Positions 1 to 54,500 of a stretch of 54,500 bases of DNA are shown piece by piece (the first letter of the stretch is position 1; every line of letters begins with the position of its first letter). The stretch is taken from assembly GCA_013375495.1 (NCBI GenBank), contig JABXKC010000028.1:1-54500 (forward strand), in the 5' to 3' direction. Made by a program: the position numbers and the translations under genes. The stretch is from Promethearchaeota archaeon. GTDB taxonomy: Archaea > Asgardarchaeota > Lokiarchaeia > Sigynarchaeales > SOKP01. The notes under the pieces are model-generated. The model was given only the letters and a program-made list of their open reading frames with translations. It was not told the DNA's origin and made no database searches.

Positions 1-116
1 CTCACGCCCGCTAAGTCTGCTCCGGCGTAAGAACACCAATTACATAGAAAAGCGATAATTTTCGGTTCCCATTCTTTACTTTCAGACTGTTTTTTCTCTA
101 CTATTTGTTCTGTCAT
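1..116 (-). CDS. mvhD: MvhD-like hydrogenase/Hdr delta subunit, N-terminus only (partial)
   Basis: The reverse strand reads an ATG at 116 followed by about 38 codons that run off the left edge. After a charged start, the protein reads IIAFLCNWCSYAGADLAGV, the opening of the MvhD/FlpD family. MvhD is the [2Fe-2S] protein that passes electrons from a partner oxidoreductase (hydrogenase or formate dehydrogenase) to the flavin of HdrA. The start lies 2 bases after the hdrA stop codon, so the two genes are surely co-transcribed. Only the first cysteines are visible; the rest of the protein and any hydrogenase genes lie outside the window. Confidence 0.85.
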   Translation of the reverse strand, partial: MTEQIVEKKQSESKEWEPKIIAFLCNWCSYAGADLAGV

Positions 117-118
117 TT

Positions 119-2119
119 TTATTCCCTCTTAGTTATCATTGAATGTAATTGTTCAGAAGTAAATCCTATAATATCTATTGCTGAGCTTCTACAATTTCCA
201 GAGCAAGCACCACATCCTTTACAGAGTGCGTTATTGATCGAGGCTACCTTACCATAATACCTATCATCTACATATTCTATTGCCCCATAAGCACAATTTT
301 GAATGCACATACCACAACCAGAACATCGATCTGCATGAACCACAGCAAAAAACGGTTCTATTTCAACTTCCCCTTTCGCCATTAACGCAATAGCGCTGGA
401 AGCAGCTCCTTTAGCTTGGGCAACAGAATCAGGTATATCTTTTGGTCCCTGAGATACACCTGCTATGAAAATACCCTCGGTTAAAGTATCCACAGGTCTT
501 AATTTAGGGTGTGCTTCTAAAAAGAATCCGTCGGCTGATTTTTGAATTCTTAATAAACTAGTTATTGCATCGGAATCTGCTCTTGGCTCTATGCCAGTAG
601 AAAGAACGAACAGTTCCACTTCAACCTCTATTGGTTGTTGGAGCAATGTGTCCTCGGATCGTATGATTATATTGTGATTCAGAGGATTTTCCCTTACTTC
701 AGCAATTCTCCCTCTCACATAATTAATACCATAATCTCTCGCTGCAGATTCGTAAAATTCCTCGTATCCTTTTCCAAACGCCCGAATATCCATGTAAAAT
801 ATGTAAATATCCGCTTCTGGGTGCTTTTCTTTGTACTGTCTAGCCTGCTTGGTCGCATACATACAGCACACACGAGAACAATATGTATTTCCTCCTTCTC
901 TGAAATTTCTACTACCTACACATTGTAGAAAAGCAATGCTATGTGGATCCTTAAGATCTGAGGGTTTTACAGGTTTTCCCAGAACTGGACCAAACGAACT
1001 TAATAATCGTTCCATTTGAAGTCCTGTGATGACATTAGGGTATTTACCATAACCATATTGCTTAAGTTCTGAAGGATCGTATTCATCATATCCAGTGGCT
1101 ACTATTATAGTACCTATTTTAACATTAACATATTCAGGTTCGTCATCATAATTTATAGCCAAGGGCTCACAAACATCTTCTCTTGCGCAAATTCCGCATT
1201 TAACACAGCTATCCATATCGATAGTATATTGACTGGGAACTGCTTGAGGGAATGGAATGTATATAGCTTTTCTCGTAGATAAACCTAAGTCGAATTCGTT
1301 TGCAACCGTAATAGGACACGAATCAATGCAAATTCCACACCCAGTACACTTCACTTGGTCTACATAATGAGGTTTCTTTTTTATGGTTACTTCAAAGTTC
1401 CCTACATAACCAGTTACTTCTGTCACTTCAGAATAAGTTAACAACTCAATATTTTTATCTCGTGCAATTTCAGACATTTTGGGTGTTAATATACAAGAAG
1501 AACAATCCATAGTAGGAAAAGTCTTATCAAGTTGGGCCATATGGCCGCCAATCGTGGCAGATCGATCAACTAAATAAACTTTATATCCTGCTGAGGAGAG
1601 ATCTAAAGCAGCGTTCATTCCAGTTATCCCGGCTCCGATTATTAAACATGTAGGTTCAACGTGTACTTTTTGGACTTCTAAGGGCACTTGTTCTCTTGCT
1701 TTGGCTATTGCTAATCTTATGTGATCTTTTGCTACTTCATAGGCACCTTCAGGTTCTTTCATGTGAACCCACGTAGAATGTTCTCGAATGTTTGCCATTT
1801 CAAACAAGAATTGATTTAATCCTGCTTCTTTACACGCGATCCTAAAAGTAGGTTCGTGCATTCGCGGGGAACAGGCCGCAACAACAACCCGATTAACTAG
1901 ACCGGCTTCTATGTCTTCTTTGATCATCTTCTGACCAACATCAGAACAGAAGAATTTATATTCGCGACCTACAGTCACATCTGGTAGAGTTTTAGCATTC
2001 TCCACTAAATCTGGAACAGAAACTACTCCGCCAATATTAACACCACAATGACATACATAAACTCCAATCTTGGGTTTTTCATTACCCGTAATATTTAACT
2101 CTTTATCTGCTTCTGTCAA
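119..2119 (-). CDS. hdrA: Heterodisulfide reductase subunit A (HdrA), flavin/Fe-S protein
   Basis: HdrA is the FAD subunit of the cytoplasmic HdrABC complex and the likely site of flavin-based electron bifurcation. Visible parts: an N-terminal Cys region (CHCGVN about residues 23-28; FCSD about 57-60), the FAD-binding GAGITG motif at 162-167, the HdrA-typical CSSC at 206-209, and four cysteine clusters of ferredoxin type (258-268, 305-317, 599-609, 633-643). At 666 residues it matches the usual HdrA length and shows no fused MvhD domain, because mvhD is a separate gene just downstream. The gene order hdrC-hdrB-hdrA-mvhD, with gaps of only a few to about 14 bases, indicates one operon. The true disulfide substrate in this organism is not shown by the sequence. 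Confidence 0.95.
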   Translation of the reverse strand: MTEADKELNITGNEKPKIGVYVCHCGVNIGGVVSVPDLVENAKTLPDVTVGREYKFFCSDVGQKMIKEDIEAGLVNRVVVAACSPRMHEPTFRIACKEAGLNQFLFEMANIREHSTWVHMKEPEGAYEVAKDHIRLAIAKAREQVPLEVQKVHVEPTCLIIGAGITGMNAALDLSSAGYKVYLVDRSATIGGHMAQLDKTFPTMDCSSCILTPKMSEIARDKNIELLTYSEVTEVTGYVGNFEVTIKKKPHYVDQVKCTGCGICIDSCPITVANEFDLGLSTRKAIYIPFPQAVPSQYTIDMDSCVKCGICAREDVCEPLAINYDDEPEYVNVKIGTIIVATGYDEYDPSELKQYGYGKYPNVITGLQMERLLSSFGPVLGKPVKPSDLKDPHSIAFLQCVGSRNFREGGNTYCSRVCCMYATKQARQYKEKHPEADIYIFYMDIRAFGKGYEEFYESAARDYGINYVRGRIAEVRENPLNHNIIIRSEDTLLQQPIEVEVELFVLSTGIEPRADSDAITSLLRIQKSADGFFLEAHPKLRPVDTLTEGIFIAGVSQGPKDIPDSVAQAKGAASSAIALMAKGEVEIEPFFAVVHADRCSGCGMCIQNCAYGAIEYVDDRYYGKVASINNALCKGCGACSGNCRSSAIDIIGFTSEQLHSMITKRE

Positions 2120-2132
2120 TTTTAAAATCCTC

Positions 2133-3083
2133 TTAAGTTAATTGTGATTTTACTTTTTCTAAAAACGATTCTATAGGAATAAAGGGAGAAACTCCTGCTA
2201 ACTCGTGATTTTTCACTAATCCTAATAAGTTTGGATCAATTCCAAATGATAGACCGAGGAGTTGTGTAATATATATTACTGGAATTTTATATGGTTCACC
2301 AATCATATCATTATAAAATTTATTGGCCTCCATTTGACCCAAATCTAACTGCAAATGACAAAATGGGCAGCAATCGACAATGATATCGACGCCAGCATCC
2401 CTCATATTCTCTAATTTTTCTCGAGAAAAGTCCGCTGAAACTTCTTTTACAGCCGTTCTTACTGCGCCACCTGCGCCGCAACATTGGAGCTTATCTTTAT
2501 AATTAATGCTTTTAGCACCCGTAATTTCAACAATTTCATCGAGAAACATCGGGTCTTCGCATTCTCCAGCCCACGGTCTTTTGTCGCTTGGTTTAATAAT
2601 GTGACATCCGTAATGCACTGCCACTTTTAAATCCTTAAATTTATGTTTAACAAAACCTCGTAAATACTCTAAACCCATATCTTGATACAAAACTTGAACG
2701 ATGTGCTTGGGTTCAATTGACCCTTTGAATTCTCTACCAACTTTAGCGAGATGTTCATTTACCATTTTCTTTAATTCGTGTTCGTGTTCTAACTCAACCC
2801 AAGCGTCTCTAAGCGTACCATAACACCCGTTACACCCGGTTATAATATCAACTCCCAATTCTTCTGCAATTGTTATATTTCGAGCAGCAATAACTAACCA
2901 AGTGGGAATGTGAAACGCTCGAAAAACTCCTGGAGCAGGGCAACAAGAAGCTCCTTCTAATTCCAAAATCTCAGCGCCCAAATGATCAAATACCGCTCTA
3001 ATAGACGATTCAATCATAGGATAACGATTTGGGGCTACGCAACCAAGAAAAAATCCGTACTTCCATTTATTTTCTTCACTCAT
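2133..3083 (-). CDS. hdrB: Heterodisulfide reductase subunit B (HdrB)
   Basis: HdrB carries the unusual non-cubane iron-sulfur clusters at which the disulfide (CoM-S-S-CoB in methanogens) is cleaved. The protein has the paired CCG signatures: an N-terminal one (ASCCPAPG, then GCNGCYG) and a C-terminal one (CCGAGGAVR, then CCPFCHLQLD). An in-frame GTG at 3101 would overlap hdrC by 3 bases. I prefer the ATG at 3083, because a GGAGAG-type ribosome site at 3092-3097 sits just upstream and the protein then begins MSEENKW before the conserved GFFLGC. It is translated between hdrC and hdrA as part of the HdrABC unit. In a non-methanogenic Asgard archaeon the substrate could be another thiol/disulfide couple; that is open. 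Confidence 0.94.
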   Translation of the reverse strand: MSEENKWKYGFFLGCVAPNRYPMIESSIRAVFDHLGAEILELEGASCCPAPGVFRAFHIPTWLVIAARNITIAEELGVDIITGCNGCYGTLRDAWVELEHEHELKKMVNEHLAKVGREFKGSIEPKHIVQVLYQDMGLEYLRGFVKHKFKDLKVAVHYGCHIIKPSDKRPWAGECEDPMFLDEIVEITGAKSINYKDKLQCCGAGGAVRTAVKEVSADFSREKLENMRDAGVDIIVDCCPFCHLQLDLGQMEANKFYNDMIGEPYKIPVIYITQLLGLSFGIDPNLLGLVKNHELAGVSPFIPIESFLEKVKSQLT

Positions 3084-3097
3084 TATTAGTTCTCTCC

Positions 3098-3712
3098 TCA
3101 CTTATTCTCCTCTTTAATTTTTTCAGCTTCTTCTTTTTCTTTTTCTTTAACCTTTATTTTTTCGATTTTATCTAGTAAATCTCTAAAGCCAACTGATTTC
3201 ATTAATTCTTGACATTCTTTAACAGCTTCAGGATGCATATGGACAGTTGGCGGTAATGGCGGTAATCCATAGGATTCGCGTAGATCTTGCCATTTCTTAT
3301 TCGCTTCTCCATTGGCAGGTACTCCATGTCCGGTTTCGTAAAATATTTTATTCGCTAATCCGAAATGAGCGTCTAAAATATGTCCTTCTTCAACAGCGAT
3401 ATTTCTTAGCTTAATAATCATATCAGTTACAGGAATATCTCGTGGACATCGCTCATAACAAGTATAACAAGTACTACAAAGCCAAATATCGATATCTTCT
3501 AAAACAGATTCATCACCTGTTAATGCTCGACGAAGAACTGAGCGCGTTCTATAGGCTGTGCGCCTGCCCGATGGACAAGAGCCAGTACACGTTCCACAAT
3601 TTATACAAGCCCTAAGTTTCTCTAACCCGGCGTCAACAAATTTTTGGGCTATCCCAGAACTCGTGGACTTATAGACCTTTCTTTTTATGTATTTTTCTAC
3701 ATTTTCACTCAT
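3098..3712 (-). CDS. hdrC: Heterodisulfide reductase subunit C (HdrC), 2x[4Fe-4S]
   Basis: HdrC is the small ferredoxin-like subunit that relays electrons between HdrA and HdrB. Two [4Fe-4S] motifs are clear: CINCGTCTGSC at residues 36-46 and CSTCYTCYERC at 79-89. The 204-residue length is normal. The C-terminus is a highly charged Lys/Glu stretch (KEKEKEEAEK), probably a flexible tail. It is the first gene of the hdrC-hdrB-hdrA-mvhD operon; 5' of it lies a non-coding stretch of about 290 bases with a small palindrome (3763-3777). Confidence 0.94.
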   Translation of the reverse strand: MSENVEKYIKRKVYKSTSSGIAQKFVDAGLEKLRACINCGTCTGSCPSGRRTAYRTRSVLRRALTGDESVLEDIDIWLCSTCYTCYERCPRDIPVTDMIIKLRNIAVEEGHILDAHFGLANKIFYETGHGVPANGEANKKWQDLRESYGLPPLPPTVHMHPEAVKECQELMKSVGFRDLLDKIEKIKVKEKEKEEAEKIKEENK

Positions 3713-3762
3713 AAGTAAATCGGATCCCTAATATCATTTCCAATTAAATTTGATAAATAGTA

Positions 3763-3777
3763 AAAGACTAAGTCTTT
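3763..3777. promoter_or_regulatory. 15-bp palindrome 5' of hdrC (possible operator)
   Basis: AAAGACT and AGTCTTT form perfect 7-bp inverted arms around one central base, about 50-65 bases upstream of the hdrC start. This is a reasonable position for a regulator near an archaeal promoter. It could be chance in AT-rich DNA. The remainder of 3713-4001 shows only AT-rich sequence. Confidence 0.25.
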
Positions 3778-4001
3778 ACTTAAATAAGTTTGATCAAACA
3801 ACTCAATTGATAATCTTAAGTTTGAAAAAGTAATTTTCTTAAAAAAATTTATTATGAATAAATAATAAACAAATTCCTAACATTTGCTATTTGATATATC
3901 GAATGTTTTTATAAGGAATTTAGATGGTGATCTCAAACTCTAAAGTGATTATTTTTTTTTGAAAATACAAAAATTCCGGTAATTGACATTATTACTAAGT
4001 T

Positions 4002-4187
4002 TTATTTATTATCCTTAGCAAATTCTTGTAAAAATTTTTTTTGTGCTTCTTCCGATAAAAAAGCTAATTCTTTTTTTACTTCTTTTAAGTCATCTTTTGA
4101 AAGATTTAAGTTCAATAACTGCTCTCTTACATCCTTAGGTAATACTGTGAAAATTCTGTAAAAATACCTCTTTACAACATCTAACAT
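4002..4187 (-). CDS. Small hypothetical protein (61 aa)
   Basis: I do not recognise this protein. The frame is open from 4232, but the ATG at 4187 follows a GGGGGA ribosome site at the right distance, so the product probably starts MLDVVKRYF and is 61 residues long. It has an amphipathic N-terminal part followed by Leu/Lys/Glu-rich helices (LSKDDLKEVKKEL, LSEEAQKKFLQEF), suggesting a small helical, perhaps protein-binding, polypeptide. No cysteine or catalytic motif is present. It stands alone between the hdr operon and a histidine kinase gene. Confidence 0.6.
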   Translation of the reverse strand: MLDVVKRYFYRIFTVLPKDVREQLLNLNLSKDDLKEVKKELAFLSEEAQKKFLQEFAKDNK

Positions 4188-4324
4188 TTCGAATCCCCCA
4201 TCGTTTTCGTCGTTATTAATGAACAACACCATTAAAATATATTTTTTCTTTTAGCTTTATTTATTCTCATCTTGCTTAATAAAGAAATAAATTGGTGGTT
4301 ATTAAAAAAAGTGGAGTCCATCAT

Positions 4325-7189
4325 TTAATTTTCGATTATTGGCAAAGAAAAGAAAAAAGTGCTCCCTTTGTTTCGACCTTCTGACTCCACCCATATTTTT
4401 CCTTCGTGAAGAGTCATTAATTCTTTTGAAATGTACAATCCTAGTCCAGTTCCTTCAGTGCCAACGTCCCAACCTTGGCCGTATCGTTCAATTTTTCCAA
4501 ACTGCGTAAAGAGTTGTTCAATTTCTTTCTGAGTTAATCCGATACCAGTATCTTTTATTGATATGATATAATGTCCGTCTTCCTGTTTAGAATCAATTGT
4601 GATTTCTCCTCCTGCGGGAGTATATTTTATAGCGTTGATTAATAAATTTTCGATAACTTCGGAAATTTTCTCTTTGTCAAATACTGTAATGATTTTATTT
4701 TTTATATTTACCTTAATCTTCTGCTCTCTCAAAATAGTTTTTCCTTGTAATGTTTTTACGCAGTCGTTTATTAGGATCGTAAGGTCCTCTTTTTCCTTTC
4801 TTAATTTTAGCTGTCCTTGTTCTAATTGCGAACTTTGTAAAAGCGATTTGATATATTTCTCGAGACGATTGCTCCCGTTTTTAATTTCCTCCAAAATTGA
4901 GATTACTTCATCGTCTAACTTACTAGAATGCAGTTTTAATAATAAATCAGTGAATCCCTTGATAGATATTAGAGGGGTTTTTAATTCGTGAGATGTTCGG
5001 GAAAAAAGATCGCTCTTTAATTTGTTGATTTCGCTGAGCATTTTATTTTGTTCTTCTAAATGTTGTTGAGATTTCCATCTTCTTTGTTCAATTTCGAGGG
5101 CATCGCATATCAAGAACAGAACTAACTTATTTTGGTTTGAAATAGTAGGATTTTCAGTAAACAAAACGCATAATAAATCGTTTAAATCGTTTCCTGATAA
5201 AATTAATTTTCCGTAGCAAGCTTTAATTTTTTGGTCTCTAATGAACTTATCTGTTTTAGCATATTCCGATTTATCGATATCATAAAATTCTTGAGTAAAA
5301 TCGTGGTTTTCGTGAAATATTTGACTTACAAATAGTTCTCGTTTAAATTGTTCAGCATTGTAAATTTTTACATCTCCTTTATTCGACATGACTCTATATT
5401 GTTCTTCCTCATCGATAAAATTTTTATTGATATAGAGAACAACTTCACCATTAAGTAGTTTTAAGCATGTCTTTAGGAGTAGTTCAATATTTTGTTGAGT
5501 ATCCGTGGTATAGTTGAGGAAGTTAATATTGAGCTCGTAAATTAATTCTTCGTACATTTTTTTTTCAGTAACATCTTCCAACCATAATCTAAAACTTATT
5601 AATTTACCTTTTTCGTCGTATTGGTTCAATCGCTTCCCTTGGAGCCACTTTATTTTACCCTGTTTGGTAACAATTCTGAATTCTATTTCCTTCCCTTCTT
5701 CGGAGTTCAATAATTTCTGTAAATCATCTGGATGGATTATTTCATTTAATAATTTTTTATTAACTATGCTATCATCTTGATATCCAATAAATTCTAATAA
5801 CTTAGGATTGAGATAGGAGATACTATTTTTTTCTAATTCAATTTCTAAAACTCCAATTGTTGAGGTCTCTAACAAATCTCTCAATTTTTCTTCAGAATTC
5901 TTAATTTTTTGTTCTGTTAAGACTTTTTCCGTTATATCTTCTACAGTAAAAATTATATTCTCTATGTTCCCATTGCTTCCAATAAGAGGAGTACCATTTA
6001 TAGAAAGGAGGATATGCGCATCTTTAGTTAAGTTAAAGGATGCGTGATAATCAAATAACGGTTTTTTCGTTTGCATAATAATCTGAAATGGAAGCTCGTC
6101 TTTTGGTATGAGGTTGCCTTCTGAGTTATAAAGTTTAAATTTTGAAGCGATAAAAGATCTTTTTAATAGTTCTTCTTTTGGAAAATGTAAAACTTTCTCA
6201 GCTTGAGAATTTAGGTAAATAATTCGACCATTTGTATCTATAGATAAAATTCCCGCGGGATTTGTTTCCATGATCCGTTCAAGCCTTTCATGTTGCATTC
6301 GTAAATTTTCTTCAGCTTTCTTCCTTTCGGTGATATCTTCAAATGTTATTAGAAGTCCCGCGACTTTACCGTCAGAATTTAACAAGGGAATCCTATTTAC
6401 ATCTGTCCAAATAATTTCTCCATTTCTAAGAGTCCACGTCTCAACACTATGAAAAACAGCTTCATTTGATTCAATAACTCTGATTTCTTGTTTCCGATTA
6501 TAATCTATTTGATTTTTATCCCAAAACAATTCTTCATCCGTTTTATCAATTATGTTCTCAGGATGTTCAATTTCAATTAAATCTGCATAGTTATCATTAC
6601 ACCCTAAGTAACTTAAATCAGTATCTTTCCAAATTATGTATTGAGGTATATTTTCCATTACCATTTGAAGCATTTCGTAGGAGCTCTGTAAAGCTTCTTC
6701 ATATTTTTTTGGATTGAACAGCTTCCAAAATCGAATTTCGGGGATCGTTTCGGTTATTTTTTTAAATCGATCGTCAGCATCTTTTAGGTTTACTTCAATT
6801 TTTTTTTGTTTTGAGATATCCTTTAGAATAAGCAAGATTTTTCTATTATTCTTTTCGTCAACAAATTTCTTAGCTTTAATTTCCGCCCAGATACTTTCAT
6901 TTATCATTGAAGAAAGCTTTAATTCTAGGGAGTTCCCAAATGCTTCTACTCCTTTTTTTAGAAATTTTGTTACTCTTTTGACATCATCTGAAAAGATTAT
7001 ATCCAGGAATGGTTTTCCGGTTAATTTACTATCAGAATAACCCAATTTTTCTAATAAAGGACATTTATTTATTAGGTCAATGCGGAAGTCTTCATTCTGA
7101 TCGATTACAACTACCAGATCGTTGACAATCTCCATAAATATTTGAAATTGAGTCTTGATACTTTCTTGCCCGTGATCGTCAGAAATCAT
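4325..7189 (-). CDS. Soluble multi-PAS sensor histidine kinase
   Basis: A cytoplasmic sensor kinase of 954 residues without membrane segments. Four PAS modules can be followed by their ends (KDISKQKK, FEDITERKKAEE, VEDITEKVL, LEDVTEKK) at roughly residues 10-130, 170-295, 300-425 and 430-555. A GAF-like or otherwise divergent region spans about 560-700. The kinase core has the H-box (SRTSHELKTPL), the N-box (NLLINAIKYTPAGG), and the G boxes DTGIGL and GTGLGLYISKEL. It should autophosphorylate on the H-box histidine and pass phosphate to an unlinked regulator; none is adjacent. The signal is unknown. Stand-alone multi-PAS kinases are common in archaea such as methanogens. Confidence 0.92.
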   Translation of the reverse strand: MISDDHGQESIKTQFQIFMEIVNDLVVVIDQNEDFRIDLINKCPLLEKLGYSDSKLTGKPFLDIIFSDDVKRVTKFLKKGVEAFGNSLELKLSSMINESIWAEIKAKKFVDEKNNRKILLILKDISKQKKIEVNLKDADDRFKKITETIPEIRFWKLFNPKKYEEALQSSYEMLQMVMENIPQYIIWKDTDLSYLGCNDNYADLIEIEHPENIIDKTDEELFWDKNQIDYNRKQEIRVIESNEAVFHSVETWTLRNGEIIWTDVNRIPLLNSDGKVAGLLITFEDITERKKAEENLRMQHERLERIMETNPAGILSIDTNGRIIYLNSQAEKVLHFPKEELLKRSFIASKFKLYNSEGNLIPKDELPFQIIMQTKKPLFDYHASFNLTKDAHILLSINGTPLIGSNGNIENIIFTVEDITEKVLTEQKIKNSEEKLRDLLETSTIGVLEIELEKNSISYLNPKLLEFIGYQDDSIVNKKLLNEIIHPDDLQKLLNSEEGKEIEFRIVTKQGKIKWLQGKRLNQYDEKGKLISFRLWLEDVTEKKMYEELIYELNINFLNYTTDTQQNIELLLKTCLKLLNGEVVLYINKNFIDEEEQYRVMSNKGDVKIYNAEQFKRELFVSQIFHENHDFTQEFYDIDKSEYAKTDKFIRDQKIKACYGKLILSGNDLNDLLCVLFTENPTISNQNKLVLFLICDALEIEQRRWKSQQHLEEQNKMLSEINKLKSDLFSRTSHELKTPLISIKGFTDLLLKLHSSKLDDEVISILEEIKNGSNRLEKYIKSLLQSSQLEQGQLKLRKEKEDLTILINDCVKTLQGKTILREQKIKVNIKNKIITVFDKEKISEVIENLLINAIKYTPAGGEITIDSKQEDGHYIISIKDTGIGLTQKEIEQLFTQFGKIERYGQGWDVGTEGTGLGLYISKELMTLHEGKIWVESEGRNKGSTFFFSLPIIEN

Positions 7190-7418
7190 CTAATATACCA
7201 CACAAGTAATAAATAATATAATTTATCTCGTAACTTATCTCTAATAGTGAAGTGAAGAAACTTTTATTTATATATTTAGTAAATTTTTGGGTTATATTGT
7301 TATCAATTTTCTTCTCGATTCCACTAATAATATATTATTAAAAGCATTATTTAATATCATAAATTATTTATTTTGATTAGAGTGAAAATTTCCATATATA
7401 ATAATAAGAGATGATTTG

Positions 7419-8264
7419 ATGGAAACGGATGATTTCGTCCGGTGTTTATCTTGTGGAAAAAAAATGGATATAAAATCAAAAACAAATCATGGTCAATGTA
7501 TGGAATGCACGCTAAAATTAGATTTTAAAACGGAAGAATTAAATTATAACGCTATTAACCAGTATCTTCAAGGAATTTTAGATTTCTTTGTTTCGGATGT
7601 AAATGCTGCGTTTAACAAAGATCCCGCGGCTCATACTTTAATCGAAGTATTAACAAGTTATCCCGGTATTAAAGCTGTACTTCTATACCGCATAGCTCAT
7701 TTTTTTTGGAAGTTAGGAGTTCCATATATTCCAAGGTATATATCTAATATAGCACGAGAATTAACAGCTATTGAAATACATCCGGGAGCGGAAATTGGTA
7801 ACGAATTTTTTATCGATCATGGTGCGGGAGTTGTAATTGGTGAAACAGCTGATATTGGCAACAATGTCACACTTTATGCAGGAGTAGTCTTAGGAGGCAC
7901 TAGGCTAGAACAAAAAAAGAGACACCCAACCTTAGGAGATAATGTAGTGGTTGGTACCGGTGCAAAGATTTTAGGCCCAATTACCATCGGTGATAATGTT
8001 AGAGTAGGAGCTAATTCTGTCGTTGTAAACGATGTTCCTCCTCACTGTGTTGTGGTTGGCGTTCCTGCAAAAATCGTTTCTAAAAAGGGAGAAAAAATAG
8101 AAAAAATAGATTTACGACACGGTGATCTTCCAGATCCAATTTCAATTGCTATAGCGCGTTTAGATAAGCGAATCAAAGAATTGGAGGAACATTTTCCAAG
8201 CTCAAAAAAACCCGAAGATGACGATATAGAAATATTTTATGGGGAATATGGAAGTGGAATTTAA
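7419..8264 (+). CDS. cysE: Serine O-acetyltransferase (CysE) with N-terminal zinc-ribbon-like segment
   Basis: Makes O-acetylserine from serine and acetyl-CoA, the first dedicated step of cysteine synthesis. The C-terminal half is a left-handed beta helix of hexapeptide repeats (DHGAGVVIGETADIGNN; TLGDNVVVGTGAKILG; TIGDNVRVGANS), with the catalytic-type His in DHG and RHPT. The first 30 residues are unusual: two CX2C knuckles (CLSCG and CMEC) resembling a zinc ribbon. I use the ATG at 7419, which follows a TTG in the same frame and a GAGATGAT ribosome-site-like sequence. cysK starts 43 bases downstream, so the pair forms an operon; serA elsewhere in the window supplies serine. Confidence 0.9.
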   Translation: METDDFVRCLSCGKKMDIKSKTNHGQCMECTLKLDFKTEELNYNAINQYLQGILDFFVSDVNAAFNKDPAAHTLIEVLTSYPGIKAVLLYRIAHFFWKLGVPYIPRYISNIARELTAIEIHPGAEIGNEFFIDHGAGVVIGETADIGNNVTLYAGVVLGGTRLEQKKRHPTLGDNVVVGTGAKILGPITIGDNVRVGANSVVVNDVPPHCVVVGVPAKIVSKKGEKIEKIDLRHGDLPDPISIAIARLDKRIKELEEHFPSSKKPEDDDIEIFYGEYGSGI

Positions 8265-8307
8265 ATTAAACACCTTACCTTAAGAAAAATAAATAAGAGG
8301 TCAAGAA

Positions 8308-9237
8308 ATGAAATATTTTTATAATAATATAATAGAGACAATAGGGAAGACTCCTTTAGTGAAACTAAACCGAATCACAAAAAATGTTAAACCAAACATT
8401 TTTGCGAAATTAGAATCTTTTAATCCTGGAGGTAGTGTTAAAGATAGAATTGCTATGTATATGATCCTTAAAGCAGAAGAAGAAGGGCTTATTGATAAAG
8501 ATACGATTATAGTAGAACCAACCTCTGGAAATACAGGAATTGGTTTAGCTATGGTTTGTGCTGCTAAAGGGTATAAATTAATTTTAACAATGCCTGAAAG
8601 CGTTTCAATTGAAAGAAGGCAAATTCTTCAAGCCTATGGCGCTGAAGTTATTCTCACTCCAAAAGAAGGAGGTATGAAAGGATCAATTTCAAAAGCAGAA
8701 GAATTATCTAAAGAGAAAGGGAAAACTTTTATTCCACAACAATTTAAAAACTTAGCGAACCCAGAAATACACCGTAGAACTACTGCTAAAGAAATTTTTA
8801 ACGCCTTAGAAGGTCAAGTTGATGGTTTTGTTGCGGGAATTGGAACAGGTGGAACTATAACAGGAGTCGGTGAAGTTTTAAAAGATAGAGTCGGGGCAAG
8901 AATGAAAATATACGCGGTAGAACCTAAAGAATCTGCTATACTATCTGGTGGCGAACCCGGAGCACATAAAATCCAAGGCATAGGAGCGGGTTTTATCCCC
9001 GATGTGTTAAATACGGAAATCTACGATAAAATTATAGTAGTAGATCATAATGATGCCTATACAACGGCAAGAAAATTAGCTAAATTAGAAGGAATATTTG
9101 TTGGAATTTCGGCGGGAGCTTGTGCGTGGGCTACCCTTTACGAAGCTTCAAAAGACTTCGAAGAAGGAGAAAATCTAGTAGCGTTACTACCAGATGGTGG
9201 AGAAAAATATCTCTCAACTGATTTATTTCGCATTTAA
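8308..9237 (+). CDS. cysK: Cysteine synthase (O-acetylserine sulfhydrylase)
   Basis: PLP enzyme that joins O-acetylserine and sulfide to form cysteine. Seen directly: the Schiff-base lysine K45 in GGSVKDR, the substrate loop TSGNTG at 72-77, the phosphate-binding GTGGT motif, and the late GAGFIPDVL segment characteristic of CysK/CysM. The 309-residue length is standard. A good ribosome site (AGAGGT, 8296-8301) precedes the ATG. It lies directly behind cysE, giving a complete two-step serine-to-cysteine route. Confidence 0.95.
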   Translation: MKYFYNNIIETIGKTPLVKLNRITKNVKPNIFAKLESFNPGGSVKDRIAMYMILKAEEEGLIDKDTIIVEPTSGNTGIGLAMVCAAKGYKLILTMPESVSIERRQILQAYGAEVILTPKEGGMKGSISKAEELSKEKGKTFIPQQFKNLANPEIHRRTTAKEIFNALEGQVDGFVAGIGTGGTITGVGEVLKDRVGARMKIYAVEPKESAILSGGEPGAHKIQGIGAGFIPDVLNTEIYDKIIVVDHNDAYTTARKLAKLEGIFVGISAGACAWATLYEASKDFEEGENLVALLPDGGEKYLSTDLFRI

Positions 9238-9276
9238 GTAGCTATGGTTAAGCAACAATCTAGATATTAATATAAT

Positions 9277-10173
9277 TCATTCAATTTCTATTGGATCTAT
9301 TAGCAGTAAATCGTACACTCTTTTCCAATATTCTTCAATATTCCAATTTTGTTTCTTCTTAATTTTTTCAGATAAATCAATAAATATTGCTTTTATTTCT
9401 AATGTGTGAAAGTAATTAATTGACGGTGAGATAATAGCAATCATATATTGTTTTTCTCCAAATCTTTCCTTGTTGTCAGGATAAGAATCAAAAAAGAGAT
9501 ATCCCCGAGTATTTAGATTTTTTATGTCTAATAAAACCCCTTCAGCCTTGGTTATCTTATCGTGACCATAAATTGATGTTGCTACTGTAAATAATTGATT
9601 TACAATTTTATCTAAGGGAATTGGGAAGATTTTTTCTTCAGGGAAATATTGATTTAATTCTGGTCCGAACTTATCGTCCCAAAATGCTAAAAATAAACAG
9701 ATAAAAAAATCTCGTTTATATTCACTAGGGGTTTTCATTTCTATATTCGTAGTGGAAAACACTTCATCTATTTTGGTGTTTAATGCGTCTATTCTTTTAT
9801 TGCGAGCGATTCTACCCGATAAAATTGCGAGTAAATCTTTCTCGTCAAATGGTTTAGTTAGATAATCGTCTGCACCAAGTAACTTACCAAATCTTACTTC
9901 TTTTGGAGTAGTACGGGCAGAAAGAAAAATGAAAGGAATTCTATTCCAGCGTGGTTCGTTCGATATTTGCCTAAAAAATTCATACCCGTCCATTTCAGGC
10001 ATCATAATATCGCTTATAATAATATTTGGGATTTTTTCAAGACTGGAAAGAATTTTTATAGCTTCTTTTCCATTTTTCGCAGTAATAGGCTTGTAATCGT
10101 TAGATTCCAATAATAAATTTAGATTATACAATAAATCAAGGTTGTCCTCAACAACTAGTATAAGAGGTTTCAA
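9277..10173 (-). CDS. Response regulator with unassigned C-terminal domain
   Basis: Residues 1-125 are a receiver domain: acidic pair E9-D10, phosphoacceptor D55 in SDIMMPEMDG, the switch serine in FLSAR and the lysine in LTKPFD. Residues about 150-298 form a separate domain that I cannot assign with certainty. Its opening (FLAFWDDKFGPELNQYFP) resembles the start of longin/roadblock-like signalling domains of archaea, in which a W-D-x-x-x-GP pattern is common. That would make the output a protein interaction rather than DNA binding; this is inference. The gene lies 57 bases after the MASE3 histidine kinase and is transcribed with it, so the two probably form a two-component system. Confidence 0.88.
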   Translation of the reverse strand: MKPLILVVEDNLDLLYNLNLLLESNDYKPITAKNGKEAIKILSSLEKIPNIIISDIMMPEMDGYEFFRQISNEPRWNRIPFIFLSARTTPKEVRFGKLLGADDYLTKPFDEKDLLAILSGRIARNKRIDALNTKIDEVFSTTNIEMKTPSEYKRDFFICLFLAFWDDKFGPELNQYFPEEKIFPIPLDKIVNQLFTVATSIYGHDKITKAEGVLLDIKNLNTRGYLFFDSYPDNKERFGEKQYMIAIISPSINYFHTLEIKAIFIDLSEKIKKKQNWNIEEYWKRVYDLLLIDPIEIE

Positions 10174-10230
10174 AGTTACTCTAATTGGAACTTAATTTAT
10201 ATTTCTAATACTATTAAAATAGAAATAGGG

Positions 10231-12771
10231 TTATTTAGTATTTATTTTTTTTTCAATTTTCGGAAGAAAAATATAAAATGTTGTTCCCTTACCTTGTTCG
10301 CTTTCAACATACACTTCTCCTGAATGAAGTTCAATTAATTCTTTCGCAATCGATAATCCTAAACCAGTTCCGGGGATATCAGTAACTTGTTCCGATCTAA
10401 AAAATCTTTGAAAAATGGAGGTTAATTCGTCTTCTGAAATTCCTATACCGTTATCTTTCACGTAGAATAAAACTCCGTCCCGATCATTGTCATTGTATTT
10501 GCCCTTGTAATGATCAATAGCTTTTATCTCGACTGTGTTGCTATTCCGTGAATATTTTATAGCATTATCAATAAAAATTCGAAAAATTTGGAAAATTTTT
10601 TTGCTTTCTCCTAATAATGTTATTTCTTCACTTACATTTATATTAAAAGTTATATTTTTTTCATTCCCAACTGGTTCCATTAAAGTTAAAATATCCTTAA
10701 AAACTAAGAGTGGTTTGTACTCTTTCCATTCCATTTTATATTTTCCTTCATCTATTCTGGAAAGCGTTAAAATATCTTCAATTAAGTCTTTTAGTAAGTA
10801 AATATTTCTTGAAATCCCTTCTTTTAATTTTTTATTTACTTCTGGAGTAATCTTCTTCTTATAATTATCTAAGAATTCAATTGACATTGTTAAAATGCTC
10901 ACGGGCGTTCTAAGTTCGTGAGAGACTGTAGAAACAAATCGCTTTAATCTATCTTTTGCTTCTTTTCTAGCTGTTATATCCATACCGTAAATATTCATAT
11001 AACTTTTTCCCTTAATCAGCACTAAAAATAGACTGTAAATTCGTTCTTTTATCTTTAATTCTATTTCTGAATTCTTATCCTTAGAAAATGATTCTTTAAC
11101 AGGTTTTATAAGGATTTCTGGTATTTTACTACCTTCACCTATCCCAAATAAGGTTTGACTAGCTTTGTTTGCTAAAAGAACATATTTCTTACTTAATCGT
11201 AAGACAGGACTAGGATTCTCAGTGTAAAACCTTGCCATATCAGCAATTTTTTCTCGTGCAATTTTCTGTTCGGTATCATCAGTCACAAAAGCCATAGCTC
11301 CCGTAAACTTTCCAGTTTCATCGAATATTGGAGAAGTTCTTATTTTCGTAAATATTTTTCTTCCAGATTTGTGAATAAATTCAAACTCGTGGTCTTCCTT
11401 TATTCCCTGCCTACGCCTTTCAAAATTAATTTCAGCTAATTTTTTTCCATCTTCATCCATAAATTTATACAGCTTTTTTCCTATCATTTCGTCGATCTTG
11501 TAACCAAACATACCTGCCATGCTTTGGTTAACAAAAGTAGTGTTAGTATTATCGTCAATTACCCAGATTCCCTCCAAGGATTCCTCAACTAGATTACGAT
11601 ATTTCTCCTCCGATTTTTTCATTGCTAATTCTAATATACTACGTTCAGTAATGTTTGTGAAGTTTTGAATTATCCCTACGAATTCTCCGTTAATATTTCT
11701 ATAAGGAACAGATCGCACAAGGGTTACGATATTAGTATTATCATTTACTTTCGTTATCAACTCATATTCAAAATGTTCTTTACCCTGTTCGATTTGTTTC
11801 ATTGAACACAAATCAGTATTACACTGGTGCCCAAGACGTTTTAAATCAGGATCGTAGCATTTTTTGCTTATTATTTCCTCCTTCGTTAAGCTAAAAAGAT
11901 TTAAATATGTCTCGTTTATGCGTATAATCTCGTAATCTTTATTAATTACTCTCAGTGGTGCAGAAGCGTTAAACATTTGGTTAAATTCGGAGTAGGCTTC
12001 TTCTAAGTCGTCGGCTTTTCGCCTCAACGAAGTATCACTCAACTTCAGTTTCCTAAGTAGTAAGCCAAAGGGATCTTCTAATGCTGTTTCAATTATTGCC
12101 TTATAGATGAAAAAAAATGCAATTATTTTAAAAATATGACCGATAAAATTTGAAAGATCAGATACACTCAAATAGAATGTAAATGCCAGTTCTGAAATGA
12201 TCGTAGCGCTTATGGAAAGCATAATTAAAAGAAATATCTTCCTATTAAATTCGCTTCGAAATTTGTATAATATTATTGCCGAAGTTAAAAATATGAAATT
12301 GATTATATACTCACTTATAATTTTAAAAGGCGTTAGCCCTATACCTACTATATAACTCGTCGGAAATACCCCGTAAAAAATGAGAATAAATAGAACTGAA
12401 ATGACGATTAAACCCCCCAGCATCAAGTAAGTCGCGTTAATCTTCTTTTTTATTGCAAATAAGGCAAAAAGATAAGAAATAGATTGCCAATATCTTGCTG
12501 CAATCCACAATTGGGTAGGAAGATTCGCATTGAATTCAAGTATAATACTCATTCCTGAGTAGGTTAATGTGTGTATTAAATCTATAGCGCTTATGAAAAG
12601 AAAAGAAATTCCAATGATAAGGAAAAAGGAATTATCCATGTACTTTCGAGAGTTCCAACCAATAAAAAAAATCCCTCCGGAAATTACAATGCTAATTACT
12701 TCAGCAATAGAATGAAATAGTAAATAGCTATAGGTACTGAGTAAAGTTATAAGAAACAATCCTGAACCCAA
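10231..12771 (-). CDS. Membrane sensor histidine kinase (MASE3 + PAS)
   Basis: The first about 230 residues contain about eight membrane helices. The segments AIDLIHTLTYSGM and LPTQLWIAARYWQS are typical of the MASE3 sensory membrane domain. About three PAS-like modules follow (roughly 255-375, 380-500 and 510-600). The first contains a Cys-rich motif, CYDPDLKRLGHQCNTDLC, known from many archaeal PAS sensors. The kinase core has the H-box STVSHELRTPV and the ATP-binding motifs DNGIGI and GTGLGLSIAKEL. The adjacent response regulator (9277-10173) is the obvious partner. The ligand is unknown; a membrane-dissolved or redox signal is possible. Confidence 0.92.
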   Translation of the reverse strand: MGSGLFLITLLSTYSYLLFHSIAEVISIVISGGIFFIGWNSRKYMDNSFFLIIGISFLFISAIDLIHTLTYSGMSIILEFNANLPTQLWIAARYWQSISYLFALFAIKKKINATYLMLGGLIVISVLFILIFYGVFPTSYIVGIGLTPFKIISEYIINFIFLTSAIILYKFRSEFNRKIFLLIMLSISATIISELAFTFYLSVSDLSNFIGHIFKIIAFFFIYKAIIETALEDPFGLLLRKLKLSDTSLRRKADDLEEAYSEFNQMFNASAPLRVINKDYEIIRINETYLNLFSLTKEEIISKKCYDPDLKRLGHQCNTDLCSMKQIEQGKEHFEYELITKVNDNTNIVTLVRSVPYRNINGEFVGIIQNFTNITERSILELAMKKSEEKYRNLVEESLEGIWVIDDNTNTTFVNQSMAGMFGYKIDEMIGKKLYKFMDEDGKKLAEINFERRRQGIKEDHEFEFIHKSGRKIFTKIRTSPIFDETGKFTGAMAFVTDDTEQKIAREKIADMARFYTENPSPVLRLSKKYVLLANKASQTLFGIGEGSKIPEILIKPVKESFSKDKNSEIELKIKERIYSLFLVLIKGKSYMNIYGMDITARKEAKDRLKRFVSTVSHELRTPVSILTMSIEFLDNYKKKITPEVNKKLKEGISRNIYLLKDLIEDILTLSRIDEGKYKMEWKEYKPLLVFKDILTLMEPVGNEKNITFNINVSEEITLLGESKKIFQIFRIFIDNAIKYSRNSNTVEIKAIDHYKGKYNDNDRDGVLFYVKDNGIGISEDELTSIFQRFFRSEQVTDIPGTGLGLSIAKELIELHSGEVYVESEQGKGTTFYIFLPKIEKKINTK

Positions 12772-12863
12772 AATTATGTATTCAATTAGTTCATGTCGAA
12801 ATTTCCTTTCTTTTGAATCTAAATTTTGAATCAGCAGTCTATATCAATCCCATTACTTGTTAA

Positions 12864-13403
12864 TTATAAAACCGATTTTTGAAAAACGGTATATATTGAG
12901 GTTTTAAATATTTGATATGGAAAATCAAGTGGAAATATATCTTTTATCTGTTGTGTTAATGATTGGATTACTTCATCTTTAATATATATATTCATGATTT
13001 CTACATCAAGGTCAAATTTATGCAAGAACAGTGAGAACTCAAGATTAATCGCTGTTTTCTTTAATAACGCAATAATTCTAGCTAGATACTCAAGAGAAAT
13101 ATCATAACGTTCTCTATCTTGAATGTCTATGACATAAATGAGTTTACTCGCTCCTTTAATGTGGTTTTTAAAATTCTTAAAATAATCTTCTCTAAATTGT
13201 GCTTGCCCTCCAAAATCCCATATATTAAATTCTGAACCCAAAGTATGAAATTTATTGATTTCAAATCCTCTTGTTGGATTTATAGCGCTAAATGACGAAA
13301 GATTTTTCACTCCCTTTAGACACATCACAATAGATGTCTTACCACTATTGTCTAAACCCATTATAATTATTTTCTTTGTATTCTTAGAATCTTTTCCTTG
13401 CAT
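12864..13403 (-). CDS. Arf/Rag-like small GTPase
   Basis: A single GTPase domain of 179 residues. The P-loop is GLDNSGKT (17-24, after G16 region), switch I includes NPTRGF (T44), the DxxG region is WDFGGQ (62-67), the base-recognition motif is HKFD (128-131) and the G5-like motif is TSIY (168-171). HKxD in place of NKxD, together with WDxGGQ, is a Rag/Gtr1 trait, whereas the length is Arf-like. No lipidation site or C-terminal roadblock domain is present. Such GTPases are an Asgard hallmark. The gene is 31 bases downstream of an arsR-type regulator and is transcribed with it. A roadblock protein, a typical partner of Rag GTPases, is encoded about 3 kb away. Confidence 0.9.
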   Translation of the reverse strand: MQGKDSKNTKKIIIMGLDNSGKTSIVMCLKGVKNLSSFSAINPTRGFEINKFHTLGSEFNIWDFGGQAQFREDYFKNFKNHIKGASKLIYVIDIQDRERYDISLEYLARIIALLKKTAINLEFSLFLHKFDLDVEIMNIYIKDEVIQSLTQQIKDIFPLDFPYQIFKTSIYTVFQKSVL

Positions 13404-13434
13404 TTCTTTAACCTTAAAATGTAAGTTCTATAAT

Positions 13435-13770
13435 TTACAAGAGTGTATCTATAATATCTTCATTACTCATGGCTTGAAGTCTTTCTTTTTTAATTCTAGC
13501 TACAAGAGATTTGATGTCAGCTAGGAGTCTAAAAAGATCTTGATTCTTGATTTTATAATACTTAACATTATTTATTCTTTCAAAAATGATGAGGTTCGTA
13601 TTACTTAAAACCTTCAAATGTTGTGATATTGTAGATTGCGATTTATCTAAGGTAGATTGAATTTGAGAAGAAGTACTTTTTTCATGATTTAACAGATCTA
13701 ATATATCTAATCGAGTTTGATCAGCTAATACTTTCATAAACTTGATAAAATCTTTTCTTATTTCACTCAT
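13435..13770 (-). CDS. ArsR-family winged-helix transcription regulator
   Basis: A 111-residue winged-helix protein. The opening FMKVLADQTRLDILDLL and the recognition region SQIQSTLDKSQSTISQHLKVL are characteristic of ArsR/SmtB. No metal-binding cysteine pair is visible, so the inducer may not be a metal. It precedes the Rag-like GTPase gene by 31 bases. It is divergent from the lrp gene, sharing a 167-base intergenic region that could hold control sites for both directions. Confidence 0.88.
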   Translation of the reverse strand: MSEIRKDFIKFMKVLADQTRLDILDLLNHEKSTSSQIQSTLDKSQSTISQHLKVLSNTNLIIFERINNVKYYKIKNQDLFRLLADIKSLVARIKKERLQAMSNEDIIDTLL

Positions 13771-13875
13771 AAATTCAAAACTGCTGTATTTTGGGATTAG
13801 TGGGTTTAATCGCTTATAAATCTACTTTTAATTAATTATTAAATATTATTATAAAAATATAAGTTCACCGTAATA

Positions 13876-13883
13876 TTTATATA
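13876..13883 (+). promoter_or_regulatory. TATA box for the lrp-type gene
   Basis: TTTATATA lies 55 bases upstream of the ATG at 13938. An archaeal promoter starts transcription about 25 bases after the TATA centre, giving a leader of about 30 bases. Confidence 0.5.
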
Positions 13884-13937
13884 TCACCATATCGTTATTA
13901 ATGAATATAGATAATTAATAATTTTTCACCAATTCTT

Positions 13938-14450
13938 ATGGAAAGTAAAGTTTTTAAAATCGATGAAGTAGATAGAAATATAATCGAGATAATCCAAAAA
14001 GAGCCAATGCTTACCCATACAGAGATCGCTAAGAAAGTTAATCGAAGTCAGCCTACAATTGGTATGAGAATACGCAAGCTTGAAAAATCGGGCGTTTTAA
14101 AGTTTCAAGCAGGAATCAATGTTAAAACTATGGATTTAATCCTTGCTAGAGTAGAAGTTCAAACGTTAAAACCAGATGAAACAATAAAGTTAGTCAAAAA
14201 TTGTCCTTATATGTTAAACGCGTTTCGATTAAGTGGAACATCCAATCTAAGCATTATGATTATAAGTGATAAACTCGCTCAACTTGATGAAATAGTCAAT
14301 CATCATTTTAGGAAAGATCCTAATATATCGGAAGTATATATGGATATAATTACCGATGTTATTAACGATTTCGTTTTACCATTCGATTTTAACTTCGAAA
14401 GTTGTGGGTTAACATCAACGGGTCAATGTTGTGGAAAATGTTTTGCCTAA
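13938..14450 (+). CDS. Lrp/AsnC-family regulator with cysteine-rich C-terminus
   Basis: The N-terminal helix-turn-helix (EVDRNIIEIIQKEP, then HTEIAKKVNRSQPTIGMRIRKLE, about 10-50) and an alpha/beta ligand/oligomerisation domain (about 65-145) define an Lrp/AsnC protein. Past the usual end it carries a short tail with four clustered cysteines, C156, C164, C165 and C168 (CX7CCX2C), which could bind a metal or Fe-S cluster or sense thiol redox state. The gene lies just upstream of the tRNA-Cys gene and cysS on the same strand, so a role in cysteine or sulfur control is an attractive inference. Confidence 0.9.
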   Translation: MESKVFKIDEVDRNIIEIIQKEPMLTHTEIAKKVNRSQPTIGMRIRKLEKSGVLKFQAGINVKTMDLILARVEVQTLKPDETIKLVKNCPYMLNAFRLSGTSNLSIMIISDKLAQLDEIVNHHFRKDPNISEVYMDIITDVINDFVLPFDFNFESCGLTSTGQCCGKCFA

Positions 14451-14604
14451 CCAAAAAAAATTTGTTTAATTGAATTTGTTTAAAGGGTTAGAACAAACAT
14501 TTTTATTCCATTAACAACAAATTTTTAGCATAATCTATTTTTTAATTAATAGATAGTGAATTTTTTAAAATACGAGAATTCAAAAAAACAATTAAAAATA
14601 ACCT

Positions 14605-14685
14605 GCCAGCGTATCCGAGTAGTTAAGGAGGCGGCCTGCAGAGCCGTTGCTTTCAGCATCGAGGGTGCAAATCCCTCCGCTGGCT
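14605..14685 (+). tRNA. tRNA-Cys (anticodon GCA), class II shape with long variable arm
   Basis: A complete cloverleaf can be drawn. The acceptor stem is GCCAGCG/CGCTGGC (7 bp), the D stem TCC/GGA, the anticodon stem GCGGC/GCCGT with loop CTGCAGA, the anticodon GCA at 14638-14640, and the T stem GAGGG/CCCTC. The discriminator base is T (U73, 14685), the main identity base of tRNA-Cys; CCA is not encoded. Two oddities stand out. The variable region (14648-14660) is 13 bases and folds as a TGCT-TTC-AGCA hairpin, a class II arm expected only for Leu and Ser tRNAs in archaea. The T loop is TGCAAAT (G at position 55), opposite a D loop that probably has A at 18. cysS begins 54 bases downstream. 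Confidence 0.88.
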
Positions 14686-14738
14686 CTTTATAACAACTTC
14701 TTAATAAAAATACTACTATATAAGATGAAGTAATTACC

Positions 14739-16184
14739 ATGAAAGTATACAATAGTCTAACATTTAAAAAGGAAGAATTTAAAACTCTAGAGCCAGGGAA
14801 AGTCAAAATGTATGTCTGTGGTGTGACTGTCTATGGTTCGCCTCACCTAGGTCATGCAAAGTCAGCTGTTGTATTTGATTTAATTCATAGATATTTAAAG
14901 TTTAAAGGTTACGAAGTAAGAATCGTGAAAAACTATACCGATATCGACGATAAAATAATCAAGGCTTCTCAAGAAAGTAACGTTGATTTTAAGACTTTAA
15001 GTGAACAATACATTGGAGAATACGAGGAAATCATGGAAAAGTTAAACGTTGAAAAGGATACATATAATCCTCGTGCGACAGAAGTGATGGATCTAATAAT
15101 TAAATTTGCTCAAGAATTAATATCAAAGGGTCACGCTTACGAAAGAAATGGTTCGGTGTATTTTTCAGTTCAATCATTTCCTAAATACAATTTTATTCTT
15201 CAGAGAGTTAAAGATCAAAAAAAAAAAGGCGAAGAAGAAGATTACATAGCCGATCAAGATACTGCGTTTGGAGAAGACAAAATTGATGTTAGAGATTTTG
15301 CTTTATGGAAAAAAATGAAAGCAGGAGAACCTTTTTGGGAAAGTCCATGGGGTAAAGGTCGTCCTGGCTGGCATATAGAGTGTTCTGTCATGATTCTGAA
15401 TTTCTTAGGAGAAACAATTGATATACATGGGGGTGGTCAGGATTTAAAATTTCCTCACCACCGGAACGAAATAGCGCAATCAGAGTCATATTCAGGGAAA
15501 AATTTTGCTAAATATTTCTTACATAATGGCTATGTCAATGTAAACAACGAGAAGATGTCTAAAAGTCTTGATAATTTTTTCACTGTTGCTGATATTGCTA
15601 AGGAATACGATCCCATGGTTATTCGTTGGTATTTAATCTCTAGTCATTATAGAAGCTCAAACAATTATACTTCTGAAAGCATGGCACCCGCAAAAAAGAC
15701 TTATGATCGGTTATTAAACACAATTAAGAAGGTAAACGACACAGAATTTAGTGATACAGAATCAAAACAACTCAACAATTTAATCGTGAGGATCGGAGAT
15801 GCTAAGACTAAAATTATTGAAGCAATGGACGACGATTTTGATACTCCTGTTGCTCTCGCTGAGTTGCTAACACTATTTAGAGAAATCAATAAAGCTCTTT
15901 TACAAGATAATCTGAAAATTAACCAAGAATTCAAAGACAAGTTCTATGATTTGATAAATTTCAGCGAATCTATATTTGGCATATTTCCTTTTCTAAAATC
16001 AAACTCTAAACCATTTTCGACGGAAAGCGTGAACGAAAAAGACAACCTCATTAAAAACCTCATTAATTTGATAATTGAGATACGCGTTAAATTAAGAGAA
16101 CAAAAAATTTACGATTTAAGCGATATAATTCGCAATCGGTTAAGGGATATGGGTATTGACATAGAAGATAAAAAAGTGCAGTAA
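14739..16184 (+). CDS. cysS: Cysteinyl-tRNA synthetase
   Basis: Class I synthetase that charges tRNA-Cys. The zinc ligand C27 (VCGVTVYG), the HIGH-type motif HLGH at 36-39, the zinc-site region WHIECSVM with HHRNE, and the KMSKS motif (EKMSKSLDNF) are all present. The 481-residue length is normal. Direct charging means this archaeon need not rely on the SepRS/SepCysS route. Its gene follows the tRNA-Cys gene closely, a pairing of enzyme and substrate that may be co-expressed. The enzyme would have to accept the unusual long variable arm of that tRNA. Confidence 0.97.
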   Translation: MKVYNSLTFKKEEFKTLEPGKVKMYVCGVTVYGSPHLGHAKSAVVFDLIHRYLKFKGYEVRIVKNYTDIDDKIIKASQESNVDFKTLSEQYIGEYEEIMEKLNVEKDTYNPRATEVMDLIIKFAQELISKGHAYERNGSVYFSVQSFPKYNFILQRVKDQKKKGEEEDYIADQDTAFGEDKIDVRDFALWKKMKAGEPFWESPWGKGRPGWHIECSVMILNFLGETIDIHGGGQDLKFPHHRNEIAQSESYSGKNFAKYFLHNGYVNVNNEKMSKSLDNFFTVADIAKEYDPMVIRWYLISSHYRSSNNYTSESMAPAKKTYDRLLNTIKKVNDTEFSDTESKQLNNLIVRIGDAKTKIIEAMDDDFDTPVALAELLTLFREINKALLQDNLKINQEFKDKFYDLINFSESIFGIFPFLKSNSKPFSTESVNEKDNLIKNLINLIIEIRVKLREQKIYDLSDIIRNRLRDMGIDIEDKKVQ

Positions 16185-16197
16185 AGATAGAAGTTTC

Positions 16198-16602
16198 TCA
16201 AATATGGGCAGAACTACTTACAATCTCGTCGCCATCCTCGAGATGTTTATAATGTTTGTATAAAATTGGTGCGAGTTTAACTTCTTTAGTTGTTGACACA
16301 GTTAAGACCTGATCTTCACCCGCATGTAAAATTAATACATACCCCTTTTTAGCTTGAATATAGGACTGTTCAAACTCGCCTAAACCCATTTCTGCAATTG
16401 CGCGCTCGCTTAACGAGCAGAGGGCTGCCGTCATAGCAGCTAGTCGCATATCATCCGTATTAGATGGTAGAACTGAAGCAAGAGGTTGACCAGTATCCGC
16501 CGTGAGTTGCGCAGCTTTTACTCCGTCAACATTATCCATAATATCCTTTAGCAAATCTTCAAGGGAACTCTTGAAATCCCTTCTCTTCTTTAACCCTTTC
16601 AT
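16198..16602 (-). CDS. Roadblock/LC7 domain protein
   Basis: A single roadblock domain of about 100 residues after a basic N-terminus. The pattern MDNVDGVKAAQLTADTGQPLASVLP, followed by LAAMTAALCSLSERAIAEMG, a central beta strand (YVLILHAGEDQVLTVST) and a final helix, is typical of roadblock/MglB/Rag-associated proteins. These are GTPase scaffolds or regulators and are numerous in Asgard archaea. Convergent with cysS (13-base gap). A Rag-like GTPase is encoded about 3 kb away, but no direct operon links them. Confidence 0.88.
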   Translation of the reverse strand: MKGLKKRRDFKSSLEDLLKDIMDNVDGVKAAQLTADTGQPLASVLPSNTDDMRLAAMTAALCSLSERAIAEMGLGEFEQSYIQAKKGYVLILHAGEDQVLTVSTTKEVKLAPILYKHYKHLEDGDEIVSSSAHI

Positions 16603-16732
16603 TGAACAAGACGAAAAAATAATAATTAGACAATTACTATTGCTTTAAAAAGAGACTTTATAATATAAATTTTAGTACCCAATCTTAATATCTACCTAAT
16701 ATGTTATGCAAAATCTTAAGCGGGAAAAAGAG

Positions 16733-16740
16733 AAAAAAAA
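16733..16740 (-). terminator. Oligo-T terminator after the MtaA-like gene
   Basis: A run of eight A on the plus strand (T8 in the transcript of the minus strand) directly follows the stop at 16745, as expected for archaeal intrinsic termination. Confidence 0.5.
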
Positions 16741-16744
16741 GGTT

Positions 16745-17752
16745 TTAAAAGGTTTGAGCAGCTTTTACAAGTGCTTTTACATTTTCAATTGGAGTATCGG
16801 AAGTAATTTCACATCCTGGTGCTACTATAAAGCGTGAATCTTCACCACTCGCTTCTATAGCTTTATGTACCGCAGCCTCTACTTCTTTGGTGCTACCAAA
16901 TGGGAGTAATCTTACATGATCTATATTTCCTGCTATACCAATATCATGGTTGAGCAGTTCCTGAGTTTCTGAGATATCAACATACGGTCCGATGCTTAAT
17001 GTATTTATATTTTTAATCTGTTTAAGATCTTGAGCTAATGCATTTAGGTGCGGGGCTACCCTTCCACACATATGAAGTATATTGTAGTCGAAAATATCAA
17101 AAAGACTTGGTAAATAATCCAGGCTGAACTCTTTGATTTGTTCATGTTTTAACATTTGGAAGTCATGTTCACAAACTACAAATACTGTAGCACCAGCGTT
17201 CTTCAAGGCTTTAATGTATTCCTCTATTATTTTAACGCTCTTTTTAACTAATTTTTGTATAAATTCAGGATTTTTTATCATCATTTTTATTAAAACCACA
17301 TAGGGCATTAGTTGTAAGCTAAAAGTTATTGGGCCTGTCATAAAAGCCGCAACAGGAGCTTCAGCCTCCTCTACAAGAATACTTGTACCTTCGATCATAA
17401 CTCTTGAACTCGTTGTTTCCAAAAAATCTGGATACCCTAAGTTCTCCAAATCGTTTTCTGATTGAATCAGGTGTTTTGTAATCCAAGGGTTCTTATCCGG
17501 AGGATAATTAACCTCTGCTCCACACGCTTCAGCTACCGGCCAGCTTGGCTCAACTTGTATCGTTGTTATATCATATCCATATAATTTCAGTGCTTTCAAA
17601 TGAGCTTCTGCCGCTTTTTCAGCATTTTGGTACATTAAATCGTAAGATAAATTATTTATAATACCTGCATGATCACCAATCTGCGGGAATACTGGAGGTC
17701 TATCAACTGGACGACCTCTTAAAGCAGCATAAATACGCTCAAACGAATCCAT
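16745..17752 (-). CDS. UroD-family methylcobamide:thiol methyltransferase (MtaA/MtbA-like)
   Basis: Belongs to the uroporphyrinogen-decarboxylase fold used by methylcobamide:CoM methyltransferases. The zinc-binding H-x-C...C pattern is seen as LHMCGR and, later, APGCEI, which marks the methyltransferase branch rather than true UroD. The N-terminus (ERIYAALRGRPVDRPPVFP) is also typical. I take the ATG at 17752 rather than the TTG two codons upstream. It probably moves a methyl group from a corrinoid protein to a thiol acceptor. A corrinoid protein gene lies at 19700-20323 in the same direction, separated by one divergent and one parallel gene. Whether coenzyme M is the acceptor here is unknown. 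Confidence 0.85.
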   Translation of the reverse strand: MDSFERIYAALRGRPVDRPPVFPQIGDHAGIINNLSYDLMYQNAEKAAEAHLKALKLYGYDITTIQVEPSWPVAEACGAEVNYPPDKNPWITKHLIQSENDLENLGYPDFLETTSSRVMIEGTSILVEEAEAPVAAFMTGPITFSLQLMPYVVLIKMMIKNPEFIQKLVKKSVKIIEEYIKALKNAGATVFVVCEHDFQMLKHEQIKEFSLDYLPSLFDIFDYNILHMCGRVAPHLNALAQDLKQIKNINTLSIGPYVDISETQELLNHDIGIAGNIDHVRLLPFGSTKEVEAAVHKAIEASGEDSRFIVAPGCEITSDTPIENVKALVKAAQTF

Positions 17753-17849
17753 AAGCAAATTGGATATTTTAATTATAATTTAATAATACTCCTTCTAATA
17801 TAATGTAATAAATAAATTTAAAACTATTTCAAGCCTTTTCAATCTGAAG

Positions 17850-18416
17850 ATGCCGTTTGCCCAAATACAATACGATGATATTTATTTTGATCCGAAAGTA
17901 CAAGAGATGTGCATTTCCCCGAGTTTTAAATGCCCTTTTTATGGACATTCTTGGAGTTGTCCTCCCAATTCACCATATCTCGAAAAAACTTTATCAACTT
18001 ATACAGAATTTTATTTAATTTATTCAATGTTTGATCTAGAAGCCTACATTAAAAAGGAAAAGGAAAGAACAAACAGATCAGAATTTTTTATAAAAAATAC
18101 ATTTTTACTAACAAAAAGTTTTGAATCGAATGACTTGGAAAATGAATTTGTAAAATTCTTAACCCAATATGATAAAGATTATAAAAAAAAACTTCTATTA
18201 TACGATGGTACATGCAAGTATTGTAAAATTCAGAAAGCAGGCGCCTGTACTTTTGATTCTGGAGAGCCTTGTCGCTTTCCTCAAGAGAAAAGATATTCCA
18301 TGGAAGCCATAGGAATTGAAGTAATACAAACAGTTCGGGATATTAAAGATATGTTAAAAATTGAATATCCCTCAAATAAATACTCTTATAGATTTGGTTT
18401 AGCGTGTTTTAAATAA
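17850..18416 (+). CDS. DUF2284 predicted metal-binding protein
   Basis: The cysteine pattern matches the DUF2284 family: C near the start, KCPFYGHSWSCPPNSP, then CKYCKIQKAGAC and PCRFPQEKRYSMEAIGIEV. The family is of unknown function but contains enough conserved cysteines for an Fe-S cluster or zinc, and is frequent near corrinoid and methyltransferase genes in anaerobes. Here it sits between two UroD-family genes on the opposite strand. At 188 residues it is of normal length. The ATG at 17850 follows AT-rich DNA with no strong ribosome site, so the transcript may be nearly leaderless. Confidence 0.85.
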   Translation: MPFAQIQYDDIYFDPKVQEMCISPSFKCPFYGHSWSCPPNSPYLEKTLSTYTEFYLIYSMFDLEAYIKKEKERTNRSEFFIKNTFLLTKSFESNDLENEFVKFLTQYDKDYKKKLLLYDGTCKYCKIQKAGACTFDSGEPCRFPQEKRYSMEAIGIEVIQTVRDIKDMLKIEYPSNKYSYRFGLACFK

Positions 18417-18424
18417 AAAAAAAA
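18415..18424 (-). terminator. Oligo-T terminator of the corrinoid/UroD operon
   Basis: Ten A on the plus strand (T10 on the minus-strand transcript) lie just past the stop of the UroD-like gene and overlap the stop of the convergent DUF2284 gene. Confidence 0.55.
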
Positions 18425-18438
18425 GATTTTAGATTAAA

Positions 18439-19695
18439 CTAATACTTTCCATAATTCATTACGGTTTCTGTCATTGCTTTTACATTTTCAACTTTTGCGT
18501 CTCCCATACCATTGAATTCAGAGGAAACAATAAAAGTTCCACCTGATTTCATGTTATCAATAAGCTGTTCTGTGTGGGCTTTCACTTTTTCAGGCGTCCC
18601 GCTAATCAAAAGCGAAGAAGGGATACCGCCAGCTAAACAATATTTATCTCCTAACACTTCTCTAGCTTTAACGACATCCGTTTTATCAAACCACATAATT
18701 ACTTTCCCTGCGGGAAGTTCTTTTAAGATCTCTAGCAGGTGATCGCTACGACCTTGGAAACTCATAAGTGGAGTAAAGTCGGCCTCAACCAATTCGTTGA
18801 CAATCTGTTTTATATATGGAAAATGGAATTCTTTAAACTTCTCAGGCGATAAGTACGTGTTATACCATATCGGACAGAAAACTCTACGAGAACCTGTCAC
18901 ATCTAACGAAATCTTCCCAGTCATTTTCCCTACTGCTGCTAATACCGGAGCCAAACCTTCGCAAGCCTTCTTGACTTTCTCTGGCATTCTATAAAGATCT
19001 AATGATAATGTATCAAAATCTCTATAGAATGCGCCTATAAAATCTAAAGGATTTGGGGCCACTGCATAATAATATGGGAGCCATGCTTCCTCTTTCAATT
19101 TTCCAGCCATTTCCATTAAGAATCCTGGAAATTTAGCAACTTCCATTCCCATTTTTAAAAGTGCTCCTACAGCTGTTGGTGAACTTTTGTTTGCGAGGTT
19201 CTTATAAGCTCTTGGTACTATGGTCTCCATCATAAAATCAAACGGTTTCTCTATTAAGAGATCCCATTCATCATCATTCATAACAGGTTTGTTAATTACG
19301 AATTGAGATTCAACATTCGCTCCTAGTTCTCTACCTGGATTTGAGGAATACACATCTCCTAAGATGTCATGAGATGCCCCACCACCTAATACCGAATTGA
19401 CTGCAACCAAAATTGCTAAATCCGCATCAAAACTCGCTAAGGCTAACCCAAGAGGGACACTTTCAAATGAACGATGGAAACTAACTGCGTCCCAGTTAAA
19501 ATCCCTTGCAAACTTCGCTCCTACTTCAATATACTTATTATTGTCGTACCAGACATCCTCATAACTTACACCAGCATATTTTGCAGGGAAGTATGTAGTT
19601 GCAATGCCAATTGGAATACGATCAGGTTCTTTTAGTGCGGCTGCGTTTTCCATTCTTTCAATTTTCGCTTTGATTAATTCTTCAGCATTATCCAT
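18439..19695 (-). CDS. UroD-fold protein paired with a corrinoid protein; zinc motif absent
   Basis: A 418-residue member of the uroporphyrinogen decarboxylase/methyltransferase superfamily (start region AAALKEPDRIPIGIATTYFP, end region KAHTEQLIDNMKSGGTFIV, ENVKAMTETV). The ATG at 19695 is preferred over the upstream GTG at 19707, because a GGAGGTG ribosome site precedes it; it then starts 4 bases after the corrinoid gene stop. Where the MtaA-type relative at 16745 has HMCGR and PGCEI, this protein reads FQGRSD and SSEFNG, so the zinc thiol-activating ligands are missing. It may therefore act on the other side of the corrinoid, for example as the substrate-demethylating partner. That is inference. 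Confidence 0.82.
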   Translation of the reverse strand: MDNAEELIKAKIERMENAAALKEPDRIPIGIATTYFPAKYAGVSYEDVWYDNNKYIEVGAKFARDFNWDAVSFHRSFESVPLGLALASFDADLAILVAVNSVLGGGASHDILGDVYSSNPGRELGANVESQFVINKPVMNDDEWDLLIEKPFDFMMETIVPRAYKNLANKSSPTAVGALLKMGMEVAKFPGFLMEMAGKLKEEAWLPYYYAVAPNPLDFIGAFYRDFDTLSLDLYRMPEKVKKACEGLAPVLAAVGKMTGKISLDVTGSRRVFCPIWYNTYLSPEKFKEFHFPYIKQIVNELVEADFTPLMSFQGRSDHLLEILKELPAGKVIMWFDKTDVVKAREVLGDKYCLAGGIPSSLLISGTPEKVKAHTEQLIDNMKSGGTFIVSSEFNGMGDAKVENVKAMTETVMNYGKY

Positions 19696-19699
19696 TTTG

Positions 19700-20323
19700 T
19701 TAGACACCTCCTACCCAATTTTTAATAATTTTCACACCTTCAATTGCATCATTAACCCAAGCATCTGCACCTACATGTTTACATACTTCTTCGTCCGTTC
19801 TTTCTCCACCAATAATTACTTTTACCTTATCCCTCAGATTAGCAGCAGCAATAGCATCTACGCTCTTTTTCATAGGTTCGATTGATAATGTAAGTAGTCC
19901 ACTCATTCCAACAACTGGGGGATTATGTTCTTTAATCGCATCAATAAATTTCTGAGCTGGTACATCTACGCCTAAATCAATAACATCAAACCCCTCAGCT
20001 TTTAGGAAATTTATCGCTATGTCTTTACCGATGTTGTGAATATCTCCTTCAACAGTTCCAATGACTACTTTCCCTAAACTCTTTGTGGAAGACCCAACCA
20101 ATTTTGGCATTAGAAGTTCCATAGCTTCGTTGAATATCTCTCCAGCCATGATAAGATCAGTTAAAAATATCGTATCACCAGATCCCTTTCCAATTTCGGC
20201 CATACCCAGTCTACACTCCTCTAAAATCTTAATTGGATCCTCCCCAGCCTCAAGCTTTTCTTTTACTAATCGCAAAACTTTTTCTTCTTCTAATTCTTTA
20301 ATTCCTTCTGCTATTTCACTCAT
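19700..20323 (-). CDS. Methyltransferase corrinoid protein (MtaC/MtbC-like)
   Basis: A cobalamin-binding methyl carrier of 207 residues. Residues 1-90 are the helical cap domain (EEKVLRLVKEKLEAGEDPIKILEECRLGM). The B12-binding Rossmann domain follows, with GDIHNIGKD (DxHxxG; the His is the lower cobalt ligand), the SGLLTLS segment and VIIGGERTDEE. It cycles between methyl-Co(III) and Co(I). First gene of the operon with the UroD-like gene; a GAGGA ribosome site precedes the ATG. A large inverted repeat lies in its 5' region (20429-20504). No reactivating RamA-like protein is in the window. Confidence 0.93.
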   Translation of the reverse strand: MSEIAEGIKELEEEKVLRLVKEKLEAGEDPIKILEECRLGMAEIGKGSGDTIFLTDLIMAGEIFNEAMELLMPKLVGSSTKSLGKVVIGTVEGDIHNIGKDIAINFLKAEGFDVIDLGVDVPAQKFIDAIKEHNPPVVGMSGLLTLSIEPMKKSVDAIAAANLRDKVKVIIGGERTDEEVCKHVGADAWVNDAIEGVKIIKNWVGGV

Positions 20324-20428
20324 GTTCTTTTTTCCTCATTTTAGTTGATACTAAAAAGTGCAAGTAAAAATACAGTTTCTTAGGAATTTAAAAGTTCGGC
20401 ACATCTTTTATAAGTAGGATAAGTTTCC

Positions 20429-20504
20429 TATAAACCCCGAGGGAGTTAGATATCATAAAATAACTCTTTTAAACATTCCTACCATTAACTCCGAAGGGTT
20501 TATA
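20429..20504. repeat. Inverted repeat upstream of the corrinoid operon
   Basis: The left arm (20429-20448) and the right arm (20486-20504) are inverted copies of the same element: TATAAACCC, a 3-4-base variable core, then GGAGTTA. They pair as 9 bp plus 7 bp with a small internal loop and 37 bases between. A further TAACTC half-site lies between the arms (20461-20466), and another GGGTTTA lies at 20550-20556. It sits 106-181 bases upstream of the corrinoid gene, within the about 320-base divergent region 20324-20647. This may be a two-site operator or a structured leader RNA. Confidence 0.6.
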
Positions 20505-20647
20505 ATAGAAATTTTGGATAGAATATTAACGCTGCCCAAAGAAAACAAAGGGTTTAAAATCAGATAAATAAAAATAAATAGATGGAGTAAGATTTGTTAT
20601 TTAGAATTAAATGGAATTTATAAAAAGTAGAGGTGTAGCATCTAAAA

Positions 20648-21355
20648 TTGAAAAAAACTAAACCAATTTTTATTGCGTTATTAGCAGTTCTTATAATTAT
20701 TGGTGTCATAAATACAGCAACAGCGGTAACTTGGGGTGTTTGTAATGGAGACGATTTGGAATATAAAGCAACCAAATACATCGATAATCAATCTATTATT
20801 GATACAACATACACAATGACCGTAACATTTAATGTAACTTATGTAGGTGATTATGTCACTGCTGATATGAGTGAGGACGGGGGTGCCGCGGTCAGTGTAT
20901 TCTTAAACACTCAAAGTTTAGACGATGACTATGGAATAAATATCAGAACATCGTTCGGAATGAGCGTTCGTTATATTGCTGACGAGCAAAGGATTCAAAC
21001 TCTAATGACTCAAATACAGAATGAGATTGGAGCAGTGTTAGCGAACTTTAGTATGTCAAGAACTGGAAACAATCTCCTAATATCTGCGCATGGGATCGGA
21101 TCAGGAACTAGTTGGACTTATGGTGCGGAAATTAATTATACTAGCAATTATGTGTTAAATAGTATGTCCGAAATTCACTTCTTGACAGATGGAATAAATA
21201 TTGCGGTAGAAAATGTGTTATGGACTAAAGTACACCATCACTCAACATGCGTTACTCCCGCACCAGAACTTCCTATGCCAATAATAATTGGAATAAGCGC
21301 TGCAGTTGTTGTAGGTGTAATTGTCGTTGTAATTATAATCTTAAAAAGAAGATAA
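20648..21355 (+). CDS. Secreted, membrane-anchored surface protein of unknown function
   Basis: Residues 1-26 are a signal peptide (KKTKPIFIALLAVLIIIG, cleavage likely after an A-T-A motif). The middle part is rich in Thr/Asn/Ser beta-strand-like sequence with potential N-glycosylation sites. Residues about 210-232 form a C-terminal membrane anchor followed by KRR. The mature domain is therefore outside the cell. Two cysteines (in VCNGDD and HSTCVT) could form a disulfide. The start is TTG at 20648 with an AGAGGTG ribosome site near 20629-20635. I recognise no family. It is divergent from the corrinoid operon. Confidence 0.75.
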   Translation: MKKTKPIFIALLAVLIIIGVINTATAVTWGVCNGDDLEYKATKYIDNQSIIDTTYTMTVTFNVTYVGDYVTADMSEDGGAAVSVFLNTQSLDDDYGINIRTSFGMSVRYIADEQRIQTLMTQIQNEIGAVLANFSMSRTGNNLLISAHGIGSGTSWTYGAEINYTSNYVLNSMSEIHFLTDGINIAVENVLWTKVHHHSTCVTPAPELPMPIIIGISAAVVVGVIVVVIIILKRR

Positions 21356-21483
21356 AACTTTCTTCAAACATTTTTTTGATCTTTTTGATATCTTGAAAGA
21401 TTCGAATTTCAAGAAACGGGTATTAACTTGGAATTGCGAATTAAGACAAAAATTAAGTTGTGAACAATTTTAGAGTTATTCTT

Positions 21484-22176
21484 TTAAAATTTAAAACCAC
21501 AATTAGTGCAAAAGTTCGCATCAGCTTGTAGAAGTTTGTATCCGCATTCGGGGCAAAAATTTAAGCTTCCCATCGATTTTGACATAGGGATATATTCCTG
21601 AACGGTACCCATTTTAGGTGGAATAATATCATCTATTCGTTTTGAGTAATATCGAAATACCCCGATTCCTATAAATGCTATGATTGCACTTATGAAGGGC
21701 ATAATAATACCAAAACCAGGGCTAAATGTGTCCCAAAAATGAAACCCTGCTGGGAATAGGGTGCCTTCTACTATTAATCCATCATAAAACGCAATGTCTA
21801 ATGCGATAATGTAATATATCATAATACCAATTGACATAACAGCGCTAATTAACGACATTAATTCAAAATTTTTTGTATTTAAGTATCTTTTTCTGGTTGT
21901 ATTGGAAATTATAAACAAATTAATCGCGCTAAGTAATACAGCAAAAGTAGTAATTATCGCAGGGATAATAAAATCCACCTCAGAAATAAATAAACTAACG
22001 GATTCATACCCAATTGCACTCATGGTCGTAAAATCCCACATCCACCAGTTCCAAGTTACACCCCCATAACTAAAATAAGCTGTTGGGGCTAAAATTGCGA
22101 TTATTGCACAAAATCCCGCAACCAATGGAATTACCCAGATATTATATTTTTTCTCTGTCTTTTTGTACATTTCCAT
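21484..22176 (-). CDS. Polytopic membrane protein with C-terminal zinc ribbon
   Basis: Four to five hydrophobic helices (about residues 12-32, 55-90, 105-130, 150-175) are followed by a short cytoplasmic zinc ribbon with two CX2C knuckles, CPECGYKL and CTNCGFKF. This architecture is common among uncharacterised archaeal membrane proteins, and the zinc ribbon does not reveal a function. It is a single gene, convergent with the surface protein gene. Confidence 0.75.
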   Translation of the reverse strand: MEMYKKTEKKYNIWVIPLVAGFCAIIAILAPTAYFSYGGVTWNWWMWDFTTMSAIGYESVSLFISEVDFIIPAIITTFAVLLSAINLFIISNTTRKRYLNTKNFELMSLISAVMSIGIMIYYIIALDIAFYDGLIVEGTLFPAGFHFWDTFSPGFGIIMPFISAIIAFIGIGVFRYYSKRIDDIIPPKMGTVQEYIPMSKSMGSLNFCPECGYKLLQADANFCTNCGFKF

Positions 22177-22313
22177 TATTTAATATTGCTTTAACTATAT
22201 ATAAATACTCACAAAAATGTACAGAAGTTAATTTTTAAAGATATCAGTTGCTCTTATCGAAATATATTATCGAGTTTGAAACATTCTCAGAAAAAGTAAG
22301 AAATAAAAAAGTG

Positions 22314-24035
22314 TTACTTCCCGTTAAAAATCTTTTCTTTAGGAGCGTACTCATCTTGAACCGCGTAATTATTAAAGTTAATGCTATAATGGTCGCGCCA
22401 ATGTGCTTTTACTTCTTCCATCATCTCCTCGTGAACGTGTTCTTTAACTTCCCCCTCGGCACGGAGTAATGTTCCCATATGTGTTGCTGTTATTTCACCG
22501 TCTTTCACTACAATCTTGCCCTCTTTTATTGTGTAAGCAGCACTTGAAAAGGCTTTTTCAATCGCTTTTCCATCCATCGTCTTTGGATCAAGATTATATA
22601 CTGCAACATCGCCTAACGCTCCGATTCCAAGATGGCCTCTATCTTTCAATCCTAAGGTTTTAGCAGTCCCGGCTCTTGTGACAATGCATAAATCGCTTAA
22701 GGTGTATTCACGATCTAAGTCTGGTAGCGATGTGGCTGTGCTGGCTTTCTTTGAAACAACATTTTCTAACATATTCTTTCGAGACTTGTTATCCATTAGC
22801 CATTTGAATACAATAGGGTAAGTTGTAAAAGGCGCTCCGTTGGGATGGTCTGTTGTGTGACTAATTTGCCAAGGATCCTTGACTAAGAGCATTAATTCAA
22901 GAGCGATTGCCCACTGGACAGCGTTAACACCTATTTTAGGTGAGAAAAAGTAAGGTACTACGCCCGATCCAGATTCTGCTTCTACTTGACCGTTAACCCA
23001 TTTAATTCCTGGTTTTGATCCCCAAGCTGACATTCCACCAAGATGATGGAGAGCGAATTCCCAAGGTCCGTCCCCCGTCATTGTTGTAGTAGCGTATTTA
23101 GTGAAAACGACTTGCCCACTATCTAGAGTCATGTGTTTGTGCGAGTTGGCATAATCTGCTATTTCAGCAGCTCCTGAACTCATATCTCTCCAGTTGGTAC
23201 CCGCATATGCGTTGAATTGACAGTGAGTGACGTGAATTGACCTAGTTCTATCGCCTGCTGGCTTAATTCCTTCGCAAATCTTGAAAGTTTCGAGTGAGTG
23301 TTTATAATTCCCAGGGTGTCCTAAATTGTTACAATGAACATGAATAGAATGAGGTAATTTTAATAACTCGTTGGCTTTTGCTAAGCTTTCAACAATTTGT
23401 CTAGGAGTGATATCCCAATGTAAGACGGGAGTATCTACATTGTCACAGTTCTTACCCCAAGCCCAGTTTTCTACGCCTCCTGGATTAACGATTTTAATTG
23501 CGTATCCTTTTGTAGCCTTTAAAATCCAATTCACATAAGCTGCTAACTTCTCAATATCGTTGTCTCTTATAAATCTCAGTACGTACCAGTTGTTCCCAAA
23601 AATTGGAAGTGCGATCTTATCGATAATTGGAGTTTCTAAAAACTCTTCGTGGGTATGTCGAGCTTCCAACATAGGCATCGCGGGTTCGCATACGGTAGTA
23701 TATCCCATTTTAGCGTACCTATATCCCGTTGACCATGTGCTTGGTACGCTAAATCCCGTGCCTGACCTCCTTATTTTAGATTTCAATTCGTTATATTCTG
23801 GTGGTTTGTCTTCTGGTCGTAGTGCTCGTCCTGTGTTTACTTTTGCTCCGGCGATATGTGCGTGAATATCTACACCTCCTGGCATAACTACCATTCCAGA
23901 AGCATCGATTACTTTCGCATCACTATTTACCTTATCAACGATCACCCCGTCTTTAATGAAGATATCTTTCTTCTCGCCATCTAGGTTGTTTAAGGGATCG
24001 TAGATCAAGCCGTTTTTGATTATTAAATTACTCAT
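22314..24035 (-). CDS. fwdA: FwdA/FmdA-type amidohydrolase (formylmethanofuran dehydrogenase subunit A-like)
   Basis: A 573-residue amidohydrolase. The metal site is marked by DIHAHIAG (HxH), the lysine in GYAIKIVNPGG that is carboxylated in the family, the histidines in IHVHCNNLGHPGN and VTHCQFN, and the aspartate in TTDHPNGAPF. These match FwdA, which condenses formate with methanofuran, the entry of CO2 into the C1 branch. No FwdB, C or D genes are beside it, so it may serve a complex encoded elsewhere or act as a free formyl hydrolase/transferase. Single gene; the roughly 440 bases 5' of it are empty. Confidence 0.85.
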   Translation of the reverse strand: MSNLIIKNGLIYDPLNNLDGEKKDIFIKDGVIVDKVNSDAKVIDASGMVVMPGGVDIHAHIAGAKVNTGRALRPEDKPPEYNELKSKIRRSGTGFSVPSTWSTGYRYAKMGYTTVCEPAMPMLEARHTHEEFLETPIIDKIALPIFGNNWYVLRFIRDNDIEKLAAYVNWILKATKGYAIKIVNPGGVENWAWGKNCDNVDTPVLHWDITPRQIVESLAKANELLKLPHSIHVHCNNLGHPGNYKHSLETFKICEGIKPAGDRTRSIHVTHCQFNAYAGTNWRDMSSGAAEIADYANSHKHMTLDSGQVVFTKYATTTMTGDGPWEFALHHLGGMSAWGSKPGIKWVNGQVEAESGSGVVPYFFSPKIGVNAVQWAIALELMLLVKDPWQISHTTDHPNGAPFTTYPIVFKWLMDNKSRKNMLENVVSKKASTATSLPDLDREYTLSDLCIVTRAGTAKTLGLKDRGHLGIGALGDVAVYNLDPKTMDGKAIEKAFSSAAYTIKEGKIVVKDGEITATHMGTLLRAEGEVKEHVHEEMMEEVKAHWRDHYSINFNNYAVQDEYAPKEKIFNGK

Positions 24036-24473
24036 CGTAAGTTTCCTTATAAATTATTTTGTTCAAAAACCTATTATTATTAAAAATCTGTCATTTTAAT
24101 AAACTCTTTCTATATTATAAAATCACTTTTTATGAAATGTAAGTCATGTTTTTTATAATATAACGATAAATTTTTTGGTTAAACATAAAGACAAGAATCT
24201 TTTAATTATATTTTCTAATTTATTTTACATAGGTTTAAGAAAGGAGTGGTTAATTTTTTAAAATATAAAATTATGATGACAATCTTAATTTTGAAGATTT
24301 AAGGCATTATGGCTTCAGAGTTAATCTAAAGAAAATTTTTTTGATGAAAATTTTGATACTTATTCACTTTAAAAATATCTAAATCTATATAAGGATGTAA
24401 AGGCATAATAATCATAATTAAATTTCATTTTTATTAAAAAAAAAATAAAAAATAATTATTTCGGTGAAAAAAT
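24036..24473. other. Intergenic region, no gene seen
   Basis: About 440 bases of very AT-rich DNA between two divergent genes. Only reading frames of about ten codons are present. A TATA-like TCTATATAAGG lies near 24382-24392, upstream of the 24474 gene. I see no RNA gene or repeat. Confidence 0.6.
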
Positions 24474-24971
24474 TTGGCATTAGGTAAAATATTTATTATA
24501 TTAGGAGCGCTTCTAAGTATCCTAGGGACTTATGTTTTTGCACTCTATGGCGCTGTTGGTGTTGTAGGATCTGGGATTGGATTTATTTTGAACCTAACTG
24601 ATCTCTTCGAAAATGCGGCTTTATATGCTGGTTTTGCTGGTCTGGAAATTTGGATTTTTTACATCCTTTTAATTGTATTTATAATCTTTCTTGCCGCTGG
24701 AATACTACAGTTAGTTGGGCTTAAATCTAGAGCCGTGGGTATAATCTTTTCGCTCTTTCCATTAGGTGTTGGGATAATGTTTATTTTATTATTTTACACC
24801 GAGATCTTGGGACTTATTAGTGCATTATTTGGATTGTTCTTTATTGGCGAACAATTCGGAGATATCTTCCCAATTCTCGTAGATATTGGAGCAGGTAATG
24901 GATTAGGGGCTTTCTTTATTCTTGGTGGAGGCGCTTTAGGCTTAATCGGTTGTATTCTACCAAAAGATTAA
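24474..24971 (+). CDS. Four-helix membrane protein, unknown
   Basis: A 165-residue hydrophobic protein with about four membrane spans (residues about 4-30, 55-80, 85-110, 140-160), rich in Gly, Leu and Ile, with almost no polar signature. It starts at a TTG preceded by GGTGA at a good distance. No family is recognised. Hydrophobic Gly-rich four-helix proteins of this sort are common in Asgard genomes but have no assigned role. Confidence 0.7.
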   Translation: MALGKIFIILGALLSILGTYVFALYGAVGVVGSGIGFILNLTDLFENAALYAGFAGLEIWIFYILLIVFIIFLAAGILQLVGLKSRAVGIIFSLFPLGVGIMFILLFYTEILGLISALFGLFFIGEQFGDIFPILVDIGAGNGLGAFFILGGGALGLIGCILPKD

Positions 24972-24990
24972 GAAATAATAAAATTTACTC

Positions 24991-24999
24991 TTTTTTTTT
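24991..24999 (+). terminator. Oligo-T terminator after the 24474 gene
   Basis: A run of nine T on the plus strand 20 bases after the stop codon. It overlaps the last bases of the convergent mobA gene. Confidence 0.5.
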
Positions 25000-25663
25000 A
25001 TTGAGTTTTGTTTAAGATAGACTCTAACATTTTAATATCTTCAATTTTGTTGATATTTTTAAAGGACAAGAGGTTAGGATCTATTTTTGTAAAGTCTTGT
25101 TCAATTGAGACGTAATTAACTTTCCAATCTTTGCTTATTAATCTTGTCAACTTATATTGATTCTGCTCTATGTTTCTAAGTGATGATTCGTATGCTTTTT
25201 TTATTGTATAAATAGCGATTAAAGGTTCTAACAAATTATTTTGCCATTGTGGAATACAACAGTCAAATTTCTTACATTGCTTTATTAAGAAATCTATAAC
25301 TTTATATTTTACAAGCGGTGTATCGCATGGAAGAATTAACGCTTTCTCGTATCCTATTTTTTTTAATTCTTTAAAAGCAGAATATAATCCTATCAATGGT
25401 AAACGCGATTCTTGCTCTAGACCAGTATCATTCTCGTCAACGATAAAACCCATTATCCTTTTAACATCGATACTATTAATGTATTTTTGAACCTGTTGTT
25501 TAGAATTAGCAATTAGAAAAATATCGTTTTCAAAGCGAGATAGTGTATCTAATTGATAATCAATTAAAGCCTTTCCTCGAAATTTAAAAAGTCCTTTTTC
25601 TGAACCAAACCGATTACTCTTTCCACCTATTAAGATAACAAATGCTAGAGATTTATTTCTAAT
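24998..25663 (-). CDS. mobA: MobA-like molybdenum cofactor nucleotidyltransferase, non-canonical start
   Basis: MobA attaches GMP to molybdopterin for Mo/W enzymes such as formylmethanofuran or formate dehydrogenases. From the first ATG (25453) the product would be only 151 residues and would lack the catalytic N-terminus. The frame continues upstream and encodes exactly the missing part: LIGGKSNRFGSEKG, the NTP-binding LxGGxSxRxGxxKG motif, followed by the later PCDTPLV metal-binding aspartate. Between the in-frame TGA at 25676-25678 and this motif there is no ATG, GTG or TTG. The best start is ATT at 25663. A TATA box lies about 25 bases before it, implying a leaderless mRNA. Full length would be 221 residues, normal for MobA. 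Confidence 0.8.
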   Translation of the reverse strand: MRNKSLAFVILIGGKSNRFGSEKGLFKFRGKALIDYQLDTLSRFENDIFLIANSKQQVQKYINSIDVKRIMGFIVDENDTGLEQESRLPLIGLYSAFKELKKIGYEKALILPCDTPLVKYKVIDFLIKQCKKFDCCIPQWQNNLLEPLIAIYTIKKAYESSLRNIEQNQYKLTRLISKDWKVNYVSIEQDFTKIDPNLLSFKNINKIEDIKMLESILNKTQ

Positions 25664-25683
25664 GCTTATTTTATGTCAACTTT

Positions 25684-25690
25684 CTTTATA
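25684..25690 (-). promoter_or_regulatory. TATA box for mobA
   Basis: On the minus strand the sequence reads TATAAAG. Its centre is about 24-25 bases from the proposed ATT start at 25663, so transcription would begin at or next to the start codon. Confidence 0.45.
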
Positions 25691-25786
25691 CTTTATTAAA
25701 ACAATTATTAAAAATTATAAATCACTTAAATTAATTGTACTAATTGTAGATTATGAATTCTCTTTTTCCATTCTATAAATTATATT

Positions 25787-27307
25787 ATGTTCAATTATAA
25801 AAATCGTCTAAGAGGAGAGAAACCTCAAGAACACTGCGCTGTTTTTGGCGTGACTTGTGATGACGAAACCTATTCAATTTCGAAACTATTATATCTTGGG
25901 TTAATTTCTCAACAGCATCGAGGCCAAGAATCCACAGGAATTTCTATTCTAAAAACTGGGGGAAAAATTGTTACCTACAAGGAAAAAGGATTAGTTTCTA
26001 AAGTGTTAAATCAGAAAGTTTTATCAAAGTTCTGGGGTAATGTCGGAATTGGTCATAACAGATACGCTACAACAGGTGCTCAAGAGTTTGAATCCCCTGA
26101 TTATATGCAACCATTTCACTTTAAAAACAATGAAATCGAGTTTTCTTTAGCTTTTAACGGAACCATTCCTAATTATGCCGAGATAAAACAAGGTTTAGAA
26201 GATAAGGGTAGAGTTTTTGTAACAAATACGGATACTGAAGTAGTAGCTCAATTGATAGCATCTATTTCGTTAGGAACTAAAAGCTGGCCTGAGATTTTAA
26301 AAATAACAAGTAAATCTTTGGATGGATCCTATTCGCTCCTAATATTAACAGCCGAAGGAGATATTTACGCAATAAGAGATCCCTTAGGATTTAAACCCTT
26401 GTGTATAGGAGAACTAAAAACTGAAGATAGAGACTATTACATTGTATCGTCTGAATCTTGTGGGATTGATGTTTTAGGTGGAACACTTATTAGGGATGTA
26501 GAACCTGGAGAGATCGTTCATTTGAGTCATCGAAAGAAATTACACTCTGAAATGGTAGTTAAAAGCGATAGGACCGCACTATGTCAATTCGAATTCGTCT
26601 ATTTCGCGCGTCCTGATTCGATTATTGATGGGGTTTCCGTTGCTCAAACAAGATTACAATTAGGTATAAACCTCGCCAGAAACGATCCAATTTTGAAAGA
26701 TCCTAAGTTTAGAGATAACGCAATCGTAGTTCCTGTACCAGATTCTGGTAGAAGTGTCGCTGTTGGTTACGCACAAGAAGCGAAATTACCTTATGTAGAA
26801 GGATTAATGAAGAATAGGTACGTGTGGCGCACTTTTATAATGCCTGGACAAATGAATAGGGAAGCGGCTGTCAAAGAAAAATTAAATCCAATAAAAGTAT
26901 TCATCAAGGGTAAGAATGTAATCATATTAGATGATTCGATTGTAAGAGGAACTACAACTAAAAAAATTATAAATCTAATTAGAGAAGCAGGCGCGATATC
27001 GGTAAACGTAAGAATTAGCTGTCCTCCTGTAATAAGACCATGTTACATGGGTATTGACTTTCCTACAACTTCAGAATTAATTGCGGGAAGCTTTAAAAAT
27101 CTATATGGAGAAGAAAACTATATCGAAGAGATTAGAAAGAAAATAGGAGCCGATTCTCTACGATACCAAACTATTGACGACCTAGTTAGTGCGATAGGAA
27201 AAAGCAAAAATCAATTGTGTATGGCGTGCTTAACGGGAGAATACCCATTAAAATCAGTAAATAAAATAATAGAGATGGAAAAATCTATTTCATCAGATAG
27301 AAATTAG
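25787..27307 (+). CDS. purF: Amidophosphoribosyltransferase
   Basis: First committed enzyme of purine synthesis, making phosphoribosylamine from PRPP and glutamine. The N-terminal glutaminase has a short propeptide (16 residues) and then the nucleophile C17 (EHCAVFG), with HNRYATTG and the FNGTI motif. The C-terminal part has the PRPP loop VIILDDSIVRGTT. Cysteines near the end (CMACLTGEYP) and others suggest the Fe-S form of the enzyme known from Bacillus. 506 residues, normal. It is convergent with a second PurF-like gene only 16 bases away. Confidence 0.95.
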   Translation: MFNYKNRLRGEKPQEHCAVFGVTCDDETYSISKLLYLGLISQQHRGQESTGISILKTGGKIVTYKEKGLVSKVLNQKVLSKFWGNVGIGHNRYATTGAQEFESPDYMQPFHFKNNEIEFSLAFNGTIPNYAEIKQGLEDKGRVFVTNTDTEVVAQLIASISLGTKSWPEILKITSKSLDGSYSLLILTAEGDIYAIRDPLGFKPLCIGELKTEDRDYYIVSSESCGIDVLGGTLIRDVEPGEIVHLSHRKKLHSEMVVKSDRTALCQFEFVYFARPDSIIDGVSVAQTRLQLGINLARNDPILKDPKFRDNAIVVPVPDSGRSVAVGYAQEAKLPYVEGLMKNRYVWRTFIMPGQMNREAAVKEKLNPIKVFIKGKNVIILDDSIVRGTTTKKIINLIREAGAISVNVRISCPPVIRPCYMGIDFPTTSELIAGSFKNLYGEENYIEEIRKKIGADSLRYQTIDDLVSAIGKSKNQLCMACLTGEYPLKSVNKIIEMEKSISSDRN

Positions 27308-27323
27308 TCTCTATTTAGGGTTA

Positions 27324-28721
27324 CTATTCTACACCATCCCAACAAAATGTACATAATTTTTCTTTAGGTAACCCAATTGCTTTTACTAGGTTTTCTAACC
27401 TTTGATATTTTAACGTCGTTAAATGCAATTCTTCTCGTATAACATTTACCATTGCTTTATATTTCTCTGAATCTGGATTAGTATAATCTACAGGATTTTC
27501 GAGATCTTTCCCAATTAAATCTTTAATAGCCCATCTTCCTGCTAAGTCCAATTCAGAACGAGAACGAGAGAAATTTAAGAATTTACAACCATAAACTAGT
27601 GGTGGACAAGCAGGTCTCATATGTACTTCTTTCGCTCCTGATTCAAATAATCTCTCGACCTGTCTTCTTAGTTGAGTACCTCTAACAATTGAGTCTTCAC
27701 AGAATAAAAGGCGTTTATCGGCGATAAGTTCTTTAATTGGGATAAGTTTCATCTTTGCGACTGTATCTCGAATGGATTGTTCTTGAGGCATGAAACTTCG
27801 AGGCCATGTCGGTGTGTATTTTACAAATGGACGCGCATAAGGAATATGAGCTTCGTTTGCATATCCTAACCCATGAGCGGTTCCCGAATCTGGGATTCCT
27901 GCTACGAGATCTACCTCCATATCATCGTTTTTCCGTAGGCACGCGCCGCATCTATACCGCACAGCTTCCACATTTATTCCTTCGTAATTAGAAGCAGGAT
28001 AACCATAATATACCCATAAAAATGAGCAAATTTGTAATTTATCTCCTGGGGGAACTAATTGTTTTATTCCAGTATTATCAATGAAGATAATTTCACCAGG
28101 TCCCATGTATTTTGTTATCTCAAAACCAAGATTGGGAAAAGCGCAAGACTCCATCGCGACGGCATAAGAGCCCGGTTTTTCGCCGATCACGAGAGGAGTT
28201 CTTCCAAATTTATCTCTAGCAGCATAAATTCCCTCATCTGTAAGGATTAAGATTGTGCATGAGCCTTCAATCATATTCTGTACATTCTTAATTCCGTCTT
28301 TAAAAGTATTACATTGACTGATTATTGTAGCGACCAACTCGGTAGGGTTAATTTCACTTCCATGCATTTCAGAGAAGTGAGTTCCGTTTTGTAACACTTC
28401 TCTTGCGAGTTTTTCTATATTATTAATTTTTCCCACCGTTGAGATCGCAAAAACGCCTAGGCGCGAGCTAATTATTAAGGGTTGATCTTCGTAGTCGCTT
28501 ATTACTCCGATCCCTTTATTACCATGCATTTTCTTAATGTCTCTATCGAACTTAGATCGAAACTGACTAGTGGTTATATCTTTAATGAACCGTTGGAAAC
28601 CACCAGCGTTCTTTATAGCCAAACCGCCTCGTTTAGTTCCCAAATGACTGTGATAATCTGTACCGTAGAAAATATCTTCTACGCAATCAGTGTTAGAAAA
28701 AACCCCAAATAATCCTCCCAT
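27324..28721 (-). CDS. PurF paralogue without N-terminal nucleophile cysteine
   Basis: Clearly homologous to amidophosphoribosyltransferase along its length: the PRPP loop reads LFCEDSIVRGTQ, and the end has CTFCWDGVE. The protein begins MGGLFGVFSNTDC, so the position of the catalytic cysteine (normally Cys after Met or a propeptide) is glycine. It should lack glutaminase activity by the usual mechanism. MGG-starting relatives with the DYHSHLGTKRGG segment are known in anaerobic bacteria and archaea. It may be an ammonia-dependent or regulatory phosphoribosyltransferase, or act on another substrate. The two purF genes face each other. Confidence 0.88.
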   Translation of the reverse strand: MGGLFGVFSNTDCVEDIFYGTDYHSHLGTKRGGLAIKNAGGFQRFIKDITTSQFRSKFDRDIKKMHGNKGIGVISDYEDQPLIISSRLGVFAISTVGKINNIEKLAREVLQNGTHFSEMHGSEINPTELVATIISQCNTFKDGIKNVQNMIEGSCTILILTDEGIYAARDKFGRTPLVIGEKPGSYAVAMESCAFPNLGFEITKYMGPGEIIFIDNTGIKQLVPPGDKLQICSFLWVYYGYPASNYEGINVEAVRYRCGACLRKNDDMEVDLVAGIPDSGTAHGLGYANEAHIPYARPFVKYTPTWPRSFMPQEQSIRDTVAKMKLIPIKELIADKRLLFCEDSIVRGTQLRRQVERLFESGAKEVHMRPACPPLVYGCKFLNFSRSRSELDLAGRWAIKDLIGKDLENPVDYTNPDSEKYKAMVNVIREELHLTTLKYQRLENLVKAIGLPKEKLCTFCWDGVE

Positions 28722-28845
28722 GATTTAACTCACTTCTAATAATTAATTTATCCGATTAAAATTTTTAAATAGAATTATTAATATGATAAGATTTGATGAT
28801 AAAGTCTTCTGGTTTAAAAAATACTAAGAATAGGAAGAAAAAATT

Positions 28846-29925
28846 TTAAGGATTTGCTCCAGGGATATTTTCCCTTTCAAATCTTACCATTAATAAAGCG
28901 TTCTCAGGACAAGTGACAGCACATAGCCCACACCCAACACATTTATCTGGATTTATTTCGGCTTTATCGTTTATTTCGATTGCTCCAAATTTACACCGTT
29001 CTAGACAAGTCCCGCAAGCAACACATAATTCTTCGTCGACTTTGGAGATAAAATTAGCCCGAGCTATAGCTCTTGGATTGTCAAACCTAGTTAATCCCCC
29101 TATCATGCCACAACAACACTCGCAGCAAGCGCATAAAATCGTCGTGTTTTCCGCTTGATTGTCAGTGCAGTGAACTAATCCGACTTCAGCCGCATCCTTC
29201 GTTAAAGTTTTAACTTCTTCGCGAGTCGCTAATTGAATGTATGGGTCGTTCATTTCTAATACTGCTTTGGCGTATGGACCTAAAAGTGTGCAATTATGAA
29301 TTGGATATTTATCTTTACACTCTCGAATTCCTTCTACTTCTTTTCTTTGTCTACAAGGACATGGAATTATAGCAAAATCGTCCCATTTATCTATAATCTT
29401 ATACACCTCTTCGATAGGAATAATTTCTTTTTCCGATTCGACTTCCTCTGAGACTGTTAATACTCTGAACCTTGGAACTCCTTTTCTGCTCGTCTGCCAC
29501 GTGTTATAATATTTATCGTCAACAAAAAATTTCCTGCTGAGTTCAGCAAACTGTTTGACATCCTCATGCTCAATATTTTTCTTTAAAATAAAAGGGATAT
29601 CGTAAACAAATAAGGGCATAGGCTGAGCGTAACTTTTACCTAATTTTATTATAAATCCTCGTTCCGTTAAATCCTCAAGCTTATTCATTAGCTCATTTTT
29701 ATCCATACCAACGCTTTTAGCAAATCTCACTAACGAAATAGTTTTTGGAAAAACTGGAAGGTGTAATACTAACTTAGCGATTTCTGGATCGTACATTAAG
29801 CTAAGATATTCGAGGTAAGTATCGGTGGGCTCTCCATTTTCATCTTTGGGAAAGGATTGAGAGGATCGCTCTAATTTTTTCGCGATTTTAATAAGATCAT
29901 CTTTATATTCTTTTGATTCAATCAT
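28846..29925 (-). CDS. Ferredoxin-domain protein with Cys-rich centre and winged-helix-like N-terminus
   Basis: The C-terminus holds two [4Fe-4S] motifs (CVACGTCLERC 301-311; CVGCGLCAVTC 329-339). The centre has further cysteines: CPCRQ, then a striking CACCECCC run at 265-272 preceded by GLVHCTDNQAEN, a pattern seen in related Fe-S proteins of anaerobes. The first about 110 residues (LPVFPKTISLVRFAKSVGMDKNELMNKL, ERGFIIKLG) look like a winged helix. The family is uncharacterised; electron transfer or redox-linked regulation is likely. Monocistronic, ahead of hypF in the same direction. Confidence 0.8.
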   Translation of the reverse strand: MIESKEYKDDLIKIAKKLERSSQSFPKDENGEPTDTYLEYLSLMYDPEIAKLVLHLPVFPKTISLVRFAKSVGMDKNELMNKLEDLTERGFIIKLGKSYAQPMPLFVYDIPFILKKNIEHEDVKQFAELSRKFFVDDKYYNTWQTSRKGVPRFRVLTVSEEVESEKEIIPIEEVYKIIDKWDDFAIIPCPCRQRKEVEGIRECKDKYPIHNCTLLGPYAKAVLEMNDPYIQLATREEVKTLTKDAAEVGLVHCTDNQAENTTILCACCECCCGMIGGLTRFDNPRAIARANFISKVDEELCVACGTCLERCKFGAIEINDKAEINPDKCVGCGLCAVTCPENALLMVRFERENIPGANP

Positions 29926-29994
29926 CTTAATTTCTCTAAAAACCTAATTTATTGAAAAAATAAGTGTTTTGTAACAAATAAATTTTTATGAGGA

Positions 29995-32391
29995 TTATGA
30001 AATATTTTTGTATAATCCACCTATTAATTGACCTATACTGATTCCTGCATCCCCGGGAGGTATCGAATTATGTTCTAAAAATATCAATCCATTTTTTTGA
30101 ACCGTTTTTTTAATAGCACTTGAAAATAAACGATTATAAGCCACCCCCCCAGTTAAACCAACTTTATTAATGTTATTAAGATCAGCAATTAATATCGCTA
30201 TATCTGCAAATGCTTCAGCAAAGACTTTATGAAACTTTGCTGCGATATCATGTCGATTATTATTAGAATTTTTAATAAGGTTTAGAACATTTCCAACTAA
30301 ATCTGAAGTATTTACGAAGAAACGGCCATTTTTTTTGTAATACTTAATTTCTAATTCGATTTTATCTGGATTCCCTTTTGACGCAAATCCTTCGAGCCTC
30401 ATAGCGGGTTCACCTCTGTATGTTTTAATGTTTGACGCTCCTAAAAGATAGGATATTGCATCGAATATTCTTCCTGCAGAACTTGTTAGTGGTATGTTTT
30501 GGTCATAAGTCGATTCGTTGGAGTGTTCAAATTGAGAAATAATAGCGTTTAATTCAATACCTTCATATTCCAAATCATTTTTTATACTAATTTTTTCAAA
30601 TATTTTCTTGCTTTCTTCAAGTTCCATAAAGTTTAAAATTATAGAAGCTGCCATGCGAGCTGGAAATTTAGTACAGCGATCCCCTCCAATCATAGGTTGG
30701 TATTGTAATTGACCGGATCGTTCGTAGCCATCGTAACCACTTAAAAGAATCTCCCCTCCCCAGATATTCCCGTCGTCACCATAGCCTACTCCGTCAACGC
30801 TAATTCCTACGATCTTCTCCTCAGGATCAATTTCATTTTCTACCATTAAACTGAGAATATGAGCATAATGGTGTTGAATTGGATAAGTCTCAACACTATA
30901 TTGGTTAGCTAATTCTAGGGCTAATTTAGTTGTTGTAAAATTTGGATGAAGGTCGCATGCGATAAATTCTATCTCAGAGTCTTTTATCTGTAGTAATTTT
31001 TTCATATGGAATAGAGATTGATTTAAAAATTCGTAGGTTTCTAGATGAGTTACGTTTCCTATATGTTGCGTAGGAAAGATTCGATTTTTTCGTAGTATTG
31101 ACCCAGTGACTGTTAATTCTGGTCCCGTGGAAATTGCTGCTGGAGTTTTAACTTCAAAAGGTAATGCGAAGTATTCTGGCACATAGCCACGCGACCGTCT
31201 TATTAATTTCACTCGATCGTCATGGATCCTTAATACACTATCGTCGGCTCTTTGGTATATGGGTCTGTTATGAAGTAAGAAAAAATCGGCTAAATTATTG
31301 AGTTGATCAAAGATTTTCTCGTTTTCTATTGCCATGGGGATATTTGATTTGTTTCCACTTGTATAAACTAAAGGTTGTTCTCCAATATGGTCGAAAAGTA
31401 AATAATGAATACCTGAATATGGAAGCATTATTCCTACGTTGTTTAAACCTGGTGCTACCAATTCACTAATATTAGATTCACTGAAATTACGATTTTTCTC
31501 AAGCAACACGATTGGTCTTCGAAAAGATGTAAGAAGAGCCCTTTCTCTATCTGAAATTTTTAAATAATTTTCAAGAATATTCAAATTTGGAACCATTAAT
31601 GCAAATGGTTTATGCTTGCGTTTGCCTTTTTTCCTTCGTAGTTTTAAAATTGTTTTGTCACCGTTAGCAAGACAAACCAAATGAACTCCGCCTATTCCCT
31701 TAATTGCCGCAACTTCTCCCTCTTTTATCCGTTTTGCAGTTAACTTTAGAATTTCGTCAATCGATTTTGTTTTAACAAGATTTTTACTTTTGTTGTAAAG
31801 CTGATAATTAGGACCGCAAACGGAACAAGCAAATGTTTGAGCGTGAAATCTCCTGTTTTGAAAGTCAGAATATTCTACCATACACGATTCTGGTTTTGCC
31901 TCTTTGCAGAAAGGAAATTTTGTCATTGTACTCCTTTCTCTATCGTAAGGTAGTTCTTTTACTGTCGTGAATCGAGGTCCACAAACGGCGCAAGCAATAA
32001 AGGGATAATTGTAGTATTTTTGTAGTTCAGGATTTCGCATATCTCTCAAGCAATCATCACAAATTGCGACGTCGGGGGGTAGAGTTAGACTAATACCTCT
32101 ACCTTCTTCGCTTTTTTCTATTCTTAAATCGGTAAAGGTCTCGTCTGTTTTAATTTCATTAACAGTAAGTTTTTCAATGTACGATATACTTGGTTTCTTT
32201 TCTTTTATGGTATCGATAAATTCCTCAAAGTCTTCTCGATTTCCCTGTAACGTAAGACTGACACCCGCATTTCCTCGATTCAAAATCACACCTTTTAAAT
32301 CGTGATTCCGCGCTAAATTATATAAAAAGGGACGAAATCCTACACCTTGAACAATTCCAGTTATTTCCAGATTATAAGTTATTTGCTTCAC
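29995..32391 (-). CDS. hypF: [NiFe]-hydrogenase maturation carbamoyltransferase HypF
   Basis: HypF turns carbamoyl phosphate into the carbamoyl group that becomes the CN ligand of the [NiFe] centre. Domains in order: acylphosphatase (IVQGVGFRPF, residues about 1-90), zinc-finger region (CDDC, CAVC, ACSVCGP), a YrdC-like domain (about 200-390) and a Kae1-like carbamoyltransferase (HHYAHILS, VDGVGYGDDGNIWGGE, GGVAYNRL). The third zinc knuckle is abnormal: CX7C (CKEAKPESC) instead of CX2C. The start is GTG at 32391, because no earlier ATG fits. hypD and hypE lie further along in the same direction; no hypC, hypA or hypB is in the window. Confidence 0.96.
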   Translation of the reverse strand: MKQITYNLEITGIVQGVGFRPFLYNLARNHDLKGVILNRGNAGVSLTLQGNREDFEEFIDTIKEKKPSISYIEKLTVNEIKTDETFTDLRIEKSEEGRGISLTLPPDVAICDDCLRDMRNPELQKYYNYPFIACAVCGPRFTTVKELPYDRERSTMTKFPFCKEAKPESCMVEYSDFQNRRFHAQTFACSVCGPNYQLYNKSKNLVKTKSIDEILKLTAKRIKEGEVAAIKGIGGVHLVCLANGDKTILKLRRKKGKRKHKPFALMVPNLNILENYLKISDRERALLTSFRRPIVLLEKNRNFSESNISELVAPGLNNVGIMLPYSGIHYLLFDHIGEQPLVYTSGNKSNIPMAIENEKIFDQLNNLADFFLLHNRPIYQRADDSVLRIHDDRVKLIRRSRGYVPEYFALPFEVKTPAAISTGPELTVTGSILRKNRIFPTQHIGNVTHLETYEFLNQSLFHMKKLLQIKDSEIEFIACDLHPNFTTTKLALELANQYSVETYPIQHHYAHILSLMVENEIDPEEKIVGISVDGVGYGDDGNIWGGEILLSGYDGYERSGQLQYQPMIGGDRCTKFPARMAASIILNFMELEESKKIFEKISIKNDLEYEGIELNAIISQFEHSNESTYDQNIPLTSSAGRIFDAISYLLGASNIKTYRGEPAMRLEGFASKGNPDKIELEIKYYKKNGRFFVNTSDLVGNVLNLIKNSNNNRHDIAAKFHKVFAEAFADIAILIADLNNINKVGLTGGVAYNRLFSSAIKKTVQKNGLIFLEHNSIPPGDAGISIGQLIGGLYKNIS

Positions 32392-32529
32392 ATAAAACCG
32401 CGAAAATCCTTCTTGATATTAAAACTAATCTAATAAAGTATCCCTTAAAGATAAAATTAATATTTTATTATGATAACAATTATAGAACTATCATGTTATT
32501 TCTAAATAACTACTATAATTTGATATAAA

Positions 32530-33402
32530 ATGGCTAACGACGATTTAAGATGGGATGTACCTTATCATCAAGCTTTTTTTAAAACTAGTCATAACTCCTT
32601 TAATATGTCTATACGAAAACAACTCAACCACGGAGTTAGAGGTCTTGAATACGATATACACGACAACAGAATTCAAGAAATTAACGATTTTGAAGTATAT
32701 CACTTACCCAGGCATGTTGACGCTGCAATTAATGTCGACGGAAATCCTGGAGATTTATTGCTATCGAACTGGCTCACACTATTGAAAGATTGGTCAGACG
32801 AACAGAATAACGAACACGCACCAATTACTCTTTTCATAGAATTAAAAGATTGTATTTTAGATGAAAATAACGAACCAAGCGAATTATATGGGATAAAAAG
32901 ATTAAATAAGATTATACTTGACACTTTATCGCCTAATTACCTATATTCCCATAGTGATTTTAGGAAGAAAAATAATCAATGGCCAACTGTAAGGAACTTA
33001 AAAGGGCGCGTAATTGTTGTATTAACCAGTTATTGGGGCGGTTATTGGGCTTCCAGTGAAGGAGGGTTCGAATCACGATTACAATATTTAAAAAATTGTC
33101 TGATGGGTGAGGATGATGTTTGTTTTGTATCGTGGATCGAAGAAGATAAAGGAAAACAAAAATTGTTTATGAAAGAAAATGCGAGATTTTGGAAATGTAG
33201 CATAGAGTATAGCACAGAACTCTACGAAGAGAGTGTGAAATTACAACGATCCACTAGAGTTGATTTTGATAAAATAAGGATGGGACGACATGTAAAAACT
33301 TTTTACGAAAAAAATTATGAAAGTGGTTTTAGAGCCAACTTTTTTGCGACGGATTCTTGGGTTACAACGGAATACGAAAACTCATATCCTTGGTCTGTTT
33401 AA
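32530..33402 (+). CDS. PI-PLC-like phosphodiesterase (Ca-dependent phosphoinositide PLC family)
   Basis: A cytoplasmic TIM-barrel phosphodiesterase of 290 residues with no signal peptide. The catalytic pattern is seen: H21 in TSHNSF, the metal-type acidic residues in RGLEYDIHD (E40, D42), H58 in VYHLP, and later the FIELKD strand. This fits the phosphatidylinositol-specific phospholipase C superfamily, close to the Ca-dependent PLC-C1 type (a W-rich LKDWSDEQN, HAPITLFIELKD section). A natural archaeal substrate would be archaetidylinositol or an inositol phosphate ester; this is inference. Divergent from hypF; it interrupts the hyp genes. Confidence 0.75.
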   Translation: MANDDLRWDVPYHQAFFKTSHNSFNMSIRKQLNHGVRGLEYDIHDNRIQEINDFEVYHLPRHVDAAINVDGNPGDLLLSNWLTLLKDWSDEQNNEHAPITLFIELKDCILDENNEPSELYGIKRLNKIILDTLSPNYLYSHSDFRKKNNQWPTVRNLKGRVIVVLTSYWGGYWASSEGGFESRLQYLKNCLMGEDDVCFVSWIEEDKGKQKLFMKENARFWKCSIEYSTELYEESVKLQRSTRVDFDKIRMGRHVKTFYEKNYESGFRANFFATDSWVTTEYENSYPWSV

Positions 33403-33427
33403 AATCATAATTTACAACAAGAAATTA

Positions 33428-34525
33428 CTAGTGATACTTATAGTAAATACTACAAGTCCCTTCCATGGAAACCATGCAGGGTCCAATAGGATTAAGAGGA
33501 GTACAAGATTTTTTAAATAATTCGCAGTCCGTCGGATAAATTTTACCTACCATTACCAAGTGGCAAGAGCATCCTGGAGGTATATCTTGCGATTTATTAA
33601 TCTTTATGTCAAATTTCTTATCAGCATTAAATTTTTCGTATTTTTTTCGTATAGCTAATCCTCCGTCGAGTACTCTTCCGATACCTCTCCAAGGACTTGA
33701 TACCGATTCAAAGACATCGGATATGATGTTTTGAGCAATTTTATTTCCCTCAGGTTTCACTACCCTAGAATACTCGTTTAAGGTTTCAAATTTTTTATTT
33801 TTAATTTGTTTTAAAAGCATTAAAATGCCTAATAATACGTCGTTAGGTTCAAAACCCGCAATGACATTAGGAACTTTATAGGCATCGGAAAATATCTTAA
33901 AGGGCTCTAAACCTATTATTGTAGAAACATGACCTGGTGAAATAAATCCATCAATTCTGAGTTGAGATTGACTGATTAAAAGTTCTAATGCTGCAGGAAT
34001 TAATTTGTACGCGCAAATGACAGAAAAGTTAGAAGGAGGTCCATTTTGAATCTCGAAACCGATTAAAGGTGCAGTGGTTTCAAACCCTATAGCAAAAAAA
34101 ATGACTTCTTTATCCGGGTTTTCTTTAGCAATTTTAATAGCATCGTGCGGACCATAAACTATTCTTACATCTGCGCCTTTTGCTTTTAATTCAGCAAGCG
34201 AAAGATTAGATGCAGGGACGCGTATCATATCCCCGAAAGTGGTTATAATCGTATTCTCTCTTTTCCCTAATTCAATAGCTTTATCTATATCTGCGGCGGG
34301 ACATACACATACTGGACAACCAGGACCCGATAAGATCTCTAAGCTTTTCGGTAATAATGATCTTAGCCCAAATTTGGAAATGGTATGCTCATGTGTGCCA
34401 CATACGTGCATAAGCTTAATTGGTTTATTGATGTCTTTTAGTAAGTTATTTATTGCTCGTGTAACTTTTGCAGTAAAGTCTTTATTTCTTAGATGTTGGG
34501 TTCCAGGAATTTCCATATTTTTCAT
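33428..34525 (-). CDS. hypD: [NiFe]-hydrogenase maturation protein HypD
   Basis: HypD is the Fe-S scaffold, together with HypC, on which Fe(CN)2CO is built. Signatures seen: MHVCGTHEHT, LSGPGCPVCVCP, TTFGDMIRVPAS, GFETTAP, and the C-terminal cluster region PPGCSCHLVMVGKIYPTDC followed by CTPLNPIGPC. 365 residues, standard. It begins 6 bases after the stop of the UBC/JAMM-like gene, so the two are co-transcribed. hypC is not in the window. Confidence 0.97.
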   Translation of the reverse strand: MKNMEIPGTQHLRNKDFTAKVTRAINNLLKDINKPIKLMHVCGTHEHTISKFGLRSLLPKSLEILSGPGCPVCVCPAADIDKAIELGKRENTIITTFGDMIRVPASNLSLAELKAKGADVRIVYGPHDAIKIAKENPDKEVIFFAIGFETTAPLIGFEIQNGPPSNFSVICAYKLIPAALELLISQSQLRIDGFISPGHVSTIIGLEPFKIFSDAYKVPNVIAGFEPNDVLLGILMLLKQIKNKKFETLNEYSRVVKPEGNKIAQNIISDVFESVSSPWRGIGRVLDGGLAIRKKYEKFNADKKFDIKINKSQDIPPGCSCHLVMVGKIYPTDCELFKKSCTPLNPIGPCMVSMEGTCSIYYKYH

Positions 34526-34531
34526 TCGTTT

Positions 34532-35203
34532 TTAATCAATAATTATATGTTCCAAAATTTGACCAGAAGAATCAAAACACTTTATACTATTAGAAATATT
34601 ATAAGGGTGTGCTAGTAACATGGTAAATCTTCGCTTTTTAAAAACCTCGTTTAATTCCTCGTTAGTTAAGAGGCTTCCTGATGGACGTGAAATAAATGTT
34701 CCCTCGTACGATAAATCTAACGGAATGTTACATGATTGACTTATTATTTCAGCCTGTTTTTTAATATAATTACAAGCTCTTGACGGGAGAATGTATTCGG
34801 ATACAATTCCCTTTTGTACTCCTAATAGTCCTCTGAATTTTTTGGGATGAATTTCTTTACACATGTCAACTAAACCCTCAAGAAAATCTCTCTTAATCAT
34901 AATTTGATTGAATTTCAAATTATTAATTAATAATAGAATTTCATCGATTATTTCTAAAACTGAAACTGTTGAACGTACGCTCCAATTTCGTAATGAAGAG
35001 ACGATCCGACCGAGTTTGAATTTATACTCTTTATTATAATTAATTAAATAAGCTTTCATTTTTTTTGGATATTTTCGAAAATCAACTTCTAACAAAATAT
35101 CATTATCGATTTTAAAATGCAAATGATAATTATCTCCACTAACAGAAATAACCTCTGGAAATTTATCAAGAACTTTTAGATATTCTTCCTTTCGTATATC
35201 CAT
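34532..35203 (-). CDS. UBC/RWD-like domain fused to a degenerate JAMM (MPN) domain
   Basis: Two domains. Residues about 5-95 have an E2/RWD-type pattern: beta strands, then FRKYPKKMKAYLI and a W-containing helix (NWSVRSTVSVLEIIDEIL) resembling the end of ubiquitin-conjugating folds. No catalytic cysteine is at the HPN-C position. Residues 100-223 follow archaeal JAMM proteases such as AF2198 closely: RDFLEGLVDMCKEIHP, GTFISRPSG and AHPYNISNSIKCFDSSG line up with the same stretches. The zinc and catalytic residues are changed: E to K in HPKKF, HxHP to ISRP (171-174), and the distal D to E183. So it should be catalytically dead. It sits 6 bases upstream of hypD. Confidence 0.72.
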   Translation of the reverse strand: MDIRKEEYLKVLDKFPEVISVSGDNYHLHFKIDNDILLEVDFRKYPKKMKAYLINYNKEYKFKLGRIVSSLRNWSVRSTVSVLEIIDEILLLINNLKFNQIMIKRDFLEGLVDMCKEIHPKKFRGLLGVQKGIVSEYILPSRACNYIKKQAEIISQSCNIPLDLSYEGTFISRPSGSLLTNEELNEVFKKRRFTMLLAHPYNISNSIKCFDSSGQILEHIIID

Positions 35204-35441
35204 ACTTTTCTCAAACTGTTACAGATTATTAGATTTTCTATTTAAATTTCAATTTTTAGGAATATTTTAACTTATTCGTGATATAGAAATCTTGTATTTT
35301 CATTATATTATATATGTAGAATTTATTGATAGTTTACCAAATAATAATAATGTAAATTATCTTTATATATAGTAGAAGTTATATAAGAGAATTTGTCTCT
35401 AAAATAAAAATATATTCGATTTAAATTCGAAGTGATGCGAC

Positions 35442-35741
35442 TTGAAAAATGAGTTACAGTTGAATGATGATATTAAAGATAAAATAATATCAATTCTTAT
35501 AAAGCATGGCATCAAAAAGATAATGATTTTTGGATCTTATGCTCGCAATGAAGCGACCCAAAAAAGTGATTTAGATTTAATAGTAGATTTTCCTGATGGA
35601 ACTAGCTTATTAGATCATATTGGTATAGAAATTGAGTTATCAGAAGCTTTAAATATGAAGATCGATCTTTTATCGCGAAATGGAATTAGCCCTTACATAA
35701 AGGACCATGTATTAAAAGAAGCAATCGTGATTTATGAATGA
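35442..35741 (+). CDS. MNT-type nucleotidyltransferase antitoxin (MntA-like)
   Basis: A minimal nucleotidyltransferase of 99 residues. GSYARNEATQKSDLDL (G31-S32, D43, D45) is the polymerase-beta-type active site of MntA, followed by the third acid in MKIDLL. MntA proteins AMPylate a tyrosine of the partner HEPN toxin and so silence it. It starts with TTG at 35442. Its stop overlaps the hepT start by four bases (ATGA), so the two are translationally coupled. A TATA box (TTTATATAT, 35362-35370) lies about 75 bases upstream. Confidence 0.9.
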   Translation: MKNELQLNDDIKDKIISILIKHGIKKIMIFGSYARNEATQKSDLDLIVDFPDGTSLLDHIGIEIELSEALNMKIDLLSRNGISPYIKDHVLKEAIVIYE

Positions 35742-36076
35742 ATGACAAAAGTCACCTCTATTTAAGTCATATACTAGATTCATGCAGGAATATTTTAGAA
35801 TTTACCAAAGATATAGATTTTAAAACTTTCAAAAATAAACGGTTGATTCAAAGTGCTGCAATAAGAGAACTTGAAATCATTGGAGAGGCTACAAAGAACT
35901 TATCGGATGATATAAGAATTCATTCTAAAGAAATACCTTGGAAAAAATTGGCTGGAATGAGAGATAAATTAATCCACGGATATTTCACGGTTGATCTAAA
36001 AGAAGTATGGAATACTATTACGAAAGATATAACTATTCTTAAAGAAGGAATTGAGAAATTATTAGCGAAAATCTGA
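35738..36076 (+). CDS. HEPN-domain RNase toxin (HepT-like, DUF86)
   Basis: A 112-residue helical HEPN protein. RDKLIHGYF (R75, H80, Y82) is the RX4HXY motif that forms the RNase centre and the tyrosine that is AMPylated in HepT. Pairs with MntA directly upstream as a type VII toxin-antitoxin system. Its stop at 36076 abuts the end of hypE (36077), which is convergent. Such pairs are mobile and found in many archaea; the location between hypD and hypE suggests insertion into the hyp region. Confidence 0.92.
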   Translation: MNDKSHLYLSHILDSCRNILEFTKDIDFKTFKNKRLIQSAAIRELEIIGEATKNLSDDIRIHSKEIPWKKLAGMRDKLIHGYFTVDLKEVWNTITKDITILKEGIEKLLAKI

Positions 36077-37129
36077 CTAACAGATTCTAGGTATTGGCTC
36101 ACCTATTGGCATATCTACAAACCGTGTACCCCCTACTATTGTACTTAACATAACTCGTTTTGGATTATCGGATTTCACAATTCCAATTATCTCGGCTTCT
36201 TTTCCAATTGGAGTTGTCTTGATTTTAGCTAAAATGTCTTCTGCCCGATTAGGATCCACGGATAGTAAAGCTCTCCCCTCACTGGCGATTGCATAAGGAT
36301 CTAATCCAAGCATCTCACAGATTGCATTAACTTGCTTTTTAATTGGGATTTTGTCTTCTTCTAAGACAATACTCACATCTGATTTATTTGCCCAATCGTT
36401 TAGAGCTCCTGCTATCCCCCCTCTTGTAGGGTCCTTCATAGCGTGGATGAAATTATTATTAATATCTTCTTTTAGAACATTATAAATATCTAGCAAGTGT
36501 TCAACGTCGGAGTTTAAATCGGTTGAGATGTTTAATCCCTCCCGGCTGCCAATTAATGCAGTACCATGGTCTCCTATACTCCCCGTTATTATAATGTTAT
36601 CATTTGGTTTTAGGTTGCTGTCTAGCACCTTTATACCTTTGTCTTTGATTCCTATTCCCGTCGTTGCCATTATCATATCATTGAGCGTTCCCTTTGGCAT
36701 TATTTTCGTATCTCCCGCGATTATTGCAACATTTGCCTCTTTCGCTTTAAAGTTGAAAGCGTTCATAATTTTGTCGAGTAGTTCAAATTTAAAGCCTTCT
36801 TCGATGATGACAATTGAAGTCAATGCAATAGGTTGTGCGCCCATCATGATTAAATCGTTTACCGTACCACAAACGCTTAGTGTCCCTAGATTTCCTCCTG
36901 GAAAAAATAAAGGAAAAACGGTATGCCCATCTGCCGTAATAACAACTTCCTTTTCATAATCTTCTAAAGGAATAGTAGCTCCATCATCAAGTTCCTTTAC
37001 TCCTATACCCTCATTCACGTTTTTGAAAGTAATATTTTTGGTAATAAATGAGATGAGTTCATTTGAAAGAACTCCACCTGCACCATGAGCTAATCTAATT
37101 ACATTTGAGCTCATTTTTTTCATACTCAT
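36077..37129 (-). CDS. hypE: [NiFe]-hydrogenase maturation protein HypE
   Basis: HypE dehydrates the thiocarbamate made by HypF into the thiocyanate that donates CN. The family start is seen (RLAHGAGGVLSNELI), with the AIR-synthase-like ATP site (VITADGHTVFPLFFPGGNLGTLSVCGTVND split across residues 65-100), the DPTRGGIAGALND motif, and the C-terminal PRIC whose last residue is the carbamoyl-accepting cysteine. Three in-frame ATGs lie at the start; I take the first. Same strand as hypD and hypF, but separated from hypD by the toxin pair. Confidence 0.96.
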   Translation of the reverse strand: MSMKKMSSNVIRLAHGAGGVLSNELISFITKNITFKNVNEGIGVKELDDGATIPLEDYEKEVVITADGHTVFPLFFPGGNLGTLSVCGTVNDLIMMGAQPIALTSIVIIEEGFKFELLDKIMNAFNFKAKEANVAIIAGDTKIMPKGTLNDMIMATTGIGIKDKGIKVLDSNLKPNDNIIITGSIGDHGTALIGSREGLNISTDLNSDVEHLLDIYNVLKEDINNNFIHAMKDPTRGGIAGALNDWANKSDVSIVLEEDKIPIKKQVNAICEMLGLDPYAIASEGRALLSVDPNRAEDILAKIKTTPIGKEAEIIGIVKSDNPKRVMLSTIVGGTRFVDMPIGEPIPRIC

Positions 37130-37192
37130 ACTAGAAAATAAGAAGTAAAAATTAAAAGCATTTAGATTATAAAATCGTTGCGTTCGTAAGAA

Positions 37193-38797
37193 TTATAATT
37201 TTATTCCATAAGCGTTAATAATATCGGGGAATTTCTTGAGCTCATTTAAAGCTTCGTTTGAAACCGCTTCGTCTAGTGTGATGATTGAAATTGCAATATT
37301 TCCCTTCTCTTTTCTTCCACATTGTAACCCTGCTATGTTTATTCCTTTATTCCCTAAAAAGGTCCCAATCTTCCCGATCACTCCTGGCACATCGTTGTTT
37401 CTTAAAGCAAGCATGTAATTTGTCGGAGCAAAATCGTAAAATAATCCATTTATTTCGACAATTCGTGGATTTTCTGAAAAAACAGTTCCTGCGATTTTAG
37501 TAATAGTTCCATCCTCAGTCATAATAGAAATTTTAATGTAATTTTCGTAATTAATTGGTTTAACGTACTTTTCAACAACAACTTTAATGTCGTTTTCCTT
37601 TAAAATCTCTTCTAAGTTAATGTATGTTATAATCTCTACTAACCTACCATCAAAAAGAGATTGTAATATCACAGCCTTAATTGGTTCAAAATTAGTAAAT
37701 ATCTCTCCTTTATACTTAATTTTCACACTGACAATTTTTGAGAGGTTAAATTGGGTAATGAATTTACTCAAGGAGGCCCCTAATTCTATATAAGGACGAT
37801 ATATATCTGCCATTTCTTCCGACATATTAAAAGAGATATTAACGGCGTCAACGAATATTTTGGAATTAAGCGCTTGGACAATTCTTTCGGCGGCTAATTT
37901 TGCTACTTCAATTTGAGCCTCATATGTATTAGCTCCTAAGTGAGGTGTTGTAATACAATTTTCTAGTCCAATGAATGGTGCATCTTTTGGATCAACTGGT
38001 TCTTTTGAGTATACATCAATACAAGCTCCTCCAATTTTATTATTTTTCAGCGCTTTATATAGTGCTTGTTCATTTACAACTCCTCCTCGAGCGACATTTA
38101 CAATAACTGCAGTAGATTTCATTTTTTCAATTTCTGAATCATTAATTAAATCTTTTGTCTGAGCCGTTAGAGGGACATGAATCGTAATATAATCTGCCCG
38201 CGCTAAAAAATCGTTAAAATTATCTAATAACTCAATACCTAAATCTTGAGCTCGCTTTTTTGGAACAAATCTATCGAATGCAATTACATTCATGTTAAAA
38301 GCTTGACATTTTTTTACAACAGCGGCTCCAATATTCCCTAATCCGATAACTCCTACCGTTTTTCCTTGTAATTCAGAACCTCTTAAGAACTTTTTATCCC
38401 ATTTACCTTCACGCATAGATGAATTCGCCCTATAAACATTTCGAGCAAAATTTAGCATGAGGCCTATAGTTAACTCAACTACCGCATTAGTATTACCTAA
38501 GGGAGTTATTAAAACAACTATTCCATGTTTATTACACTCATCAATATTGATGTTATCGTAACCTGTTCCAGCTCGAACAATAACTTTCAGTTTTTTACCC
38601 GCCTTTATTACTTCCGGAGTGATTTTAGTAGCGCTCCTAACGATAATTCCATCGAATTTCTCTATAATTTCAAGAAGTTCTTTTTTACTTGTTTTATCTT
38701 TGAGCGTGATTTCAAAATTTTTGAACTTTTTTAAAATCTCAACTCCTTCTTGAGCTAATCCATCAGATACTAAAATATTGTAATTCTTCAATTCCAT
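37193..38797 (-). CDS. serA: D-3-phosphoglycerate dehydrogenase
   Basis: First step of serine synthesis, from 3-phosphoglycerate. A long-form SerA of 534 residues: catalytic and NAD-binding domains (GKTVGVIGLGNIGAAV; the catalytic Arg in VNVARGGVV and His in TPHLGANT), an intervening ASB domain (about 320-450), and a C-terminal ACT domain (NDVPGVIGKIGTFLGNKGINIAGL), where serine would bind for feedback control. It provides serine for the cysE-cysK pathway elsewhere in the window. Single gene between hypE and the Fe-S/flavin dehydrogenase genes. Confidence 0.95.
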   Translation of the reverse strand: MELKNYNILVSDGLAQEGVEILKKFKNFEITLKDKTSKKELLEIIEKFDGIIVRSATKITPEVIKAGKKLKVIVRAGTGYDNINIDECNKHGIVVLITPLGNTNAVVELTIGLMLNFARNVYRANSSMREGKWDKKFLRGSELQGKTVGVIGLGNIGAAVVKKCQAFNMNVIAFDRFVPKKRAQDLGIELLDNFNDFLARADYITIHVPLTAQTKDLINDSEIEKMKSTAVIVNVARGGVVNEQALYKALKNNKIGGACIDVYSKEPVDPKDAPFIGLENCITTPHLGANTYEAQIEVAKLAAERIVQALNSKIFVDAVNISFNMSEEMADIYRPYIELGASLSKFITQFNLSKIVSVKIKYKGEIFTNFEPIKAVILQSLFDGRLVEIITYINLEEILKENDIKVVVEKYVKPINYENYIKISIMTEDGTITKIAGTVFSENPRIVEINGLFYDFAPTNYMLALRNNDVPGVIGKIGTFLGNKGINIAGLQCGRKEKGNIAISIITLDEAVSNEALNELKKFPDIINAYGIKL

Positions 38798-38985
38798 AAG
38801 CTTTCAAACCTTAGAGCGATTAAAATATAATTCAACGCTTATTAGAAATAAATACTGTGGATTTATTATTTTTTCGTTTCAAAAATCTAGCTCATAGCGG
38901 TATTTAAAAGTATGAGTAAAATAAGTAGAGTATAAAAAGTTGATATAAAATTAAAAAAATAAAAGTTTTAATAAAGATAAAAAAA

Positions 38986-40347
38986 TTATTTATAAAATTC
39001 GCAATCCTCAAGAATTTGGGACAAATCAATAACAGGTAGGCTTGAATTCGTGTCTTCAGCTGCTAAAGCGAGGTTGTTTTTACAAAAAACGCAAGCGCTT
39101 ACAAGAGCTTCTGCATTTGTTTCTAAAGCTTCTTTTAACCTATCCTCATTAATATCTTCCCAACATGCAGTAGTTTCATCTAACCGATTACTTGCGATAT
39201 CAGTAGAAATATTCCCATAAAGAGCGCGGACACCACCACCAGCTCCACAGCACCACGACATTTCTCTGTTGTGTTTCATTTCGACTAACTTAACGCCTTC
39301 AATCATGTCGATAAGTTCTCTTGGTTCGTCGTAGATGTCAGAATATCTTCCTAAATGGCAAGGATCGTGATACGTAACAATTAATGGATTTTCTTTTGTT
39401 CGTTTCGTGTATCTTATTTTAATACCATTTTCTTTAGCATACTTAGGTACAAATTGAACCATGTGAGAAAGTTCAAAACCGAGATCACCTTTTATAAATT
39501 TTGGATATTCCGTTGTAAATGTAGAAAAACAACCAGCACAAGAAAAGACGATTTCATTCACCCCAAGTTTACGAATCATGTCAGTGTTATACTTAACTAA
39601 TTCAACAGCTTCATCTTCTAATCCTGTTCTGAATAATACTGATCCACAACAATATTCATCGGGAAAAACAATGAATGGCACTCCCATTTTGTCTAATATT
39701 CTACTTGTTGCTGTACTTAGTTCATTATTCCTATAAGCAGAGGTGCATCCAACAAAGTAACCAATTAAATGTTCTTCAATATCACTTGCTTTTAATTCTC
39801 CTGACGCTATTTTTCTAGCATGTTCAGCTCCACGTTCATATGCCATATGACCTTCATCACATGATTGAGAATTACACCAATTAAATCGATCAGTTCCACT
39901 TTCAAGAAATGGATTTTTGTTCGTTAATATTGAATTCTTAAGGATTTGTAATTTCTCTGGCATTACACCTTTCCTAACGGCAGTTCTTCTATAATTTTGA
40001 AAGACTTCTAAAGTATCGATTCCTGAAGGACACACAGTTCTACAATTACCGCATAGCATACACTGGTAAATTGCATCGATTATTTGCTCTTTGTCAAAAT
40101 CTATTTCCCTTTTCTTTAAAGATTTAAGAATTCTGTTTCGACCACCAGCATAATCTCTCTCAGCGTAAGTCGTATTATAAACCCTACAAACAAGACGACA
40201 ATAACCACATTGAGTGCAACGTTCGTAATCTTCATCAGCTTTAGAATCGGGATCAACTAGATTATCTTGATCAGGAGCAAATATGCCTGATACAGGAGGA
40301 CCAGTAGTTACTACTTTTTTTACATCGTCTCTTATTTTTTCATTCAT
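38986..40347 (-). CDS. HdrD/GlcF-like Fe-S oxidoreductase
   Basis: Fe-S protein of 453 residues. The N-terminal ferredoxin pair (CTQCGYCRLVC; CMLCGNCRTVC, where the usual fourth Cys is in a CPSG context) is followed by two CCG domains (CCGSVLF with CAGCFSTF; CCGAGGGVRALYG with CVFCKNN). This is the layout of GlcF/LldE/HdrD subunits that take electrons from an FAD dehydrogenase. It lies 33 bases after the FAD-oxidase gene, and its ATG follows a GAGGT ribosome site. Last gene of the membrane redox operon. Likely role: pass electrons from a 2-hydroxyacid to a membrane carrier or to a thiol. Confidence 0.88.
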   Translation of the reverse strand: MNEKIRDDVKKVVTTGPPVSGIFAPDQDNLVDPDSKADEDYERCTQCGYCRLVCRVYNTTYAERDYAGGRNRILKSLKKREIDFDKEQIIDAIYQCMLCGNCRTVCPSGIDTLEVFQNYRRTAVRKGVMPEKLQILKNSILTNKNPFLESGTDRFNWCNSQSCDEGHMAYERGAEHARKIASGELKASDIEEHLIGYFVGCTSAYRNNELSTATSRILDKMGVPFIVFPDEYCCGSVLFRTGLEDEAVELVKYNTDMIRKLGVNEIVFSCAGCFSTFTTEYPKFIKGDLGFELSHMVQFVPKYAKENGIKIRYTKRTKENPLIVTYHDPCHLGRYSDIYDEPRELIDMIEGVKLVEMKHNREMSWCCGAGGGVRALYGNISTDIASNRLDETTACWEDINEDRLKEALETNAEALVSACVFCKNNLALAAEDTNSSLPVIDLSQILEDCEFYK

Positions 40348-40380
40348 TTTTATTTTTACCTCACTTCATTATTTAAAATT

Positions 40381-41832
40381 TTAGGCTGTTTTATAAAGAA
40401 GTTTAGCTATCCAAAAGAGTAATCCAAGTCGCCAAGGTCTCATTTTTGCTTTTACTAATCTATAAGAATTTACAAGATCTTCAGGATCAAGTTTATTCTT
40501 CAATTTTCGCAAGTAGTCTGCTCTTTCCGGATTATATTTCAGAAAATATTGCGTATTTACAACACCTAAGGTATATAAACTGTCTTTATTTTTGTAATTG
40601 TAATTTGTAATGTCATTAAATACCGCCTTAATCCCAAAAAATTCTCGCGAGTTAGCGATATCTGAGAGCCCAAAAAGTTTAATTCTATTTTCTCCTTTGG
40701 CTCCAGACATAACATACATCGCATTTCGATATCTTTGCTTAGAAGTCTTTTCCAAATAGAAGTTGTAAAAATCTTCCACTCTATTATCAGAAACAAGATA
40801 CTCTTGAAAAACTAAGTTTTGACACCATCGACTGACATTTACTTCAGTATCAGCTATGTCCCGCCATTTTTCTTTTAAGTACCATTCTTCTACAGCAAGT
40901 CCATCTAGTTTCGACGCAGTATCTTTAGCAAAAGAGACACTTTGAGAAGTTACGCTAGGTGTATCAGAATATACCGCAAAGACGAAATAAGCTCGAGCTG
41001 GATATGTCCAATGGGCATATTTCTCAAAACTCTTATCTGATAGTGAAAGGAAAAACGGTTTGCTTGTATCATTATTTTTCAAAATTCGAAAAAATTCGAT
41101 CGCAGTTTTAAAGGTATTAAACCCATAACCACCATATGCCATTGATTCATTAAGCGAGGTTACCTCCATTTCTACTTCTGCTACAGCGCCAAATATGCCA
41201 AAAGAGCCTATTATATCATCAAACGATAAGTCTCCTTGTGAATCTTTAGTGATTGTTTCGACAGTACCGTCAGGTTTTACAAAAACTACGGAACGTATTA
41301 CATCCTTCATTATTCCATTTCTTAAAACACCAACTCCTGCTTTACCAGAAGTAACGACAAATCCACCAACACAGCTAGATTTATAACTGGTAGGGTAAGA
41401 TTTTGGACCTAATCCATACTCAAGAAGAGCTTCTATAAGTCTTAGCCAAGAAATCCCAGCATCGCATTTGATTGTCATATTTGCAGGATCAATGTTATGA
41501 ATTTTATCCATTCTTCGCATGTCAATTACTACACCGCCTTTAGTAGGTGTTGATGCGGAATAACAGGAACTTCCTGCTGCCCGTATAGTAACTGGAATCG
41601 AATGTTCTCTGCATTTCTTCATCAATTTTGAGAGTTCTTCTGTATTACCTGGACGGATTACATGAGTTGCTTTGAACTCTTCTTTGAATTTATAATGATA
41701 CTTTGGGAGTAACGAGAGATCTCCTGTGGTCGCTTCAATATCGTAAGGATCCGTGCTAACATGAGAAGGAGGAATAAATTCTTTAACTTCTTCAGTAAAA
41801 TTCCCTTTTTCTATATTTTTAGTTTCACTCAT
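40381..41832 (-). CDS. FAD-linked dehydrogenase (GlcD/D-lactate dehydrogenase-like)
   Basis: A 483-residue FAD-binding-4 (VAO/PCMH) oxidoreductase. The FAD site is seen in PVTIRAAGSSCYSASTP with VVIDMRRMDKI, and later GGFVVTSGKAGVGVLRNG. The C-terminal half is the substrate/cap region. Typical partners use D-lactate, glycolate or alkyl-glycerol compounds. Here it precedes the HdrD/GlcF-like gene by 33 bases, as glcD precedes glcF. A GAGGTG ribosome site is present. The substrate cannot be read from the sequence. The gene follows a membrane protein gene at 18 bases, tying the dehydrogenase to the membrane genes. Confidence 0.86.
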   Translation of the reverse strand: MSETKNIEKGNFTEEVKEFIPPSHVSTDPYDIEATTGDLSLLPKYHYKFKEEFKATHVIRPGNTEELSKLMKKCREHSIPVTIRAAGSSCYSASTPTKGGVVIDMRRMDKIHNIDPANMTIKCDAGISWLRLIEALLEYGLGPKSYPTSYKSSCVGGFVVTSGKAGVGVLRNGIMKDVIRSVVFVKPDGTVETITKDSQGDLSFDDIIGSFGIFGAVAEVEMEVTSLNESMAYGGYGFNTFKTAIEFFRILKNNDTSKPFFLSLSDKSFEKYAHWTYPARAYFVFAVYSDTPSVTSQSVSFAKDTASKLDGLAVEEWYLKEKWRDIADTEVNVSRWCQNLVFQEYLVSDNRVEDFYNFYLEKTSKQRYRNAMYVMSGAKGENRIKLFGLSDIANSREFFGIKAVFNDITNYNYKNKDSLYTLGVVNTQYFLKYNPERADYLRKLKNKLDPEDLVNSYRLVKAKMRPWRLGLLFWIAKLLYKTA

Positions 41833-41850
41833 TTTCTTTTACACCTCGTA

Positions 41851-42414
41851 TTATAAAAAGAGCCCTAATAAAAAGGCACCCCACCAACCAGATAATGTAA
41901 AATATCCAGTTAATCTTGCCAGATTTCGTTGTCCCGCAGCTCCAAACAAAAAGCTTGCGGAACCGGTCATCAAGCCAGTAGCTCCAAGCATAATATGTAG
42001 GGTGTGGACCATTCCAGAATAATTCAGTATTTCTGTTGGAGTCAAAAATACTAATAGAATAACGTTGATAATTGTAACAATTAAAGATCCTCCTGCGAAA
42101 TAACCATGCCACACAACATATTTATGCTCGTCATATAACACAAGAATCGTTCCTATAGACAACGAAATTAAAGCTGGCAACCCTAATATCAGTCCTACAT
42201 GCCAACTATCGCTAGTACTGTCAATGATTTCAATACCATTTGATATCATATCAAAGACTACTATTACCGTCATCAAAACTCCAAAAATAATTATCAAAAT
42301 CCAAATTAAAGCTTTCGATTGATCTTGTTTTCTAAAGTTCAATGTTAATATTAGTGCTATAAATATCGCAACAGCTACAAATGAAAGAATTATTTGTATT
42401 TCATATGATACCAT
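41851..42414 (-). CDS. Six-helix membrane protein with several histidines
   Basis: A 187-residue integral membrane protein with about six spans. Histidines lie at or within the membrane ends: SWHVGLIL, DEHKYVVWHGYF and MVHTLHIMLG. They could bind heme or support quinone chemistry, and the general form recalls DUF420/CtaM-type helpers of heme-copper oxidases, though I cannot claim homology. Its position between the UbiA-type heme O synthase and the FAD dehydrogenase argues that it belongs to the same electron-transfer unit. An AAGGT ribosome site precedes the ATG. Confidence 0.7.
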   Translation of the reverse strand: MVSYEIQIILSFVAVAIFIALILTLNFRKQDQSKALIWILIIIFGVLMTVIVVFDMISNGIEIIDSTSDSWHVGLILGLPALISLSIGTILVLYDEHKYVVWHGYFAGGSLIVTIINVILLVFLTPTEILNYSGMVHTLHIMLGATGLMTGSASFLFGAAGQRNLARLTGYFTLSGWWGAFLLGLFL

Positions 42415-42536
42415 ACATTTGACCTTTTCTTATTTTTTTAATTCAAATCTATTTTTAATTAAATTGTAATATTCTGTATATTCATTCAAAATGTTAATTA
42501 AACATTTTATTGTAATTTGTAAATTTAGAACGATCA

Positions 42537-43418
42537 TTAGAAAAGAACCCCCAAAAAGACGATTAAAAACCCGAGAAGCATGTAGAGAGACGCAATTTTA
42601 AAAATTAGGAAAGTAAGTTTATTTAAAGGTTTTAGTAAATTCTTTATTACCATAACTATCATTACCGCACAACAAATTCCCCATATAATCCTTATAAAAG
42701 CGTTCGCTCCTAACAGTCTAATTGCCTCGTAAAGCGCTAGACTACTAATAAATGCTCCAATAGCGATAACTCGCATGGTTTCGGTTTCTGAACTCACTAT
42801 TGGCCACATAGGTACTCCCGCATCTTTATATCCTTTAAAATTTTTAGGGATCAAAGCTATTGTAAGTATGTGAACGGGAATCCAAGCTAGAATGAAAATG
42901 AGAAATAGAAATCCAATCCAATCTAAACTTCCCAATATTGCTGTCCTACCCGCCCAAGCCGGAAGACCACCTGCTATTCCTCCAAAAATAATGCTAAATT
43001 TAGTTCTTCTTTTCAAAAGAATGCTATAAACTACAACATCAAAAAAGAATCCGAAAAATATTATTATTGCTGTTAACCAGTTTAGAGTAAAAACCGCAAG
43101 AAGTATTCCCGCTACTGTTAAAATGATACCGATTGTAAGAACTGTAGATGCTGTAACTTTACCGCTTGGCAAGGGTCGATCCTTCGTCCGTTCCATTATT
43201 GCGTCAATATCTTTATCTATATACATATTTAGTACGGTAGAACCTGACACTGCAAGATATATTGCTATAGCCAAATGAATTAAATTGAACCAGTTAATCT
43301 CGATTAGTAAACTGAAAGCAGTAATTAAATAGCATAATATTCCAGTATAAAGGAGAAGTATGGTTTGTCTAGCTTTTATTAGTTCCCCAAACAGAGAAAA
43401 AACATTTTTCAAGTTCAA
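42537..43418 (-). CDS. ctaB: UbiA prenyltransferase, protoheme IX farnesyltransferase-like (heme O synthase)
   Basis: A polytopic UbiA-family enzyme of 293 residues. The Asp-rich motif reads NMYIDKDIDAIMERTKDRPLPSG and a second loop gives YKDAGVPMWP, the two signatures of CtaB/CyoE, which adds a farnesyl group to heme b to make heme O. The GGIAGGLPAWAG segment also fits. Start TTG at 43418 with an upstream CAGGA. It lies between two polytopic proteins with membrane histidines, which supports a heme-dependent membrane enzyme. A menaquinone- or lipid-type prenyltransferase cannot be excluded. Confidence 0.8.
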   Translation of the reverse strand: MNLKNVFSLFGELIKARQTILLLYTGILCYLITAFSLLIEINWFNLIHLAIAIYLAVSGSTVLNMYIDKDIDAIMERTKDRPLPSGKVTASTVLTIGIILTVAGILLAVFTLNWLTAIIIFFGFFFDVVVYSILLKRRTKFSIIFGGIAGGLPAWAGRTAILGSLDWIGFLFLIFILAWIPVHILTIALIPKNFKGYKDAGVPMWPIVSSETETMRVIAIGAFISSLALYEAIRLLGANAFIRIIWGICCAVMIVMVIKNLLKPLNKLTFLIFKIASLYMLLGFLIVFLGVLF

Positions 43419-43500
43419 GAGTAATCCTGCTTTTTAACGAATTATTTTAAATTTATATCTTCAATTTATCCAATACAACAGTTTAATATTAATTTTTTTT

Positions 43501-45018
43501 TCAGTTCTTCTCAGTTAAAGGCAAATGTACAGAGTGTGTTGGAGCTATTTTAACATTTTTACCAAGTGCATATAATCCAATGACAAAACCAGCTAAGAGA
43601 AACCAAATTCCTAGAAATGTAATATCTCTAAAAATTGTAATTGGTTCCCAAGCTACAGGACGTAACATGTGTAACATAGCAAAAGGAAATGTTAAATTAA
43701 AACCGATAAAAAAGGTCCAACCCAGAATTTTTTTCAAATTACCTTCAACCTTGAAATGATCGATAGCATGTACCATTAGAGCTACTGCAATCATTACAGC
43801 AAGCTGATGCCAGTGCCCAACATTAAAATTATACTCCAGTTGTACGTATGAATGTAATCTATAAATGCTATCCGTTGTTAGACCAACATAAATTTGAGGA
43901 AAAACTAAAAGTTGGGCAATAGCGAGGAGATAATAATAAGATAATTTTACCGGCTCCCTAAATAACGCTTTAAGTTTCTTTGAACGTTTTGCATCTCGGT
44001 AATCGTCTCCTAAATGGTTTTTTATAGTTGTTTTGAGACCAACTACTGACATTGTCAATGTTCCAATAATCAAAATACCTGCACCTACCCATATTACATA
44101 ATGGTTTAGAACCCAAGCGCCATAAGATAATGTAATTATACCAATCGGAGTAAGTAATAAAACATATCTATATAGATTACCTGACATTTTACTCGTACGA
44201 AAGGCTACTAACATAACCATTGCTGCTGATTGAGCAAGCTGTATGTGAAGGTGACCGACTATCATATCTTGGACGATATCGTGTTCATGTCCGAATGTGA
44301 TCCCATGTCTAATGATCGCTTCTGCCAAGAAGGCAATAGGTTCGCGGTTCAATCCCCAAATAGAATTAGTAAAATTTTCTATAGCAGCGAGAGCACCATA
44401 TATTGTCGAAACAAGAATGCATATCGCTAATACTACGAGATTAAAATATTCTAAATTTAGTCCTCGGAATGTACTACCACTGGGATTAATTTTTGGGAAT
44501 CTACCCTTTACTGGCCAGGCTGCCATTATGAATACAATTCCACCAATGAAACAAAGCAACATACCAAATGTGAAAAGTTCGTGGAAAAGACGAATACGAG
44601 TATATGCAAAAATCATTCCGTTTATCCCTACAAGAAATGCACTAGGCACTAAAAGAACTTTTAGAGTTGGTAACCACTTATTGCGTATAGGGTAGTGTTC
44701 AAGTATCCAGAATGTGTTCGCTACTAAAAATGGTACAGCTAACGAGTGATATATCATAACGAGTCGAGCTGTCCTTGAGATAACATCGTCACTAAGGAAG
44801 AAAGGAAAGATAGGTTCTCCCCCAATTAACACTGTTAACGGTTCTGAAAAAGTTAGGTACCAGAGAACTTGAAGAAAAACGAATATAAACATAGCGTAAT
44901 GTATCTTCTTAAAACTTGGTTTTGGTTCAATTCTCATTTTTTGAGTTTCCATCGGGGTTTCTACACTACTTTGCATTGGAATTGTTTCTGTTTTTATTTT
45001 TATCACCTTTATTTGCAA
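43501..45018 (-). CDS. His-rich polytopic membrane protein, possible heme/heme-copper-type subunit
   Basis: About twelve membrane helices in 505 residues. Many histidines sit in or at helices: H91 (ARLVMIYHSLAVPF), H146, H244/H246 (GHEHD), H256/H258 (VGHLHIQL), H306, H402/H404 (NVGHWHQLA) and H417/H421. The H in the second helix plus a late HxH resemble the low-spin and binuclear heme ligands of heme-copper oxidases and NO reductases, but I cannot align it convincingly. The start is uncertain: a TTG at 45018, with ATG 44976 as an alternative. It lies 20 bases after the SORL-like gene and 5' of the heme O synthase gene, so a heme enzyme is likely (inference). Confidence 0.7.
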   Translation of the reverse strand: MQIKVIKIKTETIPMQSSVETPMETQKMRIEPKPSFKKIHYAMFIFVFLQVLWYLTFSEPLTVLIGGEPIFPFFLSDDVISRTARLVMIYHSLAVPFLVANTFWILEHYPIRNKWLPTLKVLLVPSAFLVGINGMIFAYTRIRLFHELFTFGMLLCFIGGIVFIMAAWPVKGRFPKINPSGSTFRGLNLEYFNLVVLAICILVSTIYGALAAIENFTNSIWGLNREPIAFLAEAIIRHGITFGHEHDIVQDMIVGHLHIQLAQSAAMVMLVAFRTSKMSGNLYRYVLLLTPIGIITLSYGAWVLNHYVIWVGAGILIIGTLTMSVVGLKTTIKNHLGDDYRDAKRSKKLKALFREPVKLSYYYLLAIAQLLVFPQIYVGLTTDSIYRLHSYVQLEYNFNVGHWHQLAVMIAVALMVHAIDHFKVEGNLKKILGWTFFIGFNLTFPFAMLHMLRPVAWEPITIFRDITFLGIWFLLAGFVIGLYALGKNVKIAPTHSVHLPLTEKN

Positions 45019-45038
45019 TATAGATTAAGAAATATTTT

Positions 45039-45566
45039 TTACCTATTCTTATTTTCTTGTAATTTTAGCGCTTTTTTTTGTCCGAACATTGGTAAAATGA
45101 AAAGCAATCCAAAGACAATTATCGTCGAGACTATGGTCGGAACTACTGCTAAAGAAAAAGTTCCGTGGGGGTTATAATAAGGTTGTCCTACATAAAAATG
45201 CTCTGTTAAACTACCTCCAAGGGAACAATGAGCTGTTACAGTAATATTTGCCCTATCTCCAGCGATAAATGTAAAATTGTAATTATTTATATTATGAGAT
45301 TCTTGTTCAGTGAAGGGGTAAGTATAATCAGGGGCTTCAGGAGGATGATATGGATCACTGCTATTAACCCAGATTTCTATTAAGTATATATAATGATAGG
45401 TAGTATTCGTTATATCGTGAGTTATTTTCACACTAAGATTATGAGTATCAAGGTCATATTCCATATCCATGGTTATAGGGCTGTGCGCTCTCACGTTAAG
45501 AATGTTTAAGGTTAAAATGATTATCATAAAGGTTGACAAAAGGTAAAAAACATTTTTTTTTAACAT
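45039..45566 (-). CDS. Secreted SORL/desulfoferrodoxin-like protein with C-terminal anchor
   Basis: Signal peptide at residues 1-27, giving a mature protein that begins at H28 (AHSPITM), then a beta-sandwich domain and a C-terminal membrane helix (139-160). The pattern KITHDITNTTYHYIYLIEIWVN (H50, H58) followed by VTAHCSLGG (H113, C114) resembles superoxide-reductase-like domains, where His and Cys bind iron. A free N-terminal His could also join a metal site. First gene of the membrane redox operon, 20 bases before the polytopic protein. The Fe(His)4Cys set of true superoxide reductase is not fully matched, so the function may differ. The AHSP-start SORL arrangement is, as far as I recall, widespread in anaerobes. 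Confidence 0.65.
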   Translation of the reverse strand: MLKKNVFYLLSTFMIIILTLNILNVRAHSPITMDMEYDLDTHNLSVKITHDITNTTYHYIYLIEIWVNSSDPYHPPEAPDYTYPFTEQESHNINNYNFTFIAGDRANITVTAHCSLGGSLTEHFYVGQPYYNPHGTFSLAVVPTIVSTIIVFGLLFILPMFGQKKALKLQENKNR

Positions 45567-45801
45567 AATTATAATTGTTGTTTTTCAAAATAAATTTTAT
45601 AAATATATTTTTATATTATAAAATTATTATGTTCTCCAATTATATAAAAGTTTACTATTTTTCTGGAAAGTCAGAATTCCAGATTTGGAAACGAGAAATT
45701 ACTTAAGATAAAGTAAATTGAGGTAAAGCTAAATACGGTAACACCTATTTTGGATTTTGTAAATCTTAAAACTGTTAATAAATTTAATATTTTTGAAAAT
45801 T

Positions 45802-45813
45802 AAAAAAAAAAAA
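45802..45813 (-). terminator. Oligo-T terminator after the 7-TM gene
   Basis: Twelve consecutive A on the plus strand (T12 in the minus-strand transcript), 13 bases past the stop of the 45826-46512 gene. It separates that gene from the redox operon, whose own promoter would lie in 45567-45800. Confidence 0.55.
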
Positions 45814-45825
45814 TGATTTTATGTA

Positions 45826-46512
45826 TTATACTTTCTTTTTTAATCCAGGAATCGCAAAACTCCACAAGTCTGGAAGTAGCATTCCAAGTGCAAAAAATAC
45901 CGCTGTAATGAGTAATACAATAGGTAATACAGTTAAAATTAATATCAATAATGGAATGTCAGTAGGATTGATTGTAAACAGCGCAAGGAGCACCCCAGCC
46001 AGACTCACAACTAAACCGCCTATTGACATTAATAACGCTTTCCAATCCGTCTTTTTAGTCTTAAAAGTTGTATATAGTGGAAGTAGTATAATCGATAGAC
46101 TACTTGGAATGTGAGCAACCATAACGGTAGCAGACGCACCAGGGCTTGCAGAAGCTTTAGCAATTCCGACTAGAATTATCATAACTAAGACGAAAATTAA
46201 GAAGATATGACCAACGAGTTTTTTATCCTCAAACACTGCATAATAAAGCCCTGCCGCAATACCCCCAGGTATAAGTACTGCTAATGCTGCTACTAAAGGA
46301 GATAATAATAACGAGTAATCGTTGCTAAATATAAGCACTACTCCTGCTACAAATAGCACTATAAATGCAAGCGCCCAAAGTAAATGATAAATCTTTTTGT
46401 TTTTTAAGAAATCAAGCAACATAAACAGTCCAAATAATATCGCAGCTATTCCTGTTATTAAAAGTAAAATAACTGCCCCTGGATAAGTTGAAACTATGAA
46501 TTGTAACATCAT
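45826..46512 (-). CDS. Seven-helix membrane protein, unknown
   Basis: A 228-residue protein, almost entirely hydrophobic, with about seven spans. It has a conserved-looking SYNDYS/KKTDW pair of cytoplasmic loops but no cysteine or catalytic motif. One histidine (MVAHIPSS) sits in a helix. Upstream of, and in the same direction as, the SORL-led operon, but a strong oligo-T run lies between, so it is probably transcribed separately. I do not recognise a family. Confidence 0.65.
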   Translation of the reverse strand: MMLQFIVSTYPGAVILLLITGIAAILFGLFMLLDFLKNKKIYHLLWALAFIVLFVAGVVLIFSNDYSLLLSPLVAALAVLIPGGIAAGLYYAVFEDKKLVGHIFLIFVLVMIILVGIAKASASPGASATVMVAHIPSSLSIILLPLYTTFKTKKTDWKALLMSIGGLVVSLAGVLLALFTINPTDIPLLILILTVLPIVLLITAVFFALGMLLPDLWSFAIPGLKKKV

Positions 46513-46836
46513 TTTTTACATCACATTTTTAGTATTCTTTTTTATTTTGTTGATTTTAGATAAAATTTGTTAAACAAATAGAAAAATTCTATTGAATATA
46601 CCATAGGGTAGTATCTTATTTATAGAGATTCATTTTATTTTGTAAGTTATCCCGATCATTCATGCTAGTGAATAAACATTCAGATCCTAACAAAAGGAAA
46701 AAATTGAATATCATATTCTTAAATAAAACCATCCATCGAAGAAATTTTTACAAATTTAATTGATAACATTCTTTTTTATAATAGCTGTTTTCAATATCTT
46801 TCATTTTTAAATTATAAAGGACGATGTATATATCAA
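46513..46836. other. Intergenic region, no gene seen
   Basis: 324 AT-rich bases between two genes of the same direction. A 33-codon frame starting at 46670 lacks a ribosome site and a recognisable product. I see no RNA gene. Confidence 0.55.
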
Positions 46837-48006
46837 TTATTGACCTTTCCGATAAATCCTAAGTATAAATAAAAGAATAGCAACAACTATTAATGGTACT
46901 ATAATACCCACCAGTAAAGTTATTTGTTCTGTATAATATTCGTAAAAATGACCAGAAATCGGTGCTCCAATGGCTACTCCGGCAACAATTAGAGCGTAAA
47001 ATGTTCCTGTTGCAACACCGCTCTCAGAATCTTTGGTTTTCTCTTTAACAGCACCTGCTGAAGATGGAAAAATCAAACCATGCCCAAGGCCCAGGAAGAT
47101 CATTCCAATCATTGGGATTGGAACTTCGAAAGAAATCATGAAAATTCCAAATGCCGATGCTATCAATATTAATCCAATTAGCATTACTTTAATGAAACCT
47201 ATCTTGTCGCTCAATAAACCTGCGGGGTAGTGAATAAGTATTGAGAAGATCACCATTATGCTCAAGATCATGCCAGTTTGTCCAACAGTATATTCCGCGT
47301 GTTCCAACATTAGGGTATATACTGCTGTAACGATTCCCATATTAAACATCATTGCTAATATTGAAAAATAGGGACTTATCATGGATTTACGTAAAACTGC
47401 TCTTCTAAATATTTTGAATTCTTCTCTAAACTTTATCTTCTCTTTAGAAGGTTGATATATCGAAGGGAGAAAGAAAGAAGTGAAAGACATTATAAATAAC
47501 ACAATTGCCATGATGAAAAACAAACTACTCTCACCAATTATTTGAGCAACTAGTCCCCCTAACAAGAAACCTATTAAATTTGAAAATCCAATAGACATGC
47601 CGTATAGTGCCATCCCTCTACCGCTTCTTCTTTGGCTAGTTGCGTCTGAAATATAAGCCATTGTAGCAGGTCCACCAAAACCCCCTCCAATTCCATGAAC
47701 GATTCTACCAAATAATAGGAATAATGGATCTCGAGCGACAGCATATAAGAGCATCGAAACTCCGTCTAAAAACACTCCAATGGATATTAATTTGTTTCTC
47801 CCTAACTTATCAACTAATCTACCAAATATTATATTTGAAGGGATGTGCACCATGGAATAGACTCCTACAATAAAGCCGGTCATTATAATTGACGCCCCTA
47901 ATTTTCCCGCATAGGTCGCAATAATAGGGATTGCTGCGTTACTATCAAAATTGACCATAAAAGATAAGGTAAGTATTAGAAAAAGATGTTTTCTCTTTAT
48001 TATCAA
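46837..48006 (-). CDS. Major facilitator superfamily transporter
   Basis: 389 residues with twelve membrane spans. The MFS loop 2-3 motif is seen (GRLVDKLGRNKL) and its duplicate in the second half (GLLSDKIGFIKV), along with a Gly-rich helix (GRIVHGIGGGFGG) of the drug-efflux type. The substrate is unknown; drug or small-metabolite efflux is typical. The start is a TTG at 48006. No regulator adjoins it. Confidence 0.9.
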   Translation of the reverse strand: MIIKRKHLFLILTLSFMVNFDSNAAIPIIATYAGKLGASIIMTGFIVGVYSMVHIPSNIIFGRLVDKLGRNKLISIGVFLDGVSMLLYAVARDPLFLLFGRIVHGIGGGFGGPATMAYISDATSQRRSGRGMALYGMSIGFSNLIGFLLGGLVAQIIGESSLFFIMAIVLFIMSFTSFFLPSIYQPSKEKIKFREEFKIFRRAVLRKSMISPYFSILAMMFNMGIVTAVYTLMLEHAEYTVGQTGMILSIMVIFSILIHYPAGLLSDKIGFIKVMLIGLILIASAFGIFMISFEVPIPMIGMIFLGLGHGLIFPSSAGAVKEKTKDSESGVATGTFYALIVAGVAIGAPISGHFYEYYTEQITLLVGIIVPLIVVAILLFILRIYRKGQ

Positions 48007-48151
48007 GGATTTATGAGGTTGACCGTCAGTTATATTTAAAGAATTTTGAGTAATGTGTCATCACACTTAAAATTTGATTGAGAGTAAATTTAGCTATGTG
48101 TAAAATAAGAACTTATGATCAAAATTAAAATTTTTTATTATAAAAACATAA

Positions 48152-48159
48152 TTTATATA
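48152..48159 (+). promoter_or_regulatory. TATA box for the ygbA-like gene
   Basis: TTTATATA predicts transcription start near 48180. That rules out the upstream ATG at 48115 and supports the TTG start at 48190. Confidence 0.5.
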
Positions 48160-48189
48160 TCATTTCCGACTATCTTAAGTGATTCTACC

Positions 48190-48525
48190 TTGAGCACCTC
48201 TAAAAGCCGCTTAGAACGAGAAAATACGACAATTAATACAATGATTCAAATGTATTGTAAAAAATGTCATAAAGCAAATGAAATTTTGTGCCAAGATTGC
48301 TCAGATCTTTTCAAATACGCTGAGGAACGATTGAGAAATTGTCGTTTTGGTGAAGAAAAACCGACTTGTGATGCCTGTATAGTTCATTGTTATAAACCTG
48401 ACATGAGAGAGAAAATTCGAACGGTCATGCGCTATGCCGGACCTAGAATGATATATACGCATCCGATCATGGGATTTCGACACTTGTTAAAAAAAACGAA
48501 AAAAAAAGATAATTCAGATGAGTAA
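48190..48525 (+). CDS. YgbA-like 'nitrous oxide-stimulated promoter' family protein
   Basis: Matches the family represented by E. coli YgbA: CKKCHKANEILCQDCSDLFKYA, then RNCRFGEEKPTCDACIVHCY and MRYAGPRMIYTHPIMGFRHL. Five to six cysteines and HC pairs suggest a metal site (zinc or Fe-S). In enteric bacteria the gene responds to nitric oxide; its biochemical role is not settled. The long frame opens at 48115, but the family start (SRLERENTTI) and the TATA box favour the TTG at 48190, giving 111 residues. Convergent with the kinase gene. Confidence 0.85.
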   Translation: MSTSKSRLERENTTINTMIQMYCKKCHKANEILCQDCSDLFKYAEERLRNCRFGEEKPTCDACIVHCYKPDMREKIRTVMRYAGPRMIYTHPIMGFRHLLKKTKKKDNSDE

Positions 48526-48546
48526 AAGCTCTTGAATTTTGCGCTG

Positions 48547-49368
48547 TTAATTATATATTATTTTAGTCAGTTCATTTTCTTCTCCTCTAAGATAATTCTT
48601 GAGAACATTCATCTTACTCATTGAGAGAATAGCTACGTCAAGACATTCTTGGATTAAATCCTTAATTGAAGCTAGTGAAAGCAATTTACCACGCATCTTA
48701 CCCGTCGCATCAGTTTTAGTTGACTGATTCGATTTGCTTATTATTTTCTCTATCTCATTGATATTTATCTCTCTTAATAACTGTGCATTTTCTCGCGATT
48801 TTGGATCTTTGTCAAATACTCCAAGCACATCTGTTGCAAATATTAGGTGTTTAGCGTCTAATGCCCGCGAAAGTACTACTGCGATTTGATCTCCGCCGCA
48901 AACGCTAAATCCCATACTATTGTCGTACATCATATCGCCTCCTATCAACGGCACCATCCCTAAAGATAAAAAGCCCTTTAAAGATTCAAATGCGTGATCA
49001 ATTATCGCCATCTTATTGCCCACGACCATCGAAGAAGCGTGCATTAAGTTTATAGGAATTCCTTTATCTAAAAATTTAGAAGCAATCGTTTTTCGAAATC
49101 CGTTAACGATTTGCTGCGTTTTTGACATAGAAATTAGTTGATCTTTTTCTTTAAACCCCTTATGAAGGTTATATTGCAACACAGGAGGATGACCGAAAGA
49201 GCCTACTCCGTGGACTATAACTAAACTTTTGATTAGTCCTAAATCAATGCACTCTTTTATTTCGGTGACAACTGCTTCTAGAACTTTCTCTTTTAATTTG
49301 TATGGCGTAGATTTATCTGTAAGTAAAGAACCACCGAGTTTTAATACTAGTATGTCTTCTAATGTCAT
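48547..49368 (-). CDS. Isopentenyl phosphate kinase
   Basis: An amino-acid-kinase-fold protein of 273 residues. LVLKLGGSLLTDK and IVHGVGSFGHPP are the IPK signatures; the catalytic-type His in GSFGH and the later ATDVLGVFDKDP fit the archaeal enzyme that makes isopentenyl diphosphate from isopentenyl phosphate in the alternative mevalonate pathway of ether-lipid synthesis. 20 bases after the polyprenol-kinase-like gene, so probably one operon for isoprenoid phosphate handling. Confidence 0.9.
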   Translation of the reverse strand: MTLEDILVLKLGGSLLTDKSTPYKLKEKVLEAVVTEIKECIDLGLIKSLVIVHGVGSFGHPPVLQYNLHKGFKEKDQLISMSKTQQIVNGFRKTIASKFLDKGIPINLMHASSMVVGNKMAIIDHAFESLKGFLSLGMVPLIGGDMMYDNSMGFSVCGGDQIAVVLSRALDAKHLIFATDVLGVFDKDPKSRENAQLLREININEIEKIISKSNQSTKTDATGKMRGKLLSLASIKDLIQECLDVAILSMSKMNVLKNYLRGEENELTKIIYN

Positions 49369-49388
49369 TTAAATTCGCAGAGATTATG

Positions 49389-50192
49389 TTAGAAATTGTA
49401 AGAAAATGGCCAAAAATCTGGAAAACCAAAATCAAATATCAAAATTACTACTATAACAGCAACAAAGATTGTGAAGTTGTCCCAACCCTTGGGTGATAAC
49501 GCTTCTACCAGAGTGGCAACTATACTAACAACAATAATCGGCAGAATGAGTGTAAGAATATTGAAATTAGGAACTTCCAAAGAAAAGATCAACACGAGAA
49601 TAGAGCTCACTAATATCGATCCAACGAGCATTCCAATACTTCCTATAATGGTTTTTTCGCTTCCTTTAATTCCAAACTTCTTTTCTCCGCCAAATTTACG
49701 CCCAATAATATCCGCTAGCCCATCTCCACCTGAAACGCACCCAATAATAAGCAACGCTGTAGGATTTGCGTTATCAATACCCGTAGAAGGTACGTAGAAC
49801 CAGAAAAAAGTCATTAATAGCATAACAATAGCATAGTAGAGCGTTCCTTCAAGAAGTTCCCGAGGATCGCCCGATCTTGACATCGAATTAACAAAACTCT
49901 CGTTTTTCATCAACCCCGTACCAATAGCTACAAATTGTAAAACGAACAATAAGGGAACTATTGCAGCAATGTAATGACTAATGATTTCGCCTGTAAAAAG
50001 CATCCAGGTAATAACGAATATAGGACCCGCAAAAATATGGACGAATTTCCTCGTAATAATTTGAGATACTTTCCCTTTCTTTTGCATTAGTCCGTTAATC
50101 TGAACTAAAGCTAATAATATTGCAATAGATATAACGGTCGCAATTATATCCCAAACAAACGCCAAGTCACTACCAAAAGGATTAAATACCAT
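49389..50192 (-). CDS. Dolichol/phytol-kinase-like CTP-dependent kinase
   Basis: A polytopic protein of 267 residues with about seven spans. It belongs to the SEC59/DGK1/VTE5 family, seen from ITRKFVHIFAG, the GDGLADIIGRKFG motif, KGSEKTIIGSIGM and the closing EALSPKGWDNFTIF, which is typical of phytol kinases. It would phosphorylate a polyprenol (geranylgeraniol, dolichol) with CTP. The linked isopentenyl phosphate kinase suggests joint recycling of prenols into lipid precursors; this is inference. Confidence 0.82.
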   Translation of the reverse strand: MVFNPFGSDLAFVWDIIATVISIAILLALVQINGLMQKKGKVSQIITRKFVHIFAGPIFVITWMLFTGEIISHYIAAIVPLLFVLQFVAIGTGLMKNESFVNSMSRSGDPRELLEGTLYYAIVMLLMTFFWFYVPSTGIDNANPTALLIIGCVSGGDGLADIIGRKFGGEKKFGIKGSEKTIIGSIGMLVGSILVSSILVLIFSLEVPNFNILTLILPIIVVSIVATLVEALSPKGWDNFTIFVAVIVVILIFDFGFPDFWPFSYNF

Positions 50193-50341
50193 AATATTTC
50201 ACTATTTACTTAACAAAATTATTTTAAATTGAATTAACTATTATAAAAGTTCCTAAATTAAAAACCATTCCTAAAAATCACAGAAAATGTAAGTAAAACT
50301 ACTTCTTCTACACGAACTTGGATTAAGTTAGTTTACTATAG

Positions 50342-50356
50342 AAAAAAAAAAAAAAA
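50342..50356 (-). terminator. Oligo-T terminator of the sulfur-relay operon
   Basis: Fifteen A on the plus strand (T15 on the minus-strand transcript), about 29 bases past the dsrH-like stop at 50385. No stem is needed for archaeal termination at such runs. Confidence 0.6.
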
Positions 50357-50384
50357 TTGAGTTTAAATTCTTTAAGTTTCTTGA

Positions 50385-50684
50385 TTACATGTTTATAATG
50401 GTATCGTTCTCAAAAATTAAGTCAACTACCTCTTCAGAAGCAACCAATCTGATATTATCAGAAATAAACTTGTTCAGTCCCCGAGTATCTATATGTTCTT
50501 TACACGCAGCAACTTTTTTCTTTTGATTAAGCGCTTGTGAAACCGCTTTATTAGATTTATTTGCAAAATAGACCGCGTTTTGAAGTAAAAGTATGGTGAC
50601 ATCATCATCATCAGTGTGCTCCATCGCAAGTTCTACTCCTGTAATGTCTTCACTCGTTATAAAATATAACACTTTTTTACCCAT
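50385..50684 (-). CDS. dsrH: DsrH/TusB-like sulfur-relay protein
   Basis: A 99-residue member of the DsrE/F/H superfamily, DsrH/TusB branch: short alpha/beta fold, VLYFITSED start and KVAACKEHIDTRGL near residue 57-70. The usual cysteine near residue 20 is absent; its only cysteine (C61) lies in the AACKEH turn, so it may be structural. Last gene of tusA-yeeE-dsrE-dsrF-dsrH, with a 13-base gap and a GGAGG-type ribosome site. Confidence 0.78.
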   Translation of the reverse strand: MGKKVLYFITSEDITGVELAMEHTDDDDVTILLLQNAVYFANKSNKAVSQALNQKKKVAACKEHIDTRGLNKFISDNIRLVASEEVVDLIFENDTIINM

Positions 50685-50697
50685 TTTTCTTTACCTC

Positions 50698-51042
50698 CTA
50701 AAAAGGGATGGTTACGGTTGAATCCGCAATCATCTTTAATATTTCTCCATGTTCTTTCACTTCAACTTGATCTATGAGGTCGTCTTTTGTTAAGCCACGC
50801 TCGTCTAAAGATTTTTTGTCTACAAATATATCTAAATCAATATTTTTAATAAATTCTATGTGCATAGAGTACATCGTTTTGTCGACATCCTTTGTAAAGG
50901 TGTAAACAGCTTCGTTAATTGCAATCGTGATCGGATCGAAATCAGCACTAACGGCAACCGTCATTCTTAAACCTTCAACGGGATATAATGTTCCGTGAGG
51001 TGGTTGCCGTAAAAGTATAACAACATTTTTTTCTTCAGCCAT
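50698..51042 (-). CDS. dsrF: DsrF/TusC-like sulfur-relay protein
   Basis: 114 residues of the DsrE-like fold: KNVVILLRQPPHGTLYPVEGLRM, then ITIAINEAVYTF and DIFVDKKSLDERGLTKDDL, the DsrF/TusC pattern. It contains no cysteine at all, so it cannot itself carry persulfide and probably builds the hexamer with the DsrE- and DsrH-like proteins. Gap to the previous gene 11 bases. Confidence 0.78.
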   Translation of the reverse strand: MAEEKNVVILLRQPPHGTLYPVEGLRMTVAVSADFDPITIAINEAVYTFTKDVDKTMYSMHIEFIKNIDLDIFVDKKSLDERGLTKDDLIDQVEVKEHGEILKMIADSTVTIPF

Positions 51043-51053
51043 TTTTTATCACC

Positions 51054-51416
51054 TTAACAAATTGTTACAAGTCTATCGGTTTCTTCTATTATTTTAGCAA
51101 GATCGGGGGTTCCTGCTCGTTTTATATCGCCGCATTCTTTATTGAGACAGTTTTTTATAGTACCCCTGACTAAGAGACATAGGTTACACAATCTAACGGT
51201 GGCTCCTTTATCGAGTATTTCCCTGAATCCTTCTTCGATGTTAAAGATACCTTCGATTTTTTTCTGGTTTCCTAAAGCTGCGTTCACAGCGTCCATATAA
51301 CAGAATATACGAATTTCGTGACCTTTGTTAAGTGCTGCGCTAGCAAGCTTACATACCGTTTCAGCCGCTTGTGTTTGGTATGGTCCATCAAAAAAAAGTA
51401 TTCCTAGTCGAGCCAT
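51054..51416 (-). CDS. dsrE: DsrE/TusD-like sulfur carrier
   Basis: 120 residues of the DsrE/TusD fold. The persulfide-carrying cysteine of the family should be C77 or C80 (TVRLCNLCLLVRG). Extra cysteines C90, C95 and C120 are unusual and could bind a metal or store sulfur. The only likely sulfur-carrying subunit of the three. Receives sulfur from TusA in known systems. Confidence 0.85.
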   Translation of the reverse strand: MARLGILFFDGPYQTQAAETVCKLASAALNKGHEIRIFCYMDAVNAALGNQKKIEGIFNIEEGFREILDKGATVRLCNLCLLVRGTIKNCLNKECGDIKRAGTPDLAKIIEETDRLVTIC

Positions 51417-51441
51417 TTTACGATTTCATCTCCTTGTCTTT

Positions 51442-52491
51442 TTAGTCCTTTTTTCTCATGAAGAGAAGATAAGCTGCAAGCCAAGATCCTAGCATTATAC
51501 AAACTCCAACAATAATGCTATGTACGGAAAGTTGAGGTATTCCGCCCAAGATGTTGGTAATATTACATCCCATCGCAGTTACTGCCCCGAATCCCATCAG
51601 AATTCCACCAATGAATTGCTTAAACAGAGTAAAACCATCTTTAGGAACTCTAAATTTGAACTCTTTCTTAATGATTGCGCTCAACATGGCTCCTATGAGA
51701 ATACCGAAGATGATGAAGCCAGACCAACCTAAGCCACCTGTTGGTGAAAATTCACCAGCAGTTAACCAGCCACTAATGTTCATCCAACCTCCCGTTATGC
51801 CAACAGGACCACCACTGGCCACGAATCCAGCTGTTAGGATAAGTCCGATTAAAATTCCGGTCACCCACCATGGAAATGCCTTCTTCAACGATTGGTCAAC
51901 GACATTATCAAACTTTACTAAGGGTTTCTCTCCTCTTTTCTTCAACGCCGGTAATCCCCAGAAAAAAAACATCACGCCAATTCCAACAATACCAAGAATT
52001 AGCATTACGATTGGGAGAATCATACTGGCAGGGTCAAAAAGTCCAACCAAAGTTACTTTCCCAAGATTAGTTAAATGTAATGCATTTTTTAAATCGTTCA
52101 ACACCCCTCCAGCTGTCATTAAAGCACCAACAGTTAACCCGATGGCAGCAACAAACGATCCCATCATTCCCTCTCCGACTCGATAGGTTGTTCCACTCGC
52201 ACATCCGCCAGCAAGAACCATCCCAATTCCAAAGACAAGACCGCCAACAATTGCTGCCCAAGGTTTAAAATCTTTAGGGCCGAGATTCCAACCAGCGAAG
52301 GCAAAAATAGCGAATCCAACAGCTAGCACTGCTAGAGACACTGCAACAGCCTTTGCGAGTTTAAACTCTTTCAAGAGAATAATGTCTCTGAAGGCTGAAT
52401 TCATGCAGAATCTTCCACTTTGCAATATAAAACCAAATATGAACCCAATTACGAGTCCAGCTATTAAATAATATTCAAATCCTAATGTCAT
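51442..52491 (-). CDS. YeeE/YedE-family sulfur (thiosulfate) transporter
   Basis: A 349-residue membrane protein with about ten spans. Conserved cysteine loops are seen: SGRFCMNSAFRD near the start, AGGCASGTTYRVGEG in the first half and MGCNITNILGGIP near the end. In the TsuA branch such cysteines relay thiosulfate through the pore. It lies between tusA and the dsrE-like genes with gaps of 10 and 25 bases, as in many tusA-yeeE pairs. It likely brings thiosulfate or another sulfur compound to TusA. Confidence 0.9.
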   Translation of the reverse strand: MTLGFEYYLIAGLVIGFIFGFILQSGRFCMNSAFRDIILLKEFKLAKAVAVSLAVLAVGFAIFAFAGWNLGPKDFKPWAAIVGGLVFGIGMVLAGGCASGTTYRVGEGMMGSFVAAIGLTVGALMTAGGVLNDLKNALHLTNLGKVTLVGLFDPASMILPIVMLILGIVGIGVMFFFWGLPALKKRGEKPLVKFDNVVDQSLKKAFPWWVTGILIGLILTAGFVASGGPVGITGGWMNISGWLTAGEFSPTGGLGWSGFIIFGILIGAMLSAIIKKEFKFRVPKDGFTLFKQFIGGILMGFGAVTAMGCNITNILGGIPQLSVHSIIVGVCIMLGSWLAAYLLFMRKKD

Positions 52492-52501
52492 TTTTGTTCA
52501 C

Positions 52502-52735
52502 CTATTTTATTTTAATCAGGATTTCCCATGCAGATGCTCCCGTTTTTTCCGATGAGATCACTTCATGGCCTAGAGATTCCATCGTTTCAGGAATCCTCTC
52601 AGCAGAGAGAGGATAATCGACTAAAACTTTTAAAACCTCACCTGACTTCATTTTCTTTACTTTTCGTTTACTTTTTACATCTGGATAAGGGCATACTTCG
52701 CCCGTACAATCCAAAGTTTCAGTTATATCAACCAT
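52502..52735 (-). CDS. tusA: TusA-family sulfur carrier protein
   Basis: A 77-residue SirA/TusA protein: LDCTGEVCPYPDV contains the CPxP motif, whose C15 takes up persulfide sulfur; C10 is a second cysteine found in many homologues. The DYPLSAERIPETMESLGHEV segment is typical. First gene of the sulfur-relay operon; a set of repeats lies 5' of it (52769-52820). Confidence 0.95.
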   Translation of the reverse strand: MVDITETLDCTGEVCPYPDVKSKRKVKKMKSGEVLKVLVDYPLSAERIPETMESLGHEVISSEKTGASAWEILIKIK

Positions 52736-52768
52736 TTTTTATTACCAGTTATGTTAAATTGTTTTTTA

Positions 52769-52820
52769 TGAATATATATTCAGATATATATTCGATATTT
52801 ATTACTATATTCAGAGATAT
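52769..52820. promoter_or_regulatory. Repeated element upstream of tusA (possible operator)
   Basis: A perfect 14-bp palindrome TGAATATATATTCA occupies 52769-52782. Overlapping it, TATATTCAGATATAT (52775-52789) recurs as TATATTCAGAGATAT (52806-52820), 14 of 15 bases identical and spaced 31 bases, about three helical turns. The position, 34-85 bases from the tusA start, fits a regulator binding at the promoter. Confidence 0.4.
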
Positions 52821-53170
52821 TTAAAATTTATTAATAATCATTCAAAAAAACTCATAATTTCCAAAAAACTATATTTTTTGTGTGAAAATCGCTATTTTTT
52901 TAACTAACATTGATCAAAATTAAAATTGAATATATTTGTTTTAGGAATAATCATTCAGAATCCCCAAGCCCAAAATAAGCTTGATTTGAGAAGATAATTT
53001 TTTTTTGTCGTAGCTATTCAACACTTATCGTATTGTGTAAATGCAAAAGCAGAAGCTTTTTTATTAAATTATGATTAAATAATAATTCCTATAAATCTAG
53101 GAAGATAATACTAAAACTACTTCTCTTTAATGATATAAAATTCATTTAGTTCTTTTCATAAAAAATTAAG

Positions 53171-53178
53171 AAAAAAAA
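53171..53178 (-). terminator. Oligo-T terminator after the 53212 gene
   Basis: Eight A on the plus strand (T8 in the minus-strand transcript), about 35 bases past the stop. Confidence 0.45.
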
Positions 53179-53211
53179 TCGAGTTATTCTCTTTAAATTC
53201 ATATCTTTAAA

Positions 53212-54033
53212 TTACAAGTACTTATATGTAATTCTAGGAAAGATTGGTAATGGAATTCCACCAACATACAAAGTTTTAATAGTTATGTTATTAAATTTCT
53301 CTCTATTTTCTCTCGTTTCAAATTCTTTCTTGTCTAAATTTTCTGTTATTTTAGATCTAATTTTTGATAATTCGGACTGAGATAATAGAGATAAATCTTT
53401 TACTAATTTCAGCAACTTTAGTTGGAGTTTACAAGCCAAATTTTTAAATTTTAAACAAAACTCCTCAGATTGCTTCTGGGGACCATAATTAAAAAAATAT
53501 AACGTATAATTAACAAATCTATTTTTCAATTTATTTTTATAAACAAATGCTATATGTTCACAGGTAGGTTTTCCTTGTTTTAATCTTAATACAATCCCCG
53601 CTAGCATAGAATGCGGGAAATAACCTATAACGTAATAATTTTTATGTGATTGGCGTTTAAATGTCGTGGTAAATAGCTCAACGATATCACCGATCTTTAG
53701 GGTTTTTCCATATGGAATAGTCGCTACAATTCGTTCTGTTGTGAAATAAAGTTTCCATTTATTAGGTGCCCGCTTAGCAACGCGCATTTTTTTAAATTTT
53801 GATTTAAATGTATCATCCTTTACGTTTAAAGTAACATTATCAAAAACTTTTAAGATTTTTTCACCCTCCCAAGGTATCAATTCTCCCTTTTCTTTCAAAT
53901 AAAATTGAGCTAAACCTTCTTTTCGCTTTTTATCCCAATATTCTTTATCCTTTGGGCGATATAGAAAAAGAGGTTGATATTCTTTTATAGATTGACTAAT
54001 AATATTCCTTTGAGGTTTTAAATTTTTGTTCAT
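53212..54033 (-). CDS. Hypothetical protein with possible GRAM/PH-like core
   Basis: I do not recognise a family. The 273-residue protein is basic and soluble. Residues about 60-170 have alternating strands with WKLYFTTERIVATIPYG and IGDIVELFTT, which recalls GRAM/PH-like membrane-binding domains (the 'yLT..Rl' strand pair); this is weak. The second half is helical (LACKLQLKLLKLVKDLSLLSQ) and ends with a Pro/Tyr-rich segment (GIPLPIFPRITYKYL). Single gene followed by T8. Confidence 0.55.
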   Translation of the reverse strand: MNKNLKPQRNIISQSIKEYQPLFLYRPKDKEYWDKKRKEGLAQFYLKEKGELIPWEGEKILKVFDNVTLNVKDDTFKSKFKKMRVAKRAPNKWKLYFTTERIVATIPYGKTLKIGDIVELFTTTFKRQSHKNYYVIGYFPHSMLAGIVLRLKQGKPTCEHIAFVYKNKLKNRFVNYTLYFFNYGPQKQSEEFCLKFKNLACKLQLKLLKLVKDLSLLSQSELSKIRSKITENLDKKEFETRENREKFNNITIKTLYVGGIPLPIFPRITYKYL

Positions 54034-54142
54034 GTTAATGCCTTATATCGCTTATTCAATATAATAATACTTAATATTGTTAATTATAAGAAATGAAAAA
54101 TTAAAAAAATTATGATAATTTGAAAAAACTTTTCTTTAATTT

Positions 54143-54472
54143 TTATAAAGATTCTTTAATCTCATCAATTATCAAAAAAATTCCTATAAATAATGTTATT
54201 CCAAGAATTACTAGCCCCATTAATCCTAAAATATAGCTCCCCCATGTGAGTGCTGATATTTCTCCACCGCTCAAAGATAATTCCATTAAAAAACAAGCTG
54301 CACCGATGATCATCATGATAAATAATATTGTCATTAGTACTTTGTAATTTATCTTTTTTACAAAATTTGTAGTTACAATGTTGTAATTGAATAACCCGTT
54401 TAATAAATATCCAGTAACAAATACTCCAAACATTATGGTGAACGCGAAAACTAAGATAAATAATTTTTCCAT
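54143..54472 (-). CDS. Small four-helix membrane protein, unknown
   Basis: 109 residues with about three to four membrane spans (about 3-25, 45-65, 80-102) separated by short loops; a basic KKINYK loop suggests the cytoplasmic side. No motif points to a function. It ends with a charged IDEIKESL tail. The start at 54472 is close to the window edge but is complete. Confidence 0.6.
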   Translation of the reverse strand: MEKLFILVFAFTIMFGVFVTGYLLNGLFNYNIVTTNFVKKINYKVLMTILFIMMIIGAACFLMELSLSGGEISALTWGSYILGLMGLVILGITLFIGIFLIIDEIKESL

Positions 54473-54500
54473 CGAAAAGTTCTGGATTCCAATTTCAGTA

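Follow-up and report, generated by a model that had tools for sequence, protein, structure and literature searches.

Aerobic respiration and much of NO reduction depend on enzymes of the heme-copper oxidase (HCO) superfamily, whose origin is under debate. NnrS is a membrane protein that contains heme and copper and acts in nitrosative stress. The Lokiarchaea belong to the group nearest to eukaryotes, and the window analyzed here is a stretch of 54,500 nucleotides from one of them, carrying an unnamed membrane redox module at whose center stands a 12-helix protein, M505. PMC9258230 mentions fam02696, a family of halobacteria that is a distant relative of HCO subunit I. Our literature search, with subscription papers and preprints outside its reach, found no description of the M505 family.

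Layout and recurrence of the gene cluster

An earlier note on this DNA, made from the sequence alone, had described six genes in one direction with gaps of about 20-120 bases at 38986..45566. All six lie co-directionally on the minus strand at those coordinates (Table 1), separated from SORL to the HdrD end by 20, 82, 122, 18 and 33 bases. The further claim of a membrane redox operon corresponding to no named complex is likewise supported as far as an unnamed membrane redox module goes. The six-gene set is complete at all ten Lokiarchaeal loci, and the clustering is not due to chance. Gene order is altered in L009 and L010, where UbiA comes last; 2.5 to 3.2 kb separate SORL from M505 in L004-L008; and a contig end cuts HdrD in L008. 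The FAD, HdrD and M187 genes are found with M505 once more at the fragmentary G098 locus.

Table 1. Features of the module and its surroundings (positions in the window)
Feature	Coordinates	Strand	Description
M228	45826..46512	-	7-helix membrane protein; possible M505 partner subunit
SORL-like protein	45039..45566	-	signal-like N-terminal helix, desulfoferrodoxin-resembling outer domain, C-terminal helix
M505	43501..45018	-	12-TM heme-copper-oxidase-fold protein; TTG start, exact start uncertain
UbiA prenyltransferase, heme O synthase (CtaB/CyoE) type	42537..43418	-	TIGR01473
M187	41851..42414	-	small membrane protein; putative b-type cytochrome anchor; four invariant His
FAD-binding dehydrogenase, GlcD-like	40381..41832	-	FAD_binding_4
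HdrD-like iron-sulfur protein	38986..40347	-	two CX2CX2CX3C motifs, CCG domains
Kinase-like pair, outside the module proper	48547..50192	-	amino-acid-kinase-family protein and CTP_transf_1-like protein; Pfam

Searching other archaea for the same gene order, as had been proposed, recovered the complete set in the Lokiarchaea. That the six genes form one unit is not supported: outside the Lokiarchaea, in other Asgard archaea and Thermoproteota, M505 recurs together with the heme O synthase-like gene and is often joined by M228. In the other Asgard regions no SORL, M187, FAD or HdrD protein was seen at a distance of six genes or fewer from M505, and none was seen nearby in the examined regions of Thermoproteota; the genomes compared are related and of unstated completeness, which makes p values overstate their independence and means that such absences may be gaps. 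A PHROGs search gave no significant match.

M228 lies 259 bases upstream of SORL, beyond the range of the earlier note, and may be a partner subunit of M505. M505 has it as a neighbor at 6 of 10 Lokiarchaeal loci, in 12 of 20 regions from other Asgard archaea and in 9 of 12 from Thermoproteota; it was not found at the Lokiarchaeal loci L001, L003, L009 and L010 or in the remaining 8 other Asgard regions. A six-frame search of 18 loci added only L016 and L100, and M228 was dropped as a universal core subunit. H134 is the single histidine common to all 27 aligned sequences; in P. oguniense the gene is split over two frames, and the piece read is without it. When the M228 model (pLDDT 90.6) was submitted to a fold search, seven-helix bundles such as GPCRs and rhodopsins were returned (Z to 15.6), a likeness we take as shared helix arrangement and not kinship, while Foldseek produced no match under E 0.001 and HCO subunits were missing among the matches listed.

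The kinase-like pair is found near the operon at nine of the ten Lokiarchaeal loci; in L009, L010 and L168 it starts less than 1 kb from UbiA. Its amino-acid-kinase-family member is probably an isopentenyl phosphate kinase, and the other, polyprenol-kinase-like protein matches CTP_transf_1 of Pfam at 23.3 bits against a cut-off of 24.

Fold and conserved histidines of M505

The predicted structure of M505, compared by fold search, has the 12-TM subunit I fold of the HCO superfamily. Profile-profile comparison points the same way, with the M505 profile matching the HCO profile at 94% (global) and 82% (local) against a reversed null of 0.28-0.38%; subset probabilities, however, drop as low as 6.7 and 16.5%. 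Together these results support the link to the heme-copper/NO-reductase class that had earlier been set for a structural test. Foldseek with the M505 model gave no match under E 0.001, a PDB sequence search gave none, and PF00115 matched neither the window M505 (E up to 0.5) nor six relatives (E up to 10), for which reason we do not file M505 as an ordinary PF00115 member. Against eight NO reductases (NORs) alone, whose alignment is shallow (Neff 2.0), hhalign detected no similarity (Prob <0.2%).

The description of the membrane proteins as rich in histidine was well founded, as M187 carries four invariant histidines and M505 seven (H91, H146, H256, H258, H306, H402 and H404, in 146 of 146 sequences). 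The helix X HxH, H402/H404, aligns to bo3 H419/H421 in 39 of 40 subsets, and the helix VI histidine of the B-metal site is aligned in 38. Helix II H91 falls on bo3 H106 in the full-profile global alignments and in 20 of the 40 subsets, being three residues off in 14, which is weaker support than for the helix X motif. Only 18 of 40 subsets place H306 on bo3 H333/H334, and H256 stays unaligned with the full A2 profile. In the profile alignments M505 is without the helix VII His-His pair of the B-metal site. The active-site Tyr, which in A/B-type O2 reductases is cross-linked to a helix VI His, is also absent, the bo3 Y288 column being Gln or Ala in M505 alignments, and the NOR helix VI Glu near FeB is not at this column in M505; E stands there in all eight sequences taken as NOR and in three more. 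A second family search (A3) yielded 19 proteins, the three named ones being archaeal.

With moderate confidence we assign M505, as membrane core, to a branch of the HCO superfamily that is very divergent and undescribed and that likely reduces NO or trace O2. The link to NO is drawn from the neighbors of M505 in Pyrobaculum; no NO or nitrate genes were seen beside the Lokiarchaeal operon. Because the Pyrobaculum protein adjoins one of NOR type, M505 need not be an NO reductase there, and this arrangement, like the lack of both the active-site Tyr and the NOR-type Glu, would also suit an HCO-fold heme protein that is no terminal reductase and, like NnrS, serves to bind or buffer NO or simply to carry electrons. 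Such a role appears doubtful: H256, H258 and H306 are conserved throughout the family beyond the need of a plain cytochrome, and none of seven M505-family proteins scanned has an NnrS Pfam match.

Redox partners, outer domain and heme supply

The earlier pairing of an FAD dehydrogenase with an HdrD-like protein stands, as evidenced by matches of the former to FAD_binding_4 (PF01565, E 5.3e-32) and of the latter to Fer4_8 (E 1.6e-13) and CCG (E 8.6e-35), with its cysteine motifs located by motif scan. The FAD protein reaches 89 bits against TIGR00387 glcD, whose cut-off is 568, and shows no significant FAD-oxidase_C match (E 0.11); the 2-hydroxyacid donor proposed earlier has GlcD-like similarity as its one line of evidence. 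M187, with H72, H103, H137 and H140 invariant in 12 of 12 aligned sequences and no significant Pfam or NCBIfam family, stands where HdrE would sit. A half-size heme A synthase was considered for M187 and rejected on the lack of a family match. Electrons would probably pass in Lokiarchaea from an organic donor through the FAD protein and the HdrD-like protein to the M187 cytochrome. That the FAD, HdrD and M187 genes were not seen near M505 in the other Asgard and Thermoproteota regions would fit a separate dehydrogenase that is beside M505 in Lokiarchaea by happenstance, an unlikely reading given that the three genes accompany M505 at every Lokiarchaeal locus and at G098, despite the reordering in L009 and L010.

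For the SORL-like protein the earlier label is weak. H28, H50, H58 and C114 are invariant among 11 sequences (A5) and follow the order of ligands in the His4Cys iron site of superoxide reductase. The Desulfoferrodoxin match (PF01880) is weak, at E 0.067 and below cut-off for the window protein, with 3 of 11 relatives matching (best E 0.0036), and a search of the SORL profile against PDB sequences gave no superoxide reductase match. Where superoxide reductase would have a His, three residues past the Cys, stands a Gly, so that one of five ligands is lost. The terminal helices were assigned by reading the sequence; the protein is apparently exported and membrane-anchored, and the extracytoplasmic metal domain suggested earlier remains plausible with this ligand replaced.

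Consistent with the CtaB signatures noted before, the best family of the window UbiA is cyoE_ctaB, heme o synthase (TIGR01473), at 197.7 bits against the curated 210.3, and 6 of 10 module UbiA relatives exceed the cut-off. M505 and the heme O synthase-like gene co-occur in 38 of 39 genomes, which are related. Porphobilinogen deaminase is missing from 32 of these 39, where absences may be gaps, and heme synthesis appears to lie beyond most of these archaea. This marker was taken in place of AhbD, whose radical-SAM model does not discriminate, as it picks up all 14 control genomes but exceeds its cut-off in a single one; AhbD had no match over cut-off in 16 genomes, and ferrochelatase exceeded its cut-off in 3 of 16, two weakly and strongly only in G013. 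No heme-uptake gene was identified. The MFS gene at 46837-48006, retained at 7 of 10 Lokiarchaeal loci, was dropped as a heme transporter, the MFS genes of L065/L066 being only weakly similar (36-50 bits). Since most M505 genomes are without porphobilinogen deaminase, heme is probably imported, and the adjacent enzyme probably farnesylates it for M505. That M505 is instead a membrane protein for a metal or metabolite, free of heme but with a retained HCO fold, and its UbiA acts on another substrate, would agree with the missing deaminase and the sub-threshold window UbiA but is very unlikely, given three invariant heme-ligand positions, the six UbiA proteins that pass the cut-off and a co-occurrence hard to explain without heme.

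Proposed mechanism and comparison with known systems

On the reading of M505 as a divergent HCO-type reductase, the predicted fold and alignment would make H91 and H404 the ligands of a low-spin heme and H402 the ligand of a high-spin heme, with a second metal opposite the latter. This metal, Cu or Fe, may be bound in a rearranged three-His site, formed by H256/H258 of helix VI and by H306 near the helix VII/VIII junction, that would replace the usual helix VI His and helix VII His-His pair. Reduction of NO or trace O2 would serve as detoxification or as an electron sink, and SORL might handle related reactive species outside. More speculatively, and only as a tentative possibility, M505 (with M228 where present) could be a third heme-copper-type reductase besides the O2 and NO reductases, its B-metal bound by the HxH of helix VI together with a single His of helix VII/VIII, in anaerobic heme-importing archaea that make heme O, and fed by a flavin/HdrD-like dehydrogenase and not by a quinone or cytochrome c chain. 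On that reading one more heme might sit where the two subunits meet, bound by H146 and the single shared His of M228.

A remote HCO branch whose predicted metal ligands differ, spread through Asgard archaea and Thermoproteota, would extend the known range of the scaffold and offer an evolutionary outgroup, and would give a concrete reason for a heme O synthase in Lokiarchaea apparently unable to make heme. Homologues in the cultured Prometheoarchaeum syntrophicum (P0094) and in Pyrobaculum aerophilum (P0123) make the idea testable.

Among known systems, superoxide reductase and desulfoferrodoxin resemble SORL in the order of its three His and Cys and differ in the fifth ligand, in Pfam score and in the apparent export and anchoring of SORL. 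The soluble pair shares cluster-binding motifs, CCG domains and FAD_binding_4 with HdrD/GlcF/LdhH and GlcD-type FAD proteins, whereas all module matches are far below equivalog cut-offs. NnrS, also a His-rich membrane protein of 12 helices and with a link to denitrification, differs in that M505 finds no Pfam match to it. Unlike the NO reductases (NorB, qNOR, archaeal NOR), M505 lacks the archaeal NOR-type Glu at the Tyr position and has no detectable profile similarity to the shallow alignment of eight. It departs from HCO subunit I in lacking the helix VII His-His pair, the active-site Tyr and a PF00115 match, in carrying an additional His past that of helix VI as well as the extra H146, and in standing beside no recognized subunit II; with subunit I of the bo3 (CyoB), cbb3 (CcoN) and aa3 enzymes it shares the 12-helix fold, histidines on helices II, VI and X (HxH), and a heme O synthase partner gene.

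The operon and its conservation

The window is part of a Promethearchaeal (Lokiarchaeal) genome, and the nearest named relative of M505, the predicted 12-TM protein of heme-copper-oxidase (HCO) fold, is a Lokiarchaeota protein with 88% identity. The earlier note's observation of a six-gene redox operon was right: the genes run from SORL to HdrD with gaps of, in order, 20, 82, 122, 18 and 33 bases.

Features of the window
Feature	Positions	Strand	Remarks
SORL	45039-45566	-	First in transcription order; desulfoferrodoxin-like
M505	43501-45018	-	Second
UbiA	42537-43418	-	Third; heme O synthase-like
M187	41851-42414	-	Fourth; small His-bearing membrane protein
FAD	40381-41832	-	Fifth; GlcD-like
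HdrD	38986-40347	-	Sixth; iron-sulfur protein
M228	45826-46512	-	259 bases upstream of SORL; 7-helix membrane protein
Kinase pair	48547-50192	-	AA_kinase and polyprenol-kinase-like proteins; Pfam: AA_kinase, CTP_transf_1 only sub-threshold
Hdr-like genes	119-3712	-	Start of window; HdrA-like flavin/iron-sulfur, CCG (HdrB-like) and HdrC-like proteins, consecutive; Hdr names by reading
Small GTPase	12864-13403	-	Gtr1_RagA/Arf; eukaryote-like Asgard gene
Roadblock/LC7-like	16198-16602	-	By reading; eukaryote-like Asgard gene

A genome scan with an alignment of 42 of the 118 M505 homologues returned 17 loci. All six genes are present in each of the ten Lokiarchaeal loci (L001-L010), with HdrD cut by a contig end in L008, M505 lying 2.5 to 3.2 kb from SORL in L004-L008, and the order SORL-M505-M187-FAD-HdrD-UbiA in L009 and L010, where M505 identity is 46-48%. 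The fragmentary locus G098 again groups M228, HdrD, FAD and M187, with M505 at the contig edge and UbiA on a separate contig. Among 20 further Asgard regions (L053-L072, some shortened by contig ends), UbiA lies directly 3' of M505 in 15 and M228 within three genes of M505 in 12, and none of SORL, M187, FAD or HdrD was seen within six genes. Eleven Asgard loci carry a membrane protein of the unnamed family c3 beside M505 (for example L058:7080-7766), for which the one member scanned gave no NCBIfam match; a membrane protein at L004:7858-8628 (minus strand) resembles c3 by appearance. An HxlR-like regulator, c4, recurs in 10 Asgard loci; against RrpB, a redox regulator model with a cut-off of 175, one member reaches 59 bits. 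M505 was also matched in 15 of 398 sampled Thermoproteota genomes, from which 12 regions (L097-L108) were read.

The HdrD-like protein carries the CX2CX2CX3C motif twice together with CCG domains, and the FAD protein contains FAD_binding_4, with no significant match to FAD-oxidase_C. Four histidines of M187 are invariant in 12/12 sequences, and by analogy with HdrDE, M187 could be a b-type cytochrome accepting electrons from HdrD. SORL keeps H28, H50, H58 and C114 in 11/11 sequences and differs from the superoxide reductase pattern in a Gly where His is expected, three residues past Cys.

Histidines of M505 and M228

Across 146 distinct M505 sequences of at least 440 residues, two degenerate paralogues having been excluded beforehand, H91, H146, H256, H258, H306, H402 and H404 are invariant, as are R85, Y90, R387, E395 and W403. 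M505 was mapped onto CyoB (bo3 subunit I) with 40 random subsets, the window sequence serving as master. H402/H404 fell on CyoB H419/H421 in 39 of them; in 38, H256 matched H284 and H258 matched E286. H91 was placed at H106 in 20 and three residues away in 14; for H306, the partner was H333 or H334 in 18. A Pyrobaculum-led alignment placed A at CyoB Y288 and Q at H334. From these alignments, M505 appears to retain the positions of the heme ligands and, on helix VI, the histidine of the B-metal (the second metal, facing the high-spin heme). The His pair of helix VII and the Tyr are lost; with H258 and H306, M505 could form an alternative three-His site. Degenerate second paralogues upstream of the operon (L004:5262-6614 and L005:4965-6284) lack both H258 and H306 and keep the other five histidines, which suggests that these two residues function jointly.

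M228 is recurrent across two phyla, yet not universal. It lies close to M505 in six of the ten Lokiarchaeal loci (L002, L004-L008), the window and G098, and a relative stands directly 5' of M505 in 9 of the 12 Thermoproteota regions (partial in L102, in two frames in L100); a six-frame search did not find it in L001, L003, L009, L010, eight other Asgard loci, L017, L105, L106 or L108. In its predicted structure, a 7-helix bundle, M228 is similar to GPCR/rhodopsin structures (Z to 15.6), with no clear likeness in sequence; this probably reflects a common arrangement of helices, not kinship. H146 of M505 has no firm counterpart in HCOs, and a single histidine, H134, is common to 27/27 aligned M228 members. 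A heme between the two is speculation, weakened by the Pyrobaculum oguniense M228 relative upstream of M505 (L016:9248-9845, plus strand), which is split over two reading frames as deposited and lacks the histidine in the piece expected to hold it.

Heme supply and candidate substrates

With 197.7 bits, the window UbiA stays below the heme o synthase model's cut-off of 210.3, a threshold that 6/10 module relatives exceed. Across 227 Promethearchaeal genomes, a gene resembling heme O synthase (E up to 1e-30) occurs in 38/39 with M505 versus 9/188 without; among the 213 lacking a protein above the cut-off of PF00115 (HCO subunit I), the counts are 30/31 versus 4/182. The p values (2e-33 and 4e-31) are not independent tests, because these genomes are related by descent and come without a stated completeness. 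The sole exception, G022, shows M505 only as a fragment of 95 residues. Over 25 loci, the correlation between M505 and UbiA distances is 0.91. M505 genomes would have to import heme, since porphobilinogen deaminase is found in only 7/39 of them versus 11/14 control genomes and ferrochelatase exceeds its cut-off in 3/16 genomes searched, two of these weakly. The kinase pair lies near the operon in 9/10 Lokiarchaeal loci; in G098, and in L009 and L010 with their different gene order, it starts <1 kb from the UbiA gene. Its AA_kinase-family member is probably isopentenyl phosphate kinase, the partner is polyprenol-kinase-like, and together they may provide the prenyl diphosphate needed for heme O.

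The neighbours of M505 in Thermoproteota, L012 and L017 favour nitrogen oxides or O2 as its substrate. In P. oguniense it is flanked by an NO reductase (NOR)-type PF00115 protein and a NarG-like gene (NarG and NarH named by reading), and G287 shares these neighbours and has M228 in place. In L100, the opposite strand upstream of M228-M505 carries a NOR-type gene together with a UbiA gene that is heme O synthase-like by reading and scores 85 bits to the window UbiA; L101 (Thermoproteota) has a DMSO-reductase-type gene near M505. L012 and L017 carry a DUF438/hemerythrin-like gene, by reading, the L017 protein matching FeS_repair_RIC weakly (E 0.0025). Substrate is the weakest step of the interpretation, because no such genes were seen beside the Lokiarchaeal operon. 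Multiheme cytochromes with weak hydrazine-dehydrogenase similarity flank a Thermoproteota M505 on both sides (L106:2910-5489 and 10304-11977).

Relation to known heme-copper enzymes

Members from P. aerophilum, P. ferrireducens and Infirmifilum are annotated hypothetical, and searches of open-access journal papers listed no description of the family. The structural comparison proposed in the earlier note for the polytopic protein supports a place in the heme-copper class. Because M505 does not carry the tested B-metal and Tyr/Glu features of ordinary heme-copper oxidases and NO reductases, it stands apart from both, and its fold and profile point to a new, divergent HCO branch.
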